Below, one piece after another: positions 1 through 43,016 of a DNA stretch of 43,016 bases; position 1 is the stretch's first letter; every line of letters starts with the position of its first letter. The stretch covers positions 1-43,016 of the forward strand of contig CATLPG010000022.1 in the NCBI GenBank assembly GCA_950054195.1, in the 5' to 3' direction. A program made the position numbers and the translations under genes. Below the pieces are notes generated by a model. That model had not been told where the DNA came from and ran no database searches. It saw nothing but the letters and a program-made list of their open reading frames with translations. This DNA is from an uncultured Saccharospirillaceae bacterium (GTDB lineage: Bacteria > Bacteroidota > Bacteroidia > Flavobacteriales_D > CAJJDF01).

Positions 1-1
1 A

Positions 2-844
2 GAAATTGCATCACCAGAAGACAAAGCTGAAGAAATATTAAAAACAGGCAAGTTAGGAAGCTTTGAATATCCTTTTGATTTAAATAAAAAAATAGCACTT
101 ATTGTTCGTTCCAGTGGCTACCAAGATCAAAACATTTCATTTGATTCTTTACTGAATCTAATAAAAGATCAGGACACACTGGTAAAAATAAAAGTCACCT
201 TAAACAAATTGTTTAGCGGAAAGATTATAGATTTTATTACTGGGAATGTTATTCCAAATGTAACTATTTTAATTACTGAAAATCAATCGGGAAAGAAAGA
301 TACTATTACTACAAATGACGAAGGGGAGTGGTCGTATCCATTTGATGAGAGTAATTCTTACGAGATTGAGTTGATATCCAAAAATCACGATAAGAAAACC
401 TTTAAAGTTTCGAGTTCATCTGATAACACAGATCTATTTAGTTTGTTAGAAGATTTAGAAGAGGTGAAATTGCTTTCCAGAACAAATAAAGGGGATGTAA
501 TTACCATCAATAATATCTACTTTGATTTTAGTTCAGCATCCATTAGGAAGGATTCTTATCAAATTTTAGATAACCTCAGCGAGTTTTTGAAAACAAAAAA
601 GGACGTGAAAATTTTGATTGGAGCGCATACAGATTGTGAGGGAAGTGACGAGAGTAATTTGTATTTAAGTAAAGAAAGAGCCAGAAATTGTCAATACTAT
701 TTAGTACGTAAGGGGATTAGTAAAAGACGTTTACAAAGAAAAGGTTACGGTGAAAAATACATTCTTAACGGATGTACAAAGCCTGGGCAATGCACAGAAA
801 AAGAAAATGAAATAAACAGAAGGATCGAATTAAAGATCATCTAA
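2..844 (+). CDS. OmpA-family protein with carboxypeptidase-regulatory-like repeats, 5' partial
   Basis: The frame is open from base 2, so the N-terminus lies outside the window and the TTG at 209 is not a real start. The visible part has two similar beta-sandwich repeats (GSFEYPFD and EWSYPFDE mark corresponding strands), like carboxypeptidase regulatory domains. An OmpA C-terminal peptidoglycan-binding domain follows: IYFDFSSASIR, GAHTDCEGSDESN, LSKERARNCQYYL and NEINRRIELKII. Family knowledge: OmpA domains of this type bind diaminopimelate in peptidoglycan and tether outer-membrane complexes. In T9SS bacteria PorE has the order TPR, WD40/beta-propeller, regulatory domain, OmpA, and works with PorP/SprF-like proteins. 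A PorE-like role is inferred from the T9SS type B cargo genes just downstream. The missing N-terminus prevents a firm assignment. Confidence 0.85.
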   Translation, partial: EIASPEDKAEEILKTGKLGSFEYPFDLNKKIALIVRSSGYQDQNISFDSLLNLIKDQDTLVKIKVTLNKLFSGKIIDFITGNVIPNVTILITENQSGKKDTITTNDEGEWSYPFDESNSYEIELISKNHDKKTFKVSSSSDNTDLFSLLEDLEEVKLLSRTNKGDVITINNIYFDFSSASIRKDSYQILDNLSEFLKTKKDVKILIGAHTDCEGSDESNLYLSKERARNCQYYLVRKGISKRRLQRKGYGEKYILNGCTKPGQCTEKENEINRRIELKII

Positions 845-856
845 AAAACATTGATT

Positions 857-2113
857 ATGTTGAAGTATAAATTATTAGTTGGTGTTATACTTGCTGTAAG
901 CATGGGAACATCGCAGGTCTCAATAAGTGATAACGGAGTGTTGGTTCCAGATAGTTCGTCTGTGCTAGAGCTAACCAGTGTAAATAAAGGGATGCTTATC
1001 CCTTCAATAGCATTGGTTTCCAAAAATGCTCAAACACCAATTGTTTCAACGCCTAAGAATAGTTTGTTGGTATACAATACTGCAACGAGTGGGTTAGGAA
1101 TTAATGCTGTTACACCAGGATTTTATTATTGGAGAAGTGATATTTCTGAGTGGGAGCGATTACTATCAGGGACAAGTACATCTGGAACAGACGACCAAAA
1201 CTTAGATAGTATGAGTTTAAATGGAACGTTGTTGACTGGTTATATCGAAAATGGAACGAGTGCATCCATCGATCTTCGTCCGATAGTGGACTCGGCAATT
1301 ATGAATGCTTCGGGCTCTGACGACCAAAACTTAACTGTAGGAGCAGGTACACCAACTACATCTATTATAGATATTGAAGGAAGTACAAGCGATGTAACAT
1401 TACAAAGTGGTTCCAATATCATGTTAAGTGAATCAGGTAATACAATCACAATTTCAGCTATCGGTGATGGAACTGGAACTGACGATCAAAACTTAACTGT
1501 AGGGGCAGGTACACCAACTACGTCCATTATAGATATAGAAGGAAGCACGAGTGATGTAACATTGCAAAGCGGTTCTAATATCATGTTAAGCGAATCAGGA
1601 AATACGATTACTATTTCAGCTTTAGGGGATGGAACGGGTACTGATGATCAAAACTTGACTCTTGACGCTGGTTCCGCAAATACATCCATTTTGAACCTAG
1701 AGAATGGTACCGATATTGTCATTCAAGCAGGTTCAAATATAACACTTAGTGAATCTTCAGATACATTAACTATTACCGCATCTGGAGGTGGAGGAGCAGT
1801 TGGTTATGATACGGTTGAATACCTTACTGGAAAAACATGGATAGACGGAAAACCAGTGTACGAAAGGGTGTTAAATAACTATACTGGTGCCACTGGTTCT
1901 GGTCTTAATTTTTCTTCCTATTTCCCTGCTAATTACATTGACCATATTTTAGATATGAGAATAATTAGTGAATGTGGAGGACAAACCCATCATTCCTCAT
2001 ATGGGTCATTCAATTATAATGGTTCTTCAAACTCTTTAAGTTCATCTGTTAACGCAAATTTTTCCTCATGTGGAGGTCAATATACAATAATATTAGAATA
2101 CACAAGACAATAA
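857..2113 (+). CDS. secreted repeat-stalk protein with WIDGKP-type C-terminal tip
   Basis: A 418-residue protein starting at ATG 857, which gives a clean signal peptide (MLKYKLLVGVILAVSMGTSQ). A TTG two codons earlier is less likely. An N-terminal module of about 80 residues (VSISDNGVLVPDSS to PGFYYWRSDISEWERL) is followed by a beta-repeat stalk. In the stalk a 54-residue unit (DDQNLTVGAGTPTTSIIDIEG...SGNTITIS) occurs twice almost unchanged. The C-terminal segment carries WIDGKP at residues 328-333 plus a Cys/Ser-rich end. From memory, WIDGKPxY motifs occur in phage tail-fibre and prophage structural proteins. No T9SS sorting domain is visible. The start lies 12 bases after the OmpA stop, so the two are probably cotranscribed. 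The next gene is a paralogue in its N-terminal half. A surface adhesin or fibre role is inferred. Confidence 0.75.
   Translation: MLKYKLLVGVILAVSMGTSQVSISDNGVLVPDSSSVLELTSVNKGMLIPSIALVSKNAQTPIVSTPKNSLLVYNTATSGLGINAVTPGFYYWRSDISEWERLLSGTSTSGTDDQNLDSMSLNGTLLTGYIENGTSASIDLRPIVDSAIMNASGSDDQNLTVGAGTPTTSIIDIEGSTSDVTLQSGSNIMLSESGNTITISAIGDGTGTDDQNLTVGAGTPTTSIIDIEGSTSDVTLQSGSNIMLSESGNTITISALGDGTGTDDQNLTLDAGSANTSILNLENGTDIVIQAGSNITLSESSDTLTITASGGGGAVGYDTVEYLTGKTWIDGKPVYERVLNNYTGATGSGLNFSSYFPANYIDHILDMRIISECGGQTHHSSYGSFNYNGSSNSLSSSVNANFSSCGGQYTIILEYTRQ
1319..1640 (+). repeat. two tandem 162-bp coding repeats
   Basis: The segment starting at 1319 (GACGACCAAAACTTAACTGT) recurs at 1481 with only scattered, mostly silent differences, giving two 54-residue copies of the stalk repeat. 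A third, more diverged copy follows from about 1645. A period divisible by three keeps the frame if copy number changes. Confidence 0.85.
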
Positions 2114-2137
2114 ATAACCAAACGAAACAAGAGACAA

Positions 2138-5100
2138 ATGAAAAAACTAATTACCCTAATCAGTTTAATCTTAATTTACTTTCAATCATACACACAGGTG
2201 TCGATTAGTGATAGTGGCGTTGCTATACCTGATCCTTCATCGGTGTTAGATATTGTAAGTAACAATAAGGGAGTTCTAATTCCAATGGTCGATTTGGTTG
2301 CGAAGAATTCACAAGCACCAATAGTATCAACTCCTAAGAACAGTTTGTTAGTGTATAATAATGCTACCAGTGGAGTGGGAATTAATGCTGTTATGCCAGG
2401 GTTTTATTATTGGAGAAGTGATATTTTAGAATGGGAAAGAATTTTATCTGGAGCTAGTGTAGCTGGAACTGATGATCAAAACCTAGATAGTGCAAGTTTA
2501 AATGGTACTATTCTTACTACCTATATTGAGAACGGGGCTAGTGTTTCAGTAGATATGAGAAGTCTTGTGGATTCAGCAGTCAATCAAGCTACTGGGGCAG
2601 ATGATCAAAACATTGATAGTTTAACGTTAGCAGGAACCAATCTTCATGTATATATTGAAAATGGAACAGCTGGTATTGTTGACTTACAGCCTATCATCGA
2701 TTCTGCAGTTATATCTTCTTCTGGAACGGATGATCAAACGTTAACTGTTGATCCTGCAACCCCAACAACATCTATCATCGATATAGAAGGTAGCACGAGC
2801 GATGTGACCTTACAAAGCGGTTCAAATATTGTTTTAAGCGAATCTGGAAACACCATTACTATTTCTTCTATTGGAGATGGTATAGGAACGGATGATCAAA
2901 ATATAGACAGCTTAACACTTGCTGGTAGTACGTTGACGGTATGGATAGAAAATGGTAGTCCGTCAAGTATCGATTTAGCTAGCTTAACATCCAGTTTTAC
3001 TACCGATAATCAAAACATTGATAGTGTAAAAGTATCAGGAACATTTTTAGAAATATTTATTGAAGATGGTGCAAGAGGAACAGTTGATTTGCAACCAATC
3101 ATTGATTCAGCGGTGTCTTCATCCACTGGAACGGATGATCAAACCTTAACCGTTGATCCTGCAACCCCAACAACATCCATAATCGATATAGAAGGAAGTA
3201 CAAGTGACGTTACTTTACAAAGCGGGTCAAATATTACGTTAAGCGAATCAGGAAATACAATTACAATTTCAGCTTCAGGTGATGGTACAGGTACAGATGA
3301 TCAAAATATAGATAGTGTTACTTTATCAGGAACTAATCTTAATGTATATATAGAAAATGGAACAGTAGGAACAATTGACTTACAACCTATAGTTGATTCG
3401 GCATTAGCTTCTTCAACAGGAACGGATGATCAAACTTTAACTGTAGGGGCAGGAACGGTAAATACTTCAATCATCGACATAGAAGGGAGTACAAGCGATG
3501 TAACCTTACAAAGTGGTTCAAATATTACGTTAAGTGAATCAGGAAATACAATTACAATTTCAGCCTCAGGTGATGGTACAGGTACAGATGATCAAAATAT
3601 AGATAGTGTTACTTTATCAGGAACTAATCTTAATGTATATATAGAAAATGGAACAGTAGGAACCATCGATTTACAACCAATTATTGACTCGGCACTAGCT
3701 ACATCTACAGGAACTGATGATCAAAATCTTTCAGTTAGTGCAGGTGCGGCAAATACTTCTGTTATTGATATTGAATCGGGATCAGGGATAACCTTAGCAG
3801 GAACTCCCGGTATTTCTGTTTCGGAAGCAGGTAATACCATTACATTAACTAATTCTCAACCAAATGTTGATCAAACATTAAATGTAACAACACCTGTTGC
3901 TACAACAGAAAGAATTACAATATCTGGTAGTAATGACTTTTTTGATTTAGTCGAAGGTTCAAACGTTACATTAAACAGAACTGGACAAGCGATAACAATT
4001 AATGCTACTGGTGGAGGTTCGGCTCAAGATTTAAGTGTTGGAGGCGGAACTGCAACAACTTCTATCATTGATATTTCGGGTAGTGCTAATGATATTACGT
4101 TGGAGGCAGGTTCAAATATAACACTGACCGAATCTGGTAACACGATTACTATTGCTTCTTCAGGAGGTGCTGGTTCAGGGTGGTTAACTACTGGAAATGC
4201 AGGAACAAATCCTACTACCAACTTTTTAGGAACAACCGATAACCAAGCATTGGCTATTCGAACCAATAACGATATCAAGCTACGCTTATTAACAAATGGA
4301 ACACTAGAATTTATAGATACTGATCAAAATATACACATCGGTCGAAATGCTGGAATAACAGGGACAGGACAAGATCAAAGAAATGTTTTTATAGGAGAAA
4401 ATTCTGGTCAAAATAATTTACAAGGAGATGATAATGTTTTTATTGGTTATCAAGCGGGGTTAACTTCTCACCAAGGTACAGACAATGTTTTTATTGGAAG
4501 TAGAGCTGGAGAATCCAATACACAGGGAGGAGAGAATATTTTTATAGGGCACGAATCTGGTTTTAGCAATACACAAGGAGGAAGTAATATTTTTGTTGGT
4601 AATGAGGCTGGACGTAGTAATATGGCTGGGTCAGATAATGTATTTGTTGGAGATAATGCAGGAAGAGCCAATGTTTCTGGTGTATGGAATGTTGCTATTG
4701 GAGTAGATGCACTCGAAACAAGTACAGCAAGTAGAAATACGGCTGTGGGTGCATTTTCATTGACAAGTAATACCACTGGTAACAGAAACAGTGCTTTTGG
4801 TGAGCAAAGTTTAGGAGATAATACAACTGGAGGAGATAATGCTGCTTTTGGAAATTATGCACTTAGTAGCACTACTGATGCTGATAGAAATGCAGCCTTT
4901 GGATATTCCGCTTTGTCGAGTAGTACAACTGGAGAAGAAAATACTGCTGTAGGATTTATATCTAATAGATCAAACGTAACTGGTGATCAAAATACCACCA
5001 TTGGGGCATGGTCTATGTGGCAAAACGAATCCGGATCTCGTAATGTTGTCATGGGGTATGGTGCACTATGGGAAGATACAATCAGCTCTAATAATGTAGC

Positions 5101-5746
5101 CATCGGTTACAGGACATTATACAATAACCAATCAGGAAATAACAACACGGCTTTGGGGTATAACGCATTTAATGCTGGAACGAATTACACAAACTCAACC
5201 GCTATTGGTGCAAACAGCGTTATTAACGCAAGTAATAAAGTAAGACTAGGAAACGCAAGTGTTACCGTTATTGAAGGTCAGGTCGCTTATTCGTTTCCAT
5301 CGGATGGTAGGTTTAAGAAAAACATAAACGAAGAGGATGTGAAAGGGTTAGATTTTATCATGGAATTGCGCCCAGTTACCTATAATTTCGAAACCAAAAA
5401 ATTTGATGAATTTTTATTAAGATCAGTGAGTGACTCAATAAAAGAATCGATCATTAATTCAACAGATTATACCAATTCGCAAGCTATTAAGCATTCCGGG
5501 TTTATTGCCCAAGAAGTTGAACAAGCAATGAAAAAAGCTAACTATGAATTTGATGGGGTTAATATTCCTAAAAGTGATGAAGAAAACTATAGCGTTTCTT
5601 ATTCTCAATTTGTAGTACCATTGGTTAAAGCAACGCAGGAACAGCAAGAATTGATAGCAAAGCAGCAAGAGCAACTTCAAAATCAAGCTGAAAAAATTAA
5701 GAAGCTAGAAGAGCAAATGAAGCAACTAATCGAACGTAAAAAGTAA
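2138..5746 (+). CDS. trimeric-fibre-like surface protein with C-terminal peptidase S74 self-cleaving chaperone
   Basis: A 1202-residue protein with a signal peptide (MKKLITLISLILIYFQSYTQ). Residues 20-100 repeat the N-terminal module of the preceding gene. A long stalk (about 108-680) uses units such as DDQNIDSVTLSGTNLNVYIE and SIIDIEGSTSDVTLQSGSNI. Residues 732-1035 carry about a dozen NVFIGxxAG / NTAVGxxxL units, like the beta-roll heads of YadA-type trimeric adhesins. The C-terminus is a peptidase S74 (endosialidase chaperone) domain with SDGRFKKNI: Ser1055 and Lys1060 have the S+5=K spacing of the phage catalytic pair. A coiled coil (1168-1202) ends the protein. Family knowledge: S74 domains assist trimerisation and then cleave themselves off. 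No T9SS sorting domain is seen, so its export route is unclear. Confidence 0.85.
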   Translation: MKKLITLISLILIYFQSYTQVSISDSGVAIPDPSSVLDIVSNNKGVLIPMVDLVAKNSQAPIVSTPKNSLLVYNNATSGVGINAVMPGFYYWRSDILEWERILSGASVAGTDDQNLDSASLNGTILTTYIENGASVSVDMRSLVDSAVNQATGADDQNIDSLTLAGTNLHVYIENGTAGIVDLQPIIDSAVISSSGTDDQTLTVDPATPTTSIIDIEGSTSDVTLQSGSNIVLSESGNTITISSIGDGIGTDDQNIDSLTLAGSTLTVWIENGSPSSIDLASLTSSFTTDNQNIDSVKVSGTFLEIFIEDGARGTVDLQPIIDSAVSSSTGTDDQTLTVDPATPTTSIIDIEGSTSDVTLQSGSNITLSESGNTITISASGDGTGTDDQNIDSVTLSGTNLNVYIENGTVGTIDLQPIVDSALASSTGTDDQTLTVGAGTVNTSIIDIEGSTSDVTLQSGSNITLSESGNTITISASGDGTGTDDQNIDSVTLSGTNLNVYIENGTVGTIDLQPIIDSALATSTGTDDQNLSVSAGAANTSVIDIESGSGITLAGTPGISVSEAGNTITLTNSQPNVDQTLNVTTPVATTERITISGSNDFFDLVEGSNVTLNRTGQAITINATGGGSAQDLSVGGGTATTSIIDISGSANDITLEAGSNITLTESGNTITIASSGGAGSGWLTTGNAGTNPTTNFLGTTDNQALAIRTNNDIKLRLLTNGTLEFIDTDQNIHIGRNAGITGTGQDQRNVFIGENSGQNNLQGDDNVFIGYQAGLTSHQGTDNVFIGSRAGESNTQGGENIFIGHESGFSNTQGGSNIFVGNEAGRSNMAGSDNVFVGDNAGRANVSGVWNVAIGVDALETSTASRNTAVGAFSLTSNTTGNRNSAFGEQSLGDNTTGGDNAAFGNYALSSTTDADRNAAFGYSALSSSTTGEENTAVGFISNRSNVTGDQNTTIGAWSMWQNESGSRNVVMGYGALWEDTISSNNVAIGYRTLYNNQSGNNNTALGYNAFNAGTNYTNSTAIGANSVINASNKVRLGNASVTVIEGQVAYSFPSDGRFKKNINEEDVKGLDFIMELRPVTYNFETKKFDEFLLRSVSDSIKESIINSTDYTNSQAIKHSGFIAQEVEQAMKKANYEFDGVNIPKSDEENYSVSYSQFVVPLVKATQEQQELIAKQQEQLQNQAEKIKKLEEQMKQLIERKK
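3227..3663 (+). repeat. near-identical 291-bp-period coding repeat
   Basis: Bases 3227-3372 and 3518-3663 differ at only two positions over 146 bp. The offset is 291 bp, or 97 residues. Flanking parts of the unit are more diverged, so the match looks like recent duplication or gene conversion inside the stalk. Confidence 0.9.
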
Positions 5747-5756
5747 ACAACAGACG

Positions 5757-7016
5757 ATGAAAAGCATCTTTAAAATAAGTTTTCTAGTCATTTTCGTTCA
5801 AACTTCTTTATGCTATGCACAAGGAGGAATGAATGTGTATAGAGGAAATGTTAATATCGTACAAGGAGGCGGTGTTCAAGTGCTGGGAGATGTTGAAATT
5901 AGCTTGAATACAGGAATTGAGAATAACGGAGACTTACATCTAACAGGTGATTGGGTAAATAACTCACAAGATTCTGGGTTGATCAACCAAGGAGAGGGAA
6001 ATGTTGCTTTAAATGGAAATTACCAAGAAATTTCAGGTGACAGTCCTACTTATTTTTCAACGCTAATTTTACAAACCAATCAATCTGTAAAAGCAAGTCA
6101 AATTGAAACGTATATCACTCGGTTTTTTCAAATTAATGACGTTATTTATCAAACCAATCAGTTCAATACGCATGTGTTAAATCCAACCACAAATGCAGTA
6201 TCATGGAGTACTGGTTTTATTGAAAGTAGCCAGCTTGCAGGTAATATATTACGCTCAACAAATACCGATTCGTCTTACTTTTTTCCAGTAGGAAGTCAGA
6301 CAATATCAAATAACCTAAGAGCCATTGAGGTTCAGCCATCTTCTAATGATTCAAACGTATTTGCTGTTCGGTTAGGGGTTCAAGATGCATCTTTGGAAGT
6401 AGGTACGTCTTTAGCAGGATCCATTGCTCCGTTTGACCGGGAGTCAAAAGAAATAACAATTGGCGACATCAACCCTATTTACTATCATAATGTAAGTCAG
6501 CCTTTCGGAAATCAACCAGCTGATATTAGTTTGTACCACATGTCACAAGACGGCAATGGAGCATTCACTGCTTTGGCTGGATGGAACGTTTCAACGAGCA
6601 GTTGGGATGAGGTTTCAGTAAGTATGAATCCTGTTACATCTAATTTATTCTTGGGTAATCCCGATAGAAAAGCAGATTTTTTACTCTCTGCAAATACTAA
6701 TGATGACGTTTATGCGCTTGCTTCGCTAGCAGTTACAGCTCCTACAGGCTTTACGCCCAACGGAGATGGAATTAATGATGTGTTTTTCGTGAAAGGATTA
6801 GAAAATTTCCCTGATAATGAGCTTTACGTATACAATCGTTGGGGGCAATTAATTTATGAAGCTAAACCATATGCAAACGATTGGAATGGAATAAATACTT
6901 CTGGTGCAGTTAAAATACAAGGAGATGAAGTAGATGAAGACACTTACTTCTATATCTTAAAACTTTCAGAAGATATGGATCCAATAAAAAATTATGTAGA
7001 CATAGTAAAAGACTAA
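5757..7016 (+). CDS. T9SS type B secreted protein (CHU_C C-terminal domain)
   Basis: A 419-residue protein with a signal peptide ending near CYAQ. The middle is a glycine/asparagine-rich beta structure (VLGDVEISLNTGIENNGDLHLTGDWVNNS), like secreted beta-helix proteins. The C-terminus from about residue 330 is a gliding-motility-associated CHU_C domain (APTGFTPNGDGINDVFFVKG, LYVYNRWGQLIYEA, WNG). This is the type B T9SS signal, which keeps cargo at or beyond the outer membrane. The gene starts 10 bases after the S74-protein stop, so the two are probably cotranscribed. The specific substrate or partner cannot be read from the sequence. Association with the neighbouring fibre proteins is only inferred from position. 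Confidence 0.85.
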   Translation: MKSIFKISFLVIFVQTSLCYAQGGMNVYRGNVNIVQGGGVQVLGDVEISLNTGIENNGDLHLTGDWVNNSQDSGLINQGEGNVALNGNYQEISGDSPTYFSTLILQTNQSVKASQIETYITRFFQINDVIYQTNQFNTHVLNPTTNAVSWSTGFIESSQLAGNILRSTNTDSSYFFPVGSQTISNNLRAIEVQPSSNDSNVFAVRLGVQDASLEVGTSLAGSIAPFDRESKEITIGDINPIYYHNVSQPFGNQPADISLYHMSQDGNGAFTALAGWNVSTSSWDEVSVSMNPVTSNLFLGNPDRKADFLLSANTNDDVYALASLAVTAPTGFTPNGDGINDVFFVKGLENFPDNELYVYNRWGQLIYEAKPYANDWNGINTSGAVKIQGDEVDEDTYFYILKLSEDMDPIKNYVDIVKD

Positions 7017-7023
7017 AATTTTA

Positions 7024-7039
7024 TCCCCTCTGCGGGGGA
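7024..7039 (+). terminator. GC-rich hairpin after the T9SS protein gene, possible terminator
   Basis: TCCCC (7024-7028) pairs with GGGGA (7035-7039) around a 6-base loop, eight bases after the stop codon of the preceding gene. A/T-rich flanks follow, but the T run is weak. It resembles the GC-rich hairpins at 26661 and 40151 and might be a degenerate copy of that element. Confidence 0.45.
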
Positions 7040-7133
7040 ATTTACTAGTTTTTAAGTAGATATTGATTTTAAATAGGCAACTTGCATCAAAAATATTCGA
7101 TTACAAAACAAGATCACCATCAATAGATTATTT

Positions 7134-10100
7134 ATGATCAAAATATATTTATTCATTTTAACATTGATTTTTTCGATTTCCATGTTTGCCCAAAACGAAG
7201 TGAAGCGAGCTAATCACTGGTATTATGCTACGAACATTGCATTGGATTTTACTTGTGCGCCACCTACTGACGTGCCTGGTTGCCAGCTAGGTTCTTCAGA
7301 ATGTGCAACTACGATGAGTACAGCAAACGGTGATTTATTGTTTTATTCTGATGGTGTTAGGGTATGGGACAGAAACAACAATTTGATGCCTAACGGTTCT
7401 GGTTTGGCTGGATCTACTTCCACTGTTCAAGGTGCTTTGGCAGTTCCTCATCCTGGTAACCCCAATCGATATTTTCTTTTTACAGCTGGTTCTTCTATTG
7501 AAGACATGGGACTTGTAGGTTTGAACTACTCCGAAATTGACATGACGCTAAACGCGGGAAATGGTGATGTCGTTGTAGCGACTAAAAATACCTTTCTCTT
7601 TTCTCCAAACGAAGAAAAATTAACGGCTGTACGAAATGCCTCAAATACGGGATATTGGGTAACTGCTCAAGAAAAATCTGGAAATAGTTGGTATACTTAC
7701 GAGGTAACTGCTGCAGGAGTAAACCCAACACCAGTTATCTCTGTTACTGGTCCAAATGCTCGGGTAGACAATTCGCTTATGGCTAAATTTTCACCAGACG
7801 GAAATTGGCTGGCTACTCAAAATGGTTGTCAGGGAGGTTCAAATGCAGCCGTGACGGTTTACAAGTTTAATAATGCGACAGGAGTGATTGATTATGCATG
7901 GAGTGATTGTGGAACACCAGGGTTTAAAATGGAGTTCTCACCCAATTCTACCAAGCTTTATGCAGGGGCAACACGAATTTATCAATACGATTTATCAGCT
8001 GGTGGTGGTACCGGAGTAGGGAACGATACTACTGCAGTGAAAGCATCAAGGACTGAGGTGAGTACCGCTACCCGTCAAGGAAATGTTGGTATGCAGCTTG
8101 GTCCTGATTGCAAATTATATATAGCTACCAGAGAGTTTGGTTTTGGTGGTTCATCTTACATAGGAGCTTTTAATAATCCGAATGAAGCAGGAGCAGCTTG
8201 TAACATCCAACCGAATATTTTTACACCAACAAATGGTTCGATTAGTAGTATCGGTCACTTTCCAAACTTTGTCACTTCGTTTTTCGAAAATCCCTGTAAC
8301 GATAGTATTGAAGTAGAACTTACACCTAATGATACGGTTATTTGTGCGGGGGAGAGCATTACATTAGAAGCATTCGTAGACAATCCTTGTGCTTATACGA
8401 TCACATGGAACACTGGAGATGTAGGGTTAGGGCCTCATATGAAAACACCCGCTGCAACAACTACTTATCAAATTATAGTTTCTAATGCAACAAATTCGGA
8501 TACAGCTGATGTCACTGTTGTGGTTGGTGGAGGAAACGCTGGAAACGATACTGCTTTTCAAGTATGTGCATCAACAGTTGATCTAGATGCGAATAAAACG
8601 GCTAATTCGGATATAGGAGGAGGCTGGTTTGATGCATCTTATGTTCCAACTACATCAAATGTAACATTAACAACTGGACTGAATACGTTTTACTATATAT
8701 TGGGCAGTGGACCTTGTGGTGATACAGCAGTATATGATGTTACCCGAGTGAGTGGTGGATCTGCAACGTTGTTTGGTAACGATACAACGATTTGTGGAAA
8801 TTCATATGTGTTAGATCTTAGTCAACCAAATACTACCTATGAGTGGAGTGATGGATCAACTGCAGATACGCTTCTTATATCAACTAGTGGTTTATACTGG
8901 GCAGAAACCACCAACACGGTGAGTGGCTGCATCATCCGTGACTCGATAACAATAACACTAAATACTCCAGGTAATGCAGGACGAGATACAGCTGTTTTCA
9001 AATGCGAAGAGACCATTGATCTTTTTGATGCACTCGAAGCAGGTTATACGACTGGTGGTACTTGGTTTGATGCTGGTTTTGTTGCTCAAACAATGCCATT
9101 AACCACAGCCACTGCTGTAGCAGGAGATTATTACTACATTGTTGGTTCTGGCGCTTGTAGCGATACGGCCACCATTGGATTATCACTGTCTAATTTAACC
9201 TTAGATTTAGGAAATGATACAACTATATGTGATCCTACCCTTGTTCTTAGAGCAACAACTGCAAACGTTACTTATTTATGGAACGATGGTTCCATGGAAG
9301 ATACGCTATTGGTAAATACAAGCGGATTATATTGGGCAGAAATTACCGATATCACCAGTAGTTGTTCTTTCAGAGATTCCATTACCATAACTTTGGTATC
9401 TACCGTTGATGCAGGACGAGATACAGCAGTAGTAAAATGTGAAGAAACCATCGATCTTTTTGATGCGCTTGAAGCTGGTTATACTACTGGTGGGACTTGG
9501 TTTGACGCTGGTTTTGTTTCCCAAGCAATGCCATTAACCACTGCCACTGCTGTAACAGGAAATTATTATTACATTGTAGGCTCTGGATCTTGCACAGATA
9601 CTGCTACTGTTGGTTTATCCATTTCTGTTTTAACTGCCGATATTGGAAATGATACAGCAATATGCGACAACCAATACGTGCTGGACGCCTTTACAACAGA
9701 TGTAACTTATCTGTGGAACGATGCTTCTACTACAGATACGCTTCTTGTAACTACATCAGGCGTATATTCGGTAACCATAACCGATACCAATACCGGTTGT
9801 CAAGCCAGTGATACAACTACGATTACGTTGGCATCTTCGGTAAATGCAGGATCTGATTCAACAGCATATTTTTGTTACGATTCTTTGGATTTAACACCGT
9901 ATTTAGGAGCACATTCAGTAGGAGGAAACTGGTTCAATGCGTCTTTTACTGGCGTAACAATGCCTCTTTCAACAGCAGATGGAGCAGGGAATTATTATTA
10001 CATCGTAGGAAGTGGTACTTGCGCTGATACTGCTCAAATCAATGTGATTAACTATACCTATAACTTAAACTTAGGTCCGGATACTTCTTTATGTGCAAAT

Positions 10101-12134
10101 ATTAGCTATACCATTCAGTTGCAAACAGCTGGTGTTTCATCATTTCTTTGGGATGATGGAGATGTAACTTCTTCTAATCAAATTGCATCACCAGATACCT
10201 TGTACTGGGTAGATGTAGAAGACAGTTTAACAGGTTGTGTTTTTAGAGATTCTTTGATTATTCAATTTATTGAGGTAGCTGCTGGTAGAGATACATTTGC
10301 TACCGTATGTGAAAATACAACAGTTGATTTAAATACATACCTTGTCGATAATAATAGCACTGGAACATGGTTAGGTCCATCCAATGCAGGAATTACAATG
10401 CCATTTAATTTTCAATTGGCTGACTCAGGAATATATAAACATGTAGTATCCAACGGAAACTGTACCGATACTGCTTTCATAACAGTTCAGGTAGTGGCTG
10501 CATTTGCAGGTGCAGACACGAGTTGGACGACCTGTAATGATTCCATCTATGATTTGAATACGACTTTAGTAGCGGATGCTCCAACTGGAGGAATTTGGTT
10601 AGATGATCAATTCAATCCATCAAGTAATAATGTAATTACTCAAAATGGACTAAATCGATTTTACTACGTAATCAATGTTGGATCGTGCACGGATACAAGT
10701 ACGTATGATATCACTAGTGTTTATTCGGGAAGCAATTCCTTTTTAGGCAATGATACCAGTTTGTGTGAAACAGAGACGATTCAACTATCTGCTCCAGCAA
10801 ATCCAAACTTCACTTATTTATGGAGTACGGGAAATACGACTAATACAGAAACAGCTACTTTTCCAGATTCCATCTATTGGCTGGATATAACAGATACGGC
10901 AAGCGGTTGTACATTTACAGATTCTGTTTTGATTTCATTTAATCAAGTATTGGATGCTGGTTTAGATACAACAGTAGTTTTTTGTAACGATACATTGGTT
11001 GATTTATCAGCCTATTTAAGAAACAACCAAAGTACAAATGGAACTTGGCTGGATGATAATGATCTCCCAGTTACCATGCCTCAAAATATTAACGCTTCAA
11101 ACGCGGGTGTGTTTAAATTTATTTTGACTGACGGAGCGTGTAGCGATACAGCTTTTATTACAATTAGTCACTCCAATACGGTTAATTTTTCATTAGGAAA
11201 CGATACTGCACTTTGTGAAAATGAATCGCTTACGTTAGCTGTCAATTTACCAGGATATGACATTCTTTGGAATTCGGGTTCTATGCAAAATACAGAAGTG
11301 GTTAATCAACCAGGCGGACAAGTATCTGTAACGCTCACAAATCAACAATCAGGTTGTGTTATTTCAGACTCTATACAAGTTACGTTTGATGTAATTCCTG
11401 ATTTGGGTAATGACAGTTTACTTTTTGTTTGTTCTTCTGAACAAGTGAATTTGTTTGATGCTTTACCGCAAGGGGTAGACCAAAGTGGAACATGGACCAA
11501 TAGCGGTGATGCGGTTTTATTAATGCCTATTGATCCTTTTGAAGATACTTACAAATATACCCTTCAAAATGGTGCTTGTTTGGATTCTGTAAATGTAACG
11601 ATCCAATTGATCAATACTTCTTCGGATTTTTCATATTTCCCAGAAGAAGATATTTTTACTAATGATATCGTAAGCTTCCAAGCATTGTCTGGTACTAATG
11701 ATACCTATCAATGGCTCATTGACGGTGTACCTGTTTCAAACGATATTCAATTTGAAAACGGTTTTGATAATCCAGGAGAGTATATTATTTGTCTAGCGGT
11801 TGATTTGAGCAATTGCGTTGATACCACATGTACTGAGATAACAGTAGGGGAGCGGTTGAATGTATTTGTACCATCAAGTTTTAGTCCGAATAATGATGGG
11901 ATTAACGATGAGTTTACTCCTATTATTCAAGGTGATTATGAAAGCTACGAGTTTACTATTTATAATCAATGGGGACAAGAAATTTTCACTACGAATAAAA
12001 AAGACCAAGTTTGGAGAGGTATGTTTAAATATGAGCTCGTTCCAGTGGGTGTTTATGTTTGGAAAATCAATTACAAAGAGACTGGAGGTGTAACCAATAA
12101 GTCTATCCACGGACATGTTACGGTGGTGCGGTAG
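7134..12134 (+). CDS. giant T9SS type B secreted protein with propeller-like N-terminus and Ig-like repeats
   Basis: A 1666-residue protein with a signal peptide (MIKIYLFILTLIFSISMFAQ). Residues 25-385 contain short propeller-like blades (NGDLLFYSDGVRVWDRNN, MAKFSPDGNWLATQNG, KMEFSPNSTKLYAGATRIYQYD). The rest is tandem Ig-like repeats in two alternating types: LGNDTTIC...YLWNDGSTxDTLLVxTSGxYW and AGRDTAVxKCEETIDLFDAL...GGTWFDAGF...YYYIVGSG. Each contains Cys and SDTA/RDSI motifs. A PKD-like domain (about 1500-1575) precedes a CHU_C sorting domain (VPSSFSPNNDGINDEFTPII, FTIYNQWGQEIF). Such proteins are exported by the T9SS and often act as large adhesins; the ligand is unknown. The 117-base gap and hairpin upstream suggest a separate transcript. 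Confidence 0.85.
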   Translation: MIKIYLFILTLIFSISMFAQNEVKRANHWYYATNIALDFTCAPPTDVPGCQLGSSECATTMSTANGDLLFYSDGVRVWDRNNNLMPNGSGLAGSTSTVQGALAVPHPGNPNRYFLFTAGSSIEDMGLVGLNYSEIDMTLNAGNGDVVVATKNTFLFSPNEEKLTAVRNASNTGYWVTAQEKSGNSWYTYEVTAAGVNPTPVISVTGPNARVDNSLMAKFSPDGNWLATQNGCQGGSNAAVTVYKFNNATGVIDYAWSDCGTPGFKMEFSPNSTKLYAGATRIYQYDLSAGGGTGVGNDTTAVKASRTEVSTATRQGNVGMQLGPDCKLYIATREFGFGGSSYIGAFNNPNEAGAACNIQPNIFTPTNGSISSIGHFPNFVTSFFENPCNDSIEVELTPNDTVICAGESITLEAFVDNPCAYTITWNTGDVGLGPHMKTPAATTTYQIIVSNATNSDTADVTVVVGGGNAGNDTAFQVCASTVDLDANKTANSDIGGGWFDASYVPTTSNVTLTTGLNTFYYILGSGPCGDTAVYDVTRVSGGSATLFGNDTTICGNSYVLDLSQPNTTYEWSDGSTADTLLISTSGLYWAETTNTVSGCIIRDSITITLNTPGNAGRDTAVFKCEETIDLFDALEAGYTTGGTWFDAGFVAQTMPLTTATAVAGDYYYIVGSGACSDTATIGLSLSNLTLDLGNDTTICDPTLVLRATTANVTYLWNDGSMEDTLLVNTSGLYWAEITDITSSCSFRDSITITLVSTVDAGRDTAVVKCEETIDLFDALEAGYTTGGTWFDAGFVSQAMPLTTATAVTGNYYYIVGSGSCTDTATVGLSISVLTADIGNDTAICDNQYVLDAFTTDVTYLWNDASTTDTLLVTTSGVYSVTITDTNTGCQASDTTTITLASSVNAGSDSTAYFCYDSLDLTPYLGAHSVGGNWFNASFTGVTMPLSTADGAGNYYYIVGSGTCADTAQINVINYTYNLNLGPDTSLCANISYTIQLQTAGVSSFLWDDGDVTSSNQIASPDTLYWVDVEDSLTGCVFRDSLIIQFIEVAAGRDTFATVCENTTVDLNTYLVDNNSTGTWLGPSNAGITMPFNFQLADSGIYKHVVSNGNCTDTAFITVQVVAAFAGADTSWTTCNDSIYDLNTTLVADAPTGGIWLDDQFNPSSNNVITQNGLNRFYYVINVGSCTDTSTYDITSVYSGSNSFLGNDTSLCETETIQLSAPANPNFTYLWSTGNTTNTETATFPDSIYWLDITDTASGCTFTDSVLISFNQVLDAGLDTTVVFCNDTLVDLSAYLRNNQSTNGTWLDDNDLPVTMPQNINASNAGVFKFILTDGACSDTAFITISHSNTVNFSLGNDTALCENESLTLAVNLPGYDILWNSGSMQNTEVVNQPGGQVSVTLTNQQSGCVISDSIQVTFDVIPDLGNDSLLFVCSSEQVNLFDALPQGVDQSGTWTNSGDAVLLMPIDPFEDTYKYTLQNGACLDSVNVTIQLINTSSDFSYFPEEDIFTNDIVSFQALSGTNDTYQWLIDGVPVSNDIQFENGFDNPGEYIICLAVDLSNCVDTTCTEITVGERLNVFVPSSFSPNNDGINDEFTPIIQGDYESYEFTIYNQWGQEIFTTNKKDQVWRGMFKYELVPVGVYVWKINYKETGGVTNKSIHGHVTVVR
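8976..9620 (+). repeat. 435-bp-period coding repeat in the giant T9SS protein
   Basis: The unit starting GCAGGACGAGATACAGC at 8976 recurs at 9411, an offset of 435 bp or 145 residues, with high DNA identity over roughly 200 bp. It encodes the CEETIDLFDALEAGYTTGGT module. More diverged modules with the same pattern continue on both sides. Confidence 0.85.
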
Positions 12135-12170
12135 GAATACGAAATAACTTCGTGTAGTGTATTCCTTTTA
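12133..12170. terminator. hairpin terminator between convergent genes
   Basis: AGGAATAC (12133-12140) pairs perfectly with GTATTCCT (12159-12166) and is followed by a T run on the + strand. It overlaps the stop codon of the giant T9SS gene and ends at the stop of the convergent small gene, so it may serve both strands. Confidence 0.7.
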
Positions 12171-12425
12171 AAGCAAATCGATATCCTCAATAAATTTGTT
12201 CGGATGTTCAGGATCATAAAAGTATAAAACTCCAAATTCGAGATTAGAAAGTTGAGGTACGCTTACATTTTTGATATTAGCTTTATAGTTACTACAAATA
12301 CTATTGTTGGCTGATAGAGTTGGAAGTTTAGTCATTTGAAATCTTTTGCAATAAAGATTTCCATCTTCTAAACTACTAAAAGAACAATTTTTACAATCTG
12401 CCCAGATTTTGTTTGGTGTATTCAT
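12168..12425 (-). CDS. small Cys-motif hypothetical protein
   Basis: An 85-residue protein, MNTPNKIWADCKNC..., that I do not recognise. It has a CxxC pair (WADCKNCSF), then LYCKRF and SICSNY. Four cysteines spaced this way suggest a small metal- or iron-sulfur-binding fold, but no family can be named. The C-terminal half is acidic (FYDPEHPNKFIEDIDLL). It starts with ATG and lacks signal or membrane segments. It is convergent to the giant T9SS gene and separated from hsdR by 234 bases, so it is probably a single-gene unit. The chance of a spurious ORF is modest, because the composition and Cys spacing look protein-like. Confidence 0.6.
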   Translation of the reverse strand: MNTPNKIWADCKNCSFSSLEDGNLYCKRFQMTKLPTLSANNSICSNYKANIKNVSVPQLSNLEFGVLYFYDPEHPNKFIEDIDLL

Positions 12426-12625
12426 TGGTTTATTGTCAAGTTGTAAGTGAACACGTTTAAAAATAAGAAATTCATATCATCACAAAAAGGTGTTACATGC
12501 AATGATTGATAGGAGTGGATGGTATTAATTATACTTTAAGGTTTAAAACAAGAGCTATAATTTACACTTTAGTAATTCAACTTTTTCCTTTGTTTTCTTA
12601 AAATCTTTTTTTACACAGAGATTTG

Positions 12626-12643
12626 ATGCTGTAAATACAGCAT
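12626..12643. other. short perfect hairpin downstream of hsdR
   Basis: ATGCTGT (12626-12632) pairs with ACAGCAT (12637-12643) around AAAT. It lies 17 bases past the hsdR stop. No T run follows directly on the minus strand, so it is only a possible terminator or mRNA-stabilising stem. Otherwise I see nothing in the 234-base gap 12426-12659. Confidence 0.4.
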
Positions 12644-12659
12644 GCGGCTTTCTGCGGAT

Positions 12660-15600
12660 TTACTGATTCATTTTCCTGTAAATCTTTTTCATCATTAATT
12701 CCTTTACCAAGTCTCCGAACATTTTATCTTCTAATATTTTCTCAAATATGTCTTGGTTTTGGTCCATTCGTCCAATTAGTTTGGTCATAAACATATCCTC
12801 AAACGCATATTTAAACGTGTCCATTTTATTCGCTTTCGCCTGTTTTTGAAGTTTTTCGTCTTCCATTAATTCCGCTTCTATTTGGTCAAAGAATAGTTTG
12901 TCTGCTTCTTCAAATTCAGTTCCAAATCGGTCATTTAATACTGAGACAATTTCCGATAATAATGCTTCTTCTTCCTTCGTGCGCTTTAATCCGGCTTCTG
13001 TGGTTCCACTCAATTCTCCTTCTTCACCTTTCAAAAGGTCAATAGAACCTTCTTTAATCTTTTCTAAGCGATAATATTCCAAAGCCACTTCATCAGAAAG
13101 TTGGAAAGTCTCTGATAAATCTCTTTTCGGCAAACGTGTTTGTAATAATTTGGCAAACGCATAGAATTTTTCAAATTCAGCATCAACGAATGGCATTATT
13201 TGAGCTAAAAAGGAATACAAATTTGTCCAAGAACGAATTGATTTTTTAAATTCATCTTGTTTTTCTTCGGTTTCTAATTCTTTAAAACGTTCTATAGATG
13301 GGTCTGTAAATGAATACAAATACTTTTGATTCTTAGCATTATTCAAATTTGTGTTAGGGTGGAAGTAGACATTTGCAAATTCATCAATTTCATCTTGCCA
13401 ATACACTTGAAAAGCATCTAACCTTGCTTTTAAATCGTACAGATGATTGATGTCTGTTTCATCTGTAACTGTTGTCACTTCGTAATAAGGTTGGAATGAG
13501 TTAAAGATAGTTTCTCTGTCATTCGCAAAATCCAACACAAAAGTATCTTCTTTACCTGCATACATTCTGTTTAATCTAGAAAGGGTCTGAACTGCTTTTA
13601 CTCCTGATAATTTTTTGTCTACATACATTGTATGCAATAAAGGTTGATCAAAACCTGTCTGATATTTATCTGCTACAATTAGAATTTTGTATTCGGCTGT
13701 ATCAAACATTTGAGGTAATTCTTTTTCTTTAAAGCCGTTCAATTCTGATTCTAAAACTCCATCAGGATAATTATCATCTTTAAGTTTTCCCGAGAAGGCC
13801 ACAATGACTTTTAATTCATTCTGATATTTTTTCTCCTTGATGTATTTTTTAAATTCTTCAAAATATCTTTTGGCGTGCAATCTTGAACCACAAACCACCA
13901 TTGCTTTTGCTTTACCACCAATTTTTTTAGAAACAATAGACCTGAAATGCTCTATGATTATTTCTGTTTTTTGAGCCAAATTGTGTGGATGCAAGGACAC
14001 ATATTTACCAATGGCTTTTGCTGTTTTCTTTTTATTCAGTTGTGGGTCTTCTTCTATGGCTTTAGTCAATTTGAAATAAAGCTCATAAGTTGTATAGTTT
14101 TTGAGAACATCTAAAATAAAACCTTCTTCAATTGCTTGACGCATAGAATATAAATGAAAAGGTTTTGGTTTGCCTTCTTCATCTTTAGCTCCAAAAACTT
14201 TTAGAGTTTTATATTTTGGTGTTGCTGTAAAAGCAAAGAATGAAACATTTGTTTGTCGACCTCTTGCCTGAGCTGACTTTTCAATACAACTATTCACAAT
14301 ATCCTGACCTAAAATAGTTTCGTCATCATCACCTTCTCCGTAATTTGGATAAGGTTCCTGTATTGTGTTTTCTTCATTTTCTACAACACCTAAAACCTCT
14401 TTCATTTTTTTACTTGCTTCACCACCTTGTGAGCTGTGAGCCTCATCAATAATTACAGCATATTTACGGTCTGGAATTTCACCAATTTTATCAATTACAT
14501 AAGGGAACTTTTGAAGTGTGGTGATTATAATATTTATTCCGTTACTAATCGCATCTGCTAGTTGTTTACTGTCTTTATCTATTTTTTGAACTACACCTTG
14601 TTTGTGTTCAAATTGATAAATAGTATTTTGTAACTGTTGGTCTAAAACTCGTCTGTCAGTTACTACAATTACAGAATCAAAAATACGTTCGTTCGATGCA
14701 TTGTGTAAGCTGGTTAATCGATAAGCTAACCAAGCGATGGAATTACTTTTTCCAGAACCTGCTGAATGTTGTATTAAATAGTTTTTTCCTGCTCCATTTC
14801 TTAAAGTGTCATTAGTTATTTCACGAACAGCATCCAATTGATGATAACGAGGAAAAATCATTTTTTCCTTTTTATAAATCTTTCCGTTTGAAATGACTTC
14901 CTCTGTTTGTAAATGGATGAATTGTTGTAATATTTGAAGCCAACTATCTTTTTGTAAAATATAATTCCATAAATACGCTGTACGATAGTCGCCTGATGTA
15001 TTTATTGGATTTCCTTTTCCGTTTCCATTACCTTGATTAAACGGTAGCCAAAAGGTTTTAGAACCTTCTAATTTGGTTGCCATATACACTTCATCTGAAT
15101 CTACAGAGAAGTGAACCAACGCCCGTTTTTTAAAGGAAAACAACAGTTCTTTGGAGTCTCTTGTGTCTTTATATTGTTTTTTGGCGTGATTTACATTTTG
15201 TCCAGTAAACTGATTTTTAAGTTCTAATGTTGCTACTGGCAAACCGTTTAAGCCTAAAACAATATCAACCGAATTTTTATTTTTTTTACTGTAATAGATT
15301 TGGCGATATACTTTTAAACTATTGCTATTATACATCTGTACAGCATCAGGATTTAAACCTGAAGCAGGTTTAAAATATGCCATTTGAAAACGTACACCAT
15401 AATCTACAAAGCCTTTACGCAACACATCTAAAGCACCTCTTAAATCTAGTTCCTTGTATAAGCGTTGTAACACTCGGTTTTCAGTATCTTTTCCGTGAAT
15501 AGCAGAAATTTTCTCCCACTTCTTCGGTTGTGAACGTTGTAAAAAAGCTAAGATTTCATCTTTGAAAACCCCAAGTTCTTTACTGTATGTGTTTGGATCG

Positions 15601-15680
15601 CCAATGCTATAACCACCATTTTGAACTAAGGCTTGTTCTATGGCAGTTTCAAATGTATTTTCAGTGGTTAGATTATTCAT
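12660..15680 (-). CDS. hsdR: type I restriction enzyme R subunit
   Basis: A 1006-residue motor and nuclease subunit of a type I restriction-modification complex, which translocates DNA and cuts it when the site is unmethylated. The N-terminal nuclease domain shows the PD-(D/E)xK element VDIVLGLN...TLELKNQ near residue 150. Helicase motifs follow: Walker A HSAGSGKSNS near 307, DEAH in VIIDEAHSSQGG near 410, FFAFTATPKY, and motif VI QTLSRLNRMY after YQTGFDQP. The C-terminus is helical and charged, as expected for HsdM contact. ATG 15680 is preferred: it lies five bases after the transposase stop and fits translational coupling. A TTG seven codons upstream would overlap that gene. Length and motifs are intact, so the enzyme should be functional. 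Confidence 0.95.
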   Translation of the reverse strand: MNNLTTENTFETAIEQALVQNGGYSIGDPNTYSKELGVFKDEILAFLQRSQPKKWEKISAIHGKDTENRVLQRLYKELDLRGALDVLRKGFVDYGVRFQMAYFKPASGLNPDAVQMYNSNSLKVYRQIYYSKKNKNSVDIVLGLNGLPVATLELKNQFTGQNVNHAKKQYKDTRDSKELLFSFKKRALVHFSVDSDEVYMATKLEGSKTFWLPFNQGNGNGKGNPINTSGDYRTAYLWNYILQKDSWLQILQQFIHLQTEEVISNGKIYKKEKMIFPRYHQLDAVREITNDTLRNGAGKNYLIQHSAGSGKSNSIAWLAYRLTSLHNASNERIFDSVIVVTDRRVLDQQLQNTIYQFEHKQGVVQKIDKDSKQLADAISNGINIIITTLQKFPYVIDKIGEIPDRKYAVIIDEAHSSQGGEASKKMKEVLGVVENEENTIQEPYPNYGEGDDDETILGQDIVNSCIEKSAQARGRQTNVSFFAFTATPKYKTLKVFGAKDEEGKPKPFHLYSMRQAIEEGFILDVLKNYTTYELYFKLTKAIEEDPQLNKKKTAKAIGKYVSLHPHNLAQKTEIIIEHFRSIVSKKIGGKAKAMVVCGSRLHAKRYFEEFKKYIKEKKYQNELKVIVAFSGKLKDDNYPDGVLESELNGFKEKELPQMFDTAEYKILIVADKYQTGFDQPLLHTMYVDKKLSGVKAVQTLSRLNRMYAGKEDTFVLDFANDRETIFNSFQPYYEVTTVTDETDINHLYDLKARLDAFQVYWQDEIDEFANVYFHPNTNLNNAKNQKYLYSFTDPSIERFKELETEEKQDEFKKSIRSWTNLYSFLAQIMPFVDAEFEKFYAFAKLLQTRLPKRDLSETFQLSDEVALEYYRLEKIKEGSIDLLKGEEGELSGTTEAGLKRTKEEEALLSEIVSVLNDRFGTEFEEADKLFFDQIEAELMEDEKLQKQAKANKMDTFKYAFEDMFMTKLIGRMDQNQDIFEKILEDKMFGDLVKELMMKKIYRKMNQ

Positions 15681-15685
15681 AGAAT

Positions 15686-16249
15686 TTATCTTTTTTCCCA
15701 ATTCAAGGGATTTTGTTCAATATAATTAGAAATGGTGTAAAATGATTTGTCATTTCTGATGATATGGTCGTGGTATCGAGGTTGCCAAGAAAAATCAGGA
15801 TTAATTAGACGCGAATTTTTGGTTACCCCAATTTTAAACCCACGAACAATGGATGCCAAATTTTTGGATTGTGGTCCGAATTTGTTTTTGGTGTTTGCAT
15901 TCATATTGGTGGTAGAGACGCAACGTATTGCGTCTCTACATTGGGTATTGAATTCATTATCGCCAATACCTATGATGGCGTGAAAATGATTGGGCATCAC
16001 CACAAATTCACCCATCCATAAATTCATATCGGGGCGCATTTCAAATGTTTTTAACCATTCGATTTCGACAATTTTTCCAATTTCGGATAATGAAACGGAT
16101 GGCAATCCGTTTTTATCAGTTATAATATCCCCAAAAAAATGTGTTCGGTTTTGCGTACAAATTGTGATAAAATATAAACCGTTGCTCCGATAATCCCAAT
16201 TGGGATGCCGGGCAGATTTTATACGATATTTGTTTTTATATTTTTTCAT
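15686..16249 (-). CDS. REP-associated tyrosine transposase (RAYT, Y1/HUH family)
   Basis: A 187-residue Y1-type transposase. Diagnostic motifs are YFITICTQNRTHFFGDI near the N-terminus, the metal-binding HxH in VVMPNHFHAIIGI, and the C-terminal catalytic-tyrosine region FYTISNYIEQNPLNW. RAYTs are single-copy domesticated relatives of IS200/IS605 transposases that bind and cut palindromic REP sequences. The gene sits inside the hsd operon in the same orientation, 71 bases after the hsdS stop and five bases before the hsdR start. The stretch encoding CRDAIRCVS is itself a perfect REP-like palindrome (15912-15939), in frame. A second palindrome lies just upstream. The catalytic motifs appear intact. 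Confidence 0.92.
   Translation of the reverse strand: MKKYKNKYRIKSARHPNWDYRSNGLYFITICTQNRTHFFGDIITDKNGLPSVSLSEIGKIVEIEWLKTFEMRPDMNLWMGEFVVMPNHFHAIIGIGDNEFNTQCRDAIRCVSTTNMNANTKNKFGPQSKNLASIVRGFKIGVTKNSRLINPDFSWQPRYHDHIIRNDKSFYTISNYIEQNPLNWEKR
15912..15939. repeat. REP-like palindrome inside the RAYT gene
   Basis: Arms GTAGAGACGCAA (15912-15923) and TTGCGTCTCTAC (15928-15939) are perfect complements around a CGTA centre. Read on the minus strand it stays in frame and encodes CRDAIRCVS. The same core, GAGACGCAA/TTGCGTCT, occurs at 16297-16324. Confidence 0.9.
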
Positions 16250-16258
16250 TTTGCTGCT

Positions 16259-16299
16259 GAGACGTTGTTAAGACGCTGTTGAGACGCTGTTGAGACGCT
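16259..16299. repeat. 11-bp tandem repeats, about 3.7 copies
   Basis: Units are GAGACGTTGTT, AAGACGCTGTT, GAGACGCTGTT and a partial GAGACGCT. They run directly into the REP-like palindrome at 16297. They lie in the short gap between hsdS and the RAYT start, within the RAYT 5' leader. Confidence 0.85.
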
Positions 16300-16324
16300 G
16301 AGACGCAATGCATTGCGTCTTTAC
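16297..16324. repeat. second REP-like palindrome, overlapping the hsdS stop codon
   Basis: The core AGACGCAATGCATTGCGTCT (16301-16320) is a perfect 20-bp palindrome. Over 28 bp it matches the copy at 15912 apart from a few outer bases and the central spacer. Its left-hand flank contains the hsdS stop codon (16321-16323). Confidence 0.88.
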
Positions 16325-17646
16325 CCATCGACCACTTTTATTTTACCGGTTACCACTTCGCTAATTAAAGCTGTTCTGTATTCGGTTAATAGGTTAATGT
16401 ATTTTTCAGCTTTAGCAATTTTAGCGTCTATTCTTGCAGATTCCTTTTCTATATGTACTACAATTTCTGCTTGTTCAGAAACACTAAAAAAGGGTATTGG
16501 AATACCTCCAATCATTTCTAAATTAATACCATCTCTTTTATCTCCTCCACCTAAGTTTCTAATATTTTGGTAATTTCTTTTGAGCCAATAGAGTAAAAAC
16601 CGATTGTCAATTTTATTATTTGGAATAATAACTCCCATTGACTGATTGCAGGTACATTTAAATTGAACTTGTGCAACCATACCTTTGGTTTTTCCTTGAC
16701 CAGCTAAAGCCATTAGAATTGCCTTTTCTGGAATCCATTTTGCACTTGAGTTACTTAAAGCTTCTTCTGTAATATATTCAGAAGCTTCAGTAATGTCCCA
16801 TTGATTGACAGTTCCAGAATTTAACCAAGGTATTGTTCCGTTTGTCCAATATTCAGGTTTATTTTTAGAAGGTGTACCACCAGAATAAATATTTGAAACC
16901 CATTTTAAGGAAACTGCATCCCAATGTTCAGGAATATCGCCCAACCATTCAATACCACTTTCTTTTAGTTTTACATCTGGGTTAATGCCTTTGGTAACCG
17001 CTTGGTTAATAATAGCTGTTTTTTCTTCTTGGTAGAGCTGTACTAATTCTTCTTTCTCAGAAATGAGTTGGTCTATTTCTGCTGTTTTTTTGTCTAGGTA
17101 GTTGGCTATGGCTGTTTGTTCTTTAATTGTTTTTGGTAAGATTATTCTCATCCTCCCAAAATCCTCTTTACCAATATTTGGTTGTCCCGTTTCTCTTTGG
17201 TCGTAGAATATTTGCTTTAAAATCAAATCAGATGATAAAACCCAAAAAAGAAAATTCTTATCTAATTTATCTTCATCTAATGGGAAAAAGTTTCCAACAC
17301 GATAGTTTTGAAGTAATGGTTCGTTAACTTGAGGAACTCTTATTATTTTACCTATAGTTCCACCTGTCAGAGCCATTAATATATCTCCTTCGTTTATAAT
17401 TATGTCACTGAAATTTTCAAGCCTAGTTAAATCTATAAAACTTACTTTTTCAGTTTCTAAATTTCCATTTGATAGTAACTGAGTTATCTTGATAATTTTT
17501 AACCCAGATTGTGTAAAGTCATAATCCCTAAATTGATAACCGTGTCTTAAGAAAACATAGTGATTAAAATTAATCTTCTCCCAATGTTCAGGAATCTCAC
17601 CAATCCATTCTATACCACTGTCCTTATAATTTTCGTAAGTTTTCAT
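16321..17646 (-). CDS. hsdS: type I restriction-modification specificity subunit
   Basis: A 441-residue DNA-recognition subunit that sets the bipartite target for methylation and restriction. It has the two-fold HsdS layout. Target-recognition domain 1 begins at DSGIEWIGEIPEHWEK and ends in a helical spacer (EQTAIANYLDKKTAEIDQLI). Domain 2 begins at ESGIEWLGDIPEHWDA and ends in SEQAEIVVHIEKESARIDAKI. The two TRDs differ in sequence, implying two different half-sites; these cannot be deduced. The ATG overlaps the hsdM stop by one base (TAATG), so translation is coupled. The stop codon lies within a REP-like palindrome, so the extreme C-terminus (KIKVVDG) may have been reshaped by that insertion. 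Confidence 0.95.
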   Translation of the reverse strand: MKTYENYKDSGIEWIGEIPEHWEKINFNHYVFLRHGYQFRDYDFTQSGLKIIKITQLLSNGNLETEKVSFIDLTRLENFSDIIINEGDILMALTGGTIGKIIRVPQVNEPLLQNYRVGNFFPLDEDKLDKNFLFWVLSSDLILKQIFYDQRETGQPNIGKEDFGRMRIILPKTIKEQTAIANYLDKKTAEIDQLISEKEELVQLYQEEKTAIINQAVTKGINPDVKLKESGIEWLGDIPEHWDAVSLKWVSNIYSGGTPSKNKPEYWTNGTIPWLNSGTVNQWDITEASEYITEEALSNSSAKWIPEKAILMALAGQGKTKGMVAQVQFKCTCNQSMGVIIPNNKIDNRFLLYWLKRNYQNIRNLGGGDKRDGINLEMIGGIPIPFFSVSEQAEIVVHIEKESARIDAKIAKAEKYINLLTEYRTALISEVVTGKIKVVDG

Positions 17647-19595
17647 TAGTCAAGCACAGTTTGTTGGTTTTCTAATGATGTTTTTTCCAAAGCCAAAATA
17701 TCTGCTTTAATAGCTGTTAATGAACGAAGTGGTTTAAATTCATAGAAATATTTAGTAAAGTTTATTTCGTAACCTATTTTGATTTTCTTTTCGTCTATCC
17801 AAGCTTCGGGTAAATGTGGTGTAACTTCTCTTTCAAAATATTCTTCAATAGTTTGAGGTACTAGATTACCATCTTTTTCTGTTCGTAAAAATGGAATGTT
17901 TTCGTAGTCTCTTTTACTTGAAGATGGTTTTATTTTAATCTTTCTGTTCTTTTCAATGGTTAAAATGTTTCCTTCTTGTTTCCATTTGCCTTCCTCAATA
18001 TGCATTTTAAATAATGCCTCGAACTCATTTACTTGTTTTTGAATTTCCTCAATGCTAGCACTATTTAAGAAATCAACCAATGTTTGCTTATCGTGAGCAA
18101 CTTTGGTCATTAAATCAGAATAGTCTGGTTGTTCTACCGTAATACGCCAATACCCAAAATAGTCATTTGGTAAAATTTTAGAAAACTCATTTTCTTCAAA
18201 GTTCCCATATAGTTGGCTAATAAAACCAATACCTTTAGTATTACCGTTTTCAGGAATTTCTTTTCGTTTGCTTCCTAAACTTCTATCCATTTTTTTCCAA
18301 AAACGGTTTACTTCTAATTTGCCATCAGCAATGAGTTCTTCATCTTTTGCTCCTGTAGCAGTTATAAGTTGCACTTTACCTTTTCTATTTTCTTCTTTTT
18401 TGTTGTTCACTAACCACACATAAGTGGAAATTCCTGTATTGTAAAACAATTGATCTGGTAGAGCTACAATGGCTTCAAGCCAATCGTTTTCAATAATCCA
18501 TTTACGTATTTCACTTTCACCACTTCCTGCCGAACCAGAAAATAGAGGTGAACCATTAAACACAATCGCAATTCGAGTTCCCGATGGTTTCATTTTAGAA
18601 ATCATATGCTGTAAAAACAGTAAAGAACCATCATTAATACGAGGAAGTCCAGCACCAAAACGACCTTTCACTCCTTTGTTTTCGTGTTCTGCTTTTATGA
18701 TTTTCTGTGCCTTTTTCCAGTCCACTCCAAAAGGCGGATTCGACAGCATATAATCAAAATGTTCATCTTCTAACCCATCAACAGTAAAAGTGTTTCCAAA
18801 TTTTATATTGCTTGGATTTTGTCCTTTTATCAACATATCCGATTTACAGATAGCATACGACTCAGGATTTATCTCTTGTCCAAATACTTTTAATTCTGCA
18901 TTTGGGTTTAGTTCTTTTACGTGTTGTTCTCCAACGGAAAGCATTCCACCAGTTCCACAAGCTGGGTCGTACAATGTTTTTACAATGCCTTCTTTGGTTA
19001 GTATTTCGCTATCTTCATTAAATAGCATATTAACCATTAGTTTGATTACTTCACGAGGTGTAAAGTGTTCTCCTGCGGTTTCATTGGATTGCTCTGCAAA
19101 TTTCCGAATCAGATGTTCAAATGCATATCCCATTTCCATTGAACTCATATCAGATAAGTCAATTTCTTGAAATGCTTTTACCACTCGATAAAGAATGTCC
19201 GCTTTTGGGTCGTCCATTCTATCAATTTGGTCGTCAAAATTAAAGTATTCAATAATTTCACGAGCAGAAGTAGAGAATCCGTTGATGTAGTTTCTTAGAT
19301 TAGAAGCCACATTGTTTGGGTCTGCTATAATTTTATCAAAGTCAAATTTACTTCTATTGTGGAAGTTCATTCCAGCAGTAGCGTTTAGCACTTTGTCTTT
19401 GGCAGTTTCACTACTTTTTTCAACTTTCGGTAAAGTGTCAAGTACTTTCTGTTTGTTTGGTGCAAGCACGCAGTCTAGTCGTCTAAGAATTGTCATTGGC
19501 AAAATCACCTTTCCGTAATCAGAACGTTTATAGTCTCCACGAAGTAGGTTAGCTACTTCCCAAATTTTATCTGCTTTTTCTTTGAAATTGACCAT
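17646..19595 (-). CDS. hsdM: type I restriction-modification N6-adenine methyltransferase subunit
   Basis: A 649-residue modification subunit that methylates adenine within the site chosen by HsdS, using S-adenosylmethionine. Visible features are an N-terminal helical domain (KADKIWEVANLLRGDYKRSDYG), AdoMet motif I YDPACGTGGMLSVG near residue 212, and catalytic motif IV MLSNPPFGVDW near 285. The preceding HFTPREVIKLMVNMLF is typical of HsdM. The protein is longer than the roughly 530-residue classical EcoKI type because of a C-terminal extension, which may mediate HsdR or HsdS contact. It is the first gene of the operon. No canonical TAnnTTTG box was found upstream, but an inverted repeat is present at 19656-19685. 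Confidence 0.95.
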   Translation of the reverse strand: MVNFKEKADKIWEVANLLRGDYKRSDYGKVILPMTILRRLDCVLAPNKQKVLDTLPKVEKSSETAKDKVLNATAGMNFHNRSKFDFDKIIADPNNVASNLRNYINGFSTSAREIIEYFNFDDQIDRMDDPKADILYRVVKAFQEIDLSDMSSMEMGYAFEHLIRKFAEQSNETAGEHFTPREVIKLMVNMLFNEDSEILTKEGIVKTLYDPACGTGGMLSVGEQHVKELNPNAELKVFGQEINPESYAICKSDMLIKGQNPSNIKFGNTFTVDGLEDEHFDYMLSNPPFGVDWKKAQKIIKAEHENKGVKGRFGAGLPRINDGSLLFLQHMISKMKPSGTRIAIVFNGSPLFSGSAGSGESEIRKWIIENDWLEAIVALPDQLFYNTGISTYVWLVNNKKEENRKGKVQLITATGAKDEELIADGKLEVNRFWKKMDRSLGSKRKEIPENGNTKGIGFISQLYGNFEENEFSKILPNDYFGYWRITVEQPDYSDLMTKVAHDKQTLVDFLNSASIEEIQKQVNEFEALFKMHIEEGKWKQEGNILTIEKNRKIKIKPSSSKRDYENIPFLRTEKDGNLVPQTIEEYFEREVTPHLPEAWIDEKKIKIGYEINFTKYFYEFKPLRSLTAIKADILALEKTSLENQQTVLD

Positions 19596-19655
19596 TTAAG
19601 TTTATTTAATTTTCAAGCATTTGTTAATCACTTGTCATCAACCTCTAAATATACT

Positions 19656-19685
19656 AATACTACCCCCAATACATCTAGTAGTATT
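19656..19685. promoter_or_regulatory. inverted repeat upstream of hsdM, possible operator
   Basis: AATACTAC (19656-19663) and GTAGTATT (19678-19685) are perfect inverted copies 14 bases apart, about 60 bases upstream of the hsdM start. Centre-to-centre spacing is 22 bp, about two helical turns, which suits a dimeric regulator. No regulator gene is adjacent. Confidence 0.35.
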
Positions 19686-19794
19686 TACTTAATTTATGTA
19701 TCATTTTCAATAGATCAAAACAATATTTAATTAATAGATGTCTCTCAGAGACCCAAAAAAACAGTTAATTCCTTTCAAAACAATTTATAGGTAT

Positions 19795-19802
19795 TAATTT
19801 TG
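19795..19802 (+). promoter_or_regulatory. -7 promoter box for prfC
   Basis: TAATTTTG fits the Bacteroidota TAnnTTTG consensus and lies 20 bases before the prfC ATG. No clear TTG -33 element was found at the usual distance. Confidence 0.5.
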
Positions 19803-19822
19803 TGGTTTAATCACGTGAGCAC

Positions 19823-21412
19823 ATGAGTAAACTCAAAGAAGAAATAAACAAAAGGAAAACTTTTGCGATTATTAGTCACCCGGATGCTGGTAAAACCACA
19901 TTAACAGAAAAGCTGTTACTTTTTGGTGGGGCGATTCAAACGGCAGGTGCTGTTAAATCAAATAAGATAAAGAAGTCTGCCACTTCCGATTTTATGGAAA
20001 TTGAAAAGCAAAGGGGGATTTCTGTTGCTACTTCTGTCATGGGCTTTAATTATAAGGGATTAAAAATTAACTTACTCGATACACCTGGTCACAAGGATTT
20101 TGCAGAAGATACCTACCGTACGCTTACTGCAGTTGATAGTGTTGTACTTATCATCGATTGTGTAAATGGTGTAGAAACACAAACAGAAAAGTTGATGAAT
20201 GTTTGTCGCATGCGAAATACGCCAGTAATCGTTTTCATTAATAAACTGGATAGGGAAGGACAAGATCCATTTACTTTGCTGGATGAGATCGAAGAGAAAC
20301 TTTCCATTAATGTTCGTCCGCTTTCATGGCCAATCAACATTGGAGATCGTTTCAAAGGGGTTTACAATATTTTTAATTCTAGCTTAAATTTATTTCAAGT
20401 AAATAAAACGAATATCGAAGAAGATCGAGTAGAAATTACTGATCTAAAAGATAGTGCTCTTGAAGATTATGTTGGTAAAGAAGATGCTGACCAATTAAGA
20501 GAAGATATTGAATTAATTGAAGGTGTCTACGAACCATTTAACAAGGAAGAATACCTGAAAGGAAACTTAGCACCTGTGTTTTTCGGTAGTGCGTTAAACA
20601 ATTTCGGGGTACAGGAATTACTGGATTCGTTTATCGGAATCGCTCCTAGTCCTAAACCAACGCATACAGACGTAAGAGAAATAATTCCTACAGAAAACAA
20701 ATTATCTGGTTTTGTATTTAAAATTCATGCAAATTTAGATCCAAAACACAGGGATCGAATTGCCTTTTTTAAGATTTGTTCAGGTGTTTTTGAGCGGAAC
20801 AAGTTCTATCATCATGTGCGAAACGAAAAGAAAGTGCGTTTTTCCAATCCTACCAGTTTTATGGCGCAGGATAAAAGTGTTATTGATCAGGCGTTTCCTG
20901 GAGATGTGATCGGATTATATGACACAGGGAGTTTTAAAATAGGGGATACACTCACCGAAGGTGAAGACATGACTTTCAAAGGAATTCCTAGTTTCTCACC
21001 AGAAATTTTCAGGGAATTAATCAATAAAGACCCAATGAAATCTAAACAATTGGAAAAGGGAATTTCTCAATTAACCGATGAAGGGGTAGCGCAAATGTTT
21101 ATTCAACAACCAGGAAATAGAAAAATTATTGGTGTAGTTGGGGAATTACAATTTGAAGTAATCCAATACCGTTTACAACACGAGTATGGTGCATCGTGTG
21201 ATTTTCAACACCGTAATTTCCATAAAGCATGCTGGATGACAAGCGATGATAAAGATAAAATTGAAGAATTCGTCCGAAGAAAATCAAGCTATATTGCTTA
21301 TGATAAAGATGAAAATCCAGTATTTTTAGCAGAATCAGCGTTTTTATTACGTCAAGCAGAAATGGATTATCCAGAAATTAAGTTCCATACTACTTCTGAA
21401 TTTAAGGTATAG
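19823..21412 (+). CDS. prfC: peptide chain release factor 3
   Basis: A 529-residue translational GTPase that recycles release factors RF1 and RF2 from the ribosome after peptide release. The G domain shows G1 [12 protein letters not shown], switch [14 protein letters not shown]3 [14 protein letters not shown] and G4 FINKLDREG. The spacing and the PrfC-specific insert [23 protein letters not shown] separate it from EF-G. Later domains include [19 protein letters not shown] and [20 protein letters not shown], both typical of RF3. Length matches the family. It is divergent from the hsd operon, with no obvious partner gene, and appears to be a single-gene unit. Confidence 0.97.
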
Positions 21413-21450
21413 GTAAATAAATAACCTAGCTCTAATTGATGTTCCCTGAA

Positions 21451-21478
21451 TCAAGGCAACTCTTAAATGAAGCCTTGA
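21451..21478. terminator. hairpin between convergent prfC and ABC permease genes
   Basis: TCAAGGC (21451-21457) pairs with GCCTTGA (21472-21478) around a 14-base loop, 38 bases after the prfC stop. There is no immediate T run, so terminator function is uncertain. Confidence 0.35.
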
Positions 21479-21529
21479 GATTTAGACTAATTTCGAAGGT
21501 ATAGAGACTTTTTATGTCTTAGAATAAGG

Positions 21530-21605
21530 AAAACACCCTTTACTTTGTTACAATAAATCAGTAAAACACCCTTTATTTTGTTACAATAAATCAATAAAAC
21601 ACCCC
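21530..21605. repeat. 33-bp tandem repeat, about 2.3 copies
   Basis: Two full units (21530-21562, 21563-21595) differ at two positions. A partial unit, AAAACACCCC, ends at 21605. The unit begins AAAACACCCTTTA and contains TTTGTTACAATAAATCA. It lies in the convergent gap downstream of the ABC permease stop. Confidence 0.9.
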
Positions 21606-21629
21606 AAGCGTTTTTCGTTCAAATAAGGT

Positions 21630-22493
21630 TTAACTAATATCCCTTTTCTTAAATAGTAGAATAGATCCCAAAATAAATACTCCAGAATAAATTAAAACAA
21701 CTACAATGTTTTCAATTGTTGCTGGATTAGGAACAGCCATACCAGAAACAATTGTTTCGATTCCTGGGTTAGGAAGTATCATTGACATACTTTTTAATGG
21801 CAAATAAGATACTATAGTTTCATATCCATATGCTGATAGTATCCCCCTTCCTATAACTTCTATTAAAAAAGAAGCAAAGAAAACCAAAATAGCAAGTGCT
21901 CCTTTTCTCAATAAAAAGGAAACAAACATAGCAAATGAAAAGTAGGCAAGGATTTGTAAAAAGTAGTTTCCAACCATAGACACACCTTCTAATAGCCCTC
22001 CGTATTCAATTACAACTGGCTTGGTACCCATCATGCCTCCCATCATTTCTGTGAAGCTGGTTAGTTCCTCTCTAGGAATTGAACCAAAGTAAGAAGTAGC
22101 AATAAGTCCTGTTAAAAAAACATAAATGGTAGCTAAAACACATAGTAGAAGCATAAGCAAAAGCTTGCCTTGTAAGTATTGCATGCGTGAAAAACCATCA
22201 ATCACGTTTTGGCGAGCAGTACGATAGTTAAACTCATTCACAATATGATAAATGAGAATAAAAGCCAATATGAACATGGTGAAGTAACTAGATGTAAGCG
22301 TTACGATATACCATGTGTTTTCAGCTGTTTTAGGCATCAACGGGTACATTTTTACTCCGCCAGATACTTCTCCTCCTAACATACTTGGTAGCAATACCAC
22401 TAAAAAGGGTAAAAACACCATAAAAATTAACGAGAAAATCCAAAAAGACTTGTTTCCTTTTAGTTTCATCCATTCTATTCGTAATAATCGCAT
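21630..22493 (-). CDS. ABC-2 type transporter permease
   Basis: A 287-residue integral membrane protein with about six hydrophobic segments: FWIFSLIFMVFLPFLVVLLP, TLTSSYFTMFILAFILIYHIV, LLLMLLLCVLATIYVFLTGLIA, FLQILAYFSFAMFVSFLLR, ALAILVFFASFLIEVIG and IVVVLIYSGVFILGSILLF. The NFNYRTARQN-like stretch (NEFNYRTARQNVIDGFSR) after the second segment is typical of ABC-2 permeases of the bacitracin/lantibiotic-export type. It starts three bases after the stop of the ATPase gene and must form the transporter with it. The substrate cannot be read; export of a peptide or lipid-like compound is the usual role. Confidence 0.88.
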   Translation of the reverse strand: MRLLRIEWMKLKGNKSFWIFSLIFMVFLPFLVVLLPSMLGGEVSGGVKMYPLMPKTAENTWYIVTLTSSYFTMFILAFILIYHIVNEFNYRTARQNVIDGFSRMQYLQGKLLLMLLLCVLATIYVFLTGLIATSYFGSIPREELTSFTEMMGGMMGTKPVVIEYGGLLEGVSMVGNYFLQILAYFSFAMFVSFLLRKGALAILVFFASFLIEVIGRGILSAYGYETIVSYLPLKSMSMILPNPGIETIVSGMAVPNPATIENIVVVLIYSGVFILGSILLFKKRDIS

Positions 22494-22496
22494 CGC

Positions 22497-23378
22497 TTAC
22501 TTTGTTATTTGTAAAAATTCTTCTTCTAAACTTGTTCTGTGTTCCTGAATTTGAGATAAATAAACCTCGTTAGAAACAAAATACTCATTTACTTTATCTC
22601 CTTGTATTTCTGTATCAAAAGCTATGAGCCACTCGGTAGGTTTTAGCTGCTTTTTATCAGTTAAATGAGGCATTGCATCAATTAATTGTTCTAAAGCTGG
22701 ATTGGTTGAGCCGACAATAAATGATTTTTTGCCACCAGTAATATCATTGATGATACCCTCTTTTAAAAGCGTACCATTTTTAAGAATGATAAAATGCGAG
22801 CACATCTTTTGAATTTCATCAAGCAGGTGACTAGAGATAATGATCGTTTTTCCTTCAGCTGCAATAGAATTAATTAATTCACGCATGGCATTAATTCCTT
22901 GCGGATCTAATCCATTGGTAGGTTCATCTAACACCAATACTTCAGGATCTGAAAGTAGAGCAGCAGCGATAGCTAAACGTTGCTTCATCCCTAATGAGAA
23001 CGATTTAAAACTATTTTTTCTTCGCTCCCATAGCTCCACTCGTTTTAGCACCTTTTCAATGTTTTCCTTAGGAGCGTTTTTAATAGCAGCCGATATTTCT
23101 AGGTTTCGTTGTCCAGATAAATCGGGATAAAAAATAGGATGCTCTAAAATAGCTCCAATACGATGCCTTTGATTTTCTTCGGACCCAAACCATTTATAGC
23201 TTCCTTCGGATGGATTGATCACATCCAGTACCATGCCTAGAGTAGTAGTTTTACCACTTCCGTTAGGTCCTAGTATTCCGTATACTTGTCCGCGTTTTAC
23301 CGTTAGAGAAAGGTTGTTAACGGCAGTAAAGGAGCCAAATCTCTTCGTTAAGCCGTTAATTTCAAGTACGTTTTCCAT
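22497..23378 (-). CDS. ABC transporter ATP-binding protein
   Basis: A 293-residue cytoplasmic ATPase of a DrrA/BcrA-like exporter. It carries Walker A GILGPNGSGKTTTLGM, signature FSLGMKQRLAIAAALL, Walker B VLVLDEPTNGLDPQG and the switch His in IIISSHLLDEIQ. The C-terminal ~80 residues (SFIVGSTNPALEQLIDAMPHL...) form the extra domain seen in this subgroup. Its partner permease follows after three bases, and nadC precedes it by six, so all three are likely on one transcript. A functional link with NAD synthesis is not obvious; the arrangement may be fortuitous. Confidence 0.93.
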   Translation of the reverse strand: MENVLEINGLTKRFGSFTAVNNLSLTVKRGQVYGILGPNGSGKTTTLGMVLDVINPSEGSYKWFGSEENQRHRIGAILEHPIFYPDLSGQRNLEISAAIKNAPKENIEKVLKRVELWERRKNSFKSFSLGMKQRLAIAAALLSDPEVLVLDEPTNGLDPQGINAMRELINSIAAEGKTIIISSHLLDEIQKMCSHFIILKNGTLLKEGIINDITGGKKSFIVGSTNPALEQLIDAMPHLTDKKQLKPTEWLIAFDTEIQGDKVNEYFVSNEVYLSQIQEHRTSLEEEFLQITK

Positions 23379-23384
23379 AATGTT

Positions 23385-24242
23385 TTATTTAATGGCTTTT
23401 AAACTCAAATCTAAATTGTTTACGGAGTGAGTTAATGCTCCCATTGAAACGTAATCTACACCACATGCAGCATATGATCGAGCTGTTTCTAAAGTAATTC
23501 CACCAGAAGCTTCAGTCTCAAAACGATCGCCAATAAGTGCTACCGCTGTTTTAATGTCTTCATATGAAAAATTATCTAACATGATACGATCCACATTACC
23601 GATGCGCAACACCTCTTTTACTTCATTAAGGTTCCTTGTTTCAATTTCGATTTTTAAAGACTTATTTTTTGCTTTCAAGTAAGCATTTGTTTTGGTAATA
23701 GCAGCTTCAATTCCACCAGCATAATCAATGTGATTGTCTTTAAGCATAATCATATCGTACAAACCAAAGCGATGATTATGACCGCCCCCTATTCGTACCG
23801 CCCATTTTTCTAAAAATCGTAATAGAGGAGTCGTTTTTCTTGTATCAAGAACTTTTGTTTTTAAACCTTCTAGTGTTTTACTTACCTCATACGTCTTGGT
23901 AGCGATGGCACTCATGCGTTGCATACAGTTTAACACCAAACGTTCTGCTTGTAAAATCGCTTGTGCATTACCTTCCACGTGAAAAGCGATATCTCCAACC
24001 TTCATTTGATCTCCATCATTCATGAAAATTTCTAACTCAGCAGTTGAATCAAAATAGTTGAAAATAACTTTAGCTAATTCTACACCAGCTAAAATACCAT
24101 CTTCTTTAACTAATAATTTAGCTTTTTCTCTAGCATCCGAGGGAATACAAGATAGTGAGGAATGATCTCCATCTTTGATGTCTTCCTCGATAGCTAGTTT
24201 AATAAATTCGTGAATTTCTTCTTTTGAAACAGTGTGTGCCAT
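23385..24242 (-). CDS. nadC: nicotinate-nucleotide pyrophosphorylase (carboxylating)
   Basis: A 285-residue quinolinate phosphoribosyltransferase of de novo NAD synthesis, which converts quinolinate and PRPP to nicotinate mononucleotide, CO2 and pyrophosphate. Family signatures are AERLVLNCMQRMSAIAT, VLDTRKTTPLLRFLEKWAVRIGGGHNHRFGLYD, MLKDNHI, EIETRNLNE, IMLDNF and EASGGITLETA near the C-terminus. These include the Arg, His and Lys residues that hold the phosphate and carboxylate groups. Length is normal. It is first in an operon with an ABC transporter and divergent from rlmH. No nadA or nadB is in the window. Confidence 0.96.
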   Translation of the reverse strand: MAHTVSKEEIHEFIKLAIEEDIKDGDHSSLSCIPSDAREKAKLLVKEDGILAGVELAKVIFNYFDSTAELEIFMNDGDQMKVGDIAFHVEGNAQAILQAERLVLNCMQRMSAIATKTYEVSKTLEGLKTKVLDTRKTTPLLRFLEKWAVRIGGGHNHRFGLYDMIMLKDNHIDYAGGIEAAITKTNAYLKAKNKSLKIEIETRNLNEVKEVLRIGNVDRIMLDNFSYEDIKTAVALIGDRFETEASGGITLETARSYAACGVDYVSMGALTHSVNNLDLSLKAIK

Positions 24243-24324
24243 TGGTTTTTAATAGAATATCTTTATTACGACACCTAATTTAACGATCCTATTTGTATCA
24301 TTGCAAGAATTAGTGATAAACGGT

Positions 24325-24798
24325 ATGACAATTAAATTATTGGTAATAGGAAAAACAGTTAATAATTATTTTGTAGAAGCTGAAAAAGAATACCTTAAAC
24401 GGTTATCAAAATACGTTAAAGTAGATTACCAAGTAATACCTGAACTCAAAAAAGCAAAGAACTTATCTCCAAAGGAAATCAAACGTAAAGAAGCTGAGTT
24501 ATTACTTAAAAATATCCAGTCAACAGATACTGTAGTTCTTCTTGATGAAAAAGGAAGGCATTATACTTCAGTTGAAATGAGTGTATTTATGCAAAAAAAA
24601 ATGAATAGCGGAATTAAAACACTTTGCTTTATAGTTGGTGGAGCTTATGGTTTTGATGAAGAAATTTATAAAAGATGTTCCTCAAAATTAAGCCTGTCTA
24701 AAATGACTTTTTCGCATCAAATGATTCGTACATTCCTATTAGAGCAGGTTTACCGTTCGTTTACGATTTTAAACAATGAGCCTTATCACAATGAGTAA
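24325..24798 (+). CDS. rlmH: 23S rRNA (pseudouridine1915-N3)-methyltransferase
   Basis: A 157-residue SPOUT-fold methyltransferase acting on 23S rRNA helix 69 of the assembled ribosome. ATG 24325 gives MTIKLLVIGKTVNNYF, the usual RlmH N-terminus and length; the TTG at 24301 would add eight atypical residues. Motifs are EYLKRLSKY, VVLLDEKGRHYTSVEMS, the AdoMet-binding knot FIVGGAYGFDEEIYKR, and SLSKMTFSHQMIRTFLLEQVYRSFTILNNEPYH at the C-terminus. Downstream is ettA, also a ribosome-associated protein, with its own promoter box. Confidence 0.96.
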   Translation: MTIKLLVIGKTVNNYFVEAEKEYLKRLSKYVKVDYQVIPELKKAKNLSPKEIKRKEAELLLKNIQSTDTVVLLDEKGRHYTSVEMSVFMQKKMNSGIKTLCFIVGGAYGFDEEIYKRCSSKLSLSKMTFSHQMIRTFLLEQVYRSFTILNNEPYHNE

Positions 24799-24831
24799 GA
24801 AATTTCGTTAGTCCCTGTCGATTAACTTTAG

Positions 24832-24839
24832 TATTTTTG
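24832..24839 (+). promoter_or_regulatory. -7 promoter box for ettA
   Basis: TATTTTTG matches TAnnTTTG and lies 23 bases before the ettA ATG, implying a short leader and expression independent of rlmH. Confidence 0.45.
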
Positions 24840-24862
24840 CTAACAAATAAAATTAAATACAC

Positions 24863-26551
24863 ATGTCAGACGATAAGAAAGTGATCTTTTCGATGGTGAA
24901 GGTGAATAAATACACCCCACAAGGAAAACATATTTTAAAGGATATTTATTTAAGCTTCTACTACGGAGCAAAAATTGGAATTTTAGGTTTAAACGGAGCC
25001 GGTAAGTCTACTGTGTTGCGTATTATCGCTGGAGAAGACAAAGAATTTCAAGGAGATGTTGTTTTTTCTGATGGATATTCTGTTGGGTATCTTCCCCAAG
25101 AACCAAAGCTTGATCCAACGAAAACGGTAAAAGAAATCGTACAAGAAGGAGTGCAGGAAGTAATGGATGTATTGAAAGAGTACGAGGAAATTAATGAAAA
25201 GTTCATGGATGAAGAAATCATGAACGATGCTGATAAAATGCAAGCGTTGATTGATCGTCAAGGGGAAGTTCAAACAAGAATCGATCAATTAGATGCTTGG
25301 GATATTGACTCTCGTTTACAATTGGCAATGGATGCATTAAGAACACCTCCGGGAGATGCTAAAATTGAACATTTATCAGGAGGAGAGCTAAGAAGAGTAG
25401 CACTATGTCGCTTATTGCTTAAAAATCCAGATATACTATTGCTAGATGAGCCTACCAACCATTTAGATACCGAGTCCGTACAGTGGTTAGAGCAGCATTT
25501 ACAACAATACAAGGGTACGGTGATTGCAGTAACGCACGACCGTTACTTCTTAGATAATATTGCTGGTTGGATTCTAGAACTTGACAGAGGACAAGGAATT
25601 CCATGGGAAGGAAATTATTCTTCTTGGTTAGATCAAAAAGCAAAACGATTAAAGCAAGAAGAAAAACAAGAAAGCAAACGAAGAAAACACCTTGAGCAAG
25701 AACTTGAATGGATTCAAACGAGTCCCAAAGGAAGAAGAGCTAAAAATAAAGCACGTATCACTAATTATGAGCAAATGCTTAGTCAGCAAGATGCTGAAAA
25801 AGAAGCTAAACTAGAACTGCCAATTCCTAACGGACCACGATTAGGAAATAATGTTATTGAGGCAGAAGGAGTATCAAAAGCTTTTGGAGATAAATTATTA
25901 TACGAAGATTTAAACTTTAAGTTACCACCTGCTGGAATTGTAGGGGTTATTGGTCCAAATGGAGCTGGTAAGACTACTATCTTCAGAATGATCATGGGGG
26001 AAGAAACACCAGATCAAGGATCATTTAATGTTGGAGATACTGTTAAAATTGGATACGTAGATCAAACACATAAAGATTTAGATCCAAACAAAACGATTTA
26101 TGAAGTAGTAAGTGGAGGTAATGAATTGATTGAAGTAGGAGGAACACAAATCAATGCTAGAGCTTACGTGTCTAGATTTAATTTTAATGGATCCGATCAG
26201 AACAAAAAGATAGGTGTTTTATCAGGAGGTGAAAGAAATCGTTTGCATTTAGCAATGACGCTTAAAACAGAAGCAAATGTTCTCTTACTTGATGAGCCAA
26301 CTAACGATTTAGATGTTAATACACTTAGGGCGTTAGAGCTTGGAATTGAAAATTTTGCAGGTTGTGCGGTAGTTATTTCCCACGACAGATGGTTTTTAGA
26401 TCGTATCTGTACACACATCTTAGCATTCGAAAACGATTCTACGGTTTATTTCTTTGATGGTACTTATTCTGAATACCTTGAAAATAGAAAGAAAAGACTA
26501 GGAGAAATGCAACCAACTAGAGTTCGATACAAAAAAATGATTAGAGAGTAA
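24863..26551 (+). CDS. ettA: energy-dependent translational throttle protein EttA (ABC-F)
   Basis: A 562-residue ABC-F ATPase without membrane segments. Such proteins bind the ribosomal E site and couple translation to the ATP/ADP ratio. Two nucleotide-binding domains are present. The first has Walker A GLNGAGKSTVLR, signature LSGGELRRVALCRLL and Walker B ILLLDEPTNHLD. The second has GPNGAGKTTIFR, LSGGERNRLHLAMTL and VLLLDEPTNDLD. The linker carries the charged P-site-tRNA-interacting helices (KRLKQEEKQESKRRKHLEQELEWI then SPKGRRAKNKARI). The arm-like insertion in domain 1 (VQEVMDVLKEYEEINEKF to LDAWDIDSRLQLAMDAL) identifies EttA rather than Uup or YbiT. A strong terminator follows. Confidence 0.95.
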   Translation: MSDDKKVIFSMVKVNKYTPQGKHILKDIYLSFYYGAKIGILGLNGAGKSTVLRIIAGEDKEFQGDVVFSDGYSVGYLPQEPKLDPTKTVKEIVQEGVQEVMDVLKEYEEINEKFMDEEIMNDADKMQALIDRQGEVQTRIDQLDAWDIDSRLQLAMDALRTPPGDAKIEHLSGGELRRVALCRLLLKNPDILLLDEPTNHLDTESVQWLEQHLQQYKGTVIAVTHDRYFLDNIAGWILELDRGQGIPWEGNYSSWLDQKAKRLKQEEKQESKRRKHLEQELEWIQTSPKGRRAKNKARITNYEQMLSQQDAEKEAKLELPIPNGPRLGNNVIEAEGVSKAFGDKLLYEDLNFKLPPAGIVGVIGPNGAGKTTIFRMIMGEETPDQGSFNVGDTVKIGYVDQTHKDLDPNKTIYEVVSGGNELIEVGGTQINARAYVSRFNFNGSDQNKKIGVLSGGERNRLHLAMTLKTEANVLLLDEPTNDLDVNTLRALELGIENFAGCAVVISHDRWFLDRICTHILAFENDSTVYFFDGTYSEYLENRKKRLGEMQPTRVRYKKMIRE

Positions 26552-26576
26552 GAGGTTAACTAGTTTTAAATGAATG

Positions 26577-26607
26577 AGAGCTTACATGATTGTAAGCTCT
26601 TTTTTTA
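26577..26607 (+). terminator. rho-independent terminator of ettA
   Basis: AGAGCTTAC (26577-26585) pairs perfectly with GTAAGCTCT (26592-26600) around ATGATT. A run of seven T follows directly. Confidence 0.92.
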
Positions 26608-26658
26608 TTTATGAAAATCGAAAAATATTGAGGAAGAGAAAAAATCATATCAAATAGT

Positions 26659-26694
26659 TTCCCTCTTGAGAGGGATTTAAGGGTGTGTAAAAAG
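26659..26694. repeat. dispersed palindromic intergenic element, copy A
   Basis: CCCTCTTGAGAGGG (26661-26674) has arms CCCTCT/AGAGGG, followed by ATTTAAGGGTGTGT. A second element with the same core and the same AGGGGTGTGT tail lies at 40151-40206. Both copies are in gaps between genes and in the same orientation. Confidence 0.75.
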
Positions 26695-26764
26695 AAAAAG
26701 ACATGATTTTTTCTATACAGGATTCCTACTTTCACCATTGTGAAGTCAAATGGTTTAAGTGTTA

Positions 26765-27097
26765 TTAATTTGTAATGATTTGATAAGTTTTGAAAGAAGA
26801 TTTCATAGGAGGTTCTTTTCCTTCTTCTTTTGCCTTTTTAATATCAGCAAAACCCCTTTTGTGTCCGTCAATAAAACTTTTACTTTGTGTCCAAGCGGTA
26901 AAGTCTTCTTCTGAATCCCAATAGCTAACGATTAAGTAGTCGTCTTCTGGTTTAGCAGGTCTTAGTACATGCATGTTTCTGAAGCCTTTGTTATTGTCAA
27001 TTAAACCAGCACGATCTTTAAATAATTCTTCAAAACGATCTCTATAATCTTCGTTACAAGAGATATAATTAATAGCAGTAAATCCTAAACTTTCCAT
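26765..27097 (-). CDS. antibiotic biosynthesis monooxygenase (ABM)-fold protein, IsdG-like
   Basis: A 110-residue single ferredoxin-like domain of the ABM superfamily (FTAINYISCNEDYRDRFEELF, NMHVLRPAKPEDDYLIVSYWDSEEDFTAWTQSKSFIDGHKRG). Asn10, Trp69 and His79 fall at nearly the spacing of the Asn7-Trp67-His77 catalytic triad of IsdG heme-degrading monooxygenases. A heme-degrading role, releasing iron from heme in the cytoplasm, is therefore plausible. Many ABM proteins are uncharacterised, and Trp60 is an alternative candidate. No heme importer is adjacent. A minus-strand TAGATTTG box lies 22 bases upstream of the start, suggesting its own promoter. Confidence 0.8.
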   Translation of the reverse strand: MESLGFTAINYISCNEDYRDRFEELFKDRAGLIDNNKGFRNMHVLRPAKPEDDYLIVSYWDSEEDFTAWTQSKSFIDGHKRGFADIKKAKEEGKEPPMKSSFKTYQIITN

Positions 27098-27118
27098 AGT
27101 AGATAATTAAAATGATAG

Positions 27119-27126
27119 CAAATCTA
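27119..27126 (-). promoter_or_regulatory. -7 promoter box for the ABM gene
   Basis: CAAATCTA on the + strand is TAGATTTG on the minus strand, matching TAnnTTTG. It lies 22 bases upstream of the ATG at 27097. Confidence 0.45.
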
Positions 27127-27179
27127 CTATTTTTATTTAGAATAAATAAAAATAAGAATACAAATAGTTTGTTGTCAGT

Positions 27180-27965
27180 CTATTTTTTTAAAGCTCTTTC
27201 AAAACCAAACTTATTAATCTTTGCTACCCATGATTTTGGTAATGCATTAGCAATGTTAACGTTTAGTTTATTAAAAGAACCCGAAATAGCTACAGGTTTA
27301 CCTTTAATCATAGCCTTATATCCAACTGTTGCTACTTCTTTGCGAGATTGTGTGATTAATTTGTTGTTTAATATTTTTTCACTAGCATTAACAGAGCGGG
27401 ACATGTTTGTATCTGTAATTCCAGGGCATAAACTCGTTACAGTTACACCATATGGAGATAATTCTTCGTGTAAAGCAATCGAAAAATTGAGCACATAAGC
27501 CTTAGAGGCAGCGTAAACAGCTTGTAAAGGTATTGGCTGGAAAGATGCAACTGAGGCTACATTTAGTATTTTACCTTTGTTTTCTTTTAAATGAGGAACA
27601 AAAGCGTGACAAATTTTGGTTAAAGCAGTGATGTTTAATTGTATTATTTTATGAATAGATTCCCAGTCTTGATTTTCAACACTTTTTATCTCGGTTATAC
27701 CAGCATTATTAATTAAATAGTCAATTTTAATTCCAGAGTCTAAAAGATTATTAATAAATGCATCAAGCTGATTGATGTGGGTTAGGTCAAAAGGAGTGTA
27801 CTTAACATCTACATTTAATTTTGAGGAAATGTCATCTTTTATTTGGGCTAAATTCTTTTCACTCCTAGCAATTAAGAATAAATCATTTCCCTTTTTTGCA
27901 TGGATATAGGCTAACTCTTTTCCTATTCCACTTGTTGCTCCAGTAATTAATGCTGTTTTGTTCAT
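27180..27965 (-). CDS. short-chain dehydrogenase/reductase
   Basis: A 261-residue classical SDR from ATG 27965. It has the nucleotide-binding TGATSGIG (residues 8-15), the structural NNAG (86-89), and the catalytic Ser138, Tyr151 and Lys155 in YAASKAY. LCPGITDTNM follows. Arg34 in LIARSEKNL after the second strand suggests preference for NADPH. The substrate is unknown; similarity to DltE/YqjQ-type oxidoreductases is possible. The gene lies between aconitase and the ABM gene, all on the minus strand. A terminator separates it from aconitase, and a TATATTTG box directly abuts its start. Confidence 0.88.
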   Translation of the reverse strand: MNKTALITGATSGIGKELAYIHAKKGNDLFLIARSEKNLAQIKDDISSKLNVDVKYTPFDLTHINQLDAFINNLLDSGIKIDYLINNAGITEIKSVENQDWESIHKIIQLNITALTKICHAFVPHLKENKGKILNVASVASFQPIPLQAVYAASKAYVLNFSIALHEELSPYGVTVTSLCPGITDTNMSRSVNASEKILNNKLITQSRKEVATVGYKAMIKGKPVAISGSFNKLNVNIANALPKSWVAKINKFGFERALKK

Positions 27966-27968
27966 AAT

Positions 27969-27976
27969 CAAATATA
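27969..27976 (-). promoter_or_regulatory. -7 box abutting the SDR start, possible leaderless promoter
   Basis: CAAATATA on the + strand is TATATTTG on the minus strand. It ends three bases before the ATG, so a transcript from it would begin at or next to the start codon. Proximity to the preceding terminator makes this tentative. Confidence 0.3.
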
Positions 27977-27978
27977 TA

Positions 27979-28008
27979 CAAAAAGAGCTGACGAATATCG
28001 CCAGCTCT
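27979..28008 (-). terminator. rho-independent terminator of aconitase
   Basis: On the minus strand AGAGCTGGCG pairs with CGTCAGCTCT (one G-U) around ATATT, followed by a T run. It lies 29 bases after the aconitase stop. Confidence 0.85.
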
Positions 28009-28036
28009 AAACTTGTTTTTATTCTAAATCAAAGAA

Positions 28037-30313
28037 TTAAGCTCCTACAGCATTTTGCTTTTTTATTAAGTTCAATGCAGAACCTTGCTTGTACCATTCA
28101 ATTTGATTAGCATTATATGTATGGTTTAATTTGATAACTTCAGTTGAGCCATCTTTATGCTCAATCTCTAATGTTAATGGAGTATCTGGAGCAAATTGAT
28201 CTAAATCTAAGAAGTTGAATGTGTCATCCTCTTGTATTAAATCATAATCACTTTCATTTGCAAAAGTTAATCCTAACATCCCTTGTTTTTTAAGGTTTGT
28301 TTCGTGGATACGAGCAAATGATTTAACGATTACAGCTGCTACACCTAAATGTCTAGGTTCCATTGCAGCATGTTCCCTTGATGAACCTTCTCCATAATTA
28401 TGATCACCCACAACAACAGTTTTTATACCTGCATCCTTGTATGCACGTTGTGTTGCTGGAACTGGTCCGTATTCACCTGTTAGTTGGTTTTTAACTTTAT
28501 CAGTTTCTTTATTGAAAGCATTTACAGCACCAATTAAACAGTTGTTAGAAATGTTATCTAAATGTCCTCTATATTTTAACCATGGACCTGCCATAGAAAT
28601 ATGGTCTGTGGTACATTTTCCGTAAGCTTTAATCAATAATTTTGCTCCTGTAATTTCAGTTCCTAGAGGCTCAAAAGGAGTCAATAATTCTAATCGATTA
28701 GAATCTGGATCAACAACAACTTCAACATTACTACCGTCAACTGCAGGCTCTATATAACCAGGATCCTCTACATCAAAACCTTTTGGAGGAAGTTCTAAAC
28801 CAGTTGGTTCCTCTAGTTTAACTTCTTGTCCATCTTTATTTAATAGAGTATCAGTTGCTGGATTAAAATCTAAACGACCAGAAATAGCAATTGCAGCAAC
28901 AATTTCAGGAGAAGTTACAAATGCGTGTGTATTTGGGTTTCCGTCTGCTCTTTTAGCAAAGTTTCTGTTAAATGAATGTACAATACTGTTTTTTGGAGCA
29001 TTCTTAGGATCACTGTATCTTGCCCATTGTCCGATACATGGTCCACATGCATTGGTAAAGATAGTTGCATTTAATTTTTCAAACACATCTAAAATTCCAT
29101 CTCTTTCTGTTGTATATCTTACTTGTTCAGAACCAGGATTGATACCAAATTTTGCTTTTGTTACTAAACCTTTATCAACAGCTTGCTTAGCAACAGAAGC
29201 TGCTCTAGATAAATCCTCATATGAAGAGTTTGTACAAGAACCAATTAATCCCCACTCAACATCTAATGGCCAATCATTTGCAGTAGCCTTTTCTGTCATT
29301 TGCTTTCCAACTGGAGTAGCTAAATCTGGAGTAAAAGGACCATTTAAATGTGGCTGTAATTCATCTAAATTGATTTCAATTACTTGGTCAAAATATTGTT
29401 CTGGATTAGCATAAACTTCATCATCTCCAGTTAAGTATTCAGCAATTTTGTTGGCTTCATCAGCAACATCATTTCTTCCTGTAGCTCTTAAGTAACGCTC
29501 CATTGAATCGTCATACCCAAAAGTAGAAGTAGTTGCACCAATTTCAGCTCCCATATTACAAATGGTACCTTTACCAGTACAAGAGATTGACTTAGCACCT
29601 TCACCAAAGTATTCAACAATAGCTCCAGTACCACCTTTTACAGTTAAAATACCTGCTACTTTAAGAATAACATCTTTTGGAGAAGACCATCCACTTAATT
29701 TTCCAGTAAGTTTAACACCAATTAATTTTGGGAATTTTAATTCCCAAGGCATTCCTGCCATTACATCAACAGCATCAGCACCACCAACACCAATGGCAAC
29801 CATCCCTAAACCACCAGCATTTACTGTGTGAGAGTCAGTTCCAATCATCATTCCTCCTGGAAATGCATAGTTTTCTAAAACTACTTGGTGAATAATACCA
29901 GCTCCTGGCTTCCAAAACCCAATACCATACTTGTTTGATACAGATTGTAAAAAATTAAAGACCTCATTACTTGTATTGATTGCTTCTTGTAAGTCCTTTT
30001 CAGCACCTAAACGAGCTTGAATTAAGTGATCACAGTGAACAGTAGTAGGAACCGCAACCTTCGTTTTTCCAGCTTGCATAAACTGTAATAAGGCCATCTG
30101 TGCAGTAGCATCCTGACAAGCAATTCTATCTGGAGCAAAATCAACATAGTCTTTTCCTCTCTTATATGCAGATGTAGCAGTACCATCCCACAGGTGAGTA
30201 TATAATATTTTTTCAGCAAGCGTCAACGGCTTACCAACTACTTTACGTGCTTCATCAACACGGTTAGCCATTCTTTCGTAAACAGCTTTTATCATTTCTA
30301 TATCAAATGCCAT
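28037..30313 (-). CDS. aconitate hydratase (mitochondrial-like type)
   Basis: A 758-residue TCA-cycle enzyme that interconverts citrate and isocitrate on a [4Fe-4S] cluster. Cluster ligands are visible: Cys360 in [10 protein letters not shown], and Cys423 and Cys426 in [10 protein letters not shown]. Other motifs are [53 protein letters not shown] and the swivel-domain [15 protein letters not shown]. Length and sequence resemble mitochondrial aconitase rather than the longer AcnA or the AcnB type. It is a monocistronic unit with a good -7 box upstream and a hairpin terminator downstream. The shorter mitochondrial-like form is common in Bacteroidota. Confidence 0.96.
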
Positions 30314-30616
30314 GTATGTATTGTTTTTTGGTAGTTAAACTTAGTGCAAAGATAAGGAATTTTGAAAGATTTTGAAAGAGAAAGATTTACAGAGGTTATG
30401 GTTATTAATGTGTTTATTTACAGCGATATGTGTTTTTTGGAAGACGTTATTTATAATGAGTCTAATTAATTTGCTAAATATTAGCTTTTGAGGAGCTTCA
30501 TATTTAAACAAAAAAGTAAATCAAAAAAGATGATTACATTTGCTTAACATCTTGTTGCATTATTTAACATTTGTGAATGCAGCATAAGTAATTTGAATTT
30601 AATTATATAAGCATAC
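30314..30616. promoter_or_regulatory. 303-base divergent regulatory region between aconitase and the beta-oxidation operon
   Basis: No gene is seen here. Besides the aconitase box, a + strand TACATTTG -7 box lies at 30535-30542. It is bracketed by AAGATG (30527-30532) and CATCTT (30548-30553). Further inverted repeats are GCTAA-ATA-TTAGC (30473-30485) and TGCATT (30556-30561) with AATGCA (30576-30581). These are candidate operators for control of fatty-acid degradation; none matches a known site that I can name with confidence. Confidence 0.4.
30347..30354 (-). promoter_or_regulatory. -7 promoter box for aconitase
   Basis: CAAAGATA on the + strand is TATCTTTG on the minus strand, a match to TAnnTTTG. 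It lies 33 bases upstream of the ATG at 30313. Confidence 0.5.
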
Positions 30617-31816
30617 ATGGAAGCATACATTTACGATGCCGTTCGTACGCCTAGAGGAATAGGTAAAAAAAATGGAGGGCTTACACAAGTAAGTCCGGTT
30701 CAATTAGCAGCAACCTGCTTAACAGCACTAAAAGAAAGAAATAATTTAGATACCTCTTTAGTAGAAGATGTGATTACAGGTTGTGTAACGCAAGCAGGAG
30801 AGCAAGGGGGGAATGTTTCAAAAGTAGCTGCTCAGTTATCAGAATATGGAGATCACTTAGCAGGTGTTTCATTAAACAGATACTGTGCTTCTGGATTAGA
30901 AGCGGTCAATCAAGCGGCAGCTCGTATTCGCTCTGGATGGGAAAGTTTATTAGTAGCTGGAGGTGTTGAATCAATGTCTCGCGTGCCAATGGGAATTGAT
31001 GGTTCAGCTTGGGTAATGGAGCCTGATGCAGCTTATGGAAAATTTGTTCCTCAAGGTATTTCAGCAGATTTAATTGCTACTAAATACGGTTACACTAGAA
31101 ACGATGTAGATAGTTTTGCAGTTACTTCTCAACAACGTGCTACGCATGCACAAAAGAGTGGTTATTTCGATAAGTCTCTCATTCCTGTAAAAGATATTAA
31201 TGGAATGGTTCACTTAGCAAAAGACGAATACATTCGATCAAACACAACGCTTGAAGTTCTTTCTGGTTTAAAGCCTTCTTTTCAAAAAATGGGAGAAATG
31301 CTTTTTGATCAAACGGCTATTGATAAATATGTAGAGGTGGAAAGTATTAACCATGTACATCATGCAGGTAACTCTTCCGGAATTGTGGATGGTGCTGCTT
31401 TTATGTTGATCGGTAATAAAGAGGTTGGCGAAAAACTTGGGTTAAAACCTAGAGCTAAAATAAAAATGGGAGCTGTTATTGGTTCTGAACCATTAATTAT
31501 GCTAGAAGGACCATCACCTGCAACCAGAAAAGCATTAAACAATGCAGGAATGGAAGCCTCTGATATTGATCTTTTTGAAGTGAACGAAGCTTTTGCTGTT
31601 GTTCCGTTGCGATTGATGGAGAATTTTAATATTGATCATTCAAAAGTAAATGTAAATGGTGGTGCTATTGCTATGGGACACCCACTAGGAGCTACTGGCT
31701 GTATGATTTTAGGAACAGCTCTTGATGAACTTGAAAGACAAGATAAAAGCACTGCTTTAGCAACGCTTTGCGTAGGTGGTGGAATGGGAATCGCTACTAT
31801 TATTGAGCGTGTGTAA
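30617..31816 (+). CDS. acetyl-CoA C-acyltransferase (thiolase)
   Basis: A 399-residue thiolase that cleaves 3-ketoacyl-CoA with CoA to acetyl-CoA and a shortened acyl-CoA in beta-oxidation. The nucleophile is Cys90 in [15 protein letters not shown]. The catalytic His355 lies in [15 protein letters not shown] and Cys385 in CVGGGMG. The N-terminus [20 protein letters not shown] is standard. It resembles FadA/FadI rather than biosynthetic acetoacetyl-CoA thiolase because it heads an operon with a FadB-like protein 21 bases downstream. Quaternary association with that protein is expected from the family. Confidence 0.94.
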
Positions 31817-31837
31817 TAACCTTTAAAAAAGAATTTA

Positions 31838-33982
31838 ATGAGTACTCAACATATTAAATATAACGTAGATAATGATGGAATAGCATTCGTCACATGGGAT
31901 GTGGCAAATTCATCTGTAAACATCATGAACGAAGTAACTGTTGCTGAGTTTTTTGATGTAGTTAATGGGGCAATCGATGACGAAAATGTCAAAGGATTAG
32001 TAATCAATTCTGCTAAAAGAGACTTTATAGCTGGAGGAGATTTAAAATGGTTCTTAAACTACGATAAATCTAAAGAAGATTACTTCAATAACATGATGAC
32101 AACGCATCAACACATGCGTAAATTGGAAACCTGTGGTAAACCAGTTGTTGCTGCTATCAATGGATTAGCCATTGGAGGAGGCTGTGAAATTGCTTTAACT
32201 TGTCACCACCGTATCATGAGTAATAATCCTAAAAATAGAATTGGTTTAGTTGAGTGTTCTGTTGGATTATTCCCAGGAGCTGGAGGAACACAACGTTACT
32301 TGCGAATGTTAGGCATTCAAAAAACTATTCAGTATATCACACAATCAACAAAATTAACAGCAGAACAAGCCTTAAATGAAGGATTAGTGGATGCTGTGTG
32401 TGATGAAAAGGAGGATATTAATGCATTGGCGAAAGAATGGATCCTAACTGTAGGAAATTCGGAGCAACCTTGGGATAACAAGCGTTTCAAAATAAAAGGA
32501 ACACCAGTTGGTATTGGTCAGGTTTCTGGAGTAAACGAGTTTTTTAGTGTATCGAATGCGATGGCTTATAAAACTACACATGGAAACATGCCGCACATTA
32601 AAAATGCGATTAGTGCTATTTATCATGGAGCTTCTTGTTCGTTAGATAGTGCCTTGGAGGTAGAAGCACGTTACTTTGTAGATACCTTATTTAGTAAAGA
32701 GACAAAAAACATCATTCGTTCTTCATTCATCTTTATTGGTGATGCTTCTAAAGGAAAATCCAAACCTGAAGGGTACGATAAAGTAGCCTATAAAAAAGTA
32801 GGGATATTAGGGGCTGGAATGATGGGAGCAGGAATTGCTTATGTGAGTGCAAAAGCAGGAATGGATGTTGTATTAAAAGATGTGAGTTTAGAAGGAGCTG
32901 AAAAAGGAAAAAGCTATACCGATCAAATCGAAACAAAAAAACTTCAAAAAGGAAGAACCACAGAAGAGAAAAAACAAGCACTATTAAATAAAATTCATGC
33001 AACTGATCAAGTGTCAGACTTAGCTGATTGTGATTTAGTGATAGAAGCTGTTTTTGAAAACGAGAAATTAAAAAATACAGTTACAAAAGAAACTGAAGCA
33101 GTGATTGGAAAAGATGTGATTTACTCTTCGAATACTTCCACAATTCCAATTACGAAATTAGCTGAGGCTTCTTCTAAGCCAGATAAATATATTGGTTTAC
33201 ATTTCTTTTCGCCAGTAGATAAAATGCCATTGGTTGAGGTAATCGTTGGAGAAAAAACAAGTGAAGAAACACTTGCTGCTGCGATGGATTACGTAACGCA
33301 AATTAGAAAAGTTCCTATCGTAGTAAACGATGGTAGAGGCTTTTTTACTTCTCGTGTGTTTGGAAAGTATGTACAGGAAGGTATTGCGATGCTTTCGGAA
33401 GGTGTACCGCCTGCTGTCATAGAAAATGTAGCGAAGAAAATAGGAATGCCTGTTGGACCATTAGCTGTTACGGATGAAGTAAACATTCAGTTAATCTTAG
33501 ATGTGTTAAGCGAAGATCCAGACTTAACAGATCACGAAATCAAACTTCAAAAAACGATTACTGATATCGTTACTACCCACGGACGAAAAGGGAAGAAAGA
33601 AGGAAAAGGGTTTTACGACTACCCAGCAAACGGTAAAAAAACGATTTGGAAAGGATGGTCCGATATTTTTCCTCCACAAGCCGATTTCGATGAAGTTGAA
33701 GTGGGCAGAAGGTTATTGTTCGCCATGGTTATTGACTCATACAAGTGTTTAGACTCTGGAGTATTAAAAGAACCTAAAGATGCTGATATTGGATCTATTC
33801 TTGGATTAGGTTTCCCAATTCATACAGGTGGGGTAATGGCTTACATTGATTATGTTGGTAAAGATGAATTTGCTAGCTATGCGGAGTCGTTAGAAAGTAA
33901 GTACGGAGAGCGTTTTAAGCTTCCAGAAAGCTTAAAACAACGCATCAAAGAAGCTAATAAAAGAGTTTTTTATAAGAACTAA
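31838..33982 (+). CDS. bifunctional enoyl-CoA hydratase / 3-hydroxyacyl-CoA dehydrogenase
   Basis: A 714-residue FadB/FadJ-like protein catalysing the hydration and NAD-dependent oxidation steps of beta-oxidation. The N-terminal crotonase domain has the oxyanion-hole region [17 protein letters not shown] and the acid region [20 protein letters not shown]. The dehydrogenase domain begins near residue 318 with [21 protein letters not shown] and continues with [13 protein letters not shown] and [17 protein letters not shown], including the catalytic His. [12 protein letters not shown] and [13 protein letters not shown] mark the C-terminal part. It lies between the thiolase and the racemase gene with short gaps, forming one operon. 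Confidence 0.95.
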
Positions 33983-33989
33983 CTTGTTC

Positions 33990-35051
33990 ATGCAACAAAC
34001 CAAACCACTAAAAGGAATCAGAATTCTAGATTTTACTAGATTACTTCCTGGTCCGCTAGGTACACATATGCTAGGTGAGCTTGGAGCAGAAATCATAAAG
34101 GTAGAAAGTCCCAAGCGAATGGATTATACCCGCTTTTATGATCCTAAAATTGAGGGAGTGTCTACCATGTTTCATGCGATCAATGCAAATAAAACATCAC
34201 TGATTGTAAATTATGAAACCGAAGAGGGCTACCAGCAAATAGTGGAAGAAATAAAAAAAGCAGATATCTTGGTCGAACAATTCCGACCAGGAGCTATGGC
34301 TGGGTTTAATTTGTCTTTTGAAGAGGTAAAAAAAATTAACCCTAACATCGTGTACGTTTCTGTAACGGGTTATGGTCAATCTGGAGTGAATAAAGACAAA
34401 GCGGGGCATGATGTTAATTATCTTGCAGAAACAGGTCTATTGAGTTTAAATAAAGATGAGAATGGAAAGCCAGTAATCCCTGGTTTCCAAGTAGCGGATA
34501 TTGCGGGAGGCTCGTTAACGTTGGTTTCTGCCTGCACCAGTGCCTTACTAGCTCAAAAAATTCAAAATAAACCGCAATTCGTAGATGTTTCTTTATTTGA
34601 TGCAACGTTATCGTTAGGGACAATTGCTCACGGTATGTTTCAAGGTGGCTTAGATTACCTAAAAATGCCATTTTTAAGTGGAATGATGGTGAATTATAAC
34701 GTCTATAAATGTGCAGATAATAAATGGATAGCTCTAGGGGCTTTTGAGTTAAAGTTTTGGAATTCGTTCTGTGATATGGTTGACAAACCAGGTTGGAAAG
34801 CGACCAAAGATCAGGAATTAGTTGATGGGGTTTTTGATAAGAAGAAATTAGAAGACCTTTTTAAAACAAAAACGCGGGATGAGTGGATAAAACAAGCCGA
34901 AGACTTTGATATTTGTTTTTCACCTATATTAGAAATGAAAGAGGTTTACGAACAGCAACACACACTTGATAGAGAAATTTTCACCGATCAGTCGATTAAC
35001 GATCATCAGAATATTGCTGTTTACAGTAAATTATTCAAAACCTATTCTTAA
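33990..35051 (+). CDS. CaiB/BaiF-family protein, alpha-methylacyl-CoA racemase-like
   Basis: A 353-residue class III CoA-transferase-fold protein. ATG 33990 is preferred to the TTG at 33984. The N-terminal KGIRILDFTRLLPGPLGTHMLGELGAEIIKVE is typical. GHDVNYLAETG places His130 and QVADIAGG places Asp160, the same 30-residue spacing as the His126/Asp156 pair of mycobacterial AMACR. Racemases of this kind interconvert (R)- and (S)-2-methylacyl-CoA so that branched fatty acids can enter beta-oxidation. The gene is the third in the fad operon, seven bases after the dehydrogenase stop, which supports that role. A CoA-transferase activity remains possible. Confidence 0.85.
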   Translation: MQQTKPLKGIRILDFTRLLPGPLGTHMLGELGAEIIKVESPKRMDYTRFYDPKIEGVSTMFHAINANKTSLIVNYETEEGYQQIVEEIKKADILVEQFRPGAMAGFNLSFEEVKKINPNIVYVSVTGYGQSGVNKDKAGHDVNYLAETGLLSLNKDENGKPVIPGFQVADIAGGSLTLVSACTSALLAQKIQNKPQFVDVSLFDATLSLGTIAHGMFQGGLDYLKMPFLSGMMVNYNVYKCADNKWIALGAFELKFWNSFCDMVDKPGWKATKDQELVDGVFDKKKLEDLFKTKTRDEWIKQAEDFDICFSPILEMKEVYEQQHTLDREIFTDQSINDHQNIAVYSKLFKTYS

Positions 35052-35082
35052 CAGGGTAGATTAATCAACAAATAATTATGCT

Positions 35083-35090
35083 TATCTTTA
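35083..35090 (+). promoter_or_regulatory. near-consensus -7 box for the cysH-like gene
   Basis: TATCTTTA differs from TAnnTTTG only at the last base and lies 57 bases before the ATG. A TAGATTAATCA half-palindrome (35057-35067), resembling half of the operator at 35836, lies just upstream. Confidence 0.3.
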
Positions 35091-35147
35091 GATGCAAGTA
35101 AGTGCAGAGTCTTAATAACATAGACTTCTAGTATAATACGAAAGTAT

Positions 35148-35768
35148 ATGAGCGAAAAAGAAATAGAAGAGGGGAATCAGCTATTAAAAGATAAAAGCCC
35201 AAATGAAATAGTTGCATGGGCTTTAAATAAATCAGATAATAGTATAGTTACGACTAGTTTCGGAGTATATTCTTCTGCTATTTTGCATGCAGTTACCAGT
35301 CAAAGTAAAAATATTCCTGTGATTTGGTGTGATACAGGGTATAACACACCAAAAACCTACGAGCATACCAAGCAACTGACAGAGAATTTAGGGTTAAATC
35401 TTCATATTTACACGCCTAAACATACGCGAGGATATATTGACGTAACATTAGGGATGCCATCAGTTGATGATCCAAGGCATGAAGAATTCACAGAGCTAGT
35501 TAAACTAGAACCTTTTAGAAGGGCATTGAACGAATGGAAGCCAGAGGTATGGTTTACTAACTTGCGGAAGGGGCAAAATGCATTCAGAGATTCTAAAAAT
35601 ATTCTGAGCTTAAGTAATGATGGTATTTTAAAAGTAAGTCCGTTTTTTCATTGGTCAGACGAAGAGTTAGATAACTATTTGCAAGAGCATAGTTTACCCA
35701 AAAACCTAGATTATTTTGATCCTGTAAAGGCTCTCCAATCGAGAGAGTGTGGCATACATTTTCAATAG
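35148..35768 (+). CDS. phosphoadenosine phosphosulfate reductase-family protein (CysH-like)
   Basis: A 206-residue adenine-nucleotide alpha-hydrolase-fold protein resembling CysH, which reduces PAPS to sulfite using thioredoxin. Visible are the PP-loop-like TTSFGVYSSAILH, the pair VIWCDTGYNTPKTYEHT, VKLEPFRRAL, VWFTNLRKGQNAFR and the C-terminal catalytic motif RECGIHF with Cys201. The extra Cys pairs of [4Fe-4S] APS reductases are absent, pointing to the PAPS type. The protein is shorter than E. coli CysH and lacks the GYxSxGD loop before the catalytic Cys. No cysDN or sulfite reductase genes are near, so its exact substrate is unsure. It ends in a strong terminator. Confidence 0.8.
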   Translation: MSEKEIEEGNQLLKDKSPNEIVAWALNKSDNSIVTTSFGVYSSAILHAVTSQSKNIPVIWCDTGYNTPKTYEHTKQLTENLGLNLHIYTPKHTRGYIDVTLGMPSVDDPRHEEFTELVKLEPFRRALNEWKPEVWFTNLRKGQNAFRDSKNILSLSNDGILKVSPFFHWSDEELDNYLQEHSLPKNLDYFDPVKALQSRECGIHFQ

Positions 35769-35788
35769 TATTTTTAAAACTAAGATAG

Positions 35789-35820
35789 AAGACAGTCTAT
35801 AACTTTAGACTGTCTTTTTA
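35789..35820 (+). terminator. rho-independent terminator of the cysH-like gene
   Basis: AAGACAGTCTA (35789-35799) pairs perfectly with TAGACTGTCTT (35806-35816) around a six-base loop, followed by T residues. It separates the cysH-like gene from the metal operon. Confidence 0.92.
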
Positions 35821-35833
35821 TTTGCCTGCACTT

Positions 35834-35857
35834 TATTTTTAGATTAATCTAAAAATA
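35834..35857. promoter_or_regulatory. 24-bp perfect palindromic operator of the metal-uptake operon
   Basis: The core TTTTTAGATTAATCTAAAAA (35836-35855) extends by two more paired bases on each side. It occupies the position where the -33 element would lie and ends one base before the -7 box at 35859. The TTAG...CTAA form resembles binding sites of DtxR/MntR-family repressors, and such a regulator is the third gene of this operon. A partial second half-site, ATCTAAAAAA, follows at 35869-35878. Repression by metal-loaded regulator is inferred. Confidence 0.75.
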
Positions 35858-35858
35858 T

Positions 35859-35866
35859 TATATTTG
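35859..35866 (+). promoter_or_regulatory. -7 promoter box of the metal-uptake operon
   Basis: TATATTTG matches TAnnTTTG exactly, 18 bases before the receptor ATG. The predicted leader is about 12 bases. Confidence 0.6.
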
Positions 35867-35884
35867 TATATCTAAAAAAGACAG

Positions 35885-38149
35885 ATGATAAAAACTTTTT
35901 GTTTCTTAGTTCTTCATTTCTTAGTCTTTGTAGGTTTTGCTCAAATAACCTACAAAGGGAATGTAGTTAATGAAAAAAATGAGCCTTTAGAATTTGTGAA
36001 TGTATATTGTAAACAGGCTAATAGAGGTGTTAGCACTGATCAAAAAGGACAATTCGAATTAGACTTACCTAATAATGACTCCCTAACCTTAGTTGTTTCA
36101 TCAATTGGGTTTAATAAAAAAGAAATTAGTTTATCTCCTAGTCAAAGAGAGGTGGCAATAACATTAAAAGAATCTTTTGGAGAACTAGAAACAATGGTAG
36201 TCACTGGAACAATGAAAGAAGTATCGAAACTTGAGAGTCCTGTGGCGGTTGAGGTATATTCTGATCAATTTTTTAAAGCAAATCCAACACCATCAGTGTT
36301 TGAGTCTGTGCAGCAGATTAATGGTATCAGACCACAACTAAATTGTAATGTTTGTAACACAGGTGATATTCATATTAATGGACTAGAAGGGCCGTATACA
36401 AGTATTCTTATTGATGGGATGCCAATCGTTAGTGGATTGTCTACGGTCTATGGATTAACAGGGATTCCACAAGCACTAATTGAACGAATGGAGGTTATCA
36501 AAGGACCTTCATCTACACTGTATGGTTCTGAGGCTGTAGGAGGAGTTATCAATATCATTACTAAAAAAGTTTCTTATGCACCTGTTTTTACTGCAAATAT
36601 TTCAACAACATCTTGGCTAGAAACCAATACAGATTTAGGATTTAAATGGTCAAATAAAAAAGCCTCTACGTTACTTGGTATTAATTATTTCAAGTATGGA
36701 GTGCCAATTGATAACAATAACGATGATTTTACTGATGTAACACTGCAAGACAGAATATCTATATTTAATAAGTGGAATTTTCATCGAAAAGATAATAAAC
36801 TAACATCTTTAGCTGTTCGTTACAATTACGAAGATCGATGGGGAGGAGAAATGGATTGGGACAAACAGTTTAGAGGAGGCGATTCAGTATATGGAGAAAG
36901 TATTTATACTAATCGTTGGGAAATATTAGGTGTTTACGAATTACCTATTGAACAATCTGTAAAACTATCGGTTAGTGCTAACGGACATTATCAAAACTCT
37001 GTTTATGGAGATACATGGTACTTAGCAAATCAACACATTGCTTTTGGACAATTAGTGTGGGATGAGAGTTTTAATAGTCACCATGTGCTTTCTGGAATCA
37101 GCTACAGGTATACACAGTATGATGATAACACACCAGCAACTAGTGTTTTATCTAATGGAACACAAATAAATGCACCATCTGTTATTCATTTACCAGGAGT
37201 TTTTGTTCAAGACGAATGGAAATTCAATAATCAAAATAAGCTTTTATCAGGGATCAGATATAATTACAATCAATTACATGGATCCATCTGGTCTCCACGA
37301 TTAAACTATAAATGGAATACAAAAAATAAATACACAACTGTTCGCATAGGAGTGGGAAATGGATACCGTGTAGTAAATGTATTTAGTGAAGATCATGCAG
37401 CATTAACAGGAGCTAGAGAAGTTATTATTGAAGAAAAACTAATGCCTGAAACTTCTTGGAATGCTAATCTCAATTTTGTTCAAAAATGGAGCAACAAAAA
37501 GAACCTCTTTTTAACATTAGATGGTAGTATTTATTATACCTATTTTGATAATCGAATAGTTGCTGATTACGATACCGATCCAAATAAAATCATTTATGGC
37601 AATTTAGAAGGATATGCAGAGTCTAAAGGAATCGCATTAAGCATAGATGCTGTTCATTCTAATGGTTTAAATGCAAACATTGGAGCAACTCTACAAGAAG
37701 TTAGTTTAATAGAAAACGGTCAACGAGAACTTCAATTATTAACAGAGCAAGTTTCTTTTGTTTGGCGATTGGGGTATTCCTTTAAAAAAGGCTGGTCGAT
37801 TGATTATACAGGCAAAACATATGGTCCAATGAAGCTCCCATTAATTAGCGACCTAGATCAAAGAAATCAGTATTCTCCATGGTTTAGTCTACAGAATATT
37901 AAAGTAGCTAAAGCTTGGAAAAATTTCGAATTTTATGGAGGAGTAAAAAACCTGTTAAACTATACACCTCCAGCTAATAGTATAGCAAGGGCTTTTGATC
38001 CGTTTGATAAAAATGTAACGTTTGATAATGAAGGGCAGGCTGTAGCAACACCTAATAATCCACAAGCCTTAACGTTCGATCCTTCTTATGTATTTGCACC
38101 CAACCAAGGAATACGTTTTTTCTTTGGATTAACATACACGATCGAATGA
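35885..38149 (+). CDS. TonB-dependent receptor, probable metal or metal-complex importer
   Basis: A 754-residue outer-membrane receptor. Its signal peptide (MIKTFCFLVLHFLVFVGFAQ) is followed by a carboxypeptidase-regulatory-like domain (residues 21-95, ITYKGNVVNEKNEPLEFVNV), a plug (about 102-230) and a beta-barrel. The plug contains GVINIITKK and the segment NCNVCNTGDIHINGLEGPYT with Cys154 and Cys157. The latter CxxC could bind metal or form a disulfide. Barrel strands alternate aromatic and polar residues to a C-terminal IRFFFGLTYTIE. It heads an operon with a secreted thioredoxin-like protein (ATGA overlap), a DtxR-type regulator and a ZIP transporter, which points to metal uptake. The actual ligand cannot be read. 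Confidence 0.92.
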   Translation: MIKTFCFLVLHFLVFVGFAQITYKGNVVNEKNEPLEFVNVYCKQANRGVSTDQKGQFELDLPNNDSLTLVVSSIGFNKKEISLSPSQREVAITLKESFGELETMVVTGTMKEVSKLESPVAVEVYSDQFFKANPTPSVFESVQQINGIRPQLNCNVCNTGDIHINGLEGPYTSILIDGMPIVSGLSTVYGLTGIPQALIERMEVIKGPSSTLYGSEAVGGVINIITKKVSYAPVFTANISTTSWLETNTDLGFKWSNKKASTLLGINYFKYGVPIDNNNDDFTDVTLQDRISIFNKWNFHRKDNKLTSLAVRYNYEDRWGGEMDWDKQFRGGDSVYGESIYTNRWEILGVYELPIEQSVKLSVSANGHYQNSVYGDTWYLANQHIAFGQLVWDESFNSHHVLSGISYRYTQYDDNTPATSVLSNGTQINAPSVIHLPGVFVQDEWKFNNQNKLLSGIRYNYNQLHGSIWSPRLNYKWNTKNKYTTVRIGVGNGYRVVNVFSEDHAALTGAREVIIEEKLMPETSWNANLNFVQKWSNKKNLFLTLDGSIYYTYFDNRIVADYDTDPNKIIYGNLEGYAESKGIALSIDAVHSNGLNANIGATLQEVSLIENGQRELQLLTEQVSFVWRLGYSFKKGWSIDYTGKTYGPMKLPLISDLDQRNQYSPWFSLQNIKVAKAWKNFEFYGGVKNLLNYTPPANSIARAFDPFDKNVTFDNEGQAVATPNNPQALTFDPSYVFAPNQGIRFFFGLTYTIE

Positions 38150-38589
38150 AGCACTTGTTAATCATATCGCTATTTTTTGTTTTGCAAGGAAAATCACAAG
38201 AAGCTATTCAATGGGTTTCCTTTGATGAATTGCCAGCAAAAATGAGGGAAGAAAAGAAGCCTATTCTTCTTTTTTTCTATACCGATTGGTGTAAATATTG
38301 CCAGTTACAAAAAAATACCACGTTTCAAAACGAATCAGTTATTAGTAAACTAAATGCAGCTTACTATCCAATAAAAATTAATGGAGAAACAACTAAAGAA
38401 ATAGATTTTTTAGGTAGAAAGTATCAGTATCAACCATCAACAAAAACACATGAGTTTTTAGAACAACTAATGCAACAAGATGGGAAATTTTCGTTTCCTA
38501 CAACAACATTTATCACTAAAGACCTCTCCATGGTGGTGAAAAAAGATGGGTATTTATCTAAAGAAGTATTTTTAGAATTGATTAAATAG
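38146..38589 (+). CDS. secreted thioredoxin-like protein
   Basis: A 147-residue protein with a short signal peptide (MKHLLIISLFFVLQGKSQ) and a thioredoxin fold of the thioredoxin_7/DUF255 kind. The redox motif DWCKYCQ holds Cys49 and Cys52, and the cis-proline lies in FSFPTTTFI. It should act in the periplasm. Its start overlaps the receptor stop (ATGA), so translation is coupled. An attractive inference is that it reduces the CxxC pair in the receptor plug or keeps a metal-binding partner reduced, but a general disulfide role is equally possible. Two bases separate it from the regulator gene. Confidence 0.88.
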   Translation: MKHLLIISLFFVLQGKSQEAIQWVSFDELPAKMREEKKPILLFFYTDWCKYCQLQKNTTFQNESVISKLNAAYYPIKINGETTKEIDFLGRKYQYQPSTKTHEFLEQLMQQDGKFSFPTTTFITKDLSMVVKKDGYLSKEVFLELIK

Positions 38590-38591
38590 AG

Positions 38592-39251
38592 ATGTATACA
38601 AGAACAGAAGAAAATTACCTAAAAGCAATTTACAGTCTTTCTAAAAAAGAAGGGAAAGATGTGTCTACCAATTCAATTGCTGATCGGTTAGATACAAAAG
38701 CTTCATCCATTACGGATATGATAAAAAAATTATCAGCTAAAAAGCTTGTTTCTTACACAAAATACAAAGGTGTTAACCTTACCAAAAAAGGAGAAAAAAT
38801 AGCAGTAGAGATTATTCGTAATCATCGCTTATGGGAAGTGTTTTTAGTGGATAAACTACAATTTAAGTGGGATGAAGTACATGAGCTAGCTGAACAATTA
38901 GAACATGTAAAATCCGAAAAATTAATTAATAACCTCGAAGCATTTCTAGGTTTTCCAAAATTTGATCCTCATGGTGATCCAATCCCTGATCGTTTGGGTG
39001 TTTTACCCAAAAGAGAAGAGTCCAAAACATTGGATGAAATGCTAGAAGATGAAAAAGGAGTGATTGTAGGGGTGAAAAATTCAGAAATCGAATTTTTACA
39101 GTTTTTAGAGGAACACGATTTAACACTAGGAAAAACAATTACTGTACAAAAACGATTTTCCTTCGATTCATCAAAGGTTATTGGTCTTAATGGAGAGTCG
39201 ATAACCTTATCTGAACAAGTATGCAAAAACATAATTTTAAAAACAAGTTAA
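38592..39251 (+). CDS. DtxR/MntR-family metal-dependent transcriptional regulator
   Basis: A 219-residue regulator. The N-terminal winged helix (YTRTEENYLKAIYSL, NSIADRLDTKASSITDMIKKL, YKGVNLTKKGEKIA) is followed by a dimerisation/metal domain and a C-terminal FeoA/SH3-like domain (about 150-219). By alignment to DtxR, metal ligands are His78, His97, Glu101, Glu104 and His105. Glu101 replaces the Cys102 of iron-responsive DtxR, as in the manganese sensor MntR. Asn8 replaces DtxR Met10 / MntR Asp8. Manganese response is therefore inferred, not proven. The gene lies inside the operon it probably controls through the palindrome at 35834-35857, giving autoregulation. Gaps to its neighbours are two bases and one base. 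Confidence 0.93.
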   Translation: MYTRTEENYLKAIYSLSKKEGKDVSTNSIADRLDTKASSITDMIKKLSAKKLVSYTKYKGVNLTKKGEKIAVEIIRNHRLWEVFLVDKLQFKWDEVHELAEQLEHVKSEKLINNLEAFLGFPKFDPHGDPIPDRLGVLPKREESKTLDEMLEDEKGVIVGVKNSEIEFLQFLEEHDLTLGKTITVQKRFSFDSSKVIGLNGESITLSEQVCKNIILKTS

Positions 39252-39252
39252 G

Positions 39253-40119
39253 ATGGAAGAACTGAATTTATATCAATGGTTTATTGAGCAAAGCCCAATT
39301 TTACAAGCATTATTAGCTGGGTTGTTTACATGGGGATTAACTGCTTTAGGTGCAGGTTTGGTTTTTTTCTTTAAGTCAGAAAACCGAAAAGTGCTAGACA
39401 TTTCCCTAGGATTTACTGGAGGAGTAATGATTGCTGCTAGTTATTGGTCTTTGTTATCTCCTGCTATAGAATATGTTGAGGTACAAAATGAGCTTGGATT
39501 AAGCAAGGTGCCATCTTGGCTCCCAGCATCTGTCGGTTTTTTACTAGGAGCTTTGTTTCTCTTTGGTTTAGATAAAATAATACCACATTTACATTTATTC
39601 AAAAAGCGAGAAGAAGCGGAAGGAATGGATACCTCTTGGAAAAAAACAACGCTCCTCGTTTTAGCCATAGCATTGCACAATATTCCCGAAGGATTAGCGG
39701 TTGGTGTAGCATTTGGAGCATTAGCTTCTCCAGAAATTATGGGAATTGGAGGTGCTGAAGTGTTCACAATGGGAGGAGCAATCGCTTTAGCGATTGGAAT
39801 AGGAATCCAAAATTTTCCAGAAGGATTTGCAGTGTCTATGCCCGTTCGAAGAAGAGGAGTTTCCAGATTTAAATCATGGCAGTGGGGACAGCTTTCAGCA
39901 ATCGTAGAACCAATATTTGCGGTTATTGGAGCGGCCATTGTCATGCAAGTTTTTCCAATTTTACCATATGCACTAGCATTTGCAGCGGGAGCAATGATTT
40001 TTATTGTAGTAGAAGAGGTGATCCCTGAAAGCCAGAGTGGAGGAAACACAGATTTAGCTACGCTTGGATTAATAGCTGGTTTTATTGTAATGATGACACT
40101 AGATGTTGCTTTAGGTTAA
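39253..40119 (+). CDS. ZIP-family metal transporter (GufA-like)
   Basis: A 288-residue inner-membrane divalent-metal transporter with about eight hydrophobic segments. The ZIP signatures are LHNIPEG (His142 to Glu146) in the fourth segment and QNFPEGFAVSMP (Asn187, Glu190) in the fifth. These form the binuclear metal site. A loop with PHLHLFKKREEAEG may help bind metal. ZIP proteins move Zn, Fe or Mn into the cytoplasm. It is the last gene of the receptor-thioredoxin-regulator operon, one base after the regulator stop, and would complete import begun at the outer membrane. A palindromic element follows downstream. Confidence 0.94.
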   Translation: MEELNLYQWFIEQSPILQALLAGLFTWGLTALGAGLVFFFKSENRKVLDISLGFTGGVMIAASYWSLLSPAIEYVEVQNELGLSKVPSWLPASVGFLLGALFLFGLDKIIPHLHLFKKREEAEGMDTSWKKTTLLVLAIALHNIPEGLAVGVAFGALASPEIMGIGGAEVFTMGGAIALAIGIGIQNFPEGFAVSMPVRRRGVSRFKSWQWGQLSAIVEPIFAVIGAAIVMQVFPILPYALAFAAGAMIFIVVEEVIPESQSGGNTDLATLGLIAGFIVMMTLDVALG

Positions 40120-40150
40120 TATCATTATAGTAAGTTCCAATTTTTAAGTT

Positions 40151-40206
40151 TTCCCCTCTTGAGAGGGGAAATGTCAAGTGGAAACTTGACAAAGGGGTGT
40201 GTTTTG
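40151..40206. repeat. dispersed palindromic intergenic element, copy B
   Basis: CCCCTCTTGAGAGGGG is followed by a second hairpin, GTCAAGT-GGAA-ACTTGAC (40173-40190), and then AGGGGTGTGTTTT. The core and the GGGTGTGT tail match copy A at 26659-26694. Copy B carries the extra hairpin inserted between them. It may also terminate the ZIP operon. Confidence 0.75.
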
Positions 40207-40285
40207 AAAGTAACTAGTAATTGACTTATGTATTACAAAGATTCATAAACTTTCATAAAAAAAACTCCTTTAAAACTGTAAACCT

Positions 40286-40293
40286 TATATTTG
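40286..40293 (+). promoter_or_regulatory. -7 promoter box for the flippase-like gene; decides its start
   Basis: TATATTTG overlaps the TTG at 40291, so that codon would lie upstream of transcription start. The next in-frame TTG, at 40312, gives a leader of about 12 bases. Confidence 0.5.
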
Positions 40294-40311
40294 ATTACTA
40301 AATCAAAAAGT

Positions 40312-41511
40312 TTGAAAAACACAATCATCAAAATCCTTAAAATTGGAGTTCCAATTGCTATTGGTTTATACCTTACTTGGTTCTTCTACACAAACTTAAG
40401 CGAAGAGGAAAAAGCGAACATTCCTAAAACATTTAAAAACGCAAATTATTTATGGGTGTTTTTATCATTACTCATTGCTTGGTTAAGTCATGTAAGCCGT
40501 TCTATTAGATGGAAGTACCAACTAGACGCATTAGGTTATAAAAACTTAAAGGTTAAAAACATGTATCACTCAGTAATGATTGGATACATTATGAACTTAA
40601 CCATACCAAGATCAGGAGAGTTTGCTCGTGGAGGGTTCTTCGCTAAAAAAGAAAACAAGCCTTTTGATAAGGTGTTTGGAACCATAGTAGCTGAACGTGT
40701 AATTGATGTGATTATGCTCCTCGGAATCATGGGATTCACATCCCTGTATGTAGGTGCTGATGTATTAAAAGATCTATCAGAAACCAAATTCAAAAAAGAA
40801 ATCGTACTCTCAGAAGAAATTGCTAGTTCCCTTACATTAGTGGAAAATAGTAACCGAAAGAATAGGAAGGAATTACTTTTCACTAAAGCTATTGATGAAG
40901 AATTTACTATAGGTAGTCGCATTATCACAATAGAAGACCAGTCATTAGAAAATATCAATAATCTTGTTGGGCAAAAGATACAAGTTATTTATGTTCCAGC
41001 TAAATCTTCGAGTTATTTGATTTACTACATCATACTGGCCTTGTTTTTAGGTGGAGTAACAGTCTTTTTTATAGTGAACAAAGTAAAAACATTCGTTTTA
41101 GATAAGGTTAAAGGACTTTGGGCTGGAGTTAAGGGAATCTTTCACTTACAAAATAAATGGGCCTATTTATTTCATACTCTATTCATTTGGGTGTGTTATA
41201 TTATGATGTTTTGGGTATGTTCATTTGCCTATGAAGGAATGCCTGCTTGGGATTTAAAAATGTTATTAGTAAGCTTTGTTGTAGGAGGAATTGCTATGTC
41301 TGTTACTCCAGGAGGAATTGGATTATATCCGTTGCTAGTTACTGGAGCTTTGGTTTATTTTGGTGTTGAGAAAGATGCAGCTTCTGGTTTCAGTATTCTT
41401 ATGTGGGTAGCACAAACGGTGTTTCTTGTTGTATTTGGACTATATTCTTTATTTGCAATTAATGTTAAATTTTCGGCTTCAGAAATAGAAGCTACTTCAG
41501 GAAGTAAATAA
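40312..41511 (+). CDS. lysylphosphatidylglycerol-synthase-TM-like (UPF0104) membrane protein
   Basis: A 399-residue multi-pass membrane protein of the MprF flippase-domain family, often linked to lipid or glycan translocation. From TTG 40312 it begins MKNTIIKILKIGVPIAIGLYLTWFF. Family motifs are HVSRSIRWKYQLDALGY, GYIMNLTIPRSGEFARGGFF, TIVAERVIDVIMLL and the C-terminal GGIAMSVTPGGIGLYPLLVTG. About 85 residues of mostly polar sequence (roughly 148-233) separate two membrane segments and look like an inserted soluble domain. There is no ATG close by, so a TTG start is needed. It lies between the ZIP operon and radA, apparently as a single-gene unit. The lipid substrate is unknown. Confidence 0.85.
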   Translation: MKNTIIKILKIGVPIAIGLYLTWFFYTNLSEEEKANIPKTFKNANYLWVFLSLLIAWLSHVSRSIRWKYQLDALGYKNLKVKNMYHSVMIGYIMNLTIPRSGEFARGGFFAKKENKPFDKVFGTIVAERVIDVIMLLGIMGFTSLYVGADVLKDLSETKFKKEIVLSEEIASSLTLVENSNRKNRKELLFTKAIDEEFTIGSRIITIEDQSLENINNLVGQKIQVIYVPAKSSSYLIYYIILALFLGGVTVFFIVNKVKTFVLDKVKGLWAGVKGIFHLQNKWAYLFHTLFIWVCYIMMFWVCSFAYEGMPAWDLKMLLVSFVVGGIAMSVTPGGIGLYPLLVTGALVYFGVEKDAASGFSILMWVAQTVFLVVFGLYSLFAINVKFSASEIEATSGSK

Positions 41512-41856
41512 AAATTGATTTTATAGTTTTATAAAGTGAAAATTAGGTGAGAAATAAATGTTGAATGTTCTAAGGAATAACTGTAAATCGAGCGTAATTG
41601 CGTTCCGTGAAGTGGCACAATGCATGCAGCGAATTATTTATCAGTGGTTTTGGGATTGAAAATCACAAAAATTTCCTTGAACATTCTTGACTTTTTTGTT
41701 TCGTTTTTGTGTCAAGACAAAAATGAAAGCACATCACTTGCATATTAGTTATTCTAATAGGTGAAAACGTCTGTTATGTAAAGCTTCGTTAAAACAAAAT
41801 GTTAAAAGAATAGAGTAAATCTATTAACTTTATGTTCCAATCAAATTAGAAAATAA
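41512..41856. other. 345-base intergenic region with a possible dispersed-repeat remnant
   Basis: No gene is seen. Bases 41687-41723 hold overlapping hairpins: CTTGAC (41687-41692) with GTCAAG (41711-41716), and TTTTTGT (41704-41710) with ACAAAAA (41717-41723). The block around 41590-41640 (GCGTTCCGTGAAGTGGCAC) has a higher GC than its surroundings. From memory, similar text recurs between genes in Bacteroidota genomes, but this cannot be checked here. A near-consensus -7 box, TAACTTTA (41825-41832), precedes radA. Confidence 0.45.
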
Positions 41857-43016
41857 TTGGCTAAACTTAAAAAATCATACTTCTGTCAAAATTGTGGAGC
41901 TCAATCTCCGCAATGGCTAGGTAAGTGCCCTAATTGTGGAGAGTGGAATACCTATGTGGAAGAGATTTTAGAAAAATCAAGCAAGCCATCTTTCTTTAAA
42001 AAAGATGATTCCGAACGAAAAAGTGTGCCAGTTAAAATAGCTGAAGTTTCTGAAGAAAAACATGCACGAATTGCTTTTGTAGACTCTGAACTTAATAGAG
42101 TGTTAGGAGGGGGATTAGTGCATGGATCACTCGTGCTTTTTGGCGGACAACCAGGTATCGGAAAATCTACCTTAATGTTGCAAATGGCTTTGCAAAATAG
42201 CAAAGCAAGAGTACTTTATGTTTCAGGAGAAGAAAGCTTAAAGCAAATCAAAATGCGAGCAGATAGAGTAGGAGCTAAGTCTGACAATTGCTATTTGCTC
42301 AATGAAACCCGTTTACAAAACATTTTTCTTCATATTCAAGAGCTCCGCCCACATATTTTAGTCATTGATTCGATACAAACACTGCAAAGCGATTATCTGG
42401 AGTCATCCCCTGGAAGTATTTCTCAAATTAGAGAGTGTACAGCAGATTTAATGAAATTTGCAAAGGAAACACAAACCTCTGTGTTTATCATTGGTCATAT
42501 TACAAAAGATGGTACTATAGCAGGACCAAAAGTCCTTGAACACATGGTGGATACGGTACTTCAGTTTGAAGGAGACCGAAATCACATTTACCGTTTACTG
42601 CGTACTACAAAAAACCGTTTTGGATCAACCAATGAATTAGGTATTTATGAAATGCAGAGCGGTGGACTCATTCCTGTTACAAATCCTTCGGATGTTTTAA
42701 TATCTAATAACGAAGAAGAGTTAAGTGGTGTAGCTATATCCTCTACGCTAGAGGGCGTTCGTCCATTATTAGTGGAAATACAAGCTCTGGTGAGTACTGC
42801 AGCTTACGGTAATCCGCAACGAACAACTACTGGTTTTGATACCAAACGGTTAAACATGTTGTTAGCAGTTTTGGAAAAAAGATGCGGATTTAAATTAGCA
42901 GCAAAAGATGTGTTTTTAAATATTGCAGGAGGGATTAAAGTAAACGATCCAGCAGTAGATTTAGCTGTAGTTTCAGCAGTATTGTCGTCCAATGTGGATA
43001 TGCCAATTAAAAAAGG
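41857..43016 (+). CDS. radA: DNA repair protein RadA, 3' partial
   Basis: The first 386 codons of RadA/Sms, a RecA-like ATPase that promotes branch migration during recombinational repair. TTG 41857 gives MAKLKKSYFCQNCGAQSPQW, the usual N-terminus. A zinc finger uses Cys10, Cys13, Cys24 and Cys27. Walker A is GGQPGIGKST (near 97-104), Walker B HILVIDSIQTL, and the RadA-specific KNRFG motif lies in LRTTKNRFGSTNELG. The Lon-like C-terminal domain begins near VRPLLVEIQALVS and is cut by the window end. The gene is monocistronic so far as can be seen. Confidence 0.96.
   Translation, partial: MAKLKKSYFCQNCGAQSPQWLGKCPNCGEWNTYVEEILEKSSKPSFFKKDDSERKSVPVKIAEVSEEKHARIAFVDSELNRVLGGGLVHGSLVLFGGQPGIGKSTLMLQMALQNSKARVLYVSGEESLKQIKMRADRVGAKSDNCYLLNETRLQNIFLHIQELRPHILVIDSIQTLQSDYLESSPGSISQIRECTADLMKFAKETQTSVFIIGHITKDGTIAGPKVLEHMVDTVLQFEGDRNHIYRLLRTTKNRFGSTNELGIYEMQSGGLIPVTNPSDVLISNNEEELSGVAISSTLEGVRPLLVEIQALVSTAAYGNPQRTTTGFDTKRLNMLLAVLEKRCGFKLAAKDVFLNIAGGIKVNDPAVDLAVVSAVLSSNVDMPIKK

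What the first reader, a model, noticed from the sequence alone, without database searches (positions are those of the whole stretch)
857..5746. Paired surface fibres sharing a stalk but carrying two different phage-like tips
Two adjacent genes encode signal-peptide proteins with the same N-terminal module and stalk repeats. One ends in a WIDGKP segment, the other in a YadA-like head plus a peptidase S74 chaperone. Both C-terminal types are, to my knowledge, best known from phage tail fibres and tips. No phage structural genes are nearby; the neighbours are OmpA and T9SS cargo. This suggests a chromosomal system that reuses fibre tips as swappable adhesins.
Basis: partly seen in the sequence, partly recalled or inferred. 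Interest (0 to 1): 0.75.

Follow-up and report, generated by a model that had tools for sequence, protein, structure and literature searches.

The report
Bacterial surface fibres with phage-like tips
Two neighbouring genes in a chromosomal region without phage genes make related secreted fibre proteins with the same base and shaft but different ends, both related to the tips of phage tail fibres; this resembles the mosaic adhesive fibres already described in Bdellovibrio, but here such fibres repeatedly sit next to genes of the Bacteroidota type IX secretion system, which suggests how they might be displayed.

Summary
Two adjacent genes (857-2113, 418 aa; 2138-5746, 1202 aa) share a signal peptide, an 86-residue N-module (77% identical) and 43/54-residue stalk repeats. 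The first ends in a WIDGKP domain; a profile from 115 viral tips covers it end to end (47 bits). The second ends in a YadA-like head and an S74 chaperone with the SDxxxK motif, 30-33% identical to phage fibres over 87% of the segment. Nothing phage-like was found in the 43-kb window. The pair is not singular: the genome has 13 S74 genes and about ten non-S74 fibres, and the N-module occurs in 65 of 296 sampled Bacteroidota genomes but was not found in phages. The design matches the mosaic adhesive trimers (MAT) of Bdellovibrio, so the tip-on-a-chassis idea is known; this is a Bacteroidota variant. New here: none of 63 fibres has its own type IX sorting domain, yet of 17 genes within 60 bp upstream of such fibres ten are type IX cargo or PorP/SprF, six are fibres and one is a PKD-repeat protein. 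In this locus a PorE-like gene and a type-B cargo gene flank the pair. I propose that this platform displays the fibres; that is inferred. Recent tip exchange is not shown.

The parts
2..844 (+). C-terminal part of a PorE-like OmpA-family protein (CarboxypepD_reg + OmpA domains), cut by the start of the contig
   Evidence: Pfam OmpA 1e-17; NCBIfam CHU_0125 9e-30 and T9SS_PorE 3e-23, below their full-length cut-offs, only the last ~200 profile positions matched; frame open from base 2; 12 bp before P1
857..2113 (+). P1: non-S74 fibre, 418 aa: signal peptide, N-module, 43/54-aa stalk repeats, WIDGKP tip
914..1171 (+). N-module of P1 (residues 20-105), shared with P2 and with many Bacteroidota fibres
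   Evidence: 46/199 order genomes and 65/296 phylum genomes; no phage match
1190..1795 (+). P1 stalk: one 43-aa and three ~54-aa repeats
1799..2110 (+). WIDGKP tip domain of P1 (residues 315-418), beta-sandwich model
   Evidence: viral-tip profile 47.3 bits end to end; AlphaFold2 pLDDT 80.5; BFVD best E 2.3e-5; only copy in this genome
2138..5746 (+). P2: S74 fibre, 1202 aa: signal peptide, N-module, stalk repeats, YadA-like head, S74 chaperone
2195..2452 (+). N-module of P2, 77% identical to that of P1
2471..4237 (+). P2 stalk repeats (43-aa and 54-aa units)
4360..5250 (+). YadA-like head repeats of P2 (approximate limits)
   Evidence: repeats of the type NVFIGxxAG; PHROG virion/tail families
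5300..5743 (+). S74 intramolecular chaperone of P2, predicted to be cleaved at SDGRFK (Ser1055)
   Evidence: Pfam PF13884 E 1.2e-10; SDxxxK motif
5757..7016 (+). 419-aa type IX secretion cargo with a type-B sorting domain, 10 bp after P2; possible display partner
   Evidence: TIGR04131 5.9e-15 and CHU_C 2.3e-24; homologues sit just upstream of fibres in G005 C12 and C80
7134..12134 (+). 1666-aa type IX cargo with a type-B sorting domain, 117 bp further; membership in the operon uncertain

Best explanation
P1 and P2 are two members of a large Bacteroidota family of probably trimeric surface fibres that work like the mosaic adhesive trimers of Bdellovibrio. A conserved N-module sits at the cell and holds a repeat stalk, and the C-terminal end is a variable receptor-binding tip related to phage fibre tips. 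In P2 the S74 chaperone is predicted to trimerise the chain and cut itself off at Ser1055, leaving the YadA-like head as the end; P1's WIDGKP domain is predicted to be an independently folding beta-sandwich. The fibres carry no type IX sorting domain of their own. I infer that a type IX platform from the same operon (PorE-like OmpA protein, PorP/SprF-like barrel, type-B or type-A cargo) exports or anchors them. Shown: domain make-up, tip homology, family size, gene linkage, no N-module found in phage records. Inferred: trimer, cleavage, surface display, dependence on type IX, adhesion, ligand.
For: Shared N-module and stalk with different tips in this pair and across many genomes, where the same N-module carries S74, PDYVF-type and other ends. 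P1's tip matches the viral-tip profile end to end, and seven of ten full-length viral carriers match PHROG tail families. WIDGKP tips also sit on chromosomal secreted proteins with other N-modules and stalks: collagen-like in Snuella sedimenti, another repeat in G108, and diverged versions in the same-genus genome G005. P2's tip is 30-33% identical to phage fibres over about 87%. Display link: 0 of 63 fibres carry a T9SS sorting domain; of 17 upstream neighbours within 60 bp, 10 are T9SS cargo or PorP/SprF, 6 fibres, 1 a PKD-repeat protein, against 0 of 11 non-fibre downstream neighbours; the ten were confirmed with NCBIfam models. PorE-PorP-type-B cargo is a known surface complex (PMC9143113). 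MAT precedent: PMC10769870.
Against: Trimer, cleavage, surface location and binding are untested. At the other fibre loci of this genome that were inspected no T9SS gene lies directly upstream, and only one of its five homologues of the 419-aa cargo lies next to a fibre. The linkage loci are partly related to each other, and the T9SS profiles were seeded with some of them. P1's tip has no close solved fold (best Z 6.4, a common beta-sandwich level), and its homology rests largely on the motif region.
Confidence: 0.7

Rival explanations
1. The pair is a remnant of a prophage or tailocin: fibre genes left in the chromosome after the structural genes were lost.
For: Both tips are related to phage tips.
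Against: Both proteins have signal peptides; of 113 complete viral WIDGKP proteins only eight passed a crude signal-peptide test and none looks convincing by eye. The N-module was not found in phages. No phage genes in the 43 kb. The same N-module occurs in 65 of 296 phylum genomes.
Confidence: 0.05
2. Ordinary surface fibres with no functional link to type IX secretion: they reach the surface by another route, and the neighbours reflect the abundance of T9SS genes in Bacteroidota.
For: Most fibre loci in this genome have no T9SS gene directly upstream. T9SS cargo genes are common (54 matches to the cargo, mostly its sorting domain, in G005).
Against: All non-fibre short-gap upstream neighbours but one were T9SS cargo or PorP/SprF, against none downstream.
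Confidence: 0.25
3. The tips are not adhesins: S74/YadA and WIDGKP domains serve only as trimerisation caps or as structural ends of a coat or matrix fibre.
For: S74 is a folding chaperone by known function; the tip ligand is unknown; P1's tip model matches only general beta-sandwiches in the PDB.
Against: Ends are diverse on a conserved chassis, as expected for receptor binding; a MAT fibre of Bdellovibrio binds surface glycans (PMC10769870).
Confidence: 0.2

Closest known systems
Mosaic adhesive trimer (MAT) superfamily of Bdellovibrio bacteriovorus (PMC10769870)
   Same: Signal peptide, conserved N-terminal domain, long fibre, S74 and non-S74 members side by side (13 S74 there, 13 S74 genes in this genome), phage-like tips, beta-sandwich caps on some non-S74 members.
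   Different: The N-module here is about 86 residues, not ~130, and homology of the two could not be tested; fibres here are linked to type IX secretion genes, which Bdellovibrio is not known to have (own knowledge); a WIDGKP tip is not mentioned in the passages read.
Phage tail fibres and spikes with an S74 intramolecular chaperone (endosialidase, T5 L-shaped fibre, SPO1-like and pelagiphage fibres)
   Same: YadA-like head plus S74 with SDxxxK, 30-33% identity over about 87% of the segment.
   Different: Phage proteins lack the signal peptide (own knowledge) and this N-module.
Phage fibre proteins ending in the WIDGKP module (uncurated; not in Pfam)
   Same: About 100-residue C-terminal module running from Y-S-T-E..TG-WIDGKPIY to EYTK.
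   Different: Carried here on a secreted bacterial stalk.
PorE-PorP-type-B cargo complex of the type IX secretion system (PMC9143113)
   Same: A PorE-like gene and a type-B cargo gene flank the fibres; cargo homologues in G005 stand in a cargo-PorP-OmpA triad.
   Different: No fibre is known in that complex; no PorP gene is seen beside the fibres here, and the contig starts inside the PorE-like gene.

Membership tests
MAT superfamily (Bdellovibrio) | Signal peptide followed by the conserved N-terminal MAT domain (~130 aa, beta-rich) | not testable with these tools
   A conserved N-module directly after the signal peptide exists, but no Bdellovibrio full-length sequence could be fetched for comparison; the N-module model has no significant PDB match
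MAT superfamily (Bdellovibrio) | S74 and non-S74 members sharing a chassis, with differing tips | tested here: met
MAT superfamily (Bdellovibrio) | Trimeric fibre on the cell surface whose tip binds surface glycans | not testable with these tools
   needs experiment
Peptidase S74 chaperone proteins | C-terminal S74 domain above the family cut-off with the SDxxxK cleavage motif | tested here: met
   P2: 41.9 bits against cut-off 22; SDGRFK at 1055. P1 lacks it
Viral WIDGKP tip module | C-terminal ~100-aa domain from the WIDGKP motif to the EYTK end | tested here: met
   47.3 bits over profile positions 4-110 of 110; caveat: profile selected on the motif
Viral WIDGKP tip module | Same fold as solved phage tips | tested here: inconclusive
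   Model is a beta-sandwich; best PDB Z 6.4, unspecific; BFVD viral models E 2.3e-5 and 9.8e-4
Prophage or phage fibre gene | Phage structural genes in the neighbourhood | tested here: not met
Type IX secretion cargo | Own C-terminal type A or B sorting domain on the fibre | tested here: not met
   0 of 63 fibres; P1 and P2 give no T9SS model hit

The most novel reading that the evidence does not exclude
Bacteroidota have a type IX-dependent display system for trimeric phage-tip fibres: fibres without a sorting domain of their own are exported or held on the surface by a co-encoded type IX cargo and a PorP/PorE platform, which would be a new use of that secretion system.
Probability: 0.35. Interest if true: 0.75.

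Novelty: new variant of a known kind. Interest (0 to 1): 0.5.

Why it matters
Fibres of this build are numerous in some Bacteroidota genomes. If they are mosaic adhesins, they explain part of how these cells recognise surfaces and each other. The linkage to type IX genes gives a testable answer to how such fibres are held on the cell, a point left open for the Bdellovibrio fibres.

Tried and rejected
Prophage remnant: rejected. Direct family hits for the P1 tip: none in Pfam, PHROGs, phage records or PDB sequences; a tblastn search of phage records with one viral tip also found nothing, so the link rests on a profile from an IMG/VR pattern scan. DUF2917, DUF2442 and CrgA hits on stalk or coiled coil: partial or below cut-off, treated as spurious. 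Recent tip exchange by recombination in stalk repeats: not supported by DNA identity. N-module structure search: no match, monomer model of a likely trimer. An N-module alignment scan of IMG/VR could not be run, so absence from viruses rests only. Solved MAT tips do not stand among the listed fold matches; that is no evidence against a relation.

Full report
What is there. The window is contig 22 of a 3.27-Mb genome in 118 contigs. From its start run, all on the + strand and closely spaced: the last part of a PorE-like OmpA protein (to 844), P1 (857-2113), P2 (2138-5746), a 419-aa type-B type IX cargo (5757-7016) and a 1666-aa type-B cargo (7134-12134). The gaps are 12, 24, 10 and 117 bp. The remaining ORFs scanned are a type I restriction-modification system, housekeeping genes and transporters; there is no tRNA.

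Shared chassis. P1 and P2 start with Sec-type signal peptides (by eye), then an 86-residue module that is 77% identical, then 43- and 54-residue repeats. The same module occurs 16 times in this genome and in 46 of 199 sampled genomes of the order, and in 65 of 296 of the phylum. It has no match in 50,697 phage records and no close relative in IMG/VR. An alignment scan of IMG/VR was not possible.

Tips. P2 ends in YadA-like head repeats and an S74 chaperone with the SDGRFK motif at residue 1055; this part is about 30-33% identical to phage fibres over about 87% of its length. P1 ends in a 104-residue domain with the WIDGKP motif. No library names it. A profile of 115 of these matches P1 316-417 end to end with 47.3 bits; five shuffled tips score at most 2.3 bits; the part after the motif alone scores 10 bits. 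Of ten full-length viral carriers, seven match PHROG tail families. A model of the P1 tip (pLDDT 80.5) is a beta-sandwich that matches viral models with E 2.3e-5 at best and the PDB only at an unspecific level.

The tip is found on other bacterial chassis. Snuella sedimenti has it on a secreted protein with a collagen-like stalk (L184); G108, in the same order, on another N-module and repeat (L239). In both, the gene lies a few bases after a small type-A sorting-domain gene (by sequence pattern), with a histidine kinase and response regulator upstream. The same-genus genome G005 has two diverged versions.

Family in this genome. There are 13 S74 matches. Other ends on related fibres include a PDYVF...HLP coiled-coil type and several unassigned beta ends. 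Fibres often stand in tandem.

Link to type IX secretion. None of 63 fibres carries a sorting domain. Among 58 loci sampled by the N-module, 17 fibres have a codirectional gene within 60 bp upstream: seven type-A cargo, one type-B cargo, two PorP/SprF and seven others, of which inspection shows six fibres and one PKD-repeat protein. The ten T9SS assignments were checked with NCBIfam: nine lie above the model's cut-off and one exactly at it. Eleven non-fibre downstream neighbours include none. In G005 two of four homologues of the 419-aa cargo lie directly before a fibre, and the other two lie in a cargo-PorP-OmpA triad. In this genome one of five lies beside a fibre. PorE, PorP and a type-B cargo form a complex in Porphyromonas gingivalis, and SprF binds SprB in Flavobacterium johnsoniae (PMC9143113). 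The linked loci are not independent of each other and no phylogenetic correction was made.

Mechanism. The most likely reading is a mosaic adhesive fibre: N-module at the cell, repeat stalk, variable tip, with the P2 chaperone removed by self-cleavage. Display through a type IX platform is inferred from gene order alone.

Comparison. The Bdellovibrio MAT superfamily has 21 members, 13 with S74 and 8 without, a conserved domain of about 130 aa after the signal peptide and diverse tips including beta-sandwiches, TNF-like and C-type lectin folds; the surface element that holds its N-terminal domain is unknown (PMC10769870). The fibres here work like MAT proteins. Membership is open because the N-terminal domains could not be compared. 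So the idea of chromosomal fibres with phage-like tips is not new; I found no description of the WIDGKP module or of a link between S74 fibres and type IX secretion in the held literature, which covers open-access papers only.

Noticed in passing
window 12660-19595: Complete-looking type I restriction-modification system (HsdR, an unassigned 187-aa gene, HsdS, HsdM) just after the fibre and cargo genes, on the other strand.
   Followed up: no
L212:3844-10105: Chryseobacterium edaphi protein without an obvious signal peptide that combines a YadA-like head and a WIDGKP tip in one chain, next to a 1270-aa protein of unknown kind; could be part of a tail-like particle.
   Followed up: no
L273:5163-7677; L234:2029-7756: Same-genus genome G005: fibres directly after homologues of the 419-aa type-B cargo; one of them ends in a diverged YVDGRPIYRW...AVEYTR tip.
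   Followed up: partly
L267, L269, L270, L272: N-module fibres with ends reading DYIEVWV...VQTLNLSI, which look TNF/C1q-like by eye, each followed 8-12 bp downstream by a 115-118-aa gene.
   Followed up: no
L030, L031, L032, L034, L035, L041, L042 (contigs C63, C43, C32, C46, C78, C31 of this genome): Several contigs end inside fibre stalk repeats, so the number and order of fibre genes in this genome is uncertain.
   Followed up: no
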